Source of the DNA: Gelidibacter algens
Lineage (GTDB): Bacteria > Bacteroidota > Bacteroidia > Flavobacteriales > Flavobacteriaceae
Length of the DNA stretch: 44,170 nucleotides
Assembly: GCF_001678675.1 (NCBI RefSeq)
Contig: NZ_LZRN01000036.1
Span: 1-44,170 of the forward strand
Direction of reading: 5' to 3'
Made by a program: the position numbers and the translations under genes. Positions 1 to 44,170 of the stretch are shown here, in pieces. The notes beneath the pieces are model-generated. The model did not search any database, was not told the origin of the DNA, and worked only from the letters and a program-made list of their open reading frames with translations. The number at the start of each line of letters is the position of its first letter. Position 1 is the first letter of the stretch.

Positions 1-10
1 AAATCATTAA

Positions 11-23
11 TGTCCGATAAAAA
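11..23 (+). repeat. Left terminal inverted repeat of the IS
   Basis: TGTCCGATAAAAA, an exact reverse complement of 1371-1383. Confidence 0.85.
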
Positions 24-104
24 TTAAACCGGCTTGATTTTATTTTTTATCTATATGATTTTCAGTGCTTTGATTTATATCTTTCGTTTTTTTTGAAAAA
101 CAGG

Positions 105-1307
105 TCACAGATTAAATACTAGTTGTTCTGATTCAGCTTTGTCAATTATCCAATCCTTTTCGGGGTTTTCCAGAAATCTCATCAAATTGATGTAATTGAA
201 AAGGTGGATTTTGCAGAAGCTGACCAAATTTGAAAATGCCCAACTGCGCTTCAATCTCTTTTTAACCACTGCCAATAGCAGATTGACTATCAGAACACAA
301 TAAATTTGTATTTTAATTGCATTTTCATTATCTCCCAAGAAATATTTCAATGGAAAATTCTGTTTCAGCTGTTTAAACAGTATTTCTATTTGCCATCTTA
401 TTTTGTACAGGGCAGCAATTAAATCGGCGCGCAAGTCAAACAAATTAGTTAAAAATTCAAATTCTCGTTTGTTTACGCGGTCATAAAACGTCACTTTCCT
501 CAATCTTAATTTCGATATTTCCTTGCCTTTTTTTACATCAACTTCAATAATTTCATCTTCTAAAACTCCGTTATGGATCCGTTCCCCAATATCTAATTTT
601 TCGATACTTAGATACGATGCGTTGTCTTTTATGCGAGTTACAAATCCTGTTTTATGGGCTGTAAAATGCTCAAAAGCCTTGTAATCATTATATGCCTTAT
701 CAAAAACATAAATGGTGTTCTCATCGCATTTTAGCTTTTCTAAAAATTTATGATCGTGTGTTTTGGCTTCACTGAACCAGACCAAGCTCGGTACGATTTC
801 ATCTGCGTTGATAACAGAATGTACTTTTATTCCCCCTTTTCTTTTTCCGCTTTTTGGATTTCTGCCAACGCAACCCATAATGTCCCTAAAAAGGCTAATT
901 GTTGAACTGTCGAAAATTTTGACCTGCTTTATTATGACATCTTTAATGCGGCTGTCCGATAAGAAACCACCATACTGTTTGAGCAATTGATGATAGATAT
1001 TTTCAAAGACCAAAACATCCCTTTTCTTGTTTGCATCAGATAAAGTACTCCTTTTGGGAATATGGTTTAGCTGAAAACTACTCGTTTTTCCCGATAGACC
1101 CAGCATTGCTCCAGATATTTCACGCAATGACGTGCACTTTGAGAACGAACAGAAAAGCATACTTATCAAATGGTCCTTTGTGGTAAATCGCTTGGTGTAA
1201 CGGTCTGAATCACATTTCTTGACCTCTCTTCTTATCAAAGAATCATCTATTAAAGAAATCAGCTGTCCGAAAACAGATTTACTGGAAAAATAATTACTTT
1301 TACTCAT
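105..1307 (-). CDS. IS4-family transposase (DDE type, DUF4372 N-terminus)
   Basis: This is a 400-residue transposase that should cut and rejoin the ends of its own element. The N-terminal about 75 residues look like the DUF4372 domain found on IS4-type transposases, followed by the RNase H-like DDE core. Visible catalytic candidates are D133 (IFDSST), D203 (VFDKAYNDY) and E308 in the IS4 signature Y-x2-R-x3-E-x6-K (YKIRWQIEILFKQLK). Length and motifs are complete, so the copy could be active. It fills most of the element between the inverted ends and reads away from the neighbouring lipoprotein gene. A rightward hairpin terminator lies just upstream of its start, inside the element. Family assignment is secure from the motifs; the subgroup is not determined. 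Confidence 0.9.
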   Translation of the reverse strand: MSKSNYFSSKSVFGQLISLIDDSLIRREVKKCDSDRYTKRFTTKDHLISMLFCSFSKCTSLREISGAMLGLSGKTSSFQLNHIPKRSTLSDANKKRDVLVFENIYHQLLKQYGGFLSDSRIKDVIIKQVKIFDSSTISLFRDIMGCVGRNPKSGKRKGGIKVHSVINADEIVPSLVWFSEAKTHDHKFLEKLKCDENTIYVFDKAYNDYKAFEHFTAHKTGFVTRIKDNASYLSIEKLDIGERIHNGVLEDEIIEVDVKKGKEISKLRLRKVTFYDRVNKREFEFLTNLFDLRADLIAALYKIRWQIEILFKQLKQNFPLKYFLGDNENAIKIQIYCVLIVNLLLAVVKKRLKRSWAFSNLVSFCKIHLFNYINLMRFLENPEKDWIIDKAESEQLVFNL

Positions 1308-1346
1308 CGTATTTTAGTTTTTTGCAACTCCAAATTACGATTTTTT

Positions 1347-1375
1347 AAGAAGCCATTCATTTGGCTTCTTTTTTT
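1347..1375 (+). terminator. Hairpin with T-run in the IS right end
   Basis: AAGAAGCCA (1347-1355) pairs with TGGCTTCTT (1362-1370) and is followed by a run of T on the + strand. It would stop + strand transcription at the right edge of the element. It is not oriented to stop transcription entering the transposase gene. Confidence 0.6.
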
Positions 1376-1383
1376 ATCGGACA
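1371..1383 (-). repeat. Right terminal inverted repeat of the IS
   Basis: TTTTTATCGGACA, an exact reverse complement of 11-23. The T-run of an upstream hairpin merges into it. Confidence 0.85.
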
Positions 1384-1415
1384 ACAATGAAAATGAATGA
1401 TTAATCAAATAATGA

Positions 1416-1703
1416 CTAGTTATTCAGGTCTACCTCCATTTCATCGAAAATTGTGTTGACCCTTGTACGAATCATTTCTCTATCTTGTGGGTTTTCAACT
1501 TCTTTCAAAGCTTCTCGGAAATTTTCTAAAGCATCTTCAATATTTATTGCAACATCTCCGATTTCATCAGAAGCATCTTCCAAATCGTCTGAACGGTCTT
1601 CAAGAGTTTCTTCCAGATTGTCGAGTTTCGTTTCTTCCTTGCACGAGTATATACTCGTCGATAAAAGAATGGCAAATGCTAAACTTAAAATTGATTTTCT
1701 CAT
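1416..1703 (-). CDS. Small acidic lipoprotein, function unknown
   Basis: This is a 95-residue protein with a short N-terminal membrane signal (MRKSILSLAFAILLSTS) ending in a lipobox-like stretch before Cys21 (SIYSC). It is therefore probably a lipoprotein anchored in the cell envelope. The mature part is almost entirely helical, rich in Asp and Glu, and has heptad-like spacing (LDNLEETLEDRSDDLEDASDEIGD), which suggests a coiled coil. I do not recognise a named family. It stands alone between the insertion sequence and an oppositely unrelated small gene. The start was chosen because the signal sequence begins directly at this ATG. The overlapping ORFs in the other frames look like shadows of its acidic codons. 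Confidence 0.7.
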   Translation of the reverse strand: MRKSILSLAFAILLSTSIYSCKEETKLDNLEETLEDRSDDLEDASDEIGDVAINIEDALENFREALKEVENPQDREMIRTRVNTIFDEMEVDLNN

Positions 1704-1924
1704 GATAGTGTTTGTTAAATTAAATTAGAATCTTAGTAATGTAATCACTTTTGGATTGTATATTCTTGATCTAAACAGAATTACTCTAATAATTTGTTCA
1801 GATTATTAGCGTATATATTTCACATTTCGTGACAGTTGTGGCCCTTCGTAGTAGATAGAATGACATCATAACAGCATTCATGACTACTATTGCTTTTTGG
1901 TGTCACTAAGCAACCGTTTCAATC

Positions 1925-2275
1925 TTATTCCTGAACATCGTTAGGAAGCATGGGATCATCCTTAATATTTTCTTCGGGAATCATATTCATAAATTCATGA
2001 ATGGCGTTATCAGCATTGGCACCATAGTTTGCCAACATTGTTCCCTTACTGCCATCGACCGTTTCAATAACATACAATAATGACGTGTCTGAAGGGTTGC
2101 TCATCCCTTCGTAACGGTGTTCTTTTAAAATACTAACATCTTTGGGATGATATCTATTTTTTGTGTCGAGGTTTTCCAATTGATCCTTAACTATTCTATA
2201 TTGATCGGTAAAACCAAGCGCTTCATAACGTCTAATATAGTTCAACTCGTGCTTAGCAAATTCATTGTCCATCAT
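1925..2275 (-). CDS. Small protein of the family mislabelled phosphoribosylpyrophosphate synthetase
   Basis: This is a protein of about 116 residues. The pattern HPKDVSILKEHRYEGMSNPSD..LLYVIET...G.MLANYGANADN matches, from memory, a small Bacteroidota family of about 100 residues that databases often call phosphoribosylpyrophosphate synthetase, although it is far too short for that enzyme and lacks its PRPP-binding loops. No function is established. The longer reading frame begins at 2362, but its extra 29 residues look untypical and the promoter-like CAAAGGTT (minus strand AACCTTTG, 2326-2333) lies inside it, so I place the start at one of the paired ATGs at 2275/2272. It stands alone. Confidence 0.65.
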   Translation of the reverse strand: MMDNEFAKHELNYIRRYEALGFTDQYRIVKDQLENLDTKNRYHPKDVSILKEHRYEGMSNPSDTSLLYVIETVDGSKGTMLANYGANADNAIHEFMNMIPEENIKDDPMLPNDVQE

Positions 2276-2325
2276 AACTTTATATTTTAACATTAATGTA
2301 GTGTACGCTAATATTTTAAGAATTA

Positions 2326-2380
2326 CAAAGGTTTTACTAAAATATTGAGGAGATTGACTCAATCGGTATATTTTTTGACT
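2326..2380 (-). promoter_or_regulatory. Candidate promoter with 21-bp-spaced direct repeat
   Basis: On the minus strand AACCTTTG (2333-2326) resembles the Bacteroidota -7 box. About 20 bp upstream is AGTCAA (2359-2354), repeated exactly 21 bp further upstream (2380-2375). The 21-bp spacing echoes the promoter class found at 30-33 kb, but the sequence is different. Weak evidence. Confidence 0.35.
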
Positions 2381-2590
2381 AGATGTTCATCTCAGGGGTG
2401 TTAAAATTCAAGTAACTTATGGAATATAAAAAGAGGAACATCAGCCGATACAAAAATTTCTAATATTTTTGAAGAATATATTACACAAAGCAAAATCAAT
2501 ACAACACTCAAATATGAAATGATTTATGCGATGTGATCAGTCCAGAAGAGAAGTTTTGTAAATTGCAAAAAAAATAAAAGCCTACTATTT

Positions 2591-3154
2591 ATGGAGAATG
2601 AAAAATTTATTTTCTGCCTCGAAGCTATTCCAGATATAGATAGTAGCAACACCACCGAAGTTGTTAAAGTTTTAGAGGATATGGCAGTGCGACAAGGTAT
2701 TGCAAGTATCTACAAAGCATGCGACACTATTGAAAGTTTGGAGGAGAGCTTGAACATATTACTGTATGAAGATCATAACTTTAAGGATTATGAGATTATT
2801 TACCTCATTATGCCAGGAGAGGCAAACACTATCCTCCTAAACGACTATTATTATAGCATTGAGGAAATAGCAGAGCTTTTTGAGGGGAAGATGAAGGGAA
2901 AAGTGATACATTTTGGCAACAAAAAAATCTTGGACCTAACCGATGAAGAGTCGCAGTACTTTTTAGATGTTACAGGGGCGCGGGCCATTTCAGGTTACGG
3001 CTCTAAACTTAGCGAAATTTCGAGTACAAGTACTATTGACAGAATTTTTTTTAGTCTATACCAAGAAAATGATGATCTTACCGAAGTTGTTGAAATGATG
3101 TTTCAAAAACATTTTAGTCTCTGTAAATTACTTGACTTTAGATTGTATTATTAA
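2591..3154 (+). CDS. DUF6642-like protein, function unknown
   Basis: This is a 187-residue soluble protein without signal peptide or membrane segment. It has an alternating strand-helix pattern: an N-terminal strand (KFIFCLEAIPD), a central core (YEIIYLIMPGEANTILLNDYYYSIEEIAELF), and a conserved-looking DLTDEESQYFLDVTGARAISGYG stretch. From memory this resembles the DUF6642 family; I cannot verify it. The fold could be Rossmann- or caspase-like, but I see no catalytic dyad that I would trust. It is monocistronic and convergent with the fasciclin gene, whose terminator lies between them. Confidence 0.7.
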   Translation: MENEKFIFCLEAIPDIDSSNTTEVVKVLEDMAVRQGIASIYKACDTIESLEESLNILLYEDHNFKDYEIIYLIMPGEANTILLNDYYYSIEEIAELFEGKMKGKVIHFGNKKILDLTDEESQYFLDVTGARAISGYGSKLSEISSTSTIDRIFFSLYQENDDLTEVVEMMFQKHFSLCKLLDFRLYY

Positions 3155-3202
3155 CATGCTTTTGCATTGTAATTTATCTAATAATTCAGCGGTGTATAAA
3201 CC

Positions 3203-3232
3203 AAAAAAAAAGACTATCTTTTCAAATAGTCT
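3203..3232 (-). terminator. Intrinsic terminator of the fasciclin gene
   Basis: AGACTAT (3211-3217) and ATAGTCT (3226-3232) form a stem. On the minus strand the stem is followed by a run of nine T. It lies just downstream of the FAS1 gene stop. Confidence 0.75.
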
Positions 3233-3255
3233 CTAGATTTTCAATACAAATTTTA

Positions 3256-3738
3256 CTAGTTAGACATTACAACCGTATCAATGGCGTGAATGACACCATT
3301 TGAAGCAGCAACATCAGCGATTACCACTGTAGATGTTCCTTTGTTTGCATCGGTTAAAATCACTTTTCCATCTTTCAGACTTAAATCAATTTTACCACCT
3401 TGAACTGTGTCTACTGTGAACTTTCCATCATGTTTTTCAATTGCATCCATTACGGCTGCTGCCTCAAATTTTCCAGCAACTACATGGTAGGTGAGTACCG
3501 CTGTTAATTTGTCTTTACTTTCAGGCTTCAATAAACTTTCTACAGTACCATTTGGCAATTTATCAAAAGCATCATTTGTAGGAGCAAATACTGTAAATGG
3601 TCCTTGGCCACTTAATGTGTCCACTAATCCTGCAGCTTTTACCGCCGCTACCAACGTTGTAAAAGCGTCGTTACCTGCAGCTACACCTACAATGTTTGGA
3701 GTGTCTTGTTCTGTTTTTGTTTGGTTTGTGTTTTCCAT
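3256..3738 (-). CDS. Fasciclin (FAS1) domain protein
   Basis: This is a 160-residue protein formed by one FAS1 domain (about residues 15-158). The hallmark H1 segment GPFTVFAPTNDAFDKLP and H2-like segment SNGVIHAIDTVVMS are clear, and the YHVV motif lies between them. FAS1 domains mediate adhesion or protein contacts, usually outside the cell. Here the reading frame starts directly with a polar stretch (MENTNQTKTEQDTP), and an in-frame stop lies upstream, so no signal peptide is encoded. That is unusual for the family and could mean a cytoplasmic role. The gene is monocistronic, with a TACCTTTG promoter box upstream and a strong terminator downstream. Confidence 0.92.
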   Translation of the reverse strand: MENTNQTKTEQDTPNIVGVAAGNDAFTTLVAAVKAAGLVDTLSGQGPFTVFAPTNDAFDKLPNGTVESLLKPESKDKLTAVLTYHVVAGKFEAAAVMDAIEKHDGKFTVDTVQGGKIDLSLKDGKVILTDANKGTSTVVIADVAASNGVIHAIDTVVMSN

Positions 3739-3766
3739 AATATTTTTTTTATAATTTATTTATATC

Positions 3767-3774
3767 CAAAGGTA
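3767..3774 (-). promoter_or_regulatory. -7 promoter box of the fasciclin gene
   Basis: Minus-strand TACCTTTG matches the Bacteroidota -7 consensus TAnnTTTG, 29 bp upstream of the ATG. No convincing TTG -33 box at 19-23 bp was found. Confidence 0.55.
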
Positions 3775-4540
3775 ACACAATACAAAGTTTGTTTAACTTA
3801 TTTAACAAAACATTAAACAGAAAATAATATATACTTTGGTCTGGCCATAGTTACAACTCTAGTTGTATTTAAAGAGGATCTCATTATTAAGGATTCTGCT
3901 TATCTTTTCTGCTATTGCGTTTTGTTGTGTGCTACTACAAGGACGTGTTCAGCACAAGGTCATATGAACCACATATTCTTTGAGGCTGACAGATGCCAAG
4001 ACGGAAAAGTCAATGATACTACGAAAGCATTGTCAGAATTTAAATGTAGCTTCTTGTATCACGCCTCAATTCTATGTTTCAATTTGTTTAGTCTTGACAG
4101 CTATAAAAATGAAATTCGTCATTCAACAATTATCTAAAATGTTGAACGGCATCATTTTAAAGCGCAATTGCAATGACGTTATATGAATATTGATTTGCGT
4201 TATAAAGATCAGCATTGATGGGATAGATTTAAGTCAATTACCTAACAATTTTAAATCAACATCAACGTAATGGTGATTATTATTTTCTTAATGGATGGAA
4301 TAATAAAAAACCTATGAATAGCCAGACTATTGAGTGGCGCTTCATTTTTAATTATTCAAGATAATATAACCATCGACTTTCCAAAAGAGTTGTATTTTGA
4401 AGTTGTTAAAGAAGCTACAGTTGGAGAAAAGCCTGGGTGAAATTTAATGCTTTACATGCACAAATCCGGGATGTATAAGTCAATTAAGAATATAATGCCT
4501 TGAAAGAGAAGGGGTAAGGTCTTACAAGATTAACTCCTTT
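3775..4540. other. Intergenic stretch without convincing genes
   Basis: About 770 bp between the starts/ends of two minus-strand genes. Two overlapping + strand frames of about 70 codons (3922-4186) have cysteine- and basic-rich translations unlike any neighbour and no ribosome site. Their overlap in different frames argues against coding. The stretch may contain decayed sequence, but I see no identifiable remnant. Confidence 0.5.
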
Positions 4541-5305
4541 TTAGAACACCAACTGTGCATACTTTACAGGATCACAAATTTCAGCAACATTCCCCAAATA
4601 CGCCTTACCTCTCAATTTTGAGACCGTGTGCGCTTCCAATTCCTCTTCCGGATATTCCTTAATCAGTGCCTCTATAAATTTTTGATCTTTATCGCCCTCT
4701 AATTTGGCCAGCCATTTATCGGCTAATTCTTCGTGCAGAATCACGGGCATTCGGGCCTCTTTAAGTTTCGGGTTATTATGGATTTTAGATAATAGCGCAT
4801 TTCCTGTGGTGGTTACAATGGAAAACGTGAGTAATTTTCCGTGGGTTTCAGGATTGATCCATTCATTGAAAAGTCCAGCTAAAATAATCGGTGAGTGATC
4901 TTTTTTGTAAATGTAAAAGGGGTAGGTGTTTTTCTCAAAATGATGGTGTTCATAAAACCCATCAATATAAACCAGACATCTGCTTTCATTGGCCGCCTTT
5001 CTAAATGAATTTAATTTAAAGATGGTTTCACCTCGAGCATTTAAAGTGTTGTTCCAGCTTTTCTTAATATCAGCTTCATTCTTTACCCAATGCGGCACTA
5101 GGCCCCAAGTGGCAACTTCTGGGTAATCTGGGGAGCGATCAGTATAGATCAATACCTCAGGGTGTGAGAATCCCGAACTATGATGAAGTGGTAAATCGGT
5201 CAGCGGAATTAAGGCGTCCATGATGTCATCAACGGCTTGTGAGTCACCTTTTCTCTGAGCTCTTTTTAATTGCGTTTCTATAGTGGCCTTTATATCGTAA
5301 CACAT
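4541..5305 (-). CDS. SOS response-associated peptidase (SRAP, YedK/HMCES type)
   Basis: This 254-residue protein covers the complete SRAP domain. The family covalently traps abasic sites in single-stranded DNA through the N-terminal Cys2, which is exposed when Met1 is removed; here the protein begins MCYD. Other family residues are visible: N89 and R91 in NTLNARGE, E119 in DGFYEH, and H176 in KIHNN, followed by RMPVIL. The spacing between His176 and RMPVIL is a few residues longer than I remember for most members. The requirement for Cys at position 2 fixes the start. A TTG-N20-TAACTTCA promoter lies immediately upstream. It is monocistronic, and its role is probably protection of replication forks from abasic lesions. 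Confidence 0.93.
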   Translation of the reverse strand: MCYDIKATIETQLKRAQRKGDSQAVDDIMDALIPLTDLPLHHSSGFSHPEVLIYTDRSPDYPEVATWGLVPHWVKNEADIKKSWNNTLNARGETIFKLNSFRKAANESRCLVYIDGFYEHHHFEKNTYPFYIYKKDHSPIILAGLFNEWINPETHGKLLTFSIVTTTGNALLSKIHNNPKLKEARMPVILHEELADKWLAKLEGDKDQKFIEALIKEYPEEELEAHTVSKLRGKAYLGNVAEICDPVKYAQLVF

Positions 5306-5625
5306 GCGTTTTTATTTTGAAGTTACCACTATTGCGCATTCTCTGCAACCATTTATATGAAGCGCCTCAGGACTTTGTTTACTGAAGAAAACAGTTAGCG
5401 ATATCTAAATATGTATCTCGCTTACAATTAAAAGCATTCTGAAACCAATGTGTTCCAATGTTTTCTACTACGCTTGTTGGCGTAAGTTTCTAGAAACTAG
5501 TATTGGAATAGTAAAGTGCAACTTAGCGAATTTAAATTTAGGCTCAATCCTTATGGTTCACTTTGATACAAGAAAATTACTAGTGAACCTTCAGATATAG
5601 CTTTTAGGATTGTTGATGAGACCTA
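5306..5625. other. Intergenic stretch with an inverted repeat
   Basis: About 320 bp. Apart from the SRAP promoter it holds an 8-bp inverted repeat, GGTTCACT (5555-5562) and AGTGAACC (5582-5589), downstream of the AraC gene. It has no T-run, so it is only a possible terminator or regulator site. No gene seen. Confidence 0.4.
5318..5348 (-). promoter_or_regulatory. Candidate promoter of the SRAP gene
   Basis: On the minus strand TTG (5348-5346) is followed after 20 bp by TAACTTCA (5325-5318), close to the Bacteroidota TTG-N17-23-TAnnTTTG pattern, 13 bp before the ATG. Confidence 0.5.
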
Positions 5626-6585
5626 TTATACAATTTGAGATTTGAATTTTTTAATATACTCGTTTGGTGAGGTTTCATATTTTTCCTTAAATATTTTGGA
5701 AAAATAACTTCTACTGGTGAGTCCAATAGAATATACAATTTGAGAAACATTCAATTCTGTATTTCTCATTAATTCCTCAGCCATCTGAAGTCGGAAGTCT
5801 TTAATAAATGATGTCACCGTATTGCCATAAAGTTCTCTCACACCTATTTGAAGTTTCCGGGGAGATAAAGCAACTGTTGTGCATAACATGTCAAGATCAA
5901 GTTGTTGTGCATAATTTTCTTTGATATAGTTGATGCACTCATGGATACGTTTAATCTCGTCATTTCTCAAATCGACTTGTTTCTTTGGTGCGTTGATATC
6001 ATGTTCATACTCCAATAGTTTTGACCCAATAATAAGATTGGTGTAACCTAAGAGCAAGTGGGGGTTGCTTAATAGGGCACTCTCAATGCTCATAAGATCG
6101 TAAATAAAGTTGGACAGCTTTATGTTTGTATATCCCGTAAACCAGCAATGGCTGTTGTTTTGGGATTGAATATTCTCCAATGAAAAATCATTTTCAAAGC
6201 CTAAAGTTTCAAATTGAGCCACTGTAATAACACAAAGATGATAGCTGGCGTCTTCTGGAAATTCAAGGTCAATATATTCAGAGTCACTATTTGCAACCAT
6301 GATACTCTGGAAACTTGCTAAATGAAATTCTGCTCCGTTTTCCATGGAAAGGCAATTGATCCCATCCTTAAAATTAAATACGAATAACATCCCCTTTTCA
6401 GGACACTTTAGTCGTTTTTGCTGTGGTGAAACGGTTTGAAATTTCAATTCAGAAATCATGATTGGTTGTTTTGCATCGTCAGGTGCGCCGGGATCTTGCA
6501 TTAACGGTTCCATGGTATTCCATGTGCGTACTGACTGTGGCTTACTGTTGTTGTTATGATTGTTCAATTGAGATTTCTTAAACAT
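5626..6585 (-). CDS. AraC-family transcriptional regulator
   Basis: This is a 319-residue regulator. The C-terminal about 105 residues form the two-helix-turn-helix AraC DNA-binding domain: the first HTH near DLDMLCTTVALSPRKLQIGVRELYG, and the second near LNVSQIVYSIGLTSRSYFSKIFKEKYETSPNEY with the typical P-x-E-Y ending. The N-terminal about 200 residues are a separate sensing or dimerisation part that I do not assign to a family. The gene stands alone, divergent from the PAS kinase at 7069 across a 480-bp spacer. That makes the kinase promoter one possible target, which is inference only. Confidence 0.9.
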   Translation of the reverse strand: MFKKSQLNNHNNNSKPQSVRTWNTMEPLMQDPGAPDDAKQPIMISELKFQTVSPQQKRLKCPEKGMLFVFNFKDGINCLSMENGAEFHLASFQSIMVANSDSEYIDLEFPEDASYHLCVITVAQFETLGFENDFSLENIQSQNNSHCWFTGYTNIKLSNFIYDLMSIESALLSNPHLLLGYTNLIIGSKLLEYEHDINAPKKQVDLRNDEIKRIHECINYIKENYAQQLDLDMLCTTVALSPRKLQIGVRELYGNTVTSFIKDFRLQMAEELMRNTELNVSQIVYSIGLTSRSYFSKIFKEKYETSPNEYIKKFKSQIV

Positions 6586-7001
6586 ATTTGGATGGATCTA
6601 TAGTTTTACATGGTTGCTGCTCATGTTTCACACTTTTCAGATGTTTTGGAAGGCATTAATTTTTTTAATTGACCTTCATTTCCTTATGCAGGGGTGTCAA
6701 TATTTGAAGCACTTTAACAAAGACCAAGGTATACCACATAGAGAATTATACCTTTATAAAGTAGATGGAAAAAGTTACATATTTCACAGTTTCAGGGGGT
6801 CGTTCAATCGGCTTTCTACACTTTCTAAACAGTCAGCCTCTAATTGCTCAATGAATGACTGTTTAAAAGTTTTGACTAAGCTGATCATTAAATCACACGT
6901 TCAATTATATCATCTTGCAACATAATTATATGTATTGCAGATTGTAATACTTCAGAAAAGCACGATAGTTACTACTGGATAGATACTAAAATGATCGATT
7001 G
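6586..7001. other. Spacer between the AraC gene and the PAS kinase
   Basis: The 103-codon + strand frame at 6614-6925 begins within the probable AraC leader. Its translation has no recognisable domain and no ribosome site, so I treat the stretch as regulatory or non-coding. Confidence 0.5.
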
Positions 7002-7036
7002 TGTAATTCCTGCATATTAAAAACGACTTACCTTTG
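7002..7036 (+). promoter_or_regulatory. Promoter of the first PAS kinase
   Basis: TACCTTTG at 7029-7036 matches the -7 consensus TAnnTTTG, and TGTAAT (7002-7007) lies 21 bp upstream. The same -33-like block TGTAAC/TATAAC at 20-21 bp recurs in the promoter class at 9-10 kb and 30-33 kb, but the far-upstream block is not recognisable here. Confidence 0.5.
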
Positions 7037-7068
7037 CATTAAAAACTTAATTCATTAAATTAAATAAA

Positions 7069-8265
7069 ATGGGAAAAGACCACTCCATAAGCAAAGTTCT
7101 AAAAAATCAATATGTCCCTACTGCCGAATTTTTCAGCCAGATAATAAATAGCTTACAGGATTATTCAATTTTTACCCTTGATGTAGATTTTAATATTAAC
7201 AGTTGGAGCGCCGGCGCCGTCACAATATTTGGTTATGAAACTGAAGAAGTCATTGGGCAACCTTTTGATATAATTTTTACAGAAGAAGATAAAAATGAAG
7301 GCGTTCCTAAAAAAGAAATTGACACCGCAATAAAAGAGGGAAGAGCAGTAGATAACAGGTGGCACATTTGCAAAGATGGAAGCAAGTTCTTCGCTTACGG
7401 CTTGGTTTTTCCGCTTACCGGAGTAGATGGAACCCTGTTAGGCTATGTCAAAATCCTGCGGGACTTAACTGATAGGAGGAAGTCAGAAGAAGATATAAAG
7501 AACTATATAAGAGAGCTTGAAGAACTGAACACTCATAAAGAGAGCATCCTTGCCATACTTTCGCATGATTTAAGAAGCCCATTGGCAGCTATTATTCAGG
7601 CGGCAGAGTACCTGAAATCAAATATTGAGACCATACCACCTAATGAAGCAAAAGAATTGCTAGAACTTCTGCATAAAGAATCTACCGAAGAGCTAAATAT
7701 GTTAGACTATTTGTTGGAATGGGCAAGAATCAAATACGCATCAGATACGTTTACCCCAACAAAAATTGAGCTTTCTGAATATGTCAACAAAGTCTTTGAT
7801 ACTTTACAGGAGACCGCTTCTATAAATACCATAAACCTTCATCAGGAAATTGAAGAAAACACCAATGTGTTTGCTGATGGAAAAATGGTAATCTCTGTAC
7901 TCCAAAACATCGTGTCAAATGCCATAAAACATACCCACAAAGGCGGGAAGATTACGGTGACTGCGAAAAAAAGCGAGGATAAAATGATTGTGGAAATTAA
8001 GGACACCGGCGTTGGTATGTCCAAAGACATCCAGCACAAACTCTTTACCCCGCAAATGAATGCGCTTGCAACAGCAAGAAAAGAAAATAAAGGCGCAGGT
8101 ATAGGATTGCTGTTAGTCAAGGGCTTTTTAGAAAAAAATGGCGGCGAAATATGGGTAGAAAGTATTGAGGGCGAGGGATCTTCATTTTATTTTACATTAC
8201 CTCTTAAACAACCTACAGATAAAAAAGTAAGTGGAGACACGATAGTGTTTGATGAAAGTGCTTAG
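7069..8265 (+). CDS. PAS-domain sensor histidine kinase
   Basis: This 398-residue soluble kinase has one PAS domain (about residues 20-140: FSQIINSLQDYSIFTLDVDFNIN through the PAC end VKILRDLTDRRKSEED), a short coil, a HisKA dimerisation/phosphoacceptor domain with His166 in LSHDLRSP, and a HATPase domain with N-box NIVSNAIKHT, G1 DTGVGM and G2 GAGIGLLLVKGF. There is no membrane segment, so it senses a cytoplasmic signal. It probably phosphorylates one of the receivers that follow, but a terminator and a new promoter separate them. It is the first gene of the large + strand signalling cluster. Confidence 0.93.
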   Translation: MGKDHSISKVLKNQYVPTAEFFSQIINSLQDYSIFTLDVDFNINSWSAGAVTIFGYETEEVIGQPFDIIFTEEDKNEGVPKKEIDTAIKEGRAVDNRWHICKDGSKFFAYGLVFPLTGVDGTLLGYVKILRDLTDRRKSEEDIKNYIRELEELNTHKESILAILSHDLRSPLAAIIQAAEYLKSNIETIPPNEAKELLELLHKESTEELNMLDYLLEWARIKYASDTFTPTKIELSEYVNKVFDTLQETASINTINLHQEIEENTNVFADGKMVISVLQNIVSNAIKHTHKGGKITVTAKKSEDKMIVEIKDTGVGMSKDIQHKLFTPQMNALATARKENKGAGIGLLLVKGFLEKNGGEIWVESIEGEGSSFYFTLPLKQPTDKKVSGDTIVFDESA

Positions 8266-8333
8266 GCCCTGCTAAAAAAATTAGCATGCAAACAAGTTTT
8301 TCATTCTCGGAGAATGACAATGGACATCAAAAA

Positions 8334-8376
8334 CAACCCTGCCAACAGCCGCTAAAACTCAGGGTTGGTTTTTTTG
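8334..8376 (+). terminator. Intrinsic terminator after the PAS kinase
   Basis: CAACCCTG (8334-8341) pairs with CAGGGTTG (8360-8367) and is followed by G and seven T. It ends the kinase transcript. Confidence 0.7.
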
Positions 8377-8496
8377 GTCATCGTTCGTTTATTTTTCAGA
8401 GTATCATTTCTCCTGGCCGTGAGAATTCGGCTTCGATCTACACCACGAAGTTCTAGTGGCAAAACGTTATGTGAAACTCTTTAGGATACTACAAAC

Positions 8497-8529
8497 TTGA
8501 AATCTACTACAAAAGAAATCTTATATTTG
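8497..8529 (+). promoter_or_regulatory. Promoter of the first tandem receiver
   Basis: TTG at 8497-8499, 22 bp, then TATATTTG at 8522-8529: a good match to the Bacteroidota housekeeping promoter, 25 bp before the ATG. Confidence 0.65.
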
Positions 8530-8554
8530 TTCATTATATTTTAAGCAACATAAA

Positions 8555-8981
8555 ATGAATAAGAACGGAGCAATTATTATCGTTGAAGATGACATTGATG
8601 ACCAAGAGATGTTTACTGAAGTCTTTAAAGAACTCGATTATAAAAATAAAATACATTTTTTTTAATGACGGACAAGAAGCACTTGCCTATTTGACCGCAA
8701 AAACCAGTGAGCCTTTCATTGTTTTTTCTGACATCAATATGCCAAAGCTCAGTGGAGTAGAGCTAAGAAAGCAAATCCATGAAAATGAGGACATACGATT
8801 AAAAACTATTCCTTACTTATTCTTTACAACAAGCGCTGCACAAGACGCCGTCATTGACGCGTATTCAAAATCCATTCAAGGATTTTTTATCAAGCCTTCG
8901 AGTTTTCAAGATTTAAAAAGTACAATGAAGACCATAGTTGAGTATTGGCAAAAGTGTGAATCTCCTAACTATGTTCAATAA
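8555..8981 (+). pseudogene. Single-domain response regulator, frame broken in a T-run
   Basis: The gene starts at the ATG at 8555 with IIIVEDDIDDQEMF, the acidic pocket of a CheY-like receiver. Translation then meets a stop right after a run of eight T (8656-8663). If the run had seven T, the reading frame would continue through HFFNDGQEALAYL to the phospho-acceptor Asp59 (VFSDINMP), the Thr/Ser region FFTTSAA and the Lys in FFIKPS. So one extra T splits an otherwise complete receiver of about 141 residues. It may be a true pseudogene, a slippage-controlled gene or a sequencing error. The 3' part alone (from 8583) would lack the first strand and the acidic pocket. A good housekeeping promoter precedes it. 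Confidence 0.85.
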
Positions 8982-9022
8982 ACGACTGCTGAACTAACCA
9001 ATTACAATGCACAAGCTGCATA

Positions 9023-9085
9023 TGTGAATCATGTAACTTTTTTAAAAAAAATGTAACAAATCTCATGCTTTAAATTTTAATTTAG
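9023..9085 (+). promoter_or_regulatory. Three-block promoter of the second receiver
   Basis: TGTGAATCATGTAA (9023-9036), TGTAAC (9052-9057) and TAATTTAG (9078-9085). The block order and the 20-bp gap between the last two agree with the promoters at 30-33 kb. The same arrangement precedes the third receiver, so promoter and gene were duplicated together. Confidence 0.5.
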
Positions 9086-9110
9086 CAACATACGTTTTAA
9101 CTAAAAATTT

Positions 9111-9547
9111 ATGGCACATAAAAAGAACGAACCGTCAGGCAATAAGATTTTGATGATTGTGGACGATGACATAGACGACCGTTTTTTTTCCGCAATGCCA
9201 TTCGTAAATACAATCCATCTTATAAATGTGTCGAGGCAGAAAATGGTGATGATGCACTCAAAAGATTGCGAAAGGTAGAAGCGTTGCCCGATTTTATTTT
9301 TCTTGATCTCAACATGCCAAAGATGGATGGACGGGAATGTTTAATAGAATTGAAAAAAGATGAACTCTTAAAAAATATTCCGGTCATTATTTACAGCTCC
9401 TCAGAAAATATAATGGATAAAGAAATGACCAATGCACTTGGCGCCGATTATTTTCTTACCAAATTGTCCCATATTTATTCGTTGCCTGAAGAATTAATAA
9501 ATGCCATGAACCAAGTAGGAGAAAAAACTAAATTTGCGTCACCTTAA
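9111..9547 (+). pseudogene. Single-domain response regulator, frame broken in a T-run
   Basis: Starting at the ATG at 9111, ILMIVDDDIDDRFF reads as a receiver N-terminus. After a run of eight T (9182-9189) the frame is lost; nine T would give DDRFFFRNAIRKYN and continue into ENGDDALKRLRKVEALPDFIFLDLNMPKMDGREC with acceptor Asp66, through IIYSSSE and FLTKLS. The protein would then have about 145 residues and be a close paralog of the intact third receiver. The break sits in the same DDRFFF codons that are intact in that paralog. Whether it is real loss, slippage or a base-calling error cannot be decided here. Confidence 0.85.
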
Positions 9548-9654
9548 TACGTACTTGCCCTCCTAAAACGCTTAAGTTGTATCTTGATGCTGTTTTACGT
9601 TGGTCCATTACCCTTCGATTCAACTTTTATTTAAAGCCCAAGCACAAGCTGAAA

Positions 9655-9716
9655 GTGTAAATCATGTACTTATTTCCAAAAATGTAATACATCTCAAGCT
9701 TAAATGGCTAATTTTA
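9655..9716 (+). promoter_or_regulatory. Three-block promoter of the third receiver
   Basis: GTGTAAATCATGTA (9655-9668), TGTAAT (9683-9688) and TAATTTTA (9709-9716, 20 bp after the middle block). It is homologous to the region upstream of the second receiver, beginning at the shared GCACAAGCTG (9642). Confidence 0.45.
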
Positions 9717-9743
9717 CAAAAAATCATATAAAACTAAATTCTT

Positions 9744-10166
9744 ATGATACCTAAAAAGAACGAAACTGCTGAAAAAAAAATTTTAATGATTGTGGATGAT
9801 GATAAAGACGACCGCTTTTTTTTCCGTAGTGCCATACGCAAATACAATCCATCTTTTGAATGTATAGAAGCAGAGAATGGTGATGATGCTCTTAAACAAT
9901 TGCGAAAGTCAGAACAGTTGCCCGATTTTATTTTTCTTGATTTAAACATGCCAAAGATGGATGGACGGGAGTGTTTGGAAGAGTTGAAAAAAGATAACAC
10001 CTTAAAAAATATCCCGGTCATTATTTACAGCACCTCAGAATATAAATTAGATAAAGAAGTTACCAAAGACCTTGGCGCTGACTATTTTTTGACCAAACTA
10101 TCCGATATCTATCCGTTGCCCGAAGAATTAATAAAAGCTATGAATGAAGTAGCAGAAAAACCCTAA
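9744..10166 (+). CDS. Single-domain response regulator (CheY/Rcp1-like)
   Basis: This is a 140-residue stand-alone receiver. It has the acidic pocket VDDDKDD (about residues 18-23), phospho-acceptor Asp66 in FLDLNMPKMDG, the conserved Thr/Ser in IIYSTSE and Lys in FLTKLS. There is no output domain, so it must pass phosphate on or bind a partner. It is the only intact member of three tandem paralogs, and its equivalent T-run (eight T) is in frame. Upstream is a duplicated three-block promoter. Partner kinases are probably those of this cluster. Confidence 0.93.
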   Translation: MIPKKNETAEKKILMIVDDDKDDRFFFRSAIRKYNPSFECIEAENGDDALKQLRKSEQLPDFIFLDLNMPKMDGRECLEELKKDNTLKNIPVIIYSTSEYKLDKEVTKDLGADYFLTKLSDIYPLPEELIKAMNEVAEKP

Positions 10167-10311
10167 AGATGCGTCACCTTGTCGCGCACTTCCCAATCTT
10201 ATCCATTTTCTGCAAGATCTAATAGACATAGTAAACAGTAAACACGTTGAAGCGGTTTTGGATATCCCTTACAAAAAAGAGAAGCGTCACTGTTATTGTT
10301 TTTGAATTTGG

Positions 10312-10337
10312 TCCCGATGTATCGGGATTTTGCTTTT
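10312..10337 (+). terminator. Short terminator-like hairpin
   Basis: TCCCGAT (10312-10318), GT, ATCGGGA (10321-10327), then TTTTGCTTTT. It probably ends the receiver transcripts. The rest of the 410-bp spacer to the cheB gene holds no gene. At 10361 it contains AGTGACACCG, which also occurs at 35921. Confidence 0.55.
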
Positions 10338-10577
10338 GCCTCCCAAGCCCCTTCATATAGAGTGACACCGTAATTTGAGCACCAGAAAAAAGAAACTTCT
10401 ATAATACTAATGGAACTGTCATTTTTAGTCTCGTTTTCGTATCTTCCGTCGACGAAATATAAAATTAAGGACTTACAAAATTTTAGTGCTAGTGCAGATG
10501 GATCAGAACACCTGCCTTATTTCAGCAATGGAAAAAGCAGAGGCAAAAAACATCGCCAATAATTAATCAAACATAAA

Positions 10578-11594
10578 ATGAAAACGCCAAAATTTATTAT
10601 CGTAGTAGGCACTTCGGCAGGCGGAATGAATGCACTTATTGAATTTGTTTCACAGTTGGAAGTAGAAATGGATGCCGCTGTTTTTATTGTGATGCACTTG
10701 TCAAAAACAAGCATCAGCGATTTTCTGGTTCATCGCCTTCAACCGCATACGGCCTTGCCATGTGAAGTAGCTAAAGAAAATACAGCAATACAAAAGGGTC
10801 ACATTTACGTTGGTGCACCCAATGCGCATCTGCTGGTCAAAAAAGATAAAATAATTTTGGGTCATGGTCCTGAGGAAAACCGCTGGCGGCCTTCCATTGA
10901 TGTCTTGTTCCGTTCAGCCGCCGCCGCTTACAGCACAAGGGTTGTTGGTGTGGTATTGACCGGCTCCCTTGATGATGGTACCACAGGCATGTTGGCCATT
11001 AAAAGAAGTGGCGGAACCTGCATCGTGCAAGACCCAAATGAAGCAGAATATCCTGACATGCCGCTATCTGTTCTCAATAACATGGAAGTGGATCACTGCG
11101 TGTCACTAAGCCAAATGGGAGACTTGATTTTTAAAGTGACACAATCCTCACCCGATGAAATACCTGCCCCGAAGGATATTTTAATTGAATCTGAAATTGC
11201 TGAAAGGGTAGTGGTGGATTACGAAAGTGTCAAACAAATTGCCGAGAAAGATATTTACGCCTGTCCTGATTGCGGTGGCGGATTGTGGAGCATTGCCGAG
11301 GAGAAAGGCATCACAAACCGTTACCGATGCCACATCGGGCATTCCTATTCCGAAAGTGATTTGGTGATCAAACAGGGTGAAATATTAGAGTCCACTTTGT
11401 GGGTAGCCTTGCGCATTATGGAAGAGCGTAGAAATCTTCTGAAAAAAATGGAAAGCGACAACACTAAAAAAGGATATTCGAAAATGGCGACGAGCTATGG
11501 TGAAAAAGCTGAAGACATACAGCAGCATGTTGACAAGATGAAAGAGGTGTTGTATGCATCGCAAAAAATAACTTATATCGCGCCGCTAGTATGA
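10578..11594 (+). CDS. CheB-type methylesterase with C-terminal zinc-ribbon-like region
   Basis: This is a 338-residue protein. Residues 5-190 form a CheB methylesterase domain that removes methyl groups from (or deamidates) glutamates of receptor-like proteins. The catalytic triad is visible as Ser13 (GTSAGG), His40 (VMHLS) and Asp133 (GSLDDGTTG). There is no N-terminal receiver, unlike classical chemotaxis CheB. The C-terminal part has two Cys/His clusters (YACPDCGGG and YRCHIGH), as in a zinc ribbon, and then a long helix. This form is common in non-chemotaxis CheB/CheR signalling. No flagellar or receptor genes are nearby; the likely partner is the CheB-CheR kinase downstream, separated only by a heptamer repeat. 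Confidence 0.92.
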   Translation: MKTPKFIIVVGTSAGGMNALIEFVSQLEVEMDAAVFIVMHLSKTSISDFLVHRLQPHTALPCEVAKENTAIQKGHIYVGAPNAHLLVKKDKIILGHGPEENRWRPSIDVLFRSAAAAYSTRVVGVVLTGSLDDGTTGMLAIKRSGGTCIVQDPNEAEYPDMPLSVLNNMEVDHCVSLSQMGDLIFKVTQSSPDEIPAPKDILIESEIAERVVVDYESVKQIAEKDIYACPDCGGGLWSIAEEKGITNRYRCHIGHSYSESDLVIKQGEILESTLWVALRIMEERRNLLKKMESDNTKKGYSKMATSYGEKAEDIQQHVDKMKEVLYASQKITYIAPLV

Positions 11595-11616
11595 TGATGG
11601 ATAGTAAATATCAGGC

Positions 11617-11770
11617 GGCAGTCGGCAGTCGGCAGTCATCAGTCGGCAGTCGGCAGTCGGCAGTCTTCAGTCGGCAGTCGGCAGTCGGCAGTCATCAGTC
11701 GGCAGTCTTCAGTCGGCAGTCGGCAGTCATCGGTCATCCGTCATCCATCACCCGTCACCCGTCACCCGTC
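11617..11770 (+). repeat. 22-unit heptamer tandem repeat
   Basis: Twenty-two 7-bp units run in perfect register. Most are GGCAGTC, interspersed with ATCAGTC and TTCAGTC, drifting at the right end to ATCCGTC and ACCCGTC. The tract lies in the spacer between the CheB gene and the CheB-CheR kinase. Because 7 is not a multiple of 3, all frames give the same periodic peptide and no frame is favoured. The open frame through it (11591-11800), which begins at the cheB stop, is therefore not evidence for a gene. Confidence 0.9.
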
Positions 11771-11815
11771 ATATTAGCAAACCCACAAAAAACAATTTAA
11801 GAATCGTTTACATAC

Positions 11816-14800
11816 ATGGCAAAAGAGAAAAAAAATAAAACCCAGCCACCTGCCACCAAGCAGAATTTTCCCATCGTAGGCATTGGGGCGAGCGCAGGAG
11901 GGCTTGATGCATTCAAAAAATTGCTCCCAGCCATACCCGAAAGTTCAGGAATGGCCTATGTATTGGTACAGCATTTGGACCCATCGCACGAAAGTATGTT
12001 GCCGGAAATTTTACAAAGGGTAACAAAAGTTCCTGTGCATGAAATTACCGAAGATATCCATTTGGCACCCGACCATATTTACATCATTCCATCCAACAAA
12101 ATTTTAACCTCAACTGATGGCGTGCTTCAGTTGGCCCCTCGCGACAAAAACAAAGTCAATCTCTCCATCGATATATTTTTTACCTCGCTTGCCGAAGTTC
12201 ATAAAGAATGTGCCGTGGGTGTGGTACTTTCAGGCACAGGCAGTGACGGCACGCTCGGATTAAAAGCCATAAAGGAACATGGTGGTATCGGCATTGCCCA
12301 AGATCTAAAATCGGCAGCTTACATTAGTATGCCACAAAGTGCGGTGAAGGCAGGTGTTGTCGATTTTGTGTTAGCCCCCGAAGATATTCCAGCACAGCTG
12401 TTGCAAATCAACAGCTCATACAAAGCAAATAATGTCTTTGAAGACAGTGAACAAGTTATAGAAGACGACAACGAAGAAACCTTTGAAAAAATCCTTCTTT
12501 TGCTTCACCAACGCAGTGGTGTTGATTTCACGTTCTATAAGCGGCCCACGTTTCACAGGCGCATTGCACGGCGGATAGCAATTGTCGACAAAAATAATAT
12601 TTCTGAATACTTAAGCTTTTTGCGTGCCAATGATGATGAACAAGACGCGCTCTTTCAGGATGTGCTCATTCCTGTCACTTCTTTTTTTCGCGACCCAAAA
12701 ACGTTTAAAAATTTGAGGGATACCGTTTTTCCTGACTTGTTCCAAAATAAATCTACAGGTGATACCATTCGCGTTTGGAGTGCAGGATGCTCCACAGGTC
12801 AGGAAGCATTTTCTCTCGCTATTTGCATTGCAGAATTTTTGGGCGATAAATCAACGGAATTAAAAATCCAAATCTTTGCAAGTGATATTTCGGAAAAAGC
12901 AATCAAGAAAGCACGTTCAGCAATATACACCAAAGCCGAGGTAGAAAAACTTTCTGAATCCTATCTCAATAAATATTTCACTAAAAATAATGGTGGTTAT
13001 GAAGTGAACAAACGTATTCGTCAAATGTGCGTGTTTGCGCCGCATAATTTCTTAAAAGATCCACCATTTGCAAAAATGGATCTGATAAGTTGTCGCAATG
13101 TGCTCATTTACATGGATGCATTTTTACAAAAAAAGGCCTTTACCACATTCCATTATGCACTTAAAGCAAATGGGGTGCTCCTGCTGGGGAAATCCGAAAC
13201 GGTTGGTGCGTCTTCAGATTTGTTTTCACCCCTTGTGAAAAATGATAAGATTTACTCACGCAAGCCCGTGCCAGGCAGGTTCATGCATGTGGCCACGGAG
13301 CGCAGGGAAGAATCTATGGTGACAAAAGACAAGACCGCAACCAAAAAAGTAGCCAATCTAACCGATTTCAGAAAAAGTGCCGAGGCCATTATGATTTCCA
13401 ATTCGCCTGCCAGTGTGGTAGTGAATGAGCAAATGGACATCGTTCACATTCACGGCGACATTACGCCTTTTCTTCAGTCACCTCAAGGCAAGCCCACTCA
13501 TAATGTTTTACAGATGGCGCGCGAAGGGTTGGCGTTTGAATTGCGCAACGCCATTCACAAAGCAAAAACAAGCGAAGAAACGGTCATCAAAGAAAACATT
13601 CCCGTTAATACAAACGCCCGCCGGTCAGCAAGAGCCGGTACAGAGAGTAATAACGACGTCGGACAGGGAAAACAAGCGTTGGTGACTATTGAAATTACGC
13701 CGCTCACAAACACGGTGGATATTCATTATTTAATTCAGTTTCAGGAAAAAATAATTCCTAGTGTTCAGGACAACAAAAAATCGTCAACAGGAAAAGCTAG
13801 TGCGGCTCAAAAACAAAACGAGAATCTTGAAAAAGAGCTTTCCCAAACGCGAGAAGACATGCGTTCCATTACTGAAGATATGGAAGCCTACAATGAAGAA
13901 CTGCAAAGCGCCAATGAAGAATTGCAAAGCAGCAATGAAGAGATGCAAAGTTTAAATGAAGAACTTGAAACCTCGCGAGAAGAACTACAATCAACCAATG
14001 AAGAATTGATCATCATCAATCAGGAGTTGGTTGACAAGCAGGACCAACTCCATGCAGCCCGTTTGTATTCCGATAGCATTGTGAGCACCATCCGCCATCC
14101 ACTCATTGTTCTCGATAAAGACCTTTGCGTAAAAACCGCCAATGCTGCCTTTTACAAAAAATTTGATGTGGATGAAAAGAACACAGAAAAAAAATGGTTT
14201 TATGAGATACAGCATCATCAGTTTGATGATGCTAGACTTCGCTCGTTACTCGTCAAAGTGCTTTCTCAAAAGAACAGTATTGATGATTTTGAAATCAAAC
14301 TTAAACTTCCCAAAGTCGGAGAGCGTAACCTGTTGATGAATGCGCGGCAGATTAAAAACGAACGGACACAAGAGCAATTAATTCTTTTGGCCATAGAAGA
14401 TAAAACCGAAGAGGCAGCAGCCCAAAAAATTATTGATGACAATAAAAAGCGTGCAGAAAAAGAACGCAAATTATTGCACGATTTCTTTACACAAGCGCCT
14501 GCTGTGCTTGCCATTCTCAAAGGTCCTGAACATGTATTTGAATTTGCCAATGCTGCTTATATGGAGCTTGTTGGCCAACGGGATCTTAAAAATAAATCGG
14601 TACTTGAAGCACTCCCTGAAACAGAATCGCAGGGCTTTATTGAACTGCTTGACAAGGTTTATAAGACAGGCGAAACTTATATTGGGAAAGAATTGTCACT
14701 CAAGTTGGATAAGAAAAATGAAGAATCACAACTGTTATACATGAATTTCGTTTATCAGGCATTTAAAAATAACAACGGTGACACAGAAGGGATATTGGTG

Positions 14801-16429
14801 TATGCACATGATGTGACCGAACAGGTCATGTCGCGCAAACAAATTGAAGCAAGCGAAAAGCGTTTCAGTAATATCCTTGAACAATCCATTATGGCAATAG
14901 GGATTTTGAAAGGAACGGATATGGTCATAAGCTTTGCCAATGCACCACTTTTAGATACCTGGGGAAAAGGGGATGATGTCTTTGGCAAGCCGTTCTTTGA
15001 AGTGCTACCTGAAATAAAGGACCAGGGATTTCCAGAATTATTGCAACAGGTGTATACCACAGGTGTGCCTCATTATGGACACGAAACAAAAGTGACCCAT
15101 TTCCGCTGGGAAAAAGAAGAAACCCGATATTACAATTTTGTATATCAACCCTATACTGAAGTTGATAATAGCATTACTGGCATTACGATACTTGCCACCG
15201 ACGTAACCGATCAGGTTCTGGCAAAAAAGCAAATTGAAGAAAGTGAAAACGAGCAATTGATGCTGGCACGACTTTTAAAATTGGCAACGGATTCTGCTGC
15301 GGTTGGTATTTGGTCTTTAGATGTGGTGTCATCAAAGTTGAAATGGTCAAACCTTCATAAAAAATTATGGGGCTATGACGAGCATCGTGAAGATTTGACA
15401 TACGAAGACTGGCATAACCTGATTGTGCCTGAGGATAAAAAAATGGCTTTGCAAAAAATAGAAGAATTCAAGGTGAATCATGGCATTTATGAAGTTGATT
15501 ATCGCATAAAACGGGCAAATGATGGGGCGGTGATATGGATAAGGTCTACCGGGCAGTATCATTATGACGACATTGGCGAAGCGCATACGCTTTCAGGTAT
15601 CAGCCTTGATATTACTGAACATAAAAGTTTTACTGAAGAACTGGAAATAAAGGTTAAAGAGCGAACCGCTGAACTCAAAAAATCAAACGAAGCACTAAAG
15701 AAGACCAACACGCAGCTAGACCAGTTTGCCCATATAGCCAGCCACGATTTACAAGAGCCATTGCGGAAAATTTTAACCTTTTCCATGCGCTTACAAGACA
15801 ATCACAAAGCCGAGTTGAGCAACGAAGTACAATCGTATCTCGACAAAATTGAAGGAGCCTCTTCCCGCATGTCAACGCTTATCCGCGACTTGCTCAATTA
15901 TTCGCGCTTGCTTGAGCACGAAAAATTAGTTGAGAAAACCAATTTGAATGACACCCTAAAAAATATATTAAATGATTTTGAATTACTGGTTGATGAAAAG
16001 AAAGCCGAAATAAAAAGCGATGAACTCCCTACCATTGAGGCCATCCCTTTGCAGATGAACCAGCTTTTTTACAACCTCATCAGCAACGCCCTTAAATTTT
16101 CGAGGGAAGAGGTGCCACCAGTGATCACCATCACATCGCGCACGCTTTCAGAAAAACAAATTAAAAAATATCCCATCTTAAATCCGTTACGATCATATGT
16201 TGAAATTATTTTTAAAGACAACGGCATCGGTTTTGAGCAACAATATTCTGAAAAAATATTCACCATCTTCCAGCGTCTGCACAACAGAGATACGTTTATT
16301 GGCACAGGCATTGGCTTAGCACTCACAAAAAAAATTACTGAAAATCACAATGGCCTAACGTTTGCAGATGGACAAGAAAATGTAGGGGCATCATTTCACG
16401 TTATACTTCCTTTTGAACAACCACGGTAA
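11816..16429 (+). CDS. CheB-CheR-PAS histidine kinase fusion
   Basis: This is a 1537-residue multidomain signalling protein. In order: a CheB methylesterase (about 18-200; triad Ser26 in GASAGG, His53 in VQHLDP, Asp144 in GTGSDGT); a CheR methyltransferase (about 220-485; VTSFFRD, the SAM-binding VWSAGCSTGQE, and LISCRNVLIYM); a long coiled coil (about 665-745, with repeats such as NEELQSANEEL); four PAS domains (about 750-1275); HisKA with His1310 in ASHDLQEP; and HATPase with GTGIGLALTKK near the end. It combines reversible methylation with phosphorylation in one cytoplasmic protein. A receiver follows after 18 bp, so the two are probably co-transcribed and form a pair. The C-terminal 260 residues and the receiver are duplicated at 20440-21641. 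Confidence 0.95.
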   Translation: MAKEKKNKTQPPATKQNFPIVGIGASAGGLDAFKKLLPAIPESSGMAYVLVQHLDPSHESMLPEILQRVTKVPVHEITEDIHLAPDHIYIIPSNKILTSTDGVLQLAPRDKNKVNLSIDIFFTSLAEVHKECAVGVVLSGTGSDGTLGLKAIKEHGGIGIAQDLKSAAYISMPQSAVKAGVVDFVLAPEDIPAQLLQINSSYKANNVFEDSEQVIEDDNEETFEKILLLLHQRSGVDFTFYKRPTFHRRIARRIAIVDKNNISEYLSFLRANDDEQDALFQDVLIPVTSFFRDPKTFKNLRDTVFPDLFQNKSTGDTIRVWSAGCSTGQEAFSLAICIAEFLGDKSTELKIQIFASDISEKAIKKARSAIYTKAEVEKLSESYLNKYFTKNNGGYEVNKRIRQMCVFAPHNFLKDPPFAKMDLISCRNVLIYMDAFLQKKAFTTFHYALKANGVLLLGKSETVGASSDLFSPLVKNDKIYSRKPVPGRFMHVATERREESMVTKDKTATKKVANLTDFRKSAEAIMISNSPASVVVNEQMDIVHIHGDITPFLQSPQGKPTHNVLQMAREGLAFELRNAIHKAKTSEETVIKENIPVNTNARRSARAGTESNNDVGQGKQALVTIEITPLTNTVDIHYLIQFQEKIIPSVQDNKKSSTGKASAAQKQNENLEKELSQTREDMRSITEDMEAYNEELQSANEELQSSNEEMQSLNEELETSREELQSTNEELIIINQELVDKQDQLHAARLYSDSIVSTIRHPLIVLDKDLCVKTANAAFYKKFDVDEKNTEKKWFYEIQHHQFDDARLRSLLVKVLSQKNSIDDFEIKLKLPKVGERNLLMNARQIKNERTQEQLILLAIEDKTEEAAAQKIIDDNKKRAEKERKLLHDFFTQAPAVLAILKGPEHVFEFANAAYMELVGQRDLKNKSVLEALPETESQGFIELLDKVYKTGETYIGKELSLKLDKKNEESQLLYMNFVYQAFKNNNGDTEGILVYAHDVTEQVMSRKQIEASEKRFSNILEQSIMAIGILKGTDMVISFANAPLLDTWGKGDDVFGKPFFEVLPEIKDQGFPELLQQVYTTGVPHYGHETKVTHFRWEKEETRYYNFVYQPYTEVDNSITGITILATDVTDQVLAKKQIEESENEQLMLARLLKLATDSAAVGIWSLDVVSSKLKWSNLHKKLWGYDEHREDLTYEDWHNLIVPEDKKMALQKIEEFKVNHGIYEVDYRIKRANDGAVIWIRSTGQYHYDDIGEAHTLSGISLDITEHKSFTEELEIKVKERTAELKKSNEALKKTNTQLDQFAHIASHDLQEPLRKILTFSMRLQDNHKAELSNEVQSYLDKIEGASSRMSTLIRDLLNYSRLLEHEKLVEKTNLNDTLKNILNDFELLVDEKKAEIKSDELPTIEAIPLQMNQLFYNLISNALKFSREEVPPVITITSRTLSEKQIKKYPILNPLRSYVEIIFKDNGIGFEQQYSEKIFTIFQRLHNRDTFIGTGIGLALTKKITENHNGLTFADGQENVGASFHVILPFEQPR

Positions 16430-16834
16430 CTCACCCAGCCACAGACTATGGAGACAACAAATTTTATGATTATAGACGATGATGCAGATGATAGATTCTT
16501 CTTCAAAGCTGCAGTAAGAAAAATGCAAAGTTCCGTAAAATTTATGGAGGCAAATGGCTGTGAAGAAGCAATTATACTTTTGAGAACGGCAGAACATTTG
16601 CCACATTTTATTTTTCTTGACATCAACATGCCCCGCATGGATGGCTCTGAATGTTTGAAGCAATTAAAAAGAGAGGCGAAACTCGAACATATTCCCGTCA
16701 TTATGTATTCCACTTCTTTTTCTGAAGAAAGTATCAATGAATTTCATACACTCGGAGCCTCAACCTATCTCAAAAAACCAACGGACATGAATTTACTTCC
16801 CGAGCAAATTCTTGAAGTGATCAAAGACTTATAA
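15640..16834 (+). repeat. Segmental duplication, copy 1 (kinase C-terminus plus receiver)
   Basis: Nearly the same DNA occurs at 20440-21641: HisKA and HATPase domains, the intergenic joint and the following receiver. Long stretches in the HATPase region differ by only a few bases. Confidence 0.8.
16448..16834 (+). CDS. Single-domain response regulator
   Basis: This 128-residue receiver has the acidic pocket IIDDDADD (residues 8-15), acceptor Asp58 in FLDINMPRMDG, the Thr/Ser position in MYSTSF, and Lys in YLKKPT. There is no output domain. It starts 18 bp after the CheB-CheR kinase and is presumably its direct phosphate acceptor. It is a close paralog of the receiver at 21255, with about one residue in ten different. 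Both copies sit directly behind a kinase with the same C-terminus, which argues for co-evolving kinase-receiver pairs. Confidence 0.94.
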   Translation: METTNFMIIDDDADDRFFFKAAVRKMQSSVKFMEANGCEEAIILLRTAEHLPHFIFLDINMPRMDGSECLKQLKREAKLEHIPVIMYSTSFSEESINEFHTLGASTYLKKPTDMNLLPEQILEVIKDL

Positions 16835-16867
16835 AGACATTTTTATCAGGTATAGAAAGATTTATTT

Positions 16868-16875
16868 TAAATTTG
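16868..16875 (+). promoter_or_regulatory. Candidate -7 box before the CheB remnant and CHASE3 kinase
   Basis: TAAATTTG matches TAnnTTTG, 25 bp before the ATG of the short remnant at 16901. I see no matching -33 box. Confidence 0.4.
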
Positions 16876-16900
16876 CGAGTATTAAAGTAAAATATAGATA

Positions 16901-17020
16901 ATGGCAAAAGAAAGTGGACAACAAGGTAATAAAGCCAAGCTAACCGCAAGCGCACATTATTTCCACATTGTATTAATAGGAGCCTCTGCAGGAGAATATA
17001 TCAATGGAGGATCAGTGTAA
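16901..17020 (+). pseudogene. Remnant of a CheB-CheR start
   Basis: A 39-codon frame beginning MAKESGQQGNKAK and reaching HIVLIGASAGEYINGGSV, then a stop. It matches the start of the neighbouring CheB-CheR fusion (MAKEKKNKTQ...FPIVGIGASAGGLDAF), including the nucleophile loop GASAG. The rest of CheB and all of CheR are missing, and the CHASE3 kinase begins 37 bp downstream. I infer that a second CheB-CheR-PAS kinase was cut and rejoined to a CHASE3 sensor. It is too short to be catalytic. Confidence 0.75.
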
Positions 17021-17057
17021 CCATTAACTTTTATATGTTACAAGTCAGCCCTCACAA

Positions 17058-20000
17058 ATGAAAGAACTTTCAAAAAACACGTCCACTTTATTATTTATAC
17101 TGCTTACAGGCGTATTGGTTGTGATTGCATTTACTTCTTATAACAAGATAAGGCAGTTTAATAAATCTGTTGATTTGGTGATGGACACCCAAATTGTCAA
17201 GGCTAATATTATTGAATTGCGTTCCATTGTAACAGATGCAGAGTCCGGGCAGCGTGGTTTTCTAATTACTAATGATTCTGTTTTTCTGCAGTCCGTTGTC
17301 GGTGCAGAACAACGCAGCAACCTTGTATTTTCTAAGCTTGAATCACTCATTAGCGACAATGTCGGGCAGAAAGAAAATTTAAAAAAGCTCAAAACACTTC
17401 TTGCTGAACGATATTTACTGCTGAACAAGACCTTGGAGTCTTTCAAAAATAGCCCATCCGCAAATTTGCCCACAGATAGCCTTTTGCTTGAAAGCAAAAA
17501 TAAAATGGACGAAGTGAGTAATAAAATTGCGCTCATGTTGCAAACAGAAGATGTATTATTGGAGCAGCGCATACAGGTTAAAGACCGTAAAGCCACCCTC
17601 ACACCCATCTTTTTATTGTTGCTTTCGTTATTTTCGATTGTTGCGCTTACGCTTTTCTTTTTCCGTTTACGAAAAGAAACAAACTCGCGTGTATCAGCAA
17701 CAAAGTTAGTTGAAGTAGAAGCAGAGGCCCGCAAACAAATTGAAGCAAGCGAACTCTTTAACCGCACCGTTTTAGAAAGCAGCCCTGATTGTTTAAAAGT
17801 ATTAGACAATGAAGGTCGCATACAGTATATGAACTTCAACGGGCTTTGCCAGATGGAAATAGATGATTTTTCAACATTTAAAAATAAAAATTGGTGGACC
17901 ATCTGGGGCAGTGAAAACGAAGCATTGGTAAAAGCATCATTAGATAAAGCAATAACTGGAAAAATAGCACAGTTCATAGCGTATTGCCCTACTGCTAAAG
18001 GCACACCCAAATGGTGGGATGTATTGGTATCGCCTGTAGGTAAAGCCGGTGAACCCGTGCAACAAATCATTTCTGTTTCAAGAGATATTACCGAACAAAA
18101 AAAATCGGAAGAAGCTATTGAAAAAATAGCAGCGCATTTAACGCTTGCCACCGATTCCGCCAATGTAGGCACTTGGTCATTTAACGTACAAAAACAGGAA
18201 TTAGAATGGAGTGCCGTACATAAAAAAATGTGGGGATATGATGCCCATCGTACAGACCTTACCTATGAAGACTGGCATAAACTTATTTTACCCGAGGATA
18301 AAGAAAAGACTTTTGAAAAAATTGATGAAGCAAAAAACATCCATAATTCTTACGATGTAGAATACTGCATTAACAGGGCAAATGATGACGCTGTCCGCTG
18401 TATTCGTTCCGTTGGAAAATATTATTATAATGAAAAGGGCGAAGCTGAAACACTCACAGGGATTAGCGTAGACATAACCCAGCAGAAAGAATCGGAATTA
18501 AAATTAAAAGCAAGCGAAGAAAAATACCGTGGCATTTTTGAAGCCATGGACCAAGGCTTTAGTATTATCGAAATGATTTTTGATAGCGATAACAAGCCAG
18601 TGGATTGTGTTTATATAGAAACTAATCCCGTATTTGAAAAGCAAACAGGTTTGAAAAATGTTACTGGTAAAACTGTAAGAGAGCTGATTCCCAATCTCGA
18701 AGAAGAGTGGTTTCAAATCTATGGTAAAGTGGCTTTAACCGGAGAACCAAACCGATTTATTGAAGGCAGTGAAGCATTGGGCCGCTGGTTTGAAACGTAT
18801 GCTTTCAGGTTAGGCGATCAGGGCAGTAAAAAAGTAGCCGTTCTTTTTACAGATATTACGGAGCGAAAACAAAATGAAGAAACGCTTCAATATCGGAAAG
18901 CCTTGCTAGAGGCACACAATGAAGCCAATAGAGATGGTCTGTTGCTTGTAGATGCCAAAGGAAAGATTATTAGCTACAACCAGAGTTTTATTGATGTATG
19001 GCGTATGCCTAAAGAGATTGTCGATGCCAAAGACGATGAGCTTGCACTTGCTTTTGCTATGGCCCAATTGGTAAACCCACAACAGTTTATTGACAAAGTA
19101 AAATGGCTGTACGAGCATCCTTCTGAGACAAGTATTGACGAACTGGAATACCTTGATGGCAGAATCATAGAACGTCACGGCTATTCAGTAGTGGGAGAGG
19201 ATGGAACCTACTATGCCTGGTCTTGGACGTTCAGAGACATTACGGAGCAAAAAGCAGCAGCAGAAGCAATAAAGGAAAGCGAAACGAGATTCCGAACCAT
19301 GGCAGAGGCTACTGAAGTGTTGATCGGAGTCGCAGATGAAGCGAGCAATGTGACCTATTTTAATAAAGCTTGGGTGGATCTTACCGGAAGACCGATGGAG
19401 GATTTACTGAAGTTAGGATGGGCGGACTTATTACATCCGGAAGACAAGGATCGCGTTGTTGATACTTACCTTTCAGCTTTTGCAAATCAAGAAGGTTATG
19501 AGTTGGAGTTCAGGATTTTGAATAAAAATGGAGAATATAGTTGGTTATTGGCCAAAATACCAGCCAGATTTCACCCAGATGGGACTTTTGCAGGATATAT
19601 CAGTGCTAGCATTGACATTACAGATCGTAAAGAAGCAGAAGAAAAAATTAAAGACGCCCGTGAACTTCTTGAAACCACTTTCCAGAATGTACCTTCGGCC
19701 ATCTATAATTTTGATAAAACAGGGAAGATTCTTTACCTGAATGAAATTGGAGCAAATCAGATAGGATATGCAACGACAGAAGAGGTGCTTGCCGAAAAAG
19801 ATGCATTACAGTTGAGAAAAAGGGCGTATGAAACTTTCACTGTATTGAATGAACAAGGCCAACCAATGCCTGTTGATCAACATTCAACAGCGCTTACTTT
19901 TAAAACCGGTAAGTCTTCAGAAGTTGTTTCCCAATTAATCAATAAAAAAACAGGCGCATCTTTATGGCTTTTATCCAGAGCTTCTCCAATTTATGATGCC

Positions 20001-21236
20001 AGTGACCAGCTGGTTAAAGTGCTTTCCACTTCTACAGATATTACCCTGCAAAAAGTAGCGGCAGAAGCAATAAAAGAAAGTGAAGTAAAATTTAGGGTGT
20101 TGTCAGAAAACGTTCCTCATATGATTTGGACAGCCACGGCTGATGGAAAAAGAAATTTTTTCAATAAACACACGCTTGATTATACCGGCCTAACCCACGC
20201 AGAGTTAGAAGACGATGGGTGGCAGCAACCTATTTTTCATGAAGATATAGAAAATGACGTCAGTAAATGGCATCATGCCGTTGCAACCGGAGAAGACTTA
20301 AGAGCTGAAAAACGCCTTAGGCGCCACGATGGATCTTTCCGCTGGCATTTGTGCCATAGCATAGCACAAAAAGGCAGCAATGGTAGTATAAAAGGATGGA
20401 TAGGAACGTGTACTGATATTACAGAGCATAAAGCTTTTACAGAAGAATTGGAAATAAAGGTCAACCAGCGCACCACTGAACTCAAAAAAACAAATGAAGA
20501 ACTGAAGCATACCAACACACAGCTAGGCCAGTTTGCACATATAACAAGCCACGATCTGCAAGAGCCATTGCGGAAAATTATAACCTTTTCCAAACGGTTA
20601 CAGGACGAATATCAAGAGGAGTTGACCACAGGCGCAAAAACCTATCTCGATAAAATTGAAGCTGCATCTGACCGCATGAGAAACCTGATTCAAGACCTGC
20701 TCAATTATTCACGCCTGCTGGAGCACGAAAAATCAGTTGAGAACACCAATTTAAATGAGACCCTAAAAAATATATTAACTGATTTTGAACTACTGGTTGA
20801 TGAAAAGAAAGCCGAAATAAAAAGCGATGCACTCCCTACCATTGAGGCCATCCCTTTGCAAATGAACCAGCTTTTTTACAACCTCATCGGCAACGCCCTT
20901 AAATTTTCGAGGGAAGAGGTGCCACCAGTGATTACCATCACATCACGCACACTTTCAGAAAAAGACGTTAAAAAATATCCCACTTTAAATCCGTCAAGTT
21001 CATATGTTGAAATTATTTTCAAAGACAACGGCATCGGTTTTGAGCAACAATATTCTGAAAAAATATTTACCATCTTTCAGCGTCTGCACAACAGAGATAC
21101 GTTTGTTGGCACAGGCATTGGCTTAGCACTCACAAAAAAAATTACTGAAAACCACAATGGGCTCACGTTTGCAGCTGGACAAGAACATATAGGGGCATCG
21201 TTTCATGTCATACTTCCTTTTACACAACCACAATAA
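17058..21236 (+). CDS. CHASE3-PAS7 membrane histidine kinase
   Basis: This is a 1392-residue kinase. The N-terminal transmembrane helix (about 8-28) is followed by an extracytoplasmic CHASE3 domain (about 38-180, with the typical DAESGQRGFLIT stretch) and a second transmembrane helix (about 183-203). Then come seven PAS domains (about 230-1130), HisKA with His1165 in TSHDLQEP, and HATPase with GTGIGLALTKK. It should sense signals in the periplasm through CHASE3 and in the cytoplasm through PAS. Its last 260 residues are a near copy of those of the CheB-CheR kinase, and a paralogous receiver follows after 18 bp. A short CheB remnant directly upstream suggests it was assembled by replacing the input part of a duplicated CheB-CheR kinase. 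Confidence 0.94.
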   Translation: MKELSKNTSTLLFILLTGVLVVIAFTSYNKIRQFNKSVDLVMDTQIVKANIIELRSIVTDAESGQRGFLITNDSVFLQSVVGAEQRSNLVFSKLESLISDNVGQKENLKKLKTLLAERYLLLNKTLESFKNSPSANLPTDSLLLESKNKMDEVSNKIALMLQTEDVLLEQRIQVKDRKATLTPIFLLLLSLFSIVALTLFFFRLRKETNSRVSATKLVEVEAEARKQIEASELFNRTVLESSPDCLKVLDNEGRIQYMNFNGLCQMEIDDFSTFKNKNWWTIWGSENEALVKASLDKAITGKIAQFIAYCPTAKGTPKWWDVLVSPVGKAGEPVQQIISVSRDITEQKKSEEAIEKIAAHLTLATDSANVGTWSFNVQKQELEWSAVHKKMWGYDAHRTDLTYEDWHKLILPEDKEKTFEKIDEAKNIHNSYDVEYCINRANDDAVRCIRSVGKYYYNEKGEAETLTGISVDITQQKESELKLKASEEKYRGIFEAMDQGFSIIEMIFDSDNKPVDCVYIETNPVFEKQTGLKNVTGKTVRELIPNLEEEWFQIYGKVALTGEPNRFIEGSEALGRWFETYAFRLGDQGSKKVAVLFTDITERKQNEETLQYRKALLEAHNEANRDGLLLVDAKGKIISYNQSFIDVWRMPKEIVDAKDDELALAFAMAQLVNPQQFIDKVKWLYEHPSETSIDELEYLDGRIIERHGYSVVGEDGTYYAWSWTFRDITEQKAAAEAIKESETRFRTMAEATEVLIGVADEASNVTYFNKAWVDLTGRPMEDLLKLGWADLLHPEDKDRVVDTYLSAFANQEGYELEFRILNKNGEYSWLLAKIPARFHPDGTFAGYISASIDITDRKEAEEKIKDARELLETTFQNVPSAIYNFDKTGKILYLNEIGANQIGYATTEEVLAEKDALQLRKRAYETFTVLNEQGQPMPVDQHSTALTFKTGKSSEVVSQLINKKTGASLWLLSRASPIYDASDQLVKVLSTSTDITLQKVAAEAIKESEVKFRVLSENVPHMIWTATADGKRNFFNKHTLDYTGLTHAELEDDGWQQPIFHEDIENDVSKWHHAVATGEDLRAEKRLRRHDGSFRWHLCHSIAQKGSNGSIKGWIGTCTDITEHKAFTEELEIKVNQRTTELKKTNEELKHTNTQLGQFAHITSHDLQEPLRKIITFSKRLQDEYQEELTTGAKTYLDKIEAASDRMRNLIQDLLNYSRLLEHEKSVENTNLNETLKNILTDFELLVDEKKAEIKSDALPTIEAIPLQMNQLFYNLIGNALKFSREEVPPVITITSRTLSEKDVKKYPTLNPSSSYVEIIFKDNGIGFEQQYSEKIFTIFQRLHNRDTFVGTGIGLALTKKITENHNGLTFAAGQEHIGASFHVILPFTQPQ

Positions 21237-21641
21237 CGGACCCAACCACAGACTATGGAGACAACAAATTTTATGATCATAGACGATGATGCAGATGATA
21301 GATTCTTCTTCAAAGCTGCAGTAAGAAAAATTCACAGTTCCGTTAAATTTATGGAGGCAAATGGCTGTGAAGCGGCCATTGCGCTATTGAGAACGGCAGA
21401 AGACTTACCACATTTTATTTTTCTTGACATCAACATGCCCCGCTTGGATGGGCGCGATTGTTTAAAGCAATTAAAAGCAGATGCGAAACTCCAACATATT
21501 CCTGTCATCATGTATTCCACTTCTTTTTCCGAAGAAAGTATCAATGAGTTTCACACACTCGGCGCTTCAACGTATCTCAATAAGCCAACCGATTTAAATG
21601 CACTACCTGAGCAAATTCTTGAAGCAATAAAAGACCTATAA
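20440..21641 (+). repeat. Segmental duplication, copy 2 (kinase C-terminus plus receiver)
   Basis: Matches 15640-16834 over the kinase core, the 18-bp joint and the receiver gene. It is the second half of a duplicated kinase-receiver module. Confidence 0.8.
21255..21641 (+). CDS. Single-domain response regulator, paralog
   Basis: This 128-residue receiver is nearly identical to the one at 16448: the same acidic pocket IIDDDADD, acceptor Asp58 in FLDINMPRLDG, MYSTSF, and Lys in YLNKPT. It has no output domain. It is encoded 18 bp behind the CHASE3 kinase and is probably its acceptor. Differences from the paralog cluster after residue 38 (for instance CEAAIALL versus CEEAIILL), where specificity-determining contacts could lie. 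Cross-talk between the two kinase-receiver pairs is likely given the near-identical kinase cores. Confidence 0.93.
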   Translation: METTNFMIIDDDADDRFFFKAAVRKIHSSVKFMEANGCEAAIALLRTAEDLPHFIFLDINMPRLDGRDCLKQLKADAKLQHIPVIMYSTSFSEESINEFHTLGASTYLNKPTDLNALPEQILEAIKDL

Positions 21642-21960
21642 ACATTTTCAAAGATTTTATTGCTAAGTCTAACACGTTGTAAGCCAATTGTATAAAGCTT
21701 TTAAGCTCAGGCCGAATTGGTGTGTTTTGTTTTTCCGTACCGCATTCATTTATAAACTTAAATGTTTAATTACAATAACGACTGTAAATTATAATAACTA
21801 TCTTACCGCGCAACATAATAAAATACTCAAGGATAATTTAAAGGATAATTTAAAAAACTTCATTAAATAAGTCGCACAGTTTCACAACGTAATTTAACAT
21901 CATTAATCCATTGGAGACCCTGTCCAATTCTTAATCAAAAAGAATTAATCAACAAACAAA
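21642..21960 (+). other. AT-rich spacer before the repeat-scaffold kinase
   Basis: About 320 bp, with a short direct repeat AAGGATAATTTAA near 21830-21855. The 60-codon frame at 21688-21870 has no recognisable domain and I do not call it. No clear promoter or terminator was found. Confidence 0.45.
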
Positions 21961-23031
21961 ATGGATAACAAAGAAAAAACAATAGAACTCATCATTGCCA
22001 ACAAAAAACTCGCTTTTCAAAACCAAGAAAAAGAGAAACGAGCACATGAACTCGTCAGTGCCAATAAAGAACTCGCATTTCAAAAGAAGGAAAAAGATAA
22101 ACGCGCAGCTGAACTTCTCTTGGCCAACAAAGAACTTGCATATCAAAACGAACAAAAAGATAAACGCGCAGCTGAACTCGTTTTAGCCAACGAAGAACTC
22201 GCTTATCAAAACGAACAAAAAGATAAGCGCGCGGCAGAACTCATTCTAGCAAACGAAGAACTCGCTTATCAAAAAGAGCTAAAGAAAAAAAGAGCTTCTG
22301 AATTAAGCAATTCTAACAAAGAAGTTGACGATTTGGAAAAGCGGGTGAAAGAGCGCACCGAAGATTTAGAATCCTTTTCATATTCCGTATCACACGATTT
22401 GCGCACCCCGCTTCGTGCCATAAACGGATATGCAAAAATGCTGGAAGAAGATTATGGCACTGTGCTTGATGCGGAAGGTTTAAGATTTTTGGGTGAAGTG
22501 AGAAGCAACGCCAATAAAATGGGTGTGCTAATAGACGACCTTCTTACCTTTTCTAGATTGGGGAGAAAAGGCATTACAAAGTCAACTGTAGATATGAACA
22601 TGTTACTTGAAACTGTTCTTTCAGCACTCAATCAAAGTATGACACATAATGCTGAAATAAAATTTAGTAATCTACTTCTTGCAGTTGCAGATTATAATTT
22701 ATTGCAGCACGTTTTGACTAATCTTCTGTTAAATGCCATTAAATATTCTTCTAAAAAAGAAAAGCCGATGATAGAAATAAAGTCGGAACAAAAAAACGGG
22801 GAAATTATATATTCTATTAGCGACAATGGCGTAGGCTTTGATATGCAATATGGCAATAAATTATTTGGCGTGTTTCAACGGCTTCATGACGATGAAGAAT
22901 TTTCGGGTAATGGTGTAGGGCTTGCGATTGTGAAGCGCATTATTGATAAGCACGACGGGAACGTATGGGCAGTAGGTAAAGAGGGACAAGGAGCAACCTT
23001 CTATTTTAGCTTACCTGATAATGATAAATAG
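21961..23031 (+). CDS. Histidine kinase with 21-residue coiled-coil repeats and no sensor domain
   Basis: This is a 356-residue protein. Residues 9-113 are five 21-residue repeats (core ANKELAYQNEQKDKRAAEL), exactly three heptads each, predicting a long continuous coiled coil. HisKA follows with His145 in VSHDLRTP, then HATPase with N-box NLLLNAIKYS, G1 DNGVGFD and G2 GNGVGLAIVKR. The kinase core resembles that of bacteriophytochrome kinases, but no PAS, GAF, PHY or membrane segment is present, so the coil is either the input or a docking rod. An Rcp1-like receiver follows after 31 bp, as is typical for phytochrome-type kinases. The DNA repeats could change copy number by recombination. Confidence 0.92.
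   Translation: MDNKEKTIELIIANKKLAFQNQEKEKRAHELVSANKELAFQKKEKDKRAAELLLANKELAYQNEQKDKRAAELVLANEELAYQNEQKDKRAAELILANEELAYQKELKKKRASELSNSNKEVDDLEKRVKERTEDLESFSYSVSHDLRTPLRAINGYAKMLEEDYGTVLDAEGLRFLGEVRSNANKMGVLIDDLLTFSRLGRKGITKSTVDMNMLLETVLSALNQSMTHNAEIKFSNLLLAVADYNLLQHVLTNLLLNAIKYSSKKEKPMIEIKSEQKNGEIIYSISDNGVGFDMQYGNKLFGVFQRLHDDEEFSGNGVGLAIVKRIIDKHDGNVWAVGKEGQGATFYFSLPDNDK
21985..22299 (+). repeat. Five 63-bp in-frame tandem repeats
   Basis: Unit starts at 21985, 22048, 22111, 22174 and 22237 (each beginning GAACTC or GAACTT), with a partial sixth beginning GAATTA at 22300. The middle units are almost identical. They encode the coiled coil of the kinase. Confidence 0.85.
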
Positions 23032-23062
23032 TAGAAAACGAATAGTTTAAAGCAACTAAATT

Positions 23063-23503
23063 ATGGAAAATAACAACGTCGAAATCCTGCTCATAGAAGA
23101 TAATAAGAACGATGCAGAACTGGCCATTCGCGCATTTCGAAAAGCCAATCTCAACAACCATCTCATCCATCTTAAAAACGGGGTTGAAGCCCTTGAGTTT
23201 CTTTTTGGAACAGGGAAGTTTGACGTTAGGGATATTAGCAAAAAGCCAAAAGTAATTCTGCTCGATTTAAAAATGCCAAAGTTGAACGGGCTTGAAGTAT
23301 TGGCGCAAATAAAGGCCAACGAACAGACAAAAGCAATCCCTGTGGTGGTACTTACATCTTCTAAAGAGCATCCGGATATTAAACGCGCCTACGCACTAGG
23401 TGCCAACAGCTACATTGTAAAGCCAGTTGAGTTTGATGACTTTTCGAAAGTAGTAACAGATCTTGGGTTTTATTGGCTGCTCAAAAATCAACCTCACGTT
23501 TAA
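23063..23503 (+). CDS. Rcp1-like single-domain response regulator
   Basis: This 146-residue receiver is of the Rcp1 type that partners phytochrome-like kinases: [12 protein letters not shown] (acidic pocket Glu12/Asp13), the characteristic insertion [16 protein letters not shown], acceptor Asp68 in [11 protein letters not shown], Thr in VVLTSS, Lys in YIVKPVEF, and C-terminal FYWLLKNQ. There is no output domain. It lies 31 bp after the repeat-scaffold kinase and 20 bp before the giant kinase, so one operon is likely. It may be acceptor for the former kinase, donor to others, or both. Confidence 0.94.
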
Positions 23504-23523
23504 TCACATAAAAATTTCCCAGA

Positions 23524-26500
23524 TTGAAAACAAAATTAAAAATACTCCACCTCGAAGACACGCCTACTGATGCTGAATTGGTAGAAAGAGAATTGAAAAA
23601 AGGAAACATTCAATTTGAGACCTTTGTAGTTGCCAATAAAACAGCTTTTGAAAAGGCACTCAAAGCATTTGCTCCTGACATCATCATTTCCGACCACACG
23701 CTGCCTTCCTTTGATTCATTAGAAGCCATAAAAATGATCAAACGTCAAGGATTGAAGATTCCTATCATACTGGTTACAGCTACTGTTTCTGATGAACATG
23801 CTGTAGAAATAATGAAGGCCGGCGCTGATGATTATATCCTGAAAGATCGCTTGCATCGCTTACCGCAAGCAGTACTGAATGCGATGGAGAAATTTAGCCT
23901 GGAACAAGAGCGTGAGCGCATCATTTATGACCATGCACATCTTGCTGCTATTGTAAATGCTTCTAATGATGGCATCATAAGCAAAACATTGGATGGCACA
24001 ATTACCAGTTGGAATACTGGCGCTGAAGAGCTTTTGGGGTATTCAGCGGCAGAAACCATTGGCAAAAACATTGCTATAATTATTCCGCCGGACTGTTTGC
24101 AGGAAGAATTGGGATTTATGGAAAGCCTAAAAAGAGGAGAATCTGTACAGCATTTTGAAACCGTAAGGCTTACAAAAAATGGAAAAAGAGTGGACGTTTC
24201 GCTTACAATCTCTCCGATTAAAGACAGCAACGGAGAAGTAATTGGAGCAGCCAAGATAATCTATGATATAACCGATAGAAAAAAGGCAGAACAAAACTTA
24301 CACGACAGCGAGGAGAAATACCATTCACTTTTTGAGAACAGTTTGGATGCCATACTTCTTACCGTAACTGATGGAAAAATACTCGCGGCAAATCCTGCTG
24401 CCTGTACTATGTTTGGCATGAGTGAGAAAGAAATTTGCGAAGCAGGTAGATTTGGTTTAGTGGATACCAAAGACCCTAGGTTGGCTGCCGCTCTTGAAGA
24501 ACGCCAGCGTACAGGTAAGGTGAAAGCTGAGGTTACAACAATTCGTAAAAATGGGGAGACATTTCCAGGGGAGTTTACTTCTGTAGTTTATAAAAATGCT
24601 AATGGCGAAGAAAGGACTTCAATGATTGTTCGTGATTTAAGTGAAAGAAAACATGCAGAACACCTTATAAAAGAAAGTGAACAATTTAATAGAGGAATCC
24701 TTGCATCTCTCCAATCGCATATTGCGGTTATAGATCATACGGGAACTATTATAACAGTTAATAGGGCATGGGACGATTTTGCCAAAACCAACGGTGTTGA
24801 CCCATTGAAAGGAGTTTCTACCGGAAGCAACTATATTGAAGTTTGCCAAAAATCAATGGCTGCGGGAGATAGTATCGCAGGGCAAACATTAAAGGGCATT
24901 CAATCGGTATTCAATAAGGAAGTAAAAACCTTTGAACTCGAATACCCATGCCATTCTGCAACTGAGCAACGATGGTTTAATCTCTCCATCATGAACTTTG
25001 GTGAAGATGATTCTAAAGTAGTGATCTCACACCAAAATATTACCAAAAGAAAGATTGCTGAAAACAACCTGAGTGATACTTCGGTCGAGTTGCAAAAAAC
25101 ACTTTCAGAACTTCATAAAATACTCGATTCTTCCTTAGATGTTATATGTACCATAAATGCTGATGGGGAGTTTGTAAATGTCAGCGCTGCATCACAACAC
25201 GTTTGGGGTTATTCACCTGAAGCGCTTATTGGCAGTAAATTTATGAATCTTGTGTATGAAGAAGATGTTGATAGGACTTCCAAGGCCGCTGAAAAAATGT
25301 ATAATGGTATCAAGGTTCCCTTATTTGAAAACAGGTACGTGCATAAAAGCGGAAGGGTTGTTCCATTATTATGGTCGGTTAATTGGGATGAAAAGCTCCA
25401 GTTAGTGTTTTGCATCGCCAAAGATGTCACCGAGAAAAAAATACTGGAAAAAGCAGTGGAAACTGAAAGAGATCAGTTTTTTGAAATGTTCTTAAAAGCA
25501 CCATCGGCTATTGGGATGTTGAAAGGCCCCAATCATGTTTTTGAGATGGCCAATCCCCTCTATTTGCAATCGATAGGTAAAAAAGATATTGTCGGAAAAA
25601 CCGTGGCAGAAGTGCTCCCGGAAGTTATTGAACAAGGGTTCGTAGGCATGTTAGATCATGTGTACCAGACCGGCGAATCGTATACTGGCAATGAGATGTT
25701 GGTCAAGGTTGATACAGAAGGAAACGGTGTAATGACAGATTTCTATATCGACTTCGTCTACCAGGCCTATAAAAATGGCAAGGGAGACATAGAAGGCGTT
25801 TTCTTTTTTATCAATGACATCACTGAACAAATACTATCCCGTAAAGAAATAGAAAAAAGCGAGAAACAATACCGGCAGATTGTTGAAACCGCACAGGAAG
25901 GCATTTGGCTGATTGATGAACACAGCAGGACAACGTTTGTGAATAAAAAGATGTGCGAGATCCTTGAATACACTGAGGAGGAATTGATAGGCAAAGAGCA
26001 TTCCTTTTATATGGATGCCGATGGAAAGGACAAAGCGGTGGTTGCTTTGGAGCGAAGAAAAAGGGGAATATCAGAAAATCTAGAATTCAACTTTATTTCT
26101 AAACATGGCAAACACGTGCTCACAAAGGTATCAGCCAATCCTATTTTTGATGATCTGGGGAATTTTAAAGGGTCATTGGGAATGGTTTCAGATATTACCG
26201 AGAAGAAACATTTAGAAGACCTTTTAGAAAAATCGAATAGGCTTGCGGCAGTTGGCAGCTGGGAAATTGATGTTGTAACGGAAACTGTTTATTGGTCAGA
26301 CATTACTAAGGAAATACGTGAAGTAGATAAAGATTATGTGCCGCTCTTAGGTGAGGGCATCAGTTATTTTAAGGAAGGTATTCATAGAGCTACCATTGAG
26401 CAAAAAGTAAAGGACTGTATAAAACATGGCACGCCATGGGATGAAGAGTTACAGATCATTACTTTTAAAGGAAACGAGAAATGGGTACGTACAATTGGCC

Positions 26501-28467
26501 ATGGAGATTTTTTAGATGGGAAATGCATTAAGATACATGGTAGTTTTCAGGACATTACGGAACGTAAAAATGCCGGGTTAAAAGTTAGAGAAAGCGAGTT
26601 CAGGTACCGTCAGATTGTAGAAACCGCGCAGGAGGGCATATGGATGTTAGATGAACACAGTGAAACCACTTTTGTGAATCAGAAAATGTGTGAGATTATT
26701 GGCTATCCATGTGATGAAATGTTGGGCAAAACAAATTTCTTTTTTAAAGACGAAGCTGATTTACAGACCGCCAACGTTGCTCTTAAAAGAAGAAAACAAG
26801 GCATTAGTGAAACCTATAAAGCATCATTTTTAACAAAAGATGGCAGGCTTATCTGGACCCAAATATCCTCCAATCCTATTTTTGATGATGCCAATATTTA
26901 CAAGGGCTCGTTATGGATGGTCTCAGATATTACAGAGAAACTGATGGCTGATAAGATGCTTATGGAAAGTGAGCAGAAGCACCGTAAACTTGCTTCTGAA
27001 TTAGAGATAGAACGCATACGTCTGGTTACAGCACAGTCAGTAGCTAAAGTAGGTAGTTGGGAAACAAACTTGCAGACCTTTCAAGTAAATTGGTCCAATG
27101 AAACGCATCGGATCTTTGGATCCAATCCTGAAAAGTTTGAAGCGTCCCATTCAGCTTTCCTCAATTTTATTCATCCTGAAGACAGGGAGAAAGTAGATGC
27201 AGCCTTTGCTGATTCACTCCACAAAAGCGGGTCTAGTACAATAGAACATCGGATTATTACCTTGAAAGGCAAAGAAAAATGGGTGGAAGAAATTTGGTCT
27301 GTTTCCAGAGACGAAAAGGGCTCTCCTAAGATTGCAACTGGTACGTGCCAAGATATCACGGCAAGTAAAAAAGCTGCAGATAAAGTCATAAGGAGCGAAG
27401 CGAAATTGAATGTAGCGCAGTATATTGCCCATGTGGGTAGTTATGAAGTAGATATGGTAACCAATGAACAAAGTTGGTCTGATGAATTTTATAGGATTTT
27501 AGGGATAAACTCAGGAGTAATGCCCTCTCGTGAAGCCTTCCTGTCATTTGTCCACCCCGATGACAGGCCCAAGGTTGTTAGCAGTATGGATGAGGCTTAC
27601 TCTTTGTACGAAGATTCATTGATTCAGTTTAGATTTATAAGAAAAAATGGTGCCAAAGGATACGCATCATCCGAATGGAAGTTTGAGTTTGACGATCAGG
27701 GCAATCCGCTTTACTTATACGGTATCTTAAGAGATTTGACGAAAGAAAAGAAAGCAGAGCGCGAACGCGTTAAAATGATTTCTGATATTGTTCAGCGCAA
27801 TAGTGATCTGGAGCAGTTTTCTTATATGGTATCACACAACCTTCGTGCCCCAACGGCCAACATTATAGGTTTCGCAGAAATTTTACAGGATGACATGCTC
27901 ACGCCACAAGAGCAAAAAGAACTTCTCCAAGGACTTTCAGCATCCGTTGCAGGCCTCGATACCATCATTAAGGATATCAATGTCATCTTGCAAATTGAAC
28001 GCGAAGTCCACGAGAAAAAAGAAGTTATCGTCTTTTCAAAACTTGTAAATGATATCATGCTAAGTGTAGGCAATCTCATACACAAACATCGTGTGTTTAT
28101 CAAACGCGACTTTTCAGCAGTGGATGAAATCTATTCACTAAAAGTTTACATCTACAGTATCTTCTATAACCTTATAAGCAATAGTATTAAATACAGCAAA
28201 CCAAACGAGCAACCACGCATAGAAATAAAAAGTAAAAAGGAAAACGGAAAAATAATCCTTATATTTAAAGACAACGGTTTGGGTATTGACATGAAAACCA
28301 AAGGCGATAAAATTTTCGGGTTGTACAATCGCTTCCATTCTCATGTTGAAGGCAAGGGCATGGGACTGTTCATGGTAAAAACGCAAGTAGAATCACTAGG
28401 AGGAAAAATAACTGTTGCCAGCAAACCCAATAAAGGAACAGAATTTACAATTGAGTTCGAAATTTAA
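23524..28467 (+). CDS. Receiver-PAS10 hybrid histidine kinase
   Basis: This is a 1647-residue soluble protein. An N-terminal receiver (1-125; LHLEDTPTDAE, acceptor Asp57 in IISDHTLPSFD, Lys107 in YILKDRL) is followed by about ten PAS/PAC units (135-1410), HisKA with His1438 in VSHNLRAP, and HATPase with G2 GKGMGLFMVKTQ at the end. The start is TTG at 23524: the only in-frame codons between the upstream stop (23509) and this TTG are not starts, and the first in-frame ATG would cut into the receiver. Two PAS units (about 25860-26210 and 26590-26940) are recent internal copies. The kinase core is related to that of the kinase at 33213. Receiver-first order suggests that it takes phosphate from a stand-alone partner and integrates it with many PAS signals. 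Confidence 0.93.
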   Translation: MKTKLKILHLEDTPTDAELVERELKKGNIQFETFVVANKTAFEKALKAFAPDIIISDHTLPSFDSLEAIKMIKRQGLKIPIILVTATVSDEHAVEIMKAGADDYILKDRLHRLPQAVLNAMEKFSLEQERERIIYDHAHLAAIVNASNDGIISKTLDGTITSWNTGAEELLGYSAAETIGKNIAIIIPPDCLQEELGFMESLKRGESVQHFETVRLTKNGKRVDVSLTISPIKDSNGEVIGAAKIIYDITDRKKAEQNLHDSEEKYHSLFENSLDAILLTVTDGKILAANPAACTMFGMSEKEICEAGRFGLVDTKDPRLAAALEERQRTGKVKAEVTTIRKNGETFPGEFTSVVYKNANGEERTSMIVRDLSERKHAEHLIKESEQFNRGILASLQSHIAVIDHTGTIITVNRAWDDFAKTNGVDPLKGVSTGSNYIEVCQKSMAAGDSIAGQTLKGIQSVFNKEVKTFELEYPCHSATEQRWFNLSIMNFGEDDSKVVISHQNITKRKIAENNLSDTSVELQKTLSELHKILDSSLDVICTINADGEFVNVSAASQHVWGYSPEALIGSKFMNLVYEEDVDRTSKAAEKMYNGIKVPLFENRYVHKSGRVVPLLWSVNWDEKLQLVFCIAKDVTEKKILEKAVETERDQFFEMFLKAPSAIGMLKGPNHVFEMANPLYLQSIGKKDIVGKTVAEVLPEVIEQGFVGMLDHVYQTGESYTGNEMLVKVDTEGNGVMTDFYIDFVYQAYKNGKGDIEGVFFFINDITEQILSRKEIEKSEKQYRQIVETAQEGIWLIDEHSRTTFVNKKMCEILEYTEEELIGKEHSFYMDADGKDKAVVALERRKRGISENLEFNFISKHGKHVLTKVSANPIFDDLGNFKGSLGMVSDITEKKHLEDLLEKSNRLAAVGSWEIDVVTETVYWSDITKEIREVDKDYVPLLGEGISYFKEGIHRATIEQKVKDCIKHGTPWDEELQIITFKGNEKWVRTIGHGDFLDGKCIKIHGSFQDITERKNAGLKVRESEFRYRQIVETAQEGIWMLDEHSETTFVNQKMCEIIGYPCDEMLGKTNFFFKDEADLQTANVALKRRKQGISETYKASFLTKDGRLIWTQISSNPIFDDANIYKGSLWMVSDITEKLMADKMLMESEQKHRKLASELEIERIRLVTAQSVAKVGSWETNLQTFQVNWSNETHRIFGSNPEKFEASHSAFLNFIHPEDREKVDAAFADSLHKSGSSTIEHRIITLKGKEKWVEEIWSVSRDEKGSPKIATGTCQDITASKKAADKVIRSEAKLNVAQYIAHVGSYEVDMVTNEQSWSDEFYRILGINSGVMPSREAFLSFVHPDDRPKVVSSMDEAYSLYEDSLIQFRFIRKNGAKGYASSEWKFEFDDQGNPLYLYGILRDLTKEKKAERERVKMISDIVQRNSDLEQFSYMVSHNLRAPTANIIGFAEILQDDMLTPQEQKELLQGLSASVAGLDTIIKDINVILQIEREVHEKKEVIVFSKLVNDIMLSVGNLIHKHRVFIKRDFSAVDEIYSLKVYIYSIFYNLISNSIKYSKPNEQPRIEIKSKKENGKIILIFKDNGLGIDMKTKGDKIFGLYNRFHSHVEGKGMGLFMVKTQVESLGGKITVASKPNKGTEFTIEFEI

Positions 28468-28479
28468 TTCTGAAAAGAA

Positions 28480-28878
28480 ATGACAAAACTAACAAAACGG
28501 TTCCTCCTCATTGACGATGACCCACTAAACAATACGCTTACAAAAATGATTCTGAAAAAATCATTTGAGGTTGTGCACGTTAACGCTTTCACTGTTCCAG
28601 AAGATGGGTTGGAATTTATAAAATCTGAGCCCAACCATAACCCTCCAGATGGGAAAACAACACTTTTTCTTGACATTAACATGCCTACACTATCAGGATG
28701 GGAGTTCCTCGAGGCGTTTGAACTTTTTGATGCCTCAATAAAAGAGCACTACACTATTTATATTCTGTCATCTTCTGTGAATCTCAACGACATCAACCTG
28801 GCAAAGGCAAATCCACTTGTTATTGGGTTTATAGAAAAGCCACTCAACAAAGCCAAGCTTGCTAATATATTTAGTTGA
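28480..28878 (+). CDS. Single-domain response regulator
   Basis: This 132-residue receiver starts 12 bp after the giant kinase. It shows the acidic pocket LLIDDDPLN, acceptor Asp65 in FLDINMPTLSG, the Ser position in YILSSS, and Lys in FIEKPLN. It resembles the receivers that follow HWE-unrelated PAS kinases of this group and carries no output domain. It closes the + strand signalling cluster; no terminator is obvious behind it. It is probably the acceptor of the upstream kinase. Confidence 0.92.
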   Translation: MTKLTKRFLLIDDDPLNNTLTKMILKKSFEVVHVNAFTVPEDGLEFIKSEPNHNPPDGKTTLFLDINMPTLSGWEFLEAFELFDASIKEHYTIYILSSSVNLNDINLAKANPLVIGFIEKPLNKAKLANIFS

Positions 28879-29096
28879 TGGAAAGACGCCATTACAGCCA
28901 CACGACAGGGCAGGAGGGCACTGTAAATGAGTGCCAGTAGTGCAACCAATGGAGAGTGTATTGGACAAAGTTTTGATGTATTGGGACAGTTGTGCAGTTG
29001 GGGTAGGTTTGGTTTTTCAAATAATGGTCCCCGAACCAGCATGATTTATATCCATGTTAGCAAGAGTTTACACTACTTAAAATAAAAATACACAAA
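28879..29096. other. Spacer between convergent genes
   Basis: About 220 bp, slightly richer in GC than its surroundings. No gene, no clear terminator. The minus-strand frames here are shadows. Confidence 0.4.
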
Positions 29097-29651
29097 TTAC
29101 TCCAAATTGCTTTTTCTTTTTTTGCCGATTTTTTTATAGAATGAAGGAGATTGGCCGGTTACTTTTTTGAATTGGTTGGATAAATGGGCCACACTGCTAT
29201 AATGCAACCTATGGGAGATTTCAGTAAGATTCATTTCATCATACAGTAGAAGTTCTTTAACCCTTTCTATTTTATGATTGATGATAAAATGTTGAATGGT
29301 AATACCATTGACTTCAGAAAACAAATTTGATAAATAGGTATAATCATAATCCAGCGTTTCACTGATGTAGTCCGAATAATTGACTTTAAGTACTTCATCT
29401 GAATAATGGATCATTTCTATAATGACGTTTTTTATCTTATTTACAAGAATACTTTTTTCGTCGTCCAATAATTCCAGACCAATTACCCCTAAATTCAATT
29501 TCAGTTGTTGCTTTAATTCATCAGTGATGCCTTTTTTGAGATCAACAATTCCAAGTTCAACAGTTGTATAGGCTAAATCCAATTTTTCCAACTCGTACTT
29601 TACCATAAGCTTGCACCTCAAGCTTACCATGTATTTAATGTATAACTTCAT
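29097..29651 (-). CDS. Short AraC-family regulator
   Basis: This 184-residue protein begins MKLYIKYMVSLRCKLMVKYELEKL, the start typical of a Bacteroidota group of short AraC proteins. The C-terminal AraC domain (about 80-180) has both helix-turn-helix units: DYDYTYLSNLFSEVNG and MNLTEISHRLHYSSVAHLSNQFKKVTGQSPSFYKK. The N-terminal part is too small for a usual ligand-binding cupin. It is convergent with the signalling cluster and lies beside the small-RNA units and stress genes. AraC proteins often contact direct repeats about 21 bp apart, which is the spacing in the shared promoters next door, so it is a candidate regulator of them; that link is inference. Confidence 0.9.
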   Translation of the reverse strand: MKLYIKYMVSLRCKLMVKYELEKLDLAYTTVELGIVDLKKGITDELKQQLKLNLGVIGLELLDDEKSILVNKIKNVIIEMIHYSDEVLKVNYSDYISETLDYDYTYLSNLFSEVNGITIQHFIINHKIERVKELLLYDEMNLTEISHRLHYSSVAHLSNQFKKVTGQSPSFYKKIGKKRKSNLE

Positions 29652-29984
29652 TTTGAGGGAATTGGTTATTAGTCTTAATATTTTAATCGTGTATCAAAAT
29701 GTCAATTAATTATGGAAGATATGAATTTATCTGCGATCACTTCTATAAAGGTGTCAAATAAATGCCATTGGTACCATAAACGTCTATCTTAAATCAAATC
29801 AGGATCCCATCACATGACATGTGGTTTTAATTGATGATTATGGATAACACTTGATTGGAAACGTATGCAATGAACTAAAGGTGAATAGGAATTTGTAATT
29901 TCTTATTAGTTTAGAGTTTCAGAATACTAATTGTTTGTTTTCTTTGAGATTAAAATGTATGTGAATTGCAGTAAGGTTCCAAAC

Positions 29985-30012
29985 AAAAAAAGCAGACTCA
30001 AAAGTCTGCTTT
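29985..30012 (-). terminator. Terminator of small RNA A
   Basis: Stem AGCAGACT (29991-29998) with AGTCTGCT (30003-30010), T-run on the minus strand (an A-run/T-run pair also makes it usable from the + side). Confidence 0.8.
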
Positions 30013-30070
30013 TTACTACTAAATAAATCAGGGATTCATTTGGTATTTACTAACTAACTAACTAATTCCC
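29985..30070 (-). ncRNA. Candidate small RNA, unit A
   Basis: A promoter (blocks at 30143-30126, 30109-30104 and 30083-30076 on the minus strand) is followed by about 86 nt ending in a strong terminator. No reading frame of use is present: the only ATG is followed by a stop after two codons. A GGGA...TCCC pairing may form a 5' hairpin before the terminator stem. The same layout occurs in units B and C. Transcript ends are inferred from the -7 box and the terminator. Confidence 0.6.
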
Positions 30071-30075
30071 AACAA

Positions 30076-30143
30076 CAAAGATCCGCAATTATTGGTAAGT
30101 TTAGTTATAGAACTTTATAGTATAGTTGCATATATCACAGATG
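30076..30143 (-). promoter_or_regulatory. Three-block promoter A
   Basis: Minus strand: CATCTGTGATATATGCAA, 16 bp, TATAAC, 20 bp, GATCTTTG. From the end of the first block to the last is 42 bp, the same as in promoters B and C. Confidence 0.7.
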
Positions 30144-30155
30144 TTGGATTATGGT

Positions 30156-30189
30156 AAAAAAAAAAGCAGACCTAGCAGTCTGCTTTTTA
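30156..30189 (-). terminator. Terminator of small RNA B
   Basis: Stem AGCAGAC (30165-30171) with GTCTGCT (30178-30184), followed by ten T on the minus strand. Confidence 0.8.
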
Positions 30190-30239
30190 ATAACCTATAA
30201 AAGTCAGTTTATATTCCCCAATAGTAAACTGATTAATAG
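30157..30239 (-). ncRNA. Candidate small RNA, unit B
   Basis: About 83 nt between promoter B and a terminator. No ATG is present. A clear internal hairpin CAGTTTA...TAAACTG precedes the terminator stem. Unit C has a different sequence in this stem (CCAAAT...ATTTGG) but the same position, so structure is kept while sequence changes. Ends are inferred. Confidence 0.65.
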
Positions 30240-30244
30240 CACAG

Positions 30245-30312
30245 CAAAGATGAATAACTAATTACTGGCTGAGTTATATAATTTAAAATCAAACTTACAT
30301 AAATCACAGATT
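30245..30312 (-). promoter_or_regulatory. Three-block promoter B
   Basis: Minus strand: AATCTGTGATTTATGTAA (30312-30295), TATAAC (30278-30273), CATCTTTG (30252-30245). Gap from first block to last block 42 bp. Confidence 0.75.
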
Positions 30313-30380
30313 TAGATGTCAAAAAAAGAGTAGTTTGCAGTACTGCTCGCTTAGATTAGGATTTATTTAAACCAATAAAA

Positions 30381-30626
30381 CTAATGAGAAACATCTTTAT
30401 AATTGTTTGTTAGAATATCTATCACTTCATCTTGGCTTTTACCCAATCTGGACTCTAATCTTTTAAGTAGTTCTTTTTCTTTACCAGTTTCAAATGTTAC
30501 ATCATCACTGGTAAGTAATGGGTATTTGGTTCTCAACGCACTGGCTTGTTTGTTCCAATCGCCATTCATTTTGAAATCTCTGGTTGTTTTTACCGCTCCT
30601 TGGTTGTTATTGTCTTGGTCTTCCAT
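30381..30626 (-). CDS. CsbD-like stress protein
   Basis: This is an 81-residue hydrophilic protein. Residues about 18-76 fit the CsbD-like pattern: a W in MNGDWNKQASALRTKYP, then LTSDDVTFETGKEKELLKRLESRLGKSQDEVIDIL. CsbD-like proteins are small, abundant proteins induced in general stress; their biochemical role is unknown. The N-terminal about 17 residues are a Gln/Asn-rich extra. The gene has its own promoter of the three-block class, with a 37-nt spacer between the -7 box and ATG, and so shares regulation with the neighbouring small-RNA units. It is monocistronic. Confidence 0.75.
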   Translation of the reverse strand: MEDQDNNNQGAVKTTRDFKMNGDWNKQASALRTKYPLLTSDDVTFETGKEKELLKRLESRLGKSQDEVIDILTNNYKDVSH

Positions 30627-30663
30627 GATATTATGTTTTGGTCATTAATTAATTGTTGTGTTA

Positions 30664-30732
30664 CGAAGTTAGTTGTTACTATAGCAGTGTGTGTTACAGA
30701 ACCAAAGCTGAAGCTTACATATATTACTGATT
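30664..30732 (-). promoter_or_regulatory. Three-block promoter D (csbD-like gene)
   Basis: Minus strand: AATCAGTAATATATGTAA (30732-30715), TGTAAC (30698-30693), TAACTTCG (30671-30664). The first two blocks are 21 bp apart, as in A-C, and the last gap is 21 bp. Confidence 0.65.
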
Positions 30733-30963
30733 TTTAGATAGCTTATTTTTACACTGTTTGTTCGCCATTGGTGGTGTTTTCCACCAACAATGGAAAAGCC
30801 AAAACTTCAGCAAAAAAAAAACAAGTGACATAATTTGACTAGAGTGACAAATACCAACTTTGGCACTTGGCTCTACCCAAACTCATATCTACCTTTTTAA
30901 TCCATTGTAAGAGTTTCTGACATTTTGAACACGGGTAAATTAAAATATCTTTTCTCTATTAGG
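30733..30963. other. Divergent spacer, nothing further seen
   Basis: Between promoter D and the secreted-protein promoter. AT-rich, with a weak inverted repeat (TTGGTGG...CCACCAA near 30767-30788). No gene. Confidence 0.4.
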
Positions 30964-31017
30964 GTCAACAATCGAGCGATTGAGAGTAATCGTTACAGAC
31001 ATAACTGGCTACATTTG
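30964..31017 (+). promoter_or_regulatory. Promoter of the secreted stress-region protein
   Basis: TACATTTG (31010-31017) is a good -7 box. AGTAAT (30985-30990) and GTCAAC (30964-30969) are 21 bp apart and could be a weak version of the shared upstream blocks, but the GTGAT part is missing. Confidence 0.45.
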
Positions 31018-31044
31018 AGGATATTAATTTTAAATAAAACTATA

Positions 31045-31755
31045 ATGAAACATGCAATCACAGTATTTGTAATTTGTTGCTTTGTGGGAATTGGGTCTAT
31101 GAATTCTCAAGAGACAAAGAAAAAAAACGATACGTCAAAAGATGCTATGTCAAAAGACATGGAACACTCTAAAGACCATATGTCTGCCAATAAAAAAGGG
31201 ATGTATTCAGACTATATTAAAGATTGGCCAAAAAATACACAAAAAGCAGTGGAGTCAACCGTCAAATCCTATGGCGAGCCATCCAGTAGTTCAGCCAATG
31301 AAATCGTATGGAGAAATGTAGGAACTTGGGAAATTATAAGAATCTCAAAAGAAGAAACCCCACATAACTTCCCTATCGACCATACCGATTATATGCAGCA
31401 GACCATTTACCACAATGTGCCAGAGGATAAAATGAGTGAATTGGGTGCTTTTGATGGCAGCGTGACCTTTGATCGTACACAAGGGTATTTAAGCGCAAGA
31501 TGCGATTTGGAAGCGAACAATTTTTTGGCTTTAAACTTAGCGCATAACATCATAACTGGAAAAAAAACAGTTGAAGAAGCGCGGACTGCCTATGCTGATA
31601 TCATAAAGGAAAAAATGAGTGGTAAAGACCCGGACTATATGAAAAAGCTTCAATTTAATGTTGAAACTAAAGCCGTTGCAGATCCTGGTGTGAATACTAC
31701 AGGATTGACCAAAGACGAAGTTATGGCGGCAATCAAGAAAAATTCCAAAATGTAA
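31045..31755 (+). CDS. Predicted secreted protein, function unknown
   Basis: This is a 236-residue protein beginning MKHAITVFVICCFVGIGSMNSQE, a signal peptide. A Lys/Asp/Met-rich linker follows (about 25-50), then a globular part (about 55-236) starting SDYIKDWPKNTQKAVESTVKSYGEPSS, with IVWRNVGTWEIIRISKEE and GSVTFDRTQGYLSARCDLEANNFLALNLAHNIITGKKTVEEARTAYADI. I recall similar uncharacterised Bacteroidota proteins but no named domain. The reading frame opens at 30925, but the -7 box at 31010 and the signal peptide show that the start is 31045. It sits among stress-type genes and is monocistronic, with a hairpin about 120 bp downstream. Confidence 0.8.
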   Translation: MKHAITVFVICCFVGIGSMNSQETKKKNDTSKDAMSKDMEHSKDHMSANKKGMYSDYIKDWPKNTQKAVESTVKSYGEPSSSSANEIVWRNVGTWEIIRISKEETPHNFPIDHTDYMQQTIYHNVPEDKMSELGAFDGSVTFDRTQGYLSARCDLEANNFLALNLAHNIITGKKTVEEARTAYADIIKEKMSGKDPDYMKKLQFNVETKAVADPGVNTTGLTKDEVMAAIKKNSKM

Positions 31756-31872
31756 TCTGAATTTTTAACCTACTTAACCTACTTATGTTTTATATATTGG
31801 GATCTGAGCTGCTATCAGCATAAAAAAAATTCGTGATGATTCTTTTCGTTTTGAATTGTTGAGGTATGGCTT

Positions 31873-31897
31873 TAGCCTTTAAAGGCTATTACTTTTT
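31873..31897 (+). terminator. Possible terminator
   Basis: Palindrome TAGCCTTTAAAGGCTA (31873-31888) followed by TTACTTTTTG. It probably ends the upstream gene. The remaining spacer to 32188 holds no gene I can support. Confidence 0.5.
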
Positions 31898-32188
31898 GTA
31901 AAGAATGTCCAAATCTATAGGAACCCTCCTTCTTTTTTGTTCCGATAGCAATCTCTACCTAATTTTGAAGGATAAGCTCCTTTGTCAAGGACGAAAAAAA
32001 TGAATTTTAGGCCCTTGCAGAATGCCATTTGCGCCACTAAAGCTAAAAAAACCGATGTCATATAGCACACGACGTATTTGGACGACTGACGAGAAGGTGC
32101 TATGTTAAATCCTTCCAAAGAGTAAGTTACGAAACAACAGAAAGACGATCTAGAATTGCTAAACGATGCAATTAAAAATTAAGAAAAA

Positions 32189-32196
32189 TACCTTTA
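32189..32196 (+). promoter_or_regulatory. -7 box of the small hydrophilic gene
   Basis: TACCTTTA, one base from TAnnTTTG, 23 bp before the ATG at 32220. Confidence 0.4.
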
Positions 32197-32219
32197 AACA
32201 AGAAAACAAATTAAACGTC

Positions 32220-32414
32220 ATGAAAGAAAAAGAGAATCAAGAGAACCTTTCTAAAAGAGAGGCAGATAAAAAATCCAAAAAAAACTTTCCTGGATATCCA
32301 CATTATCCGGCAAGTGAGGATATTTACAATAAGGAGAAAGAAGTAACAGACATCAATCCTGCAGACATCACCAAGACAAAAACTACCAACGAAAAAAGGG
32401 GACACCAAAAATAA
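32220..32414 (+). CDS. Small hydrophilic protein, FPGYPHYP motif
   Basis: This is a 64-residue, highly charged and probably disordered protein. The central stretch FPGYPHYPASEDIYNKEKEV and the following DINPADITKTK recur, from memory, in short uncharacterised Bacteroidota proteins found near stress genes; no function is known. The frame could also start at 32166 (82 residues), but a -7-like box lies inside that extension, so I prefer 32220. It has no signal peptide. Monocistronic. Confidence 0.7.
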   Translation: MKEKENQENLSKREADKKSKKNFPGYPHYPASEDIYNKEKEVTDINPADITKTKTTNEKRGHQK

Positions 32415-32681
32415 AAAGGATTTTGAAAATAATAAGTCTGGTTGTAATTTGAATGTTCAGGGCTTTGGATGATCAGCAAAAACGTGCGGATAGTGAAAAT
32501 GAATAAAACAATTGATCCAGTATAGATGGTGATGGGCACAACAAATTGTATGAAGATAACGGGTAGTATATCAATTACACTAAGACTTTGGCTTTCTGCT
32601 CAAGTGACCATGGTTTTATTAAAGGCTATGGCTTAGGTTATATTGCAATAACATGATAGGGCGTCTGGAGATTTTAAATAA

Positions 32682-32709
32682 CAAAAAAGCAGACCATAAG
32701 TCTGCTTTC
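32682..32709 (-). terminator. Terminator of small RNA C
   Basis: Stem AGCAGAC (32688-32694) with GTCTGCT (32700-32706), T-run on the minus strand. Confidence 0.75.
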
Positions 32710-32752
32710 TAATGCCAAATGATAAGTGTCAATTTGGACTTCTCTAACCAAC
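32683..32752 (-). ncRNA. Candidate small RNA, unit C
   Basis: About 70 nt between promoter C and a terminator with the same stem sequence as A and B. No ATG is present. An internal hairpin CCAAAT...ATTTGG lies where unit B has CAGTTTA...TAAACTG. The third copy of the family, about 2.5 kb from the other two. Ends are inferred. Confidence 0.65.
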
Positions 32753-32757
32753 CAATG

Positions 32758-32825
32758 CAAAGATGTGTTTTTAATAACGAGTATGTTTATATAAATTTTT
32801 ATTTTAATTACATATATCACAGATT
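32758..32825 (-). promoter_or_regulatory. Three-block promoter C
   Basis: Minus strand: AATCTGTGATATATGTAA (32825-32808), TATAAA (32791-32786), CATCTTTG (32765-32758). Gap from first block to last 42 bp, as in A and B. Confidence 0.75.
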
Positions 32826-32973
32826 CAATTATCTATTTAAAATTACAGTTCAAAACCTGTTAAAAAGTACAGTTCAAAAATTAGACTGCGCTCTTAATTT
32901 AAATTTCATTTTTTAGGGTCTTTTATCATCAATCTTTGAAACTAGTGTTTTATCCAATACAACCAACAATACA

Positions 32974-33038
32974 CGTGATTTATGTAACTTTTGATCCAGT
33001 TTGTATAACATTACTCTTCCATAAACGCCTCATCTTTG
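32974..33038 (+). promoter_or_regulatory. Three-block promoter E (PAS kinase)
   Basis: + strand: CGTGATTTATGTAA (32974-32987), TATAAC (33004-33009), CATCTTTG (33031-33038). First and second blocks are 21 bp apart, and the last gap is 21 bp. It would give the downstream kinase a leader of about 170 nt, in which ATTATTTAA and TTAAATAAT (near 33081-33108) can pair. Confidence 0.7.
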
Positions 33039-33212
33039 AATTATTCCATTTTTTAAGCCACATTGTGCAACATCAAACAATTATTTAATATTAAAACACG
33101 TTAAATAATCGCTGGAAGCATACGGTCATTTTGATACACATACTTTGACTACGTGCGACGTAACTATAAAATAGACGGTATTACTTTCAAAACAAATTTC
33201 AAAAAAATTACT

Positions 33213-34427
33213 ATGAACAGCAAAAAGTCTTCAAGTGTCAGATCAACAATTGAAGGCCATGCAACCATTATTGCAGATAGGAATGCTATGACAAGACATG
33301 ATCATACTGCACAGGTTGATACTGCATTACAATTTGATAAAGAACGGGAGTCAGTTATCCTACAGAGTATCGGTGATGCCGTAATTGCTACAGATTTGGA
33401 TGGAAACGTTATATTAATGAACCCGGTTGCCGAAAAACTTACGGGATGGAAAGCAGACGAAGCTGAAAACAAACCAATACCTGAAGTTTTTCATATTATC
33501 AATCAAATAACAAGAGAAAAAACTGATAATCCGGTTGAAGCAGTTCTTAAAACAGGAAAGGCATTTAAATTAAAGCCAGATACTGTATTGATTTCCCGCA
33601 ATCGAAAAAGGGAATATGCCATTAACGATAGTTGTACACCTATTCTCAACTCAAAAGGAAACATGATGGGAGCTGTACTTGTTTTTAGGGATGTCTCAAA
33701 ACAAAGGCAAGAGGAAGCGCTTAAAGAAAAAATTATAGCCGATTTAGTTCAGCGTAATAAAGATCACGAGCATTTCTCCAACATAATTTCCCATGACCTT
33801 AAATCACCTGTCTCAAATATTATTAGTCTGACGGCATTGATAAATGATAAAGACACCGATGAAGCCGAAAAAGAAATTATGATGAATGCCCTGTCTACCT
33901 CCGCGGAACGATTGGATGAGGTAATTATTGATTTGAATGCGATTTTAAGTCTTGGAAGAAAATTAGGAGAACACAAAGAGCAGATCCAATTTTCAAAATT
34001 TGTTAGTGATATAAAAGAAAGCATCGGAAACATTCTAGAGAAAGAACAGGCGCACTTTAATATAGATTTCAGCGCTGTGGACGAAATGTTCACGATTAAA
34101 ACTTACATGTATAGCGTTTTTTCTAACCTGATTTCTAACAGCATAAAATACAGGAGGCCTGATGTGCCATTAGAAATTACGGTTAAAAGTGACTTGGTAG
34201 ATGATAAAATTGTTCTCACATTTAAAGATAATGGGCTGGGATTTGACCTTAAGAAAGCTGGGGATGATCTGTTCGGGTTATACAAACGCTTTCATACCGA
34301 TAAAGCCGAAGGAAAAGGAATGGGACTTTATATGGTAAAAGCACAGGTGGAAAAATTAGGGGGCACCATAAGCGTGAAGAGTGAAGTCAACCAAGGAACA
34401 GAGTTTACAATTGTTTTGGCTCCATAG
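33213..34427 (+). CDS. PAS-domain histidine kinase
   Basis: This is a 404-residue soluble kinase. One PAS domain (about 45-165; ILQSIGDAVIATDLDGNVILMNPVAEKLTGW through the PAC end LVFRDVSKQRQEE) is followed by HisKA with His194 in ISHDLKSP and HATPase with NLISNSIKYR, DNGLGFD and GKGMGLYMVKAQ. The kinase core is closely related to that of the giant kinase at 23524, including the unusual LFGLY.RFH stretch, so the two may share receivers. The frame is open from 33153, but MNSKKSSS at 33213 is the better start. No receiver follows; the gene stands alone, behind a three-block promoter shared with the stress gene and small RNAs. Confidence 0.92.
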   Translation: MNSKKSSSVRSTIEGHATIIADRNAMTRHDHTAQVDTALQFDKERESVILQSIGDAVIATDLDGNVILMNPVAEKLTGWKADEAENKPIPEVFHIINQITREKTDNPVEAVLKTGKAFKLKPDTVLISRNRKREYAINDSCTPILNSKGNMMGAVLVFRDVSKQRQEEALKEKIIADLVQRNKDHEHFSNIISHDLKSPVSNIISLTALINDKDTDEAEKEIMMNALSTSAERLDEVIIDLNAILSLGRKLGEHKEQIQFSKFVSDIKESIGNILEKEQAHFNIDFSAVDEMFTIKTYMYSVFSNLISNSIKYRRPDVPLEITVKSDLVDDKIVLTFKDNGLGFDLKKAGDDLFGLYKRFHTDKAEGKGMGLYMVKAQVEKLGGTISVKSEVNQGTEFTIVLAP

Positions 34428-34438
34428 TGGGCTTATAG

Positions 34439-34462
34439 AGCGCAACATAATTGGTTTGCGCT
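34439..34462 (+). terminator. Hairpin after the PAS kinase
   Basis: AGCGCAA (34439-34445) pairs with TTGCGCT (34456-34462), 12 bp after the stop. There is no T-run, so termination is uncertain. Confidence 0.4.
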
Positions 34463-34501
34463 GAAACTCTCCTTTGCCTACGCGACTATCAAACATATTT
34501 T

Positions 34502-35147
34502 TTATTTATACTTATTTAAAAGCCCAAAATCGAATGGAGTCCATAAACACGATTTCAATCCACTTTCTTTAAATCCTTTATTTACCCAACTGTTACAAGT
34601 CTTAAAACAAGAATAACTTCCTTTAGATTTATAAAAATCATCTATCGAAGAGTAACCTTTGTTTTCGAGTATAATTTTCATGCCGCTTTCATTAGTGTCA
34701 AAAGTATTTTGTAAATAAGCATTCAATTTTTGCAATTCAGACTCATTTACTTTTATTTCAATCCAATCTGTTCGTTTCTGTTTGTATCGAGTTACGTGCA
34801 TTAATGTTGCGCTTTTCAAAAACATTGCTTTGAATGCGTTGCTAAAAGTCAAATCTCCCCAAGTTGGAGTATTGAGATAAAAATTTTCATCTCCCCAACG
34901 AGGACAAATAATTTTCACTTCCGTTATGTTTTATTCCAGATAATACTAAACTATCTACATCTTTTATTGGTATAACAATATATAAATGAACTCCGTTTGT
35001 ACTTAAATAAATTGATTTATTAAAATTTTCATTGTTCGCTTTTCGGTCAACTGTTATTGCACTCAGAATTAAGGAAACAATTATATATGTTATTGGTATT
35101 AGCAAAAAATATAAAATCCATTTAAATATTTTCTTGGCTATTTTCAT
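34502..35147 (-). pseudogene. DUF2459-type (TIGR02117-like) protein, frame broken
   Basis: Two overlapping minus-strand frames form one protein. The first (from 35147) has a membrane helix (KWILYFLLIPITYIIVSLILSAI) and STNGVHLYIVIPIK. The second continues WGDENFYLNTPTWGDLTFSNAFKAMF..SATLMHVTRY, both typical of the DUF2459 family. The join is near 34891-34903, where removal of one T (CGTTGGGG to CGTGGGG) would restore SSWGDENFY. The family is envelope-associated and uncharacterised. It marks the start of the accessory region. True inactivation versus a base-calling error cannot be decided. Confidence 0.75.
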
Positions 35148-35478
35148 ATAATTTGGTTCATGTTCTGACTAACGTCAAAATTATTATAAATTTTCCTACA
35201 CAAAAATTTACTCGTTATCTCAAGAAATTAACAGGTTTTTCAGTGTGGGGAATGTGCTACAACGTTGATGTGTATTAGCCGTTGCGTGTCTCAAACACAA
35301 ACCACTAAAAGTACAAAACTCCGCTGGAAAATTCCCAAGCCCCGAGGCTTCGGGGTCCAGATGGGCACAGACCCAGCAATGGCTTATAGCATCCATGAAA
35401 AAGCAGAAAGTCCAGTAACTTTAAATTTCACCAAAATAATAAGATATAAAAACTGATCAGACTGCTCACCGAAAGTTA
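35148..35478. other. Spacer, probable left part of an IS110 remnant
   Basis: It contains a GC-rich hairpin (CCCCGAGGCTTCGGGG at 35340-35355), unlike the AT-rich surroundings. The 63-codon frame at 35265-35456 is not convincing. The sequence may be the non-coding left end of the IS110-type element whose transposase start follows. Confidence 0.4.
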
Positions 35479-35755
35479 TACATTGGCATCGACATCCACA
35501 AGCGCAGCTGGAAAATTCACTGTGCAACCGATCTGTTCTCAGGGAGATAATCTACCATGCCCCCGAGACCGGAAGTACTGGAAACGTGTGTCAAAAAACA
35601 TTTTCCAGTCCAAGAAGTTTCTACGGCCTACGAGGCGGGCTGTTGCGATTATTATGCGCACCTTAGCTTTTGAGGGCTATGGACGGCATTCATTGGTCGT
35701 CAATCCGGCCGATATCCATCGCAAGGGTAAAGGAGCCCACAACTTTATGACTTGA
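35479..35755 (+). pseudogene. IS110-family transposase, 5' fragment with frame breaks
   Basis: The first frame reads YIGIDIHKRSWKIHCATDLFS and then stops. Another frame continues HFPVQEVSTAYEAGCC.YYAH and FEGYGRHSLVVNPADIHRKGKGAH. Together they match the N-terminal DEDD (RuvC-like) half of IS110 transposases: the GIDIHK start and YEAG...LVVNPADI block. The C-terminal serine-containing half is absent. At least one internal frame break and an early stop show that it is dead. It marks past mobile-element activity next to the hipBA island. Confidence 0.75.
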
Positions 35756-35792
35756 TCCGATATTTACCCATTTATGGTAGTAAGTAGAAAAT

Positions 35793-35868
35793 AAAAAGCC
35801 AATAAACATGGCGTTTATCGGCTTTTGGTGGAATTCAGTAAATTCCTTGCGGAGAAAGAGGAACTATC
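35793..35868. repeat. Direct repeat L: tRNA-end-like segment plus hairpin
   Basis: Aligned with 38088-38166: a shared AAAAGCC-ATAAACA...TGTTTAT-GGCTTTT hairpin, then GCGGAG(TC)AAAGAGGA. On the minus strand CCTCTTTCTCCGC resembles the 3' end of a flavobacterial tRNA-Ser followed by its terminator. With repeat R it brackets hipBA. Possible attachment site. Confidence 0.5.
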
Positions 35869-36026
35869 CAAATTCTCATTTTTTGAGGGTTTACAGGCCT
35901 TAAAACAACCCTGAAAATTTAGTGACACCGAATTAGCCCCTTTTTAACAAAGGTTTAAGAGTTCTAAGATGTTTCGGGTTCAAATTGAGGTAAATGAATT
36001 TAAACTATATTTTTAAGAAGAGATTA
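35869..36026. other. Spacer upstream of hipBA
   Basis: AT-rich with AGTGACACCG at 35921 (also at 10361), possibly a decayed insertion-sequence end. No gene. Confidence 0.35.
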
Positions 36027-36082
36027 TAGTAAACTTTCGAGTAAAGTACCGTATTTTTAGTGTTTTTATCGAAAGTTTACTA
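36027..36082. repeat. Perfect 14-bp inverted repeat
   Basis: TAGTAAACTTTCGA (36027-36040) and TCGAAAGTTTACTA (36069-36082) with a 28-bp loop. No T-run on either strand, so it is probably a protein-binding or recombination site rather than a terminator. Confidence 0.7.
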
Positions 36083-36151
36083 AAGTTGAATCATACAGCT
36101 CTCGTTACGTGAAGCTTAGTATAGTAATTCTACGAACAATATATTTAGTGT

Positions 36152-36196
36152 TATAATGGTAAATATCAATTATAATACCTATATTTAACCATTATA
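36152..36196. promoter_or_regulatory. Inverted-repeat operator of hipBA
   Basis: TATAATGGTAAATAT (36152-36166) and TATATTTAACCATTATA (36180-36196) are near-perfect inverted copies ending 10 bp before the hipB start. This is the usual place for HipB to bind and autorepress the operon. Confidence 0.6.
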
Positions 36197-36206
36197 TTGG
36201 TATAAT

Positions 36207-36470
36207 ATGTTGGAGATTACTACAATAAAAGATGTGAAAGTCAAGATTGGAGAAGCTTGTAAGGCACTTCGTAAATCAAATGATCTATCTCGAGAAGATT
36301 TAGCAGAGGTGCTAGATGTCTCAAGCACAACCATTCAAAACATAGAGAATGGTAAAAATGCGACACTCGATAATATTTTAAAAGTAGCCAATCATTTTGG
36401 ATTATTACAATCTATAACCAAAGAAATAGATAAAGTTATTATTGATCAAAACGACATTTCACTTTATTAA
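36207..36470 (+). CDS. hipB: HipB-type antitoxin (XRE helix-turn-helix)
   Basis: This is an 87-residue DNA-binding protein. Residues 15-70 form an XRE/HTH_3 domain (ACKALRKSNDLSREDLAEVLDVSSTTIQNIENGKNATLDNILKVANHFGL). It should bind the toxin HipA and repress the operon through the inverted repeat directly upstream. The toxin gene starts 3 bp after its stop, the normal antitoxin-first order. The ATG lies only 10 bp from the operator and has no obvious ribosome site, so a leaderless start, or use of the in-frame GTG at about 36235, are alternatives. The gene name is given by context and family, not by close identity to the E. coli protein. Confidence 0.85.
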   Translation: MLEITTIKDVKVKIGEACKALRKSNDLSREDLAEVLDVSSTTIQNIENGKNATLDNILKVANHFGLLQSITKEIDKVIIDQNDISLY

Positions 36471-36473
36471 TAG

Positions 36474-37736
36474 ATGGCTAGAGATAAAATAATAGATATT
36501 ATTGCTTTTGGCCAGGAGATTGGCAAATTAGGCTATGATATAGATCAAGGCAAATCATTTTTTCAATATAATCCTGAATTCTTAGCGTCGGGCAAATACT
36601 CAAAACTCTTTCCCTTTATTTTTAAACGCACCAAACCAGTGCAGGTATTTACGGAATACCAACAAGATACGTTTCAAGGTTTACCACCAATGATAGCCGA
36701 TTCCTTACCCGATACCTTTGGTAATATCATTTTTCAAGAATGGTTAACGGCAAGAGGCATCCAAAAAGTGACACCATTGGAACAATTGGCTTATGTAGCA
36801 GATCGTGGGATGGGTGCGCTTGAATACAAACCAATTAAAGAGTTACCTAATTCACCAAAAGTCAATATTGATGAAGTCATAAATATCTTAGAAAAGGTGC
36901 TCAAGCTCAAAGATGATACCACAGGTAAAGACCTAAGTGAACTATCACTTTTAAATGTTTTTAAGATAGGGACTTCGGCAGGAGGTGCAAGACCAAAAAT
37001 TCTAATTTCAGAACATAAAGAAACAGGAGAAATCATAGCTGGTGATAGAGAAACAAGTGATGACTACAATCACTATTTAGTTAAACTACACCTTGATGAC
37101 AGTGATGGTTACAATAAAGAAAAAGTAGAGTACGCGTATTACTTATTAGCTCAAGAAGCAAATATAGATATGATGTCTTCTAAGCTGATTGAAAACAAAC
37201 ACTTTGCAACATTACGCTACGACAGACAACACGGAGAAAAGCAACACGTATTAACCGTAACCGGTTTAACTGGTTGGGATTTTAAAAGTCAACCAGAAAA
37301 CTCTACCTATGAGAATGTTTTCAAGGTAGCAATAGGACTAGAAGTACCACATAAAGATTTACAACAACTTTTCAAACGTATGGTGTTCAATCTTGTTTTC
37401 AGAAATGTAGACGACCATTTAAAAAACCATAGTTTTATCTATAACAAAGAAAGTAATAGTTGGAATTTAGGACCTGCATATGATTTAACGTATGCACTTA
37501 ATCCGCTATTTACATTCAAAACAACATCTAGGGCTTTATCCATTAATGGTAAGCGTACTTCATTAACAATTAAAGATGTCCTTACTATTGCTGAAGAATT
37601 TTCTATAAAGAACCCTAAAGGAATTATTGAAGATGTCCAAGCCTTAATTTCTCGATGGTCAGTGCTTGCTACTGAATTAGAAATACCTGAGAATATTATT
37701 AAAGCAATTCAAAAAGAAATAAAGGAAATAGAATAA
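36474..37736 (+). CDS. hipA: HipA-type serine/threonine kinase toxin
   Basis: This is a 420-residue protein of full HipA length. The N-terminal part (about 5-120) is the HipA_N region (FFQYNPEFLASG...LPDTFGNIIFQEWL). The kinase core has the phosphate-binding loop GTSAGGARPK (166-175; Ser168 is in the position of the regulatory autophosphorylation serine), the catalytic NVDDHLKN (Asp313, Asn318), and the Mg-binding GPAYDLTYA (Asp337). All key residues are present, so it should be an active kinase. In E. coli HipA phosphorylates glutamyl-tRNA synthetase and causes dormancy; the target here is unknown. Its stop overlaps the ATG of a third small gene (TAATG), suggesting translational coupling. 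Confidence 0.93.
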   Translation: MARDKIIDIIAFGQEIGKLGYDIDQGKSFFQYNPEFLASGKYSKLFPFIFKRTKPVQVFTEYQQDTFQGLPPMIADSLPDTFGNIIFQEWLTARGIQKVTPLEQLAYVADRGMGALEYKPIKELPNSPKVNIDEVINILEKVLKLKDDTTGKDLSELSLLNVFKIGTSAGGARPKILISEHKETGEIIAGDRETSDDYNHYLVKLHLDDSDGYNKEKVEYAYYLLAQEANIDMMSSKLIENKHFATLRYDRQHGEKQHVLTVTGLTGWDFKSQPENSTYENVFKVAIGLEVPHKDLQQLFKRMVFNLVFRNVDDHLKNHSFIYNKESNSWNLGPAYDLTYALNPLFTFKTTSRALSINGKRTSLTIKDVLTIAEEFSIKNPKGIIEDVQALISRWSVLATELEIPENIIKAIQKEIKEIE

Positions 37737-38008
37737 TGGCAAATAGCACACACGCACATTTGAGATACAATATTCTAGACCACGGCTTCCGCAATAGATC
37801 TTATAGTTTTGAAGAGTTATTAAATGCAGTAAATGAGGGAATTGAGGAGTTATATCCTGGAGAAAAAATTTCAGAAAGAACATTACGGGAAGACATTAAA
37901 GTTTTCAAAGATAAGAAAGGCGGATTTGGCACACCACTAAAAGAAGGAATGAGAACTTATAAGTACTCAGTCAGAATGACAGGGAAATACAAGTCATTCG
38001 GTGCGTAA
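37736..38008 (+). CDS. Truncated WYL-type regulator N-terminus, third gene of the hipBA operon
   Basis: This is a 90-residue protein whose start (ANSTHAHLRYNILDHGFRN and ERTLREDIKVFKDKKG) aligns with the first 85 residues of the WYL regulator at 39813 (ATNKHAQIRYTILDRCFSN and LRQLQYDIDHMKSD). It therefore carries the winged-helix part, but the WYL ligand domain is missing and the last residues (SVRMTGKYKSFGA) diverge. It overlaps the hipA stop, so it is co-translated. It may be a decayed regulator or a small DNA-binding third component acting on the operon. I cannot tell which. Confidence 0.75.
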   Translation: MANSTHAHLRYNILDHGFRNRSYSFEELLNAVNEGIEELYPGEKISERTLREDIKVFKDKKGGFGTPLKEGMRTYKYSVRMTGKYKSFGA

Positions 38009-38087
38009 ATTAAAAACTCAAAAGTACGCATCGAATACCGCTCCTTTTATTTGATATTATATGATTTTAAATAATTTCAAGGAAAAT

Positions 38088-38166
38088 GCAAAAAGCCGAT
38101 AAACATAGTGTTTATAGGCTTTTGATGAGATTTGGTAATCTCTCAGCGGAGTCAAAGAGGATCTAT
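38088..38166. repeat. Direct repeat R: tRNA-end-like segment plus hairpin
   Basis: Second copy of the segment at 35793-35868, in the same orientation, about 80 bp after the hipBA operon. GCGGAGTCAAAGAGGA is the conserved end. The hairpin also can act as the operon terminator. Confidence 0.5.
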
Positions 38167-38470
38167 TTTACTTTAATTATATACCTGATAATCAGATGGT
38201 TATAATTGAAAAATTGTTAAATACGCACCGAATCACGCACCTTGATTTAAGTCTCTTAAAATCAGTATTTTAAGATTTAATTTTTGAGTCAAGTATTTTA
38301 TTTGTCCGAAAACTCAATCTAGAAAATCGCTAAAAATTGATGAATATAAATAATTTTTTATTTTCAAAAAATTATAAAAATTGCTCATTAACTTCTTTAT
38401 TCGAAATGATAATCATGTAATTATAAATAAAATTAGTTATAATTGGTAGATTTATAGAAAATTGATTTCA
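38167..38470. other. AT-rich spacer
   Basis: About 300 bp, very AT-rich. No gene, promoter box or terminator that I can support. Confidence 0.4.
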
Positions 38471-39263
38471 ATGGAAGAAAAGTTCGGAAAATGGGTTGCT
38501 GAAAAAGAAAATAAAGCTGCAGGTACAGTTTATAATTATACAAAAGACTTTAAAAAGAATATCCGATCATTATACGCAGTTTACCGGAGAACGCATCTAC
38601 ATTTTTGATATTGATAATGCGACCGAAATATCTCAGATGATCGACTTATACGATTTCAATGGAAAATACAGTGAATTTGGAAATTATGGAAATAGAACCA
38701 ATATCAATGGACTAAAAACCTATGAGCGTTTTTTATTGGATAAGCCAAAGGTACGTGGCAATTCTTCGTATCAAGATAAACGAAATCCAACTTTACGACC
38801 TGAATCTAGACATACGTTATTAGATTATTTTGATCAAGAGTTAAAGACCGAAGCATATGAAATGCGCAACTGTTATGAGTTGTTTTATTGTTTAGAGCGC
38901 TCAATTAGAGAATTAGTAAAATCAACCATGCGTGATTTTTATGGATCCGACTGGTGGACAAAAGTAGAGTATCGTGTGAAAGAAAATGTCAAAAACAATC
39001 TGGACTATGAATTAGATACCACGCATACCAAAAGATCCGATAACGAAATTGATTATACAACATTTGGGGATTTGCGAAAAATTATTAATTCAAACTGGAC
39101 TATTTTCGAAGAGAAATTTGAAAGGAATTTAAGTTCTGTAAACGAAGTCATGATAGATCTCAACCGAATAAGAGTATCTATAGCACATTGTACACCTTTA
39201 GCTCAGAAAGAAATTAAACGCTTAGAAATCCGTATTGATGATTGGTTTGGATTATTGAAATAA
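38471..39263 (+). pseudogene. HEPN (Swt1-like) protein, frame broken in an A-run
   Basis: The ATG at 38471 opens MEEKFGKWVAEKENKAAGTVYNYTKDF, resembling the N-terminal part of Mrr/McrB-associated proteins. Five A at 38552-38556 break the frame; four would give KDFKRISDHYTQFTGERIYIFDIDN and continue to the end, about 263 residues. The C-terminal half (RNCYELFYCLERSIRELV...LRKIINSNW...VNEVMIDLNRIRVSIAHCTPL) looks like a Swt1-type HEPN domain, with the RNase motif R-x4-H in RVSIAH near the C-terminus. HEPN proteins are common RNA-cleaving effectors of defence and abortive infection. It overlaps the convergent gene at its 3' end. Inactivation or base-calling error is undecided. Confidence 0.75.
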
Positions 39264-39647
39264 ATTATCCAAAAAATCACTCTCATAGGAATAGCAATGA
39301 TAAATATCTTTAATGGTATTCTTATCCATATCAAAATACAGAGCAAAATGTTTTCCAGATGTATTGCCTATAAACTTGGAGATGGGCTGATCGCAGTTAC
39401 AGCCTTTGCAGGAATCTAGATCCAATTCTAATTCCGTATCACCTAGAGATCTATGATAGTCAAAATGCGCTCTTAATTTGTCAATAAATAGCTCTTTACC
39501 GATATCTTCGTAATCAATACTCTCATCCAATAAAAGCTCTAACAATACGGGCTCCATTTTCATAATGGCTAACCAAACCGCATTTATAGTGCTTAAATCG
39601 TAAAGATCTCCTAGTTCAGCAAGTTTAAAAGTGGTGTTGTGTCTCAT
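39252..39647 (-). CDS. Small protein with CKGCNC cluster, function unknown
   Basis: This is a 131-residue protein. The N-terminal part (about 10-75) is helical (GDLYDLSTINAVWLAIMKMEPVLLELLLDE). Then come a Cys cluster (DSCKGCNC), ISKFIGNTSGKHFALYFDMDKNTIKDIYHCYSYE. Short proteins with a Cys cluster followed by F-x-GN-x-SG and a final C-x-S/Y pattern occur as uncharacterised Bacteroidota proteins, so I believe it is real; metal binding is possible. It is convergent with the HEPN gene, overlapping it by 12 bp, and divergent from the WYL regulator. Confidence 0.65.
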   Translation of the reverse strand: MRHNTTFKLAELGDLYDLSTINAVWLAIMKMEPVLLELLLDESIDYEDIGKELFIDKLRAHFDYHRSLGDTELELDLDSCKGCNCDQPISKFIGNTSGKHFALYFDMDKNTIKDIYHCYSYESDFLDNLFQ

Positions 39648-39812
39648 TATCTAATTAATTTCAGCAAATATTCTGAGTTATTACGCAATACATCTGCATG
39701 TTGACGATTATTATCAAAAAGCTCTTAGAAAAGTCCGTTTAAAATTTTAAAAGTCCTTATTTTTAAACCCCTAACAGTATTGAAAACTTTATTTTTAATT
39801 TGAACCAACTTC

Positions 39813-40814
39813 ATGGCAACCAACAAACATGCCCAAATTCGTTATACCATTTTAGATCGCTGTTTCAGTAATTTTAATCGATTGTACACTTATGACTATC
39901 TATTGGAAGAAGTGAACGACCATTTATACGAACTTGGGACAGAAGGGATAAGATTGCGTCAATTACAGTATGATATCGATCATATGAAATCTGATGCTGG
40001 ATGGGCTATAGAATTGGATGAATCGTTAAAGAAAGAACGTAAAAAGGCATTCCGCTATCAAGACAAGAGTTTTTCAATAGCCAATCATCCTTTAAATGTC
40101 GATGATTTAGAACAATTGGAAACCACCATTACCATTCTATCTCGTTATAAGCATCGTGCGGAATTTTCTTGGTTGGAGGAACTGATTCCACGTATGGAAC
40201 AAGCTTTTAACTTAGTCGCTGATGGCGATAACGGCATTGTTGGCTATCAAGAAAACATCGATCTAAAAGGTCGCCAACATATAACTACCTTATTTAATCT
40301 CATTGTAAAACGGAAACAAATCAAGATTATTTACGAGCCGTACGGGAAACCGCAATTTGATGTAGTTGTTTTTCCGTATCATGTGAAGCAATATAATAAC
40401 CGTTGGTTTTTGTTTTGTTTTAATGCGCAGTATCAATCCATTTCCAATTACCCTTTAGATCGAATAATGTCCATTGAGGAGTTGGCGGAAGGTTTTGAAC
40501 CCAGTGCTATCAATTGGTTGGATTATTTTGACGACATTATCGGTGTTACAAAACCAGAAGACGACAAATTAGAAAAGATTCATTTAAAATTTTCTGAACA
40601 GCGTGTTAATTATGTGTTGACCAAGCCTTTACATGGTTCTCAGAAGTTAGATAAATCGGATGAAGGCGGACAAATGGTAATTATAGAAGTGGTTCCGAAT
40701 AATGAGTTGTATCAATTATTGTTGTCGTTTGGGGCAGATGTGGTGGTGATTTCACCTCCGAAAGTTAGGGATGAAATGGTTGAAAGAATTAAAAACTTGA
40801 CCAATAACTATTAA
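39813..40814 (+). CDS. WYL-domain transcriptional regulator
   Basis: This is a 333-residue regulator. The N-terminal winged helix (about 1-90, RQLQYDIDHMKSDAGW) is followed by a middle region and the WYL domain (about 145-235: LFNLIVKRKQIKIIYEPYGK...VFPYHVKQYNNRWFLFCFN...YPLDRIMSIEE), with a C-terminal extension (about 250-333) typical of WYL regulators. WYL proteins bind nucleic acid or nucleotide ligands and often control phage-defence operons. The methylase-kinase gene starts 61 bp downstream on the same strand, so this is the likely regulator of that system. A truncated paralog ends the hipBA operon. Confidence 0.93.
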   Translation: MATNKHAQIRYTILDRCFSNFNRLYTYDYLLEEVNDHLYELGTEGIRLRQLQYDIDHMKSDAGWAIELDESLKKERKKAFRYQDKSFSIANHPLNVDDLEQLETTITILSRYKHRAEFSWLEELIPRMEQAFNLVADGDNGIVGYQENIDLKGRQHITTLFNLIVKRKQIKIIYEPYGKPQFDVVVFPYHVKQYNNRWFLFCFNAQYQSISNYPLDRIMSIEELAEGFEPSAINWLDYFDDIIGVTKPEDDKLEKIHLKFSEQRVNYVLTKPLHGSQKLDKSDEGGQMVIIEVVPNNELYQLLLSFGADVVVISPPKVRDEMVERIKNLTNNY

Positions 40815-40874
40815 CATGCAGATGCACTGCATAAATCAGTTTTTAATTTGCATCAGAATATTAAATCTTAGTTA

Positions 40875-43425
40875 ATGGATAGTTTTGAGAATAAATTTTG
40901 GAATACTTTAAATAGTATTCGTGGGTATAGAGATATAGGAGACCTTAAAGAGCTTTTTATTTCTTTTAGTTTTTTTAAAGTTTGCTAATGACAAATTTAT
41001 TCAATTTTCGTTTAATCAAATTGAGGTACCTAATAATGCCAAATGGGATTTTCTATATTCCAAATTAAATAATTATGATTTTGTAAAAATGCTTTTGGAT
41101 GCTTTCTATACTTTAGAAAATGAAAATGAAAGGTTGAATAAATCGTTTAGTGCTTTTAAATTTGAATATGATTATAACAAAAAAGAGGATTCTGAATTTA
41201 TTATCCAATTGTTCGGTGCTGTATCTGAATTCAACTTTATTGAAAATGAACCGAAATTTTCAGATGTAATTGAAAATTTAATAACCCACTTCGTTAGATA
41301 TGAAGGTAGAAAAGGTGTGGATACTACAACGCCTCAATCTATATCACAGTTAATGATTGAATTGTTAAACCCTCAAAAAGGTTCTATCTTAGATTCTACT
41401 TGTGGAACTGGAGGTTTTTTCCAACAAATTAGTGTTAATTACCCAAATCGGAATCTTTATTTTTATGGTCAGGAGTATAATGCGTCAACTTTGGCGATTG
41501 CTAAGTTAAGGTTTGCGTTTAATGAAGAGGATTCTATTCAATTTGGTGAAGCGAGCAATACACTGAGAGATGATCAGTTTGGAGATTTAAAAGCCGATTA
41601 TGTTCTAATGCATCCTCCTTTCAACCTGAAATTGTTGAGCAATGATCTCAGGTCATATGATCCACGATTTGAGTTTGGTTTGCCACCAACAAGAAATGCA
41701 AACTTTGCTTGGATTCAACATGCCATATATCATCTCAATAGGACGGGTAAAGCAGTTCTATTGCTAAGTAATAGTTCATTGAGTGCAGGGGGTAGTGAAG
41801 GACAAATAAGAAAGAATATTATTGAGGCTGACTTAGTAGAAGCGATAATAGCACTGCCGTCTCAATTACTGGACAATACGAGTATTCCTGCAAGTATATG
41901 GGTGTTAAATAAAAATAAGCCACAAAAAGAGAAGGTATTATTTATTGACGCTTCAACTTTGGGACATATGGTTAATAAAGTTCAGCGTGCTTTAAGTAAT
42001 GAAAATATTCTTGAAATTGCGTCTAATTTTTGGGCTATTCAACAAATGGATTCTAGTTTTATCCATAAAGTTGGTTTTTCTAAATTAACAAGTATATCTG
42101 AAATTGCTGATAGGGGATTTTTATTAACTCCAGGGAGGTATATTGATGTTGAAGGATTATTAGATATTGATTTAAGTAATACACAAGAGCTAGGGAGTCT
42201 ATTAAAAGATGTAAAACCGTCACGCATTGCTCCGGATAAGGAGTATTTGAAGTTGATGATCAAAGATTTATCATCAAATCCTGATAGCTATCAATTAAAT
42301 ACCGAAAATTTATCTATAGGAGAACTAAACTCGAATTTTAGGGCATTAGAAAATGATGTACTTCTGTTAGCTCGAGCAGGAACTAATCTAAAACCTACAT
42401 TTTACGCTTCCAGTACTAAGGAGATTGCCTACGCTAACATGTATGAGTTCAAGGTAGATCAATCTAAAGTGTCGATAGAGTATTTGGTTGCGGAATTATA
42501 TAAAGATTATATTAAATCTCAGATTGAGAGTTTTAATATGGGGGCTGCTATGCCTAGAATTAGACGTGAAGATTTACTAAAAATACGAATTTTAGTTCCG
42601 TCTACTATAAAGGAGCAAACTGAAATTGCAAATAAAGAACGTGAAATACGGTTTCAATCTCTAGCAAAAGATTTAGGTTTTGAGAAGGAGATTGCTAAGC
42701 TCAAATCGGCTCAAATGAAAGATCTGGGCTCTAAAAAGCATAATATTATGCAACATCTTAATAACGTTAAAGCTTCAGCTGATGTCTTATCAAAAATGAT
42801 GAAACTTAATAATGGTATTTTGAGATCTGATGAGATAATAGATCCGAAAAGAGGCGTTACTGTAGAGAAACGGTTACTTCGTTTACAAGAAAGTTTAGAG
42901 ACAGTAATATATTATGTGCATAATATTACTAATGAACTAAAATATGATGATGCTGAAATATTAAATATTATTACCCTTTTAAAAGAATGTAAAGAGAGAG
43001 GGATTCAAGGGGAACAATTTTCAGTTGAGATAATTGTTGAAAATCAATCATTCCAAGGAAGTGAGCCACTAGTAAATATTTCTAAAAATGATTTTGAAGA
43101 AATTTATATTAACATTTTAGAAAATGCTATTAATCACGGTTTTGTTGATGAAAATAAGTCTTATATTTTTCGTATTTCAATAGCTTTTATTGATGGTTAT
43201 TTAGAAATTAATTTTGAAAATAACGGGAAACCTTTTCCTAAAGGTATTGCTGAAAGATATTATGTAAAAGGTGAAAAAGGAGGTACAACAGCTGGAACAG
43301 GAATTGGGCTATGGAAAGTTTCTGAAATTGCCAATCATTTTGATTGTAAGTTAGAAGTTTTTGATGAACCTACAAGTGAGTTTCCTGTGGGGTTTAAATT
43401 TAAATTTAATCTTAAAGCACGTTAA
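40875..43425 (+). CDS. Type I DNA methylase / specificity-like / histidine kinase fusion
   Basis: One long frame from 41089 encodes 778 residues. The ATG at 40875 opens an N-terminal part that joins it if the seven-T run at 40970-40976 is read as six, giving about 849 residues. Residue numbers are from 41089. A HsdM-like N6-adenine methylase (about 60-350) has SAM motif I STCGTGGF (103-110), but the catalytic NPPF is HPPF (175-178). A type I specificity-like TRD half (about 365-520) contains LLLARAGTNLKP and GAAMPRIRREDLLKIRI. Then come a dimerisation helix with His551 (SKKHNIMQHL), N-box ILENAINHG (677-684), NNGKPFP, and G2 box GTGIGLWKV (737-745) of a HATPase. So DNA recognition is coupled to a kinase. 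A response regulator starts 3 bp after the stop. No HsdR gene is visible. Confidence 0.88.
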
Positions 43426-43428
43426 TTG

Positions 43429-44170
43429 ATGAATAAGTACGAAGTATTATGGATAGATGATGATGCTGAAAAACAAGATGCATTTTTAGAATCCGCATAT
43501 TTAGAAGGGTTAAATATTAATTACTACAAAACTTCTAAACTTGGTATGGAAGAGTTGACTTCTAAAATTGAACATTATGATGCAGTGATTTTGGATGCCA
43601 TGGTATATAATGATTCTGAGGATGAAAAGCCAGGGTTGATGGGTTTGCTAAGATCTATTAAAAAGATTAATAGTTTGGCAGATCGAAAAAGGATCCCCTA
43701 TTTTATTTTTTCTGGTTATATAGATAAAGATGAACATTCAAGTGCAAGAGAAATGCTAGCCGATGAAACTATTTTTATTAAAAGTAAGGATAATCAGGCA
43801 CTCTTTGACGCAATTAAAAAAGCTGCAGATCAACAAGCGGATACACAGATAAGACACAAATACCAAAGAGTTTTTGATGTATGTACAGAAAAGTACATAG
43901 GGGAAAATGCGGGCGAAGATTTGCTTACAATATTGATGAATATAGATAATATATCAGCCGATACTCAATTTAACGTATTGAGAAAAATTGTAGAAGATAT
44001 TTTTATAGCATTTAATAAATTCCAATTATTACCTAAAGATTTTATTACACCATCGGTAGCCCTCAATGAAAGCAGTAAGTTTTTGGCTGGTAAAAATCAT
44101 AAAGGAGAATTGTTTTCAGAGAAGGGATATCAGCATTTAGAAGGAACTCATATTCCATCTCAAATTTCAT
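43429..44170 (+). CDS. Response regulator with C-terminal effector part, cut by the window end
   Basis: 247 codons are visible without a stop. Residues 1-130 are a receiver: acidic pocket WIDDD (10-12), phospho-acceptor Asp56 in VILDAM, Ser95 in FIFSG, and Lys118 in FIKSK. The following at least 115 residues (for example FNVLRKIVEDIFIAFNKFQLLP) are mostly helical, match no DNA-binding domain that I know, and continue beyond the window. They could be an effector of an HEPN-like or other helical type. The gene follows the methylase-kinase fusion by 3 bp, so the two form a two-component pair in one operon, with the WYL regulator in front. Confidence 0.88.
   Translation, partial: MNKYEVLWIDDDAEKQDAFLESAYLEGLNINYYKTSKLGMEELTSKIEHYDAVILDAMVYNDSEDEKPGLMGLLRSIKKINSLADRKRIPYFIFSGYIDKDEHSSAREMLADETIFIKSKDNQALFDAIKKAADQQADTQIRHKYQRVFDVCTEKYIGENAGEDLLTILMNIDNISADTQFNVLRKIVEDIFIAFNKFQLLPKDFITPSVALNESSKFLAGKNHKGELFSEKGYQHLEGTHIPSQIS

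Follow-up and report, generated by a model that had tools for sequence, protein, structure and literature searches.

Excerpts of three published reports describe related signalling and regulatory systems. HEF_HK and Response_reg_2 (PF19191/PF19192) have been proposed to signal to restriction-modification (R-M) systems (PMC8011034). CapK, which is activated by ssDNA, acts by serine phosphorylation of a STAS-wHTH repressor (PMC13373217). Among the neighbours of BrxR homologs are restriction enzymes of types I and IV (PMC9122601).

The window analysed here is the whole stretch of 44,170 nt of the Gelidibacter algens contig NZ_LZRN01000036.1. At its end, which is also the end of the contig, a WYL regulator, a fusion of HsdM, a TRD and a histidine kinase, and a cryptic response regulator (RR) are encoded by consecutive genes, and the order of the three given by the first-pass annotation was confirmed.

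The three genes at the contig end

All features of the trio are on the + strand. The first gene (39813..40814) encodes a WYL-domain regulator of 333 aa (Pfam WYL 1e-10, WCX 2.7e-14), which is 80% identical to the copy at the homologous locus L019. Three-frame translations showed that a 5′ piece of the fusion, an N-terminal part of HsdM (40875..40988), is in a different frame from the remainder. The interruption, which may be a sequencing error or a true mutation, sits within a T-rich stretch of the window, and the compared homologs are unbroken. The main open frame (40939..43425, with the first ATG at 41089, yielding 778 aa) comprises the pseudo-HsdM, the TRD, a long helix, the DHp and the HATPase, as assigned from Pfam N6_Mtase, Methylase_S and HATPase_c and from the model of the L019 homolog.

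The N6_Mtase domain (41254..42153, residues 56-355 of the 778-aa frame) contains, in the motif columns, DSTCGTGGF as methylase motif I and HPPF, replacing NPPF, as motif IV (41611-41622). The type I specificity-like TRD, i.e. half an HsdS, is found at 42349..42630 (Pfam Methylase_S residues 421-514, E 2.6e-4), and positions 546-617 of the A1 profile match the HsdS chains 5ybb_D and 3okg_A (about 5e-6). The codon of His551, the predicted phospho-acceptor of the DHp helix, is at 42739..42741, and the HATPase_c (CA) domain with its N, G1 and G2 boxes at 43090..43416 (Pfam residues 668-776, 5.6e-8). The RR gene (43426..44170, D57 codon at 43594-43596) is truncated by the contig end, and its tail is on contig C87.

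Conservation of the trio

For comparison, we collected 33 distinct loci, 32 of which were readable for the gene following the fusion. L027, which is the L025 locus, was dropped before counting, and L083 repeats L019; the Myroides locus L088 was fetched later and lies outside the 33. The RR is the gene directly after the fusion in 32/32 readable loci, and 25 of the 33 have a WYL gene no more than two ORFs away from the fusion (22 on the same strand, 3 divergent). The eight loci without a nearby WYL gene include L033, which begins at a contig end. Thus, the fusion and its adjacent RR are kept across many genera, usually with a WYL gene, and a local fusion or an assembly artefact is ruled out by the 33 loci. 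An inverted-repeat search for a WYL operator upstream of 11 WYL genes revealed no repeat common to them.

An RR query matched 6 of 296 genomes, and all six matches adjoin a fusion; four other genomes with a fusion are absent among the RR matches, possibly because they are outside that sample of 296. The search beyond Bacteroidota comprised one genome-contig scan for close relatives, viral contigs and plasmids. The scan retrieved eight loci, all Bacteroidota by title, and none of 238 pattern matches in viral contigs was a relative. Among plasmids, the same three Myroides records were the only matches of each of three queries, two with the TRD-kinase part and one with the RR. The Myroides plasmid has the same gene order, and its annotation reads just “N-6 DNA methylase” and “hypothetical protein”, showing how easily the pair is overlooked.

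Linkage to restriction genes

Separate HsdM and HsdS genes were found downstream in 24 of 32 testable loci, i.e. 23 of 31 plus the window, in whose genome they are on contig C87 together with the RR tail. Of the 23 stretches that were fetched, 12 contained a recognisable HsdR. The trio has HsdM close by on the same strand in many loci. The HsdM of L069 is divided between two ORFs, and L028 has a split HsdM about 8 kb away, past opposite-strand genes. In L033, McrBC-like genes are downstream of the fusion, and HsdM/HsdS were not found in the 15.0 kb fetched from a 15.8-kb contig that starts inside the fusion. The downstream HsdM/HsdS pair is missing in 8 of the 32 testable loci, which counts against restriction control; in three of these (L071, L078, L079), no restriction neighbour was recognised.

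These neighbours do not agree with the view that the trio is a stand-alone three-gene defence without a restriction partner. A linked HsdR and a normal HsdS had been named in advance as signs of an ordinary type I system. A type I system is indeed linked, yet it stands apart from the trio, which does not form it.

A conserved kinase and response regulator

The predicted phospho-His of the DHp is present in 33/33 fusions. His551 is one of two invariant columns in the alignment of the 33, in which the row of L035 ends before the HATPase and thus bars later columns. Pfam HATPase_c was matched in 26 of 33 fusions (E<=1e-3), and the N and G boxes were seen by eye in all 32 that reach them. All 32 RRs have the acceptor Asp, the acidic Asp, the Ser/Thr and the Lys. 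DHp His, HATPase boxes and receiver residues, the sequence marks of a histidine kinase and an RR, are thus in place. The matches of the fusions contain no membrane domain. In a model of the L019 fusion, the HsdM, M.TaqI and DHp-CA folds form a single chain, in which helix 577-643 links the TRD to the DHp, with modest confidence (pTM 0.45). The earlier proposal of a kinase and RR with a sensor end derived from HsdM/TRD is therefore borne out by sequence and model.

The output part of the RR is a helical domain, often accompanied by a cold-shock/OB-like domain. OB/CSD matches were obtained for a few RRs, and L033 and L072 have an SLFN_AlbA_2 output. An HTH was recognised in none of the 32 RRs, so that a transcriptional output is putative, and the helical domain matched no known nuclease family. 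A DUF4145-type HEPN had been suspected by eye. The helical output was compared with the N-termini of 11 HsdR, DUF4145 being present at least in L019 and L070, and the hhalign probability of 0.3 percent gave no support. Against PDB sequences, the only match had a meaningless E of 0.64; in the RR fold searches the listed matches were filled by the receiver, so that the output region was hardly probed.

Loss of the methylase motifs

Pfam N6_Mtase was matched in 33/33 fusions. We scored motif IV as [ND]PP[FYW] and motif I as DPxxG[TSA][GA][GS], rules that were fixed after the sequences had been seen. For comparison, 25 ordinary HsdM were scored, leaving out the fragments of the split HsdM genes in L028 and L069 (<381 aa). 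Both canonical motifs together are present in none of the 33 fusions, versus 23 of the 25 ordinary HsdM. Motif IV was found in 8 of the 33 fusions (10 with a laxer rule) and motif I in 3, whereas the values for ordinary HsdM were 25/25 and 23/25, respectively. An earlier rule for motif I, GxG, was replaced because a genuine HsdM with GTAG would fail it; by that rule, 14 of 33 fusions keep motif I, and again none has it together with motif IV. The fusions thus lack the motif combination of an active type I modification subunit (HsdM), and, judged by these motifs, the fused methylase looks catalytically dead, i.e. a pseudo-HsdM. The close group of fusions retains much of motif I, which together with the 14 GxG cases makes SAM binding possible.

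A constant trio in front of changing restriction modules

To compare the divergence of recognition and methylase parts, the ratios of their identities were calculated. The median TRD/methylase ratio is 0.98 for 39 fused pairs, versus an HsdS/HsdM ratio of 0.58 for 66 linked pairs, the pairs being non-independent. An HsdS has two TRDs, which diverge more quickly than HsdM does; the fusion carries one TRD-like part, according to the model and the Pfam match, and does not show this pattern. Seven close fusions, with kinases that are 67-81% identical, face four HsdM clades. The comparison of the sequences shows that restriction modules swap behind a constant trio. Conservation of the fused TRD next to a changing partner HsdS makes it unlikely that the sensor reads the site of its partner.

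In the methylase tree, the window group joins one HsdM clade (98/96), and its TRD-kinase part clusters with L025, L026 and L028 (99/98). A single origin of the fused methylase domain stays acceptable in the AU test (p 0.263); because of this value and of long branches, we do not claim several independent captures of HsdM.

Probable control of neighbouring restriction genes

We consider it probable that the trio is a signalling cassette that regulates the neighbouring restriction system, the input end of the sensor kinase being a dead type I methyltransferase joined to one HsdS-type TRD. That it is a two-component system using a dead methylase as sensor is very likely, and that its job is the control of linked restriction genes is quite likely; on the best reading, the restriction operons under control are mostly type I. 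The pseudo-HsdM/TRD clamp would bind a putative ligand that is the same whichever HsdS adjoins. The long helix, which appears to exit the TRD at the place of the HsdS spacer and to enter the DHp bundle, would signal to the kinase that the ligand is bound. Phosphorylation is predicted for His551, from which Asp57 of the RR would receive the phosphate; through its output domain, the RR may then adjust how strongly the restriction genes downstream are expressed or how active their products are. The WYL protein would be a regulator at the promoter level. If the genes formed a single operon with a promoter before the WYL gene, feedback would fit as well as induction.

The strongest alternative, albeit an unlikely one, is the initial proposal, in which the kinase is switched when the methylase/TRD part recognises a DNA sequence or its state of methylation. 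Such a switch could, for instance, hold back restriction as long as the host genome is unmethylated. The HsdM/TRD fold is kept, the M.TaqI-like arrangement included, most loci have an adjoining HsdM/HsdS, and the remnant of motif I would suit such a sensor, but the catalytic motifs are lost, the conserved TRD is not adapted to the site of the partner, and the McrBC-like neighbourhood of L033 does not fit. By its motifs, the sensor is not a working methylase, and reading of the partner's site is improbable, whereas a fixed DNA feature could be the ligand.

Slightly less credible is the idea that the pseudo-HsdM/TRD is a bait for anti-restriction DNA mimics of the Ocr or ArdA type, or for other attackers of HsdM, so that the kinase reports disarmed restriction and the RR would step up restriction or a further layer of defence. 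The argument is that the DNA-binding clamp is kept while chemistry and variable specificity are gone, and that anti-restriction proteins would therefore bind it. PARIS, an ATPase/Toprim system that is not known to include a kinase or methylase, is reportedly a precedent for the sensing of Ocr. If true, the bait would be an integrated-decoy sensor within a bacterial two-component system.

A lower probability again is assigned to post-translational control, in which the RR output would bind HsdR or HsdM-HsdS and gate restriction directly, with transcription unchanged. The lack of a recognised HTH and the closeness of trio and HsdM on one strand in many loci are compatible with this, but a very promiscuous binding would be needed, as the same close trio faces four HsdM clades and a related trio has McrBC-like neighbours. 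We regard it as more doubtful still that the trio is an abortive-infection effector, in which infection switches the kinase, the RR output attacks RNA or DNA, and the restriction genes merely share the island with the trio. The output has a nucleic-acid-like character in the RRs with OB/CSD or SLFN_AlbA_2 matches, but CSD-type domains usually bind rather than cut, the helical part matched no known nuclease family, and in most loci restriction genes come directly after the trio. An ordinary solitary or type IIG-like methylase with a decaying kinase tail, as the record annotation “N-6 DNA methylase” might suggest, is rejected as highly improbable, because the decay is the opposite, i.e. the methylase motifs vary, while the kinase His and the RR active site are conserved.

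Restriction systems are often regarded as always on. If control of the neighbouring restriction genes is the correct reading, restriction is actively sensed and tuned by a dedicated two-component system that has a retired restriction enzyme as its sensor, and one constant module precedes type I systems that are unrelated to one another and, in at least one case, a McrBC-like system. The sensor His and the partner Asp are both named, and the question of the ligand is therefore directly testable.

Comparison with known systems

Two-component logic in defence is known from Detocs, which is not known to have a methylase sensor and has a different output. Scans with Pfam, NCBIfam and PADLOC yielded no named system with this architecture, in agreement with the first-pass annotation, and a published methylase-kinase fusion was not among the literature matches listed (titles and abstract starts). 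With PADLOC-DB 2.0.0, the best 25 of 54 families matched by the window fusion are MTase, Specificity and mad2/mad5 models, while the window RR had no match at 0.1 and the L019 RR none at 1e-3. The fusion partly matches the MAD2 and MAD5 models of MADS (PADLOC, NCBIfam), but its scores are far under the NCBIfam cut-offs (35.5 of 720 and 18.2 of 400).

BrxR/CapW are likewise transcription factors of the WYL type encoded in front of defence operons, but the description of BrxR, in the excerpt of PMC9122601, lacks a kinase-RR couple. The closest published analogues are HEF_HK/Response_reg_2 and CapK/CapS. CapK/CapS, as the excerpt of PMC13373217 describes it, differs from the trio, which has a predicted DHp His, a receiver Asp and a methylase-derived sensor. 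PF19191/PF19192 had no match in the Pfam tallies of the 33 fusions (E<=1e-3) and the 32 RRs (E<=0.01). According to the excerpt of PMC8011034, HEF_HK/Response_reg_2 is linked mainly to type II R-M and mostly has an N-terminal HATPase_c_3 instead of a pseudo-HsdM/TRD, but, like the trio, it pairs a soluble GHKL kinase with an adjoining cryptic RR near restriction-modification genes.

Conservation and linkage of the trio

A scan of genome contigs yielded eight loci related to that of the window. Genome searches, in which the window's own genome was counted and the draws overlapped one another, matched fusion relatives in 10 of 395 genomes at the order level (E ≤ 1e-10), 11 of 397 at the family level, and 12 of 395 at the phylum level (both E ≤ 1e-20). 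Fusions were kept if the TRD-kinase profile matched with E < 1e-40 and the ORF exceeded 600 aa, giving a comparison set of 33 distinct fusions (the duplicate L027 was left out).

The architecture proposed in the first-pass annotation, a WYL gene, a methylase-TRD-kinase fusion and a response regulator (RR) gene, is real and conserved. In all 32 loci that could be scored the gene after the fusion encodes the RR (L035 is cut and was not counted), and in the reverse search with the RR as query all six matches, from 6 of 296 genomes, adjoin a fusion. A WYL gene lies at most two ORFs upstream in 25 of the 33 loci (22 on the same strand, three divergent); one of the eight loci without it, L033, begins at a contig end. 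These comparisons establish the parts, their conservation, and their linkage. On a mobilizable plasmid of Myroides odoratimimus the order is WYL, fusion, RR, HsdM, HsdS, two further genes, and HsdR; that record annotates the fusion as “N-6 DNA methylase” and the RR as “hypothetical protein”.

Loss of methylase motifs and retention of kinase residues

The 33 fusions were aligned with 25 ordinary HsdM (23 from the compared loci, two from elsewhere in the window genome), using motif rules that were fixed after the sequences had been viewed. Motif IV ([ND]PP[FYW]) occurs in 8 fusions but in all 25 ordinary HsdM (the window fusion has HPPF), motif I in 3 fusions versus 23 HsdM, and both together in no fusion versus 23 HsdM. 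A laxer motif I rule (GxG) is satisfied by 14 fusions, again by none jointly with motif IV. All 33 match Pfam N6_Mtase, indicating that the methylase fold is kept, while the motif loss predicts a catalytically dead enzyme.

The only strictly invariant columns of the fusions are Gln510 and the predicted phospho-histidine His551 (window numbering). The HATPase residues N679, N711, G713, G738 and G740 are nearly invariant (L035 stops before this domain), and all 32 RRs compared share D12, L56, D57 and K119. Selection thus appears to act on signaling, not on methylation.

Restriction genes beside the trio

The first-pass annotation had noted no HsdR in view. Separate HsdM and HsdS genes lie within the first nine same-strand downstream ORFs in 23 of 31 loci, or 24 of 32 testable loci when the window is included via contig C87 of its genome, and a four-sequence profile found HsdR in 12 of the 23 stretches, several of which end early. 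HsdM is split into two ORFs in L028 and L069, in the former about 8 kb away, past opposite-strand genes.

The window is the entire contig C36 (44,170 b) of a 4.5 Mb draft genome in 140 contigs. C87 (5,260 b) terminates in an RR tail that shares 65% identity with the L024 RR tail; moving inwards, the next genes are HsdM (807 aa), a 395-aa HsdS and an ORF resembling GmrSD. Because no exact overlap of 6-60 bases was found between the ends of C36 and C87, it is from homology and gene order that C87 presumably adjoins the RR end of the window.

Eight loci have no downstream HsdM/HsdS. Of these, L033 has an AAA_5 ATPase and a McrBC component; L072 an AAA_5 ATPase downstream and HsdM/HsdS upstream; L077 an AAA_15 ATPase and a UvrD helicase (best PADLOC matches of its neighbors NsnB, 2e-35, and RTasHel, 8e-15; GajA and GajB weaker); L032 a NERD-UvrD gene; and L067, at a distance of several genes, a C5 cytosine methylase. 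No restriction neighbor was recognized in L071, L078 and L079. DUF2130 genes occur near several trios at varying positions (L019:6395-7660 and L023:11628-12896 by Pfam, L024:5071-6354 by BLAST to the L023 gene).

Sensor ligand and RR output

For pairs whose methylases are at least 40% identical, the TRD/methylase identity ratio of the fusions has a median of 0.98 (39 pairs, range 0.75-1.19), and the HsdS/HsdM ratio of the linked systems a median of 0.58 (66 pairs, range 0.45-0.86); the ranges overlap by six pairs from each side, pairs share members and are not independent, so the p value computed for the difference is no valid test, and whole HsdS and HsdM are set against domain pieces of fusions. 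The window group, seven fusions with kinases 67-81% identical, precedes HsdM of four well-supported clades (C87; L020 and L021; L022; L019, L023 and L024). A methylase-derived kinase sensor stands as first proposed. The constant TRD before changing HsdM makes it unlikely that the ligand of this sensor is the recognition site of the partner. There are three candidates for the ligand: some fixed feature of DNA, restriction subunits in free form, and anti-restriction DNA mimics. Mimics of that kind would account for a retained fold, lost chemistry and frozen specificity.

Of the 32 aligned RRs, 19 (374-403 aa) carry an extra C-terminal part, in which OB/cold-shock models match a few members only (OB_RNB in 4 of 32, best 4.3e-5; S1CSD-TOTE-2 in 4 of 32; RR profile against CspA and Rho chains, E 0.016-0.066). 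Ten RRs of 292-316 aa end after the helical part, and the cut window copy falls outside the length classes. SLFN_AlbA_2 is the output of two RRs (L033:2438-3385, 6e-15; L072:12239-13183, 2e-16), both with an AAA_5 gene downstream; the McrBC component is confirmed at L033 only. Output domain and neighboring genes may change together. As no HTH was recognized among the 32 RRs, control of transcription is a guess, and control at the RNA or protein level is equally compatible.

A ligand would bind the pseudo-HsdM/TRD clamp, the bound state would pass through the helix into the DHp domain, phosphate would move from His551 to Asp57, and altered RR output would alter restriction, with the WYL protein setting the promoter. 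This chain is likely as a whole; we infer its ligand, its direction (activation or repression), and its output. The 39749-39812 region directly 5′ of the WYL start, a possible promoter/operator, is 84% identical between the window and L019 (59 identical columns out of 70, counting the start codon), and the remainder of the 400 upstream bases has short matches only.

Other features of the window

A HipBA-type toxin-antitoxin pair (36207-37736), i.e. an HTH protein (HTH_3, weak couple_hipB match) and, after it, a HipA-like gene, lies just upstream of the trio region. It is followed by a 90-aa ORF (37736-38008) that shares 37-39% identity with the WYL regulators over their first 73 residues and looks like a WYL fragment or a stand-alone DNA-binding part, and by a Swt1-like HEPN protein (38496-39263; PADLOC candidate PDC-M34B, 5e-35). 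The interval 11816-28878, with a G+C of 0.37-0.44 versus 0.31-0.37 in its surroundings, holds three very large ORFs of 1537, 1392 and 1647 aa; a small ORF of 128-132 aa comes after each of them.

Comparison with known systems

We regard the trio as a two-component system with a pseudo-methyltransferase sensor that is linked to restriction operons, a more specific role than initially supposed. It is not described in anything found: a methylase-sensor kinase is absent from the literature matches listed and from the available portions of PMC8011034, PMC13373217, PMC9122601, PMC12839542 and PMC7641849, the last two of which mention kinases in other defense contexts. HEF_HK/Response_reg_2 pairs occur near restriction-modification systems, above all type II (PMC8011034), but the fusions and RRs described here match neither model. 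BrxR-type WYL proteins adjoin type I and IV systems (PMC9122601), and the ssDNA-activated kinase-repressor pair CapK/CapS lies upstream of diverse immune operons (PMC13373217).
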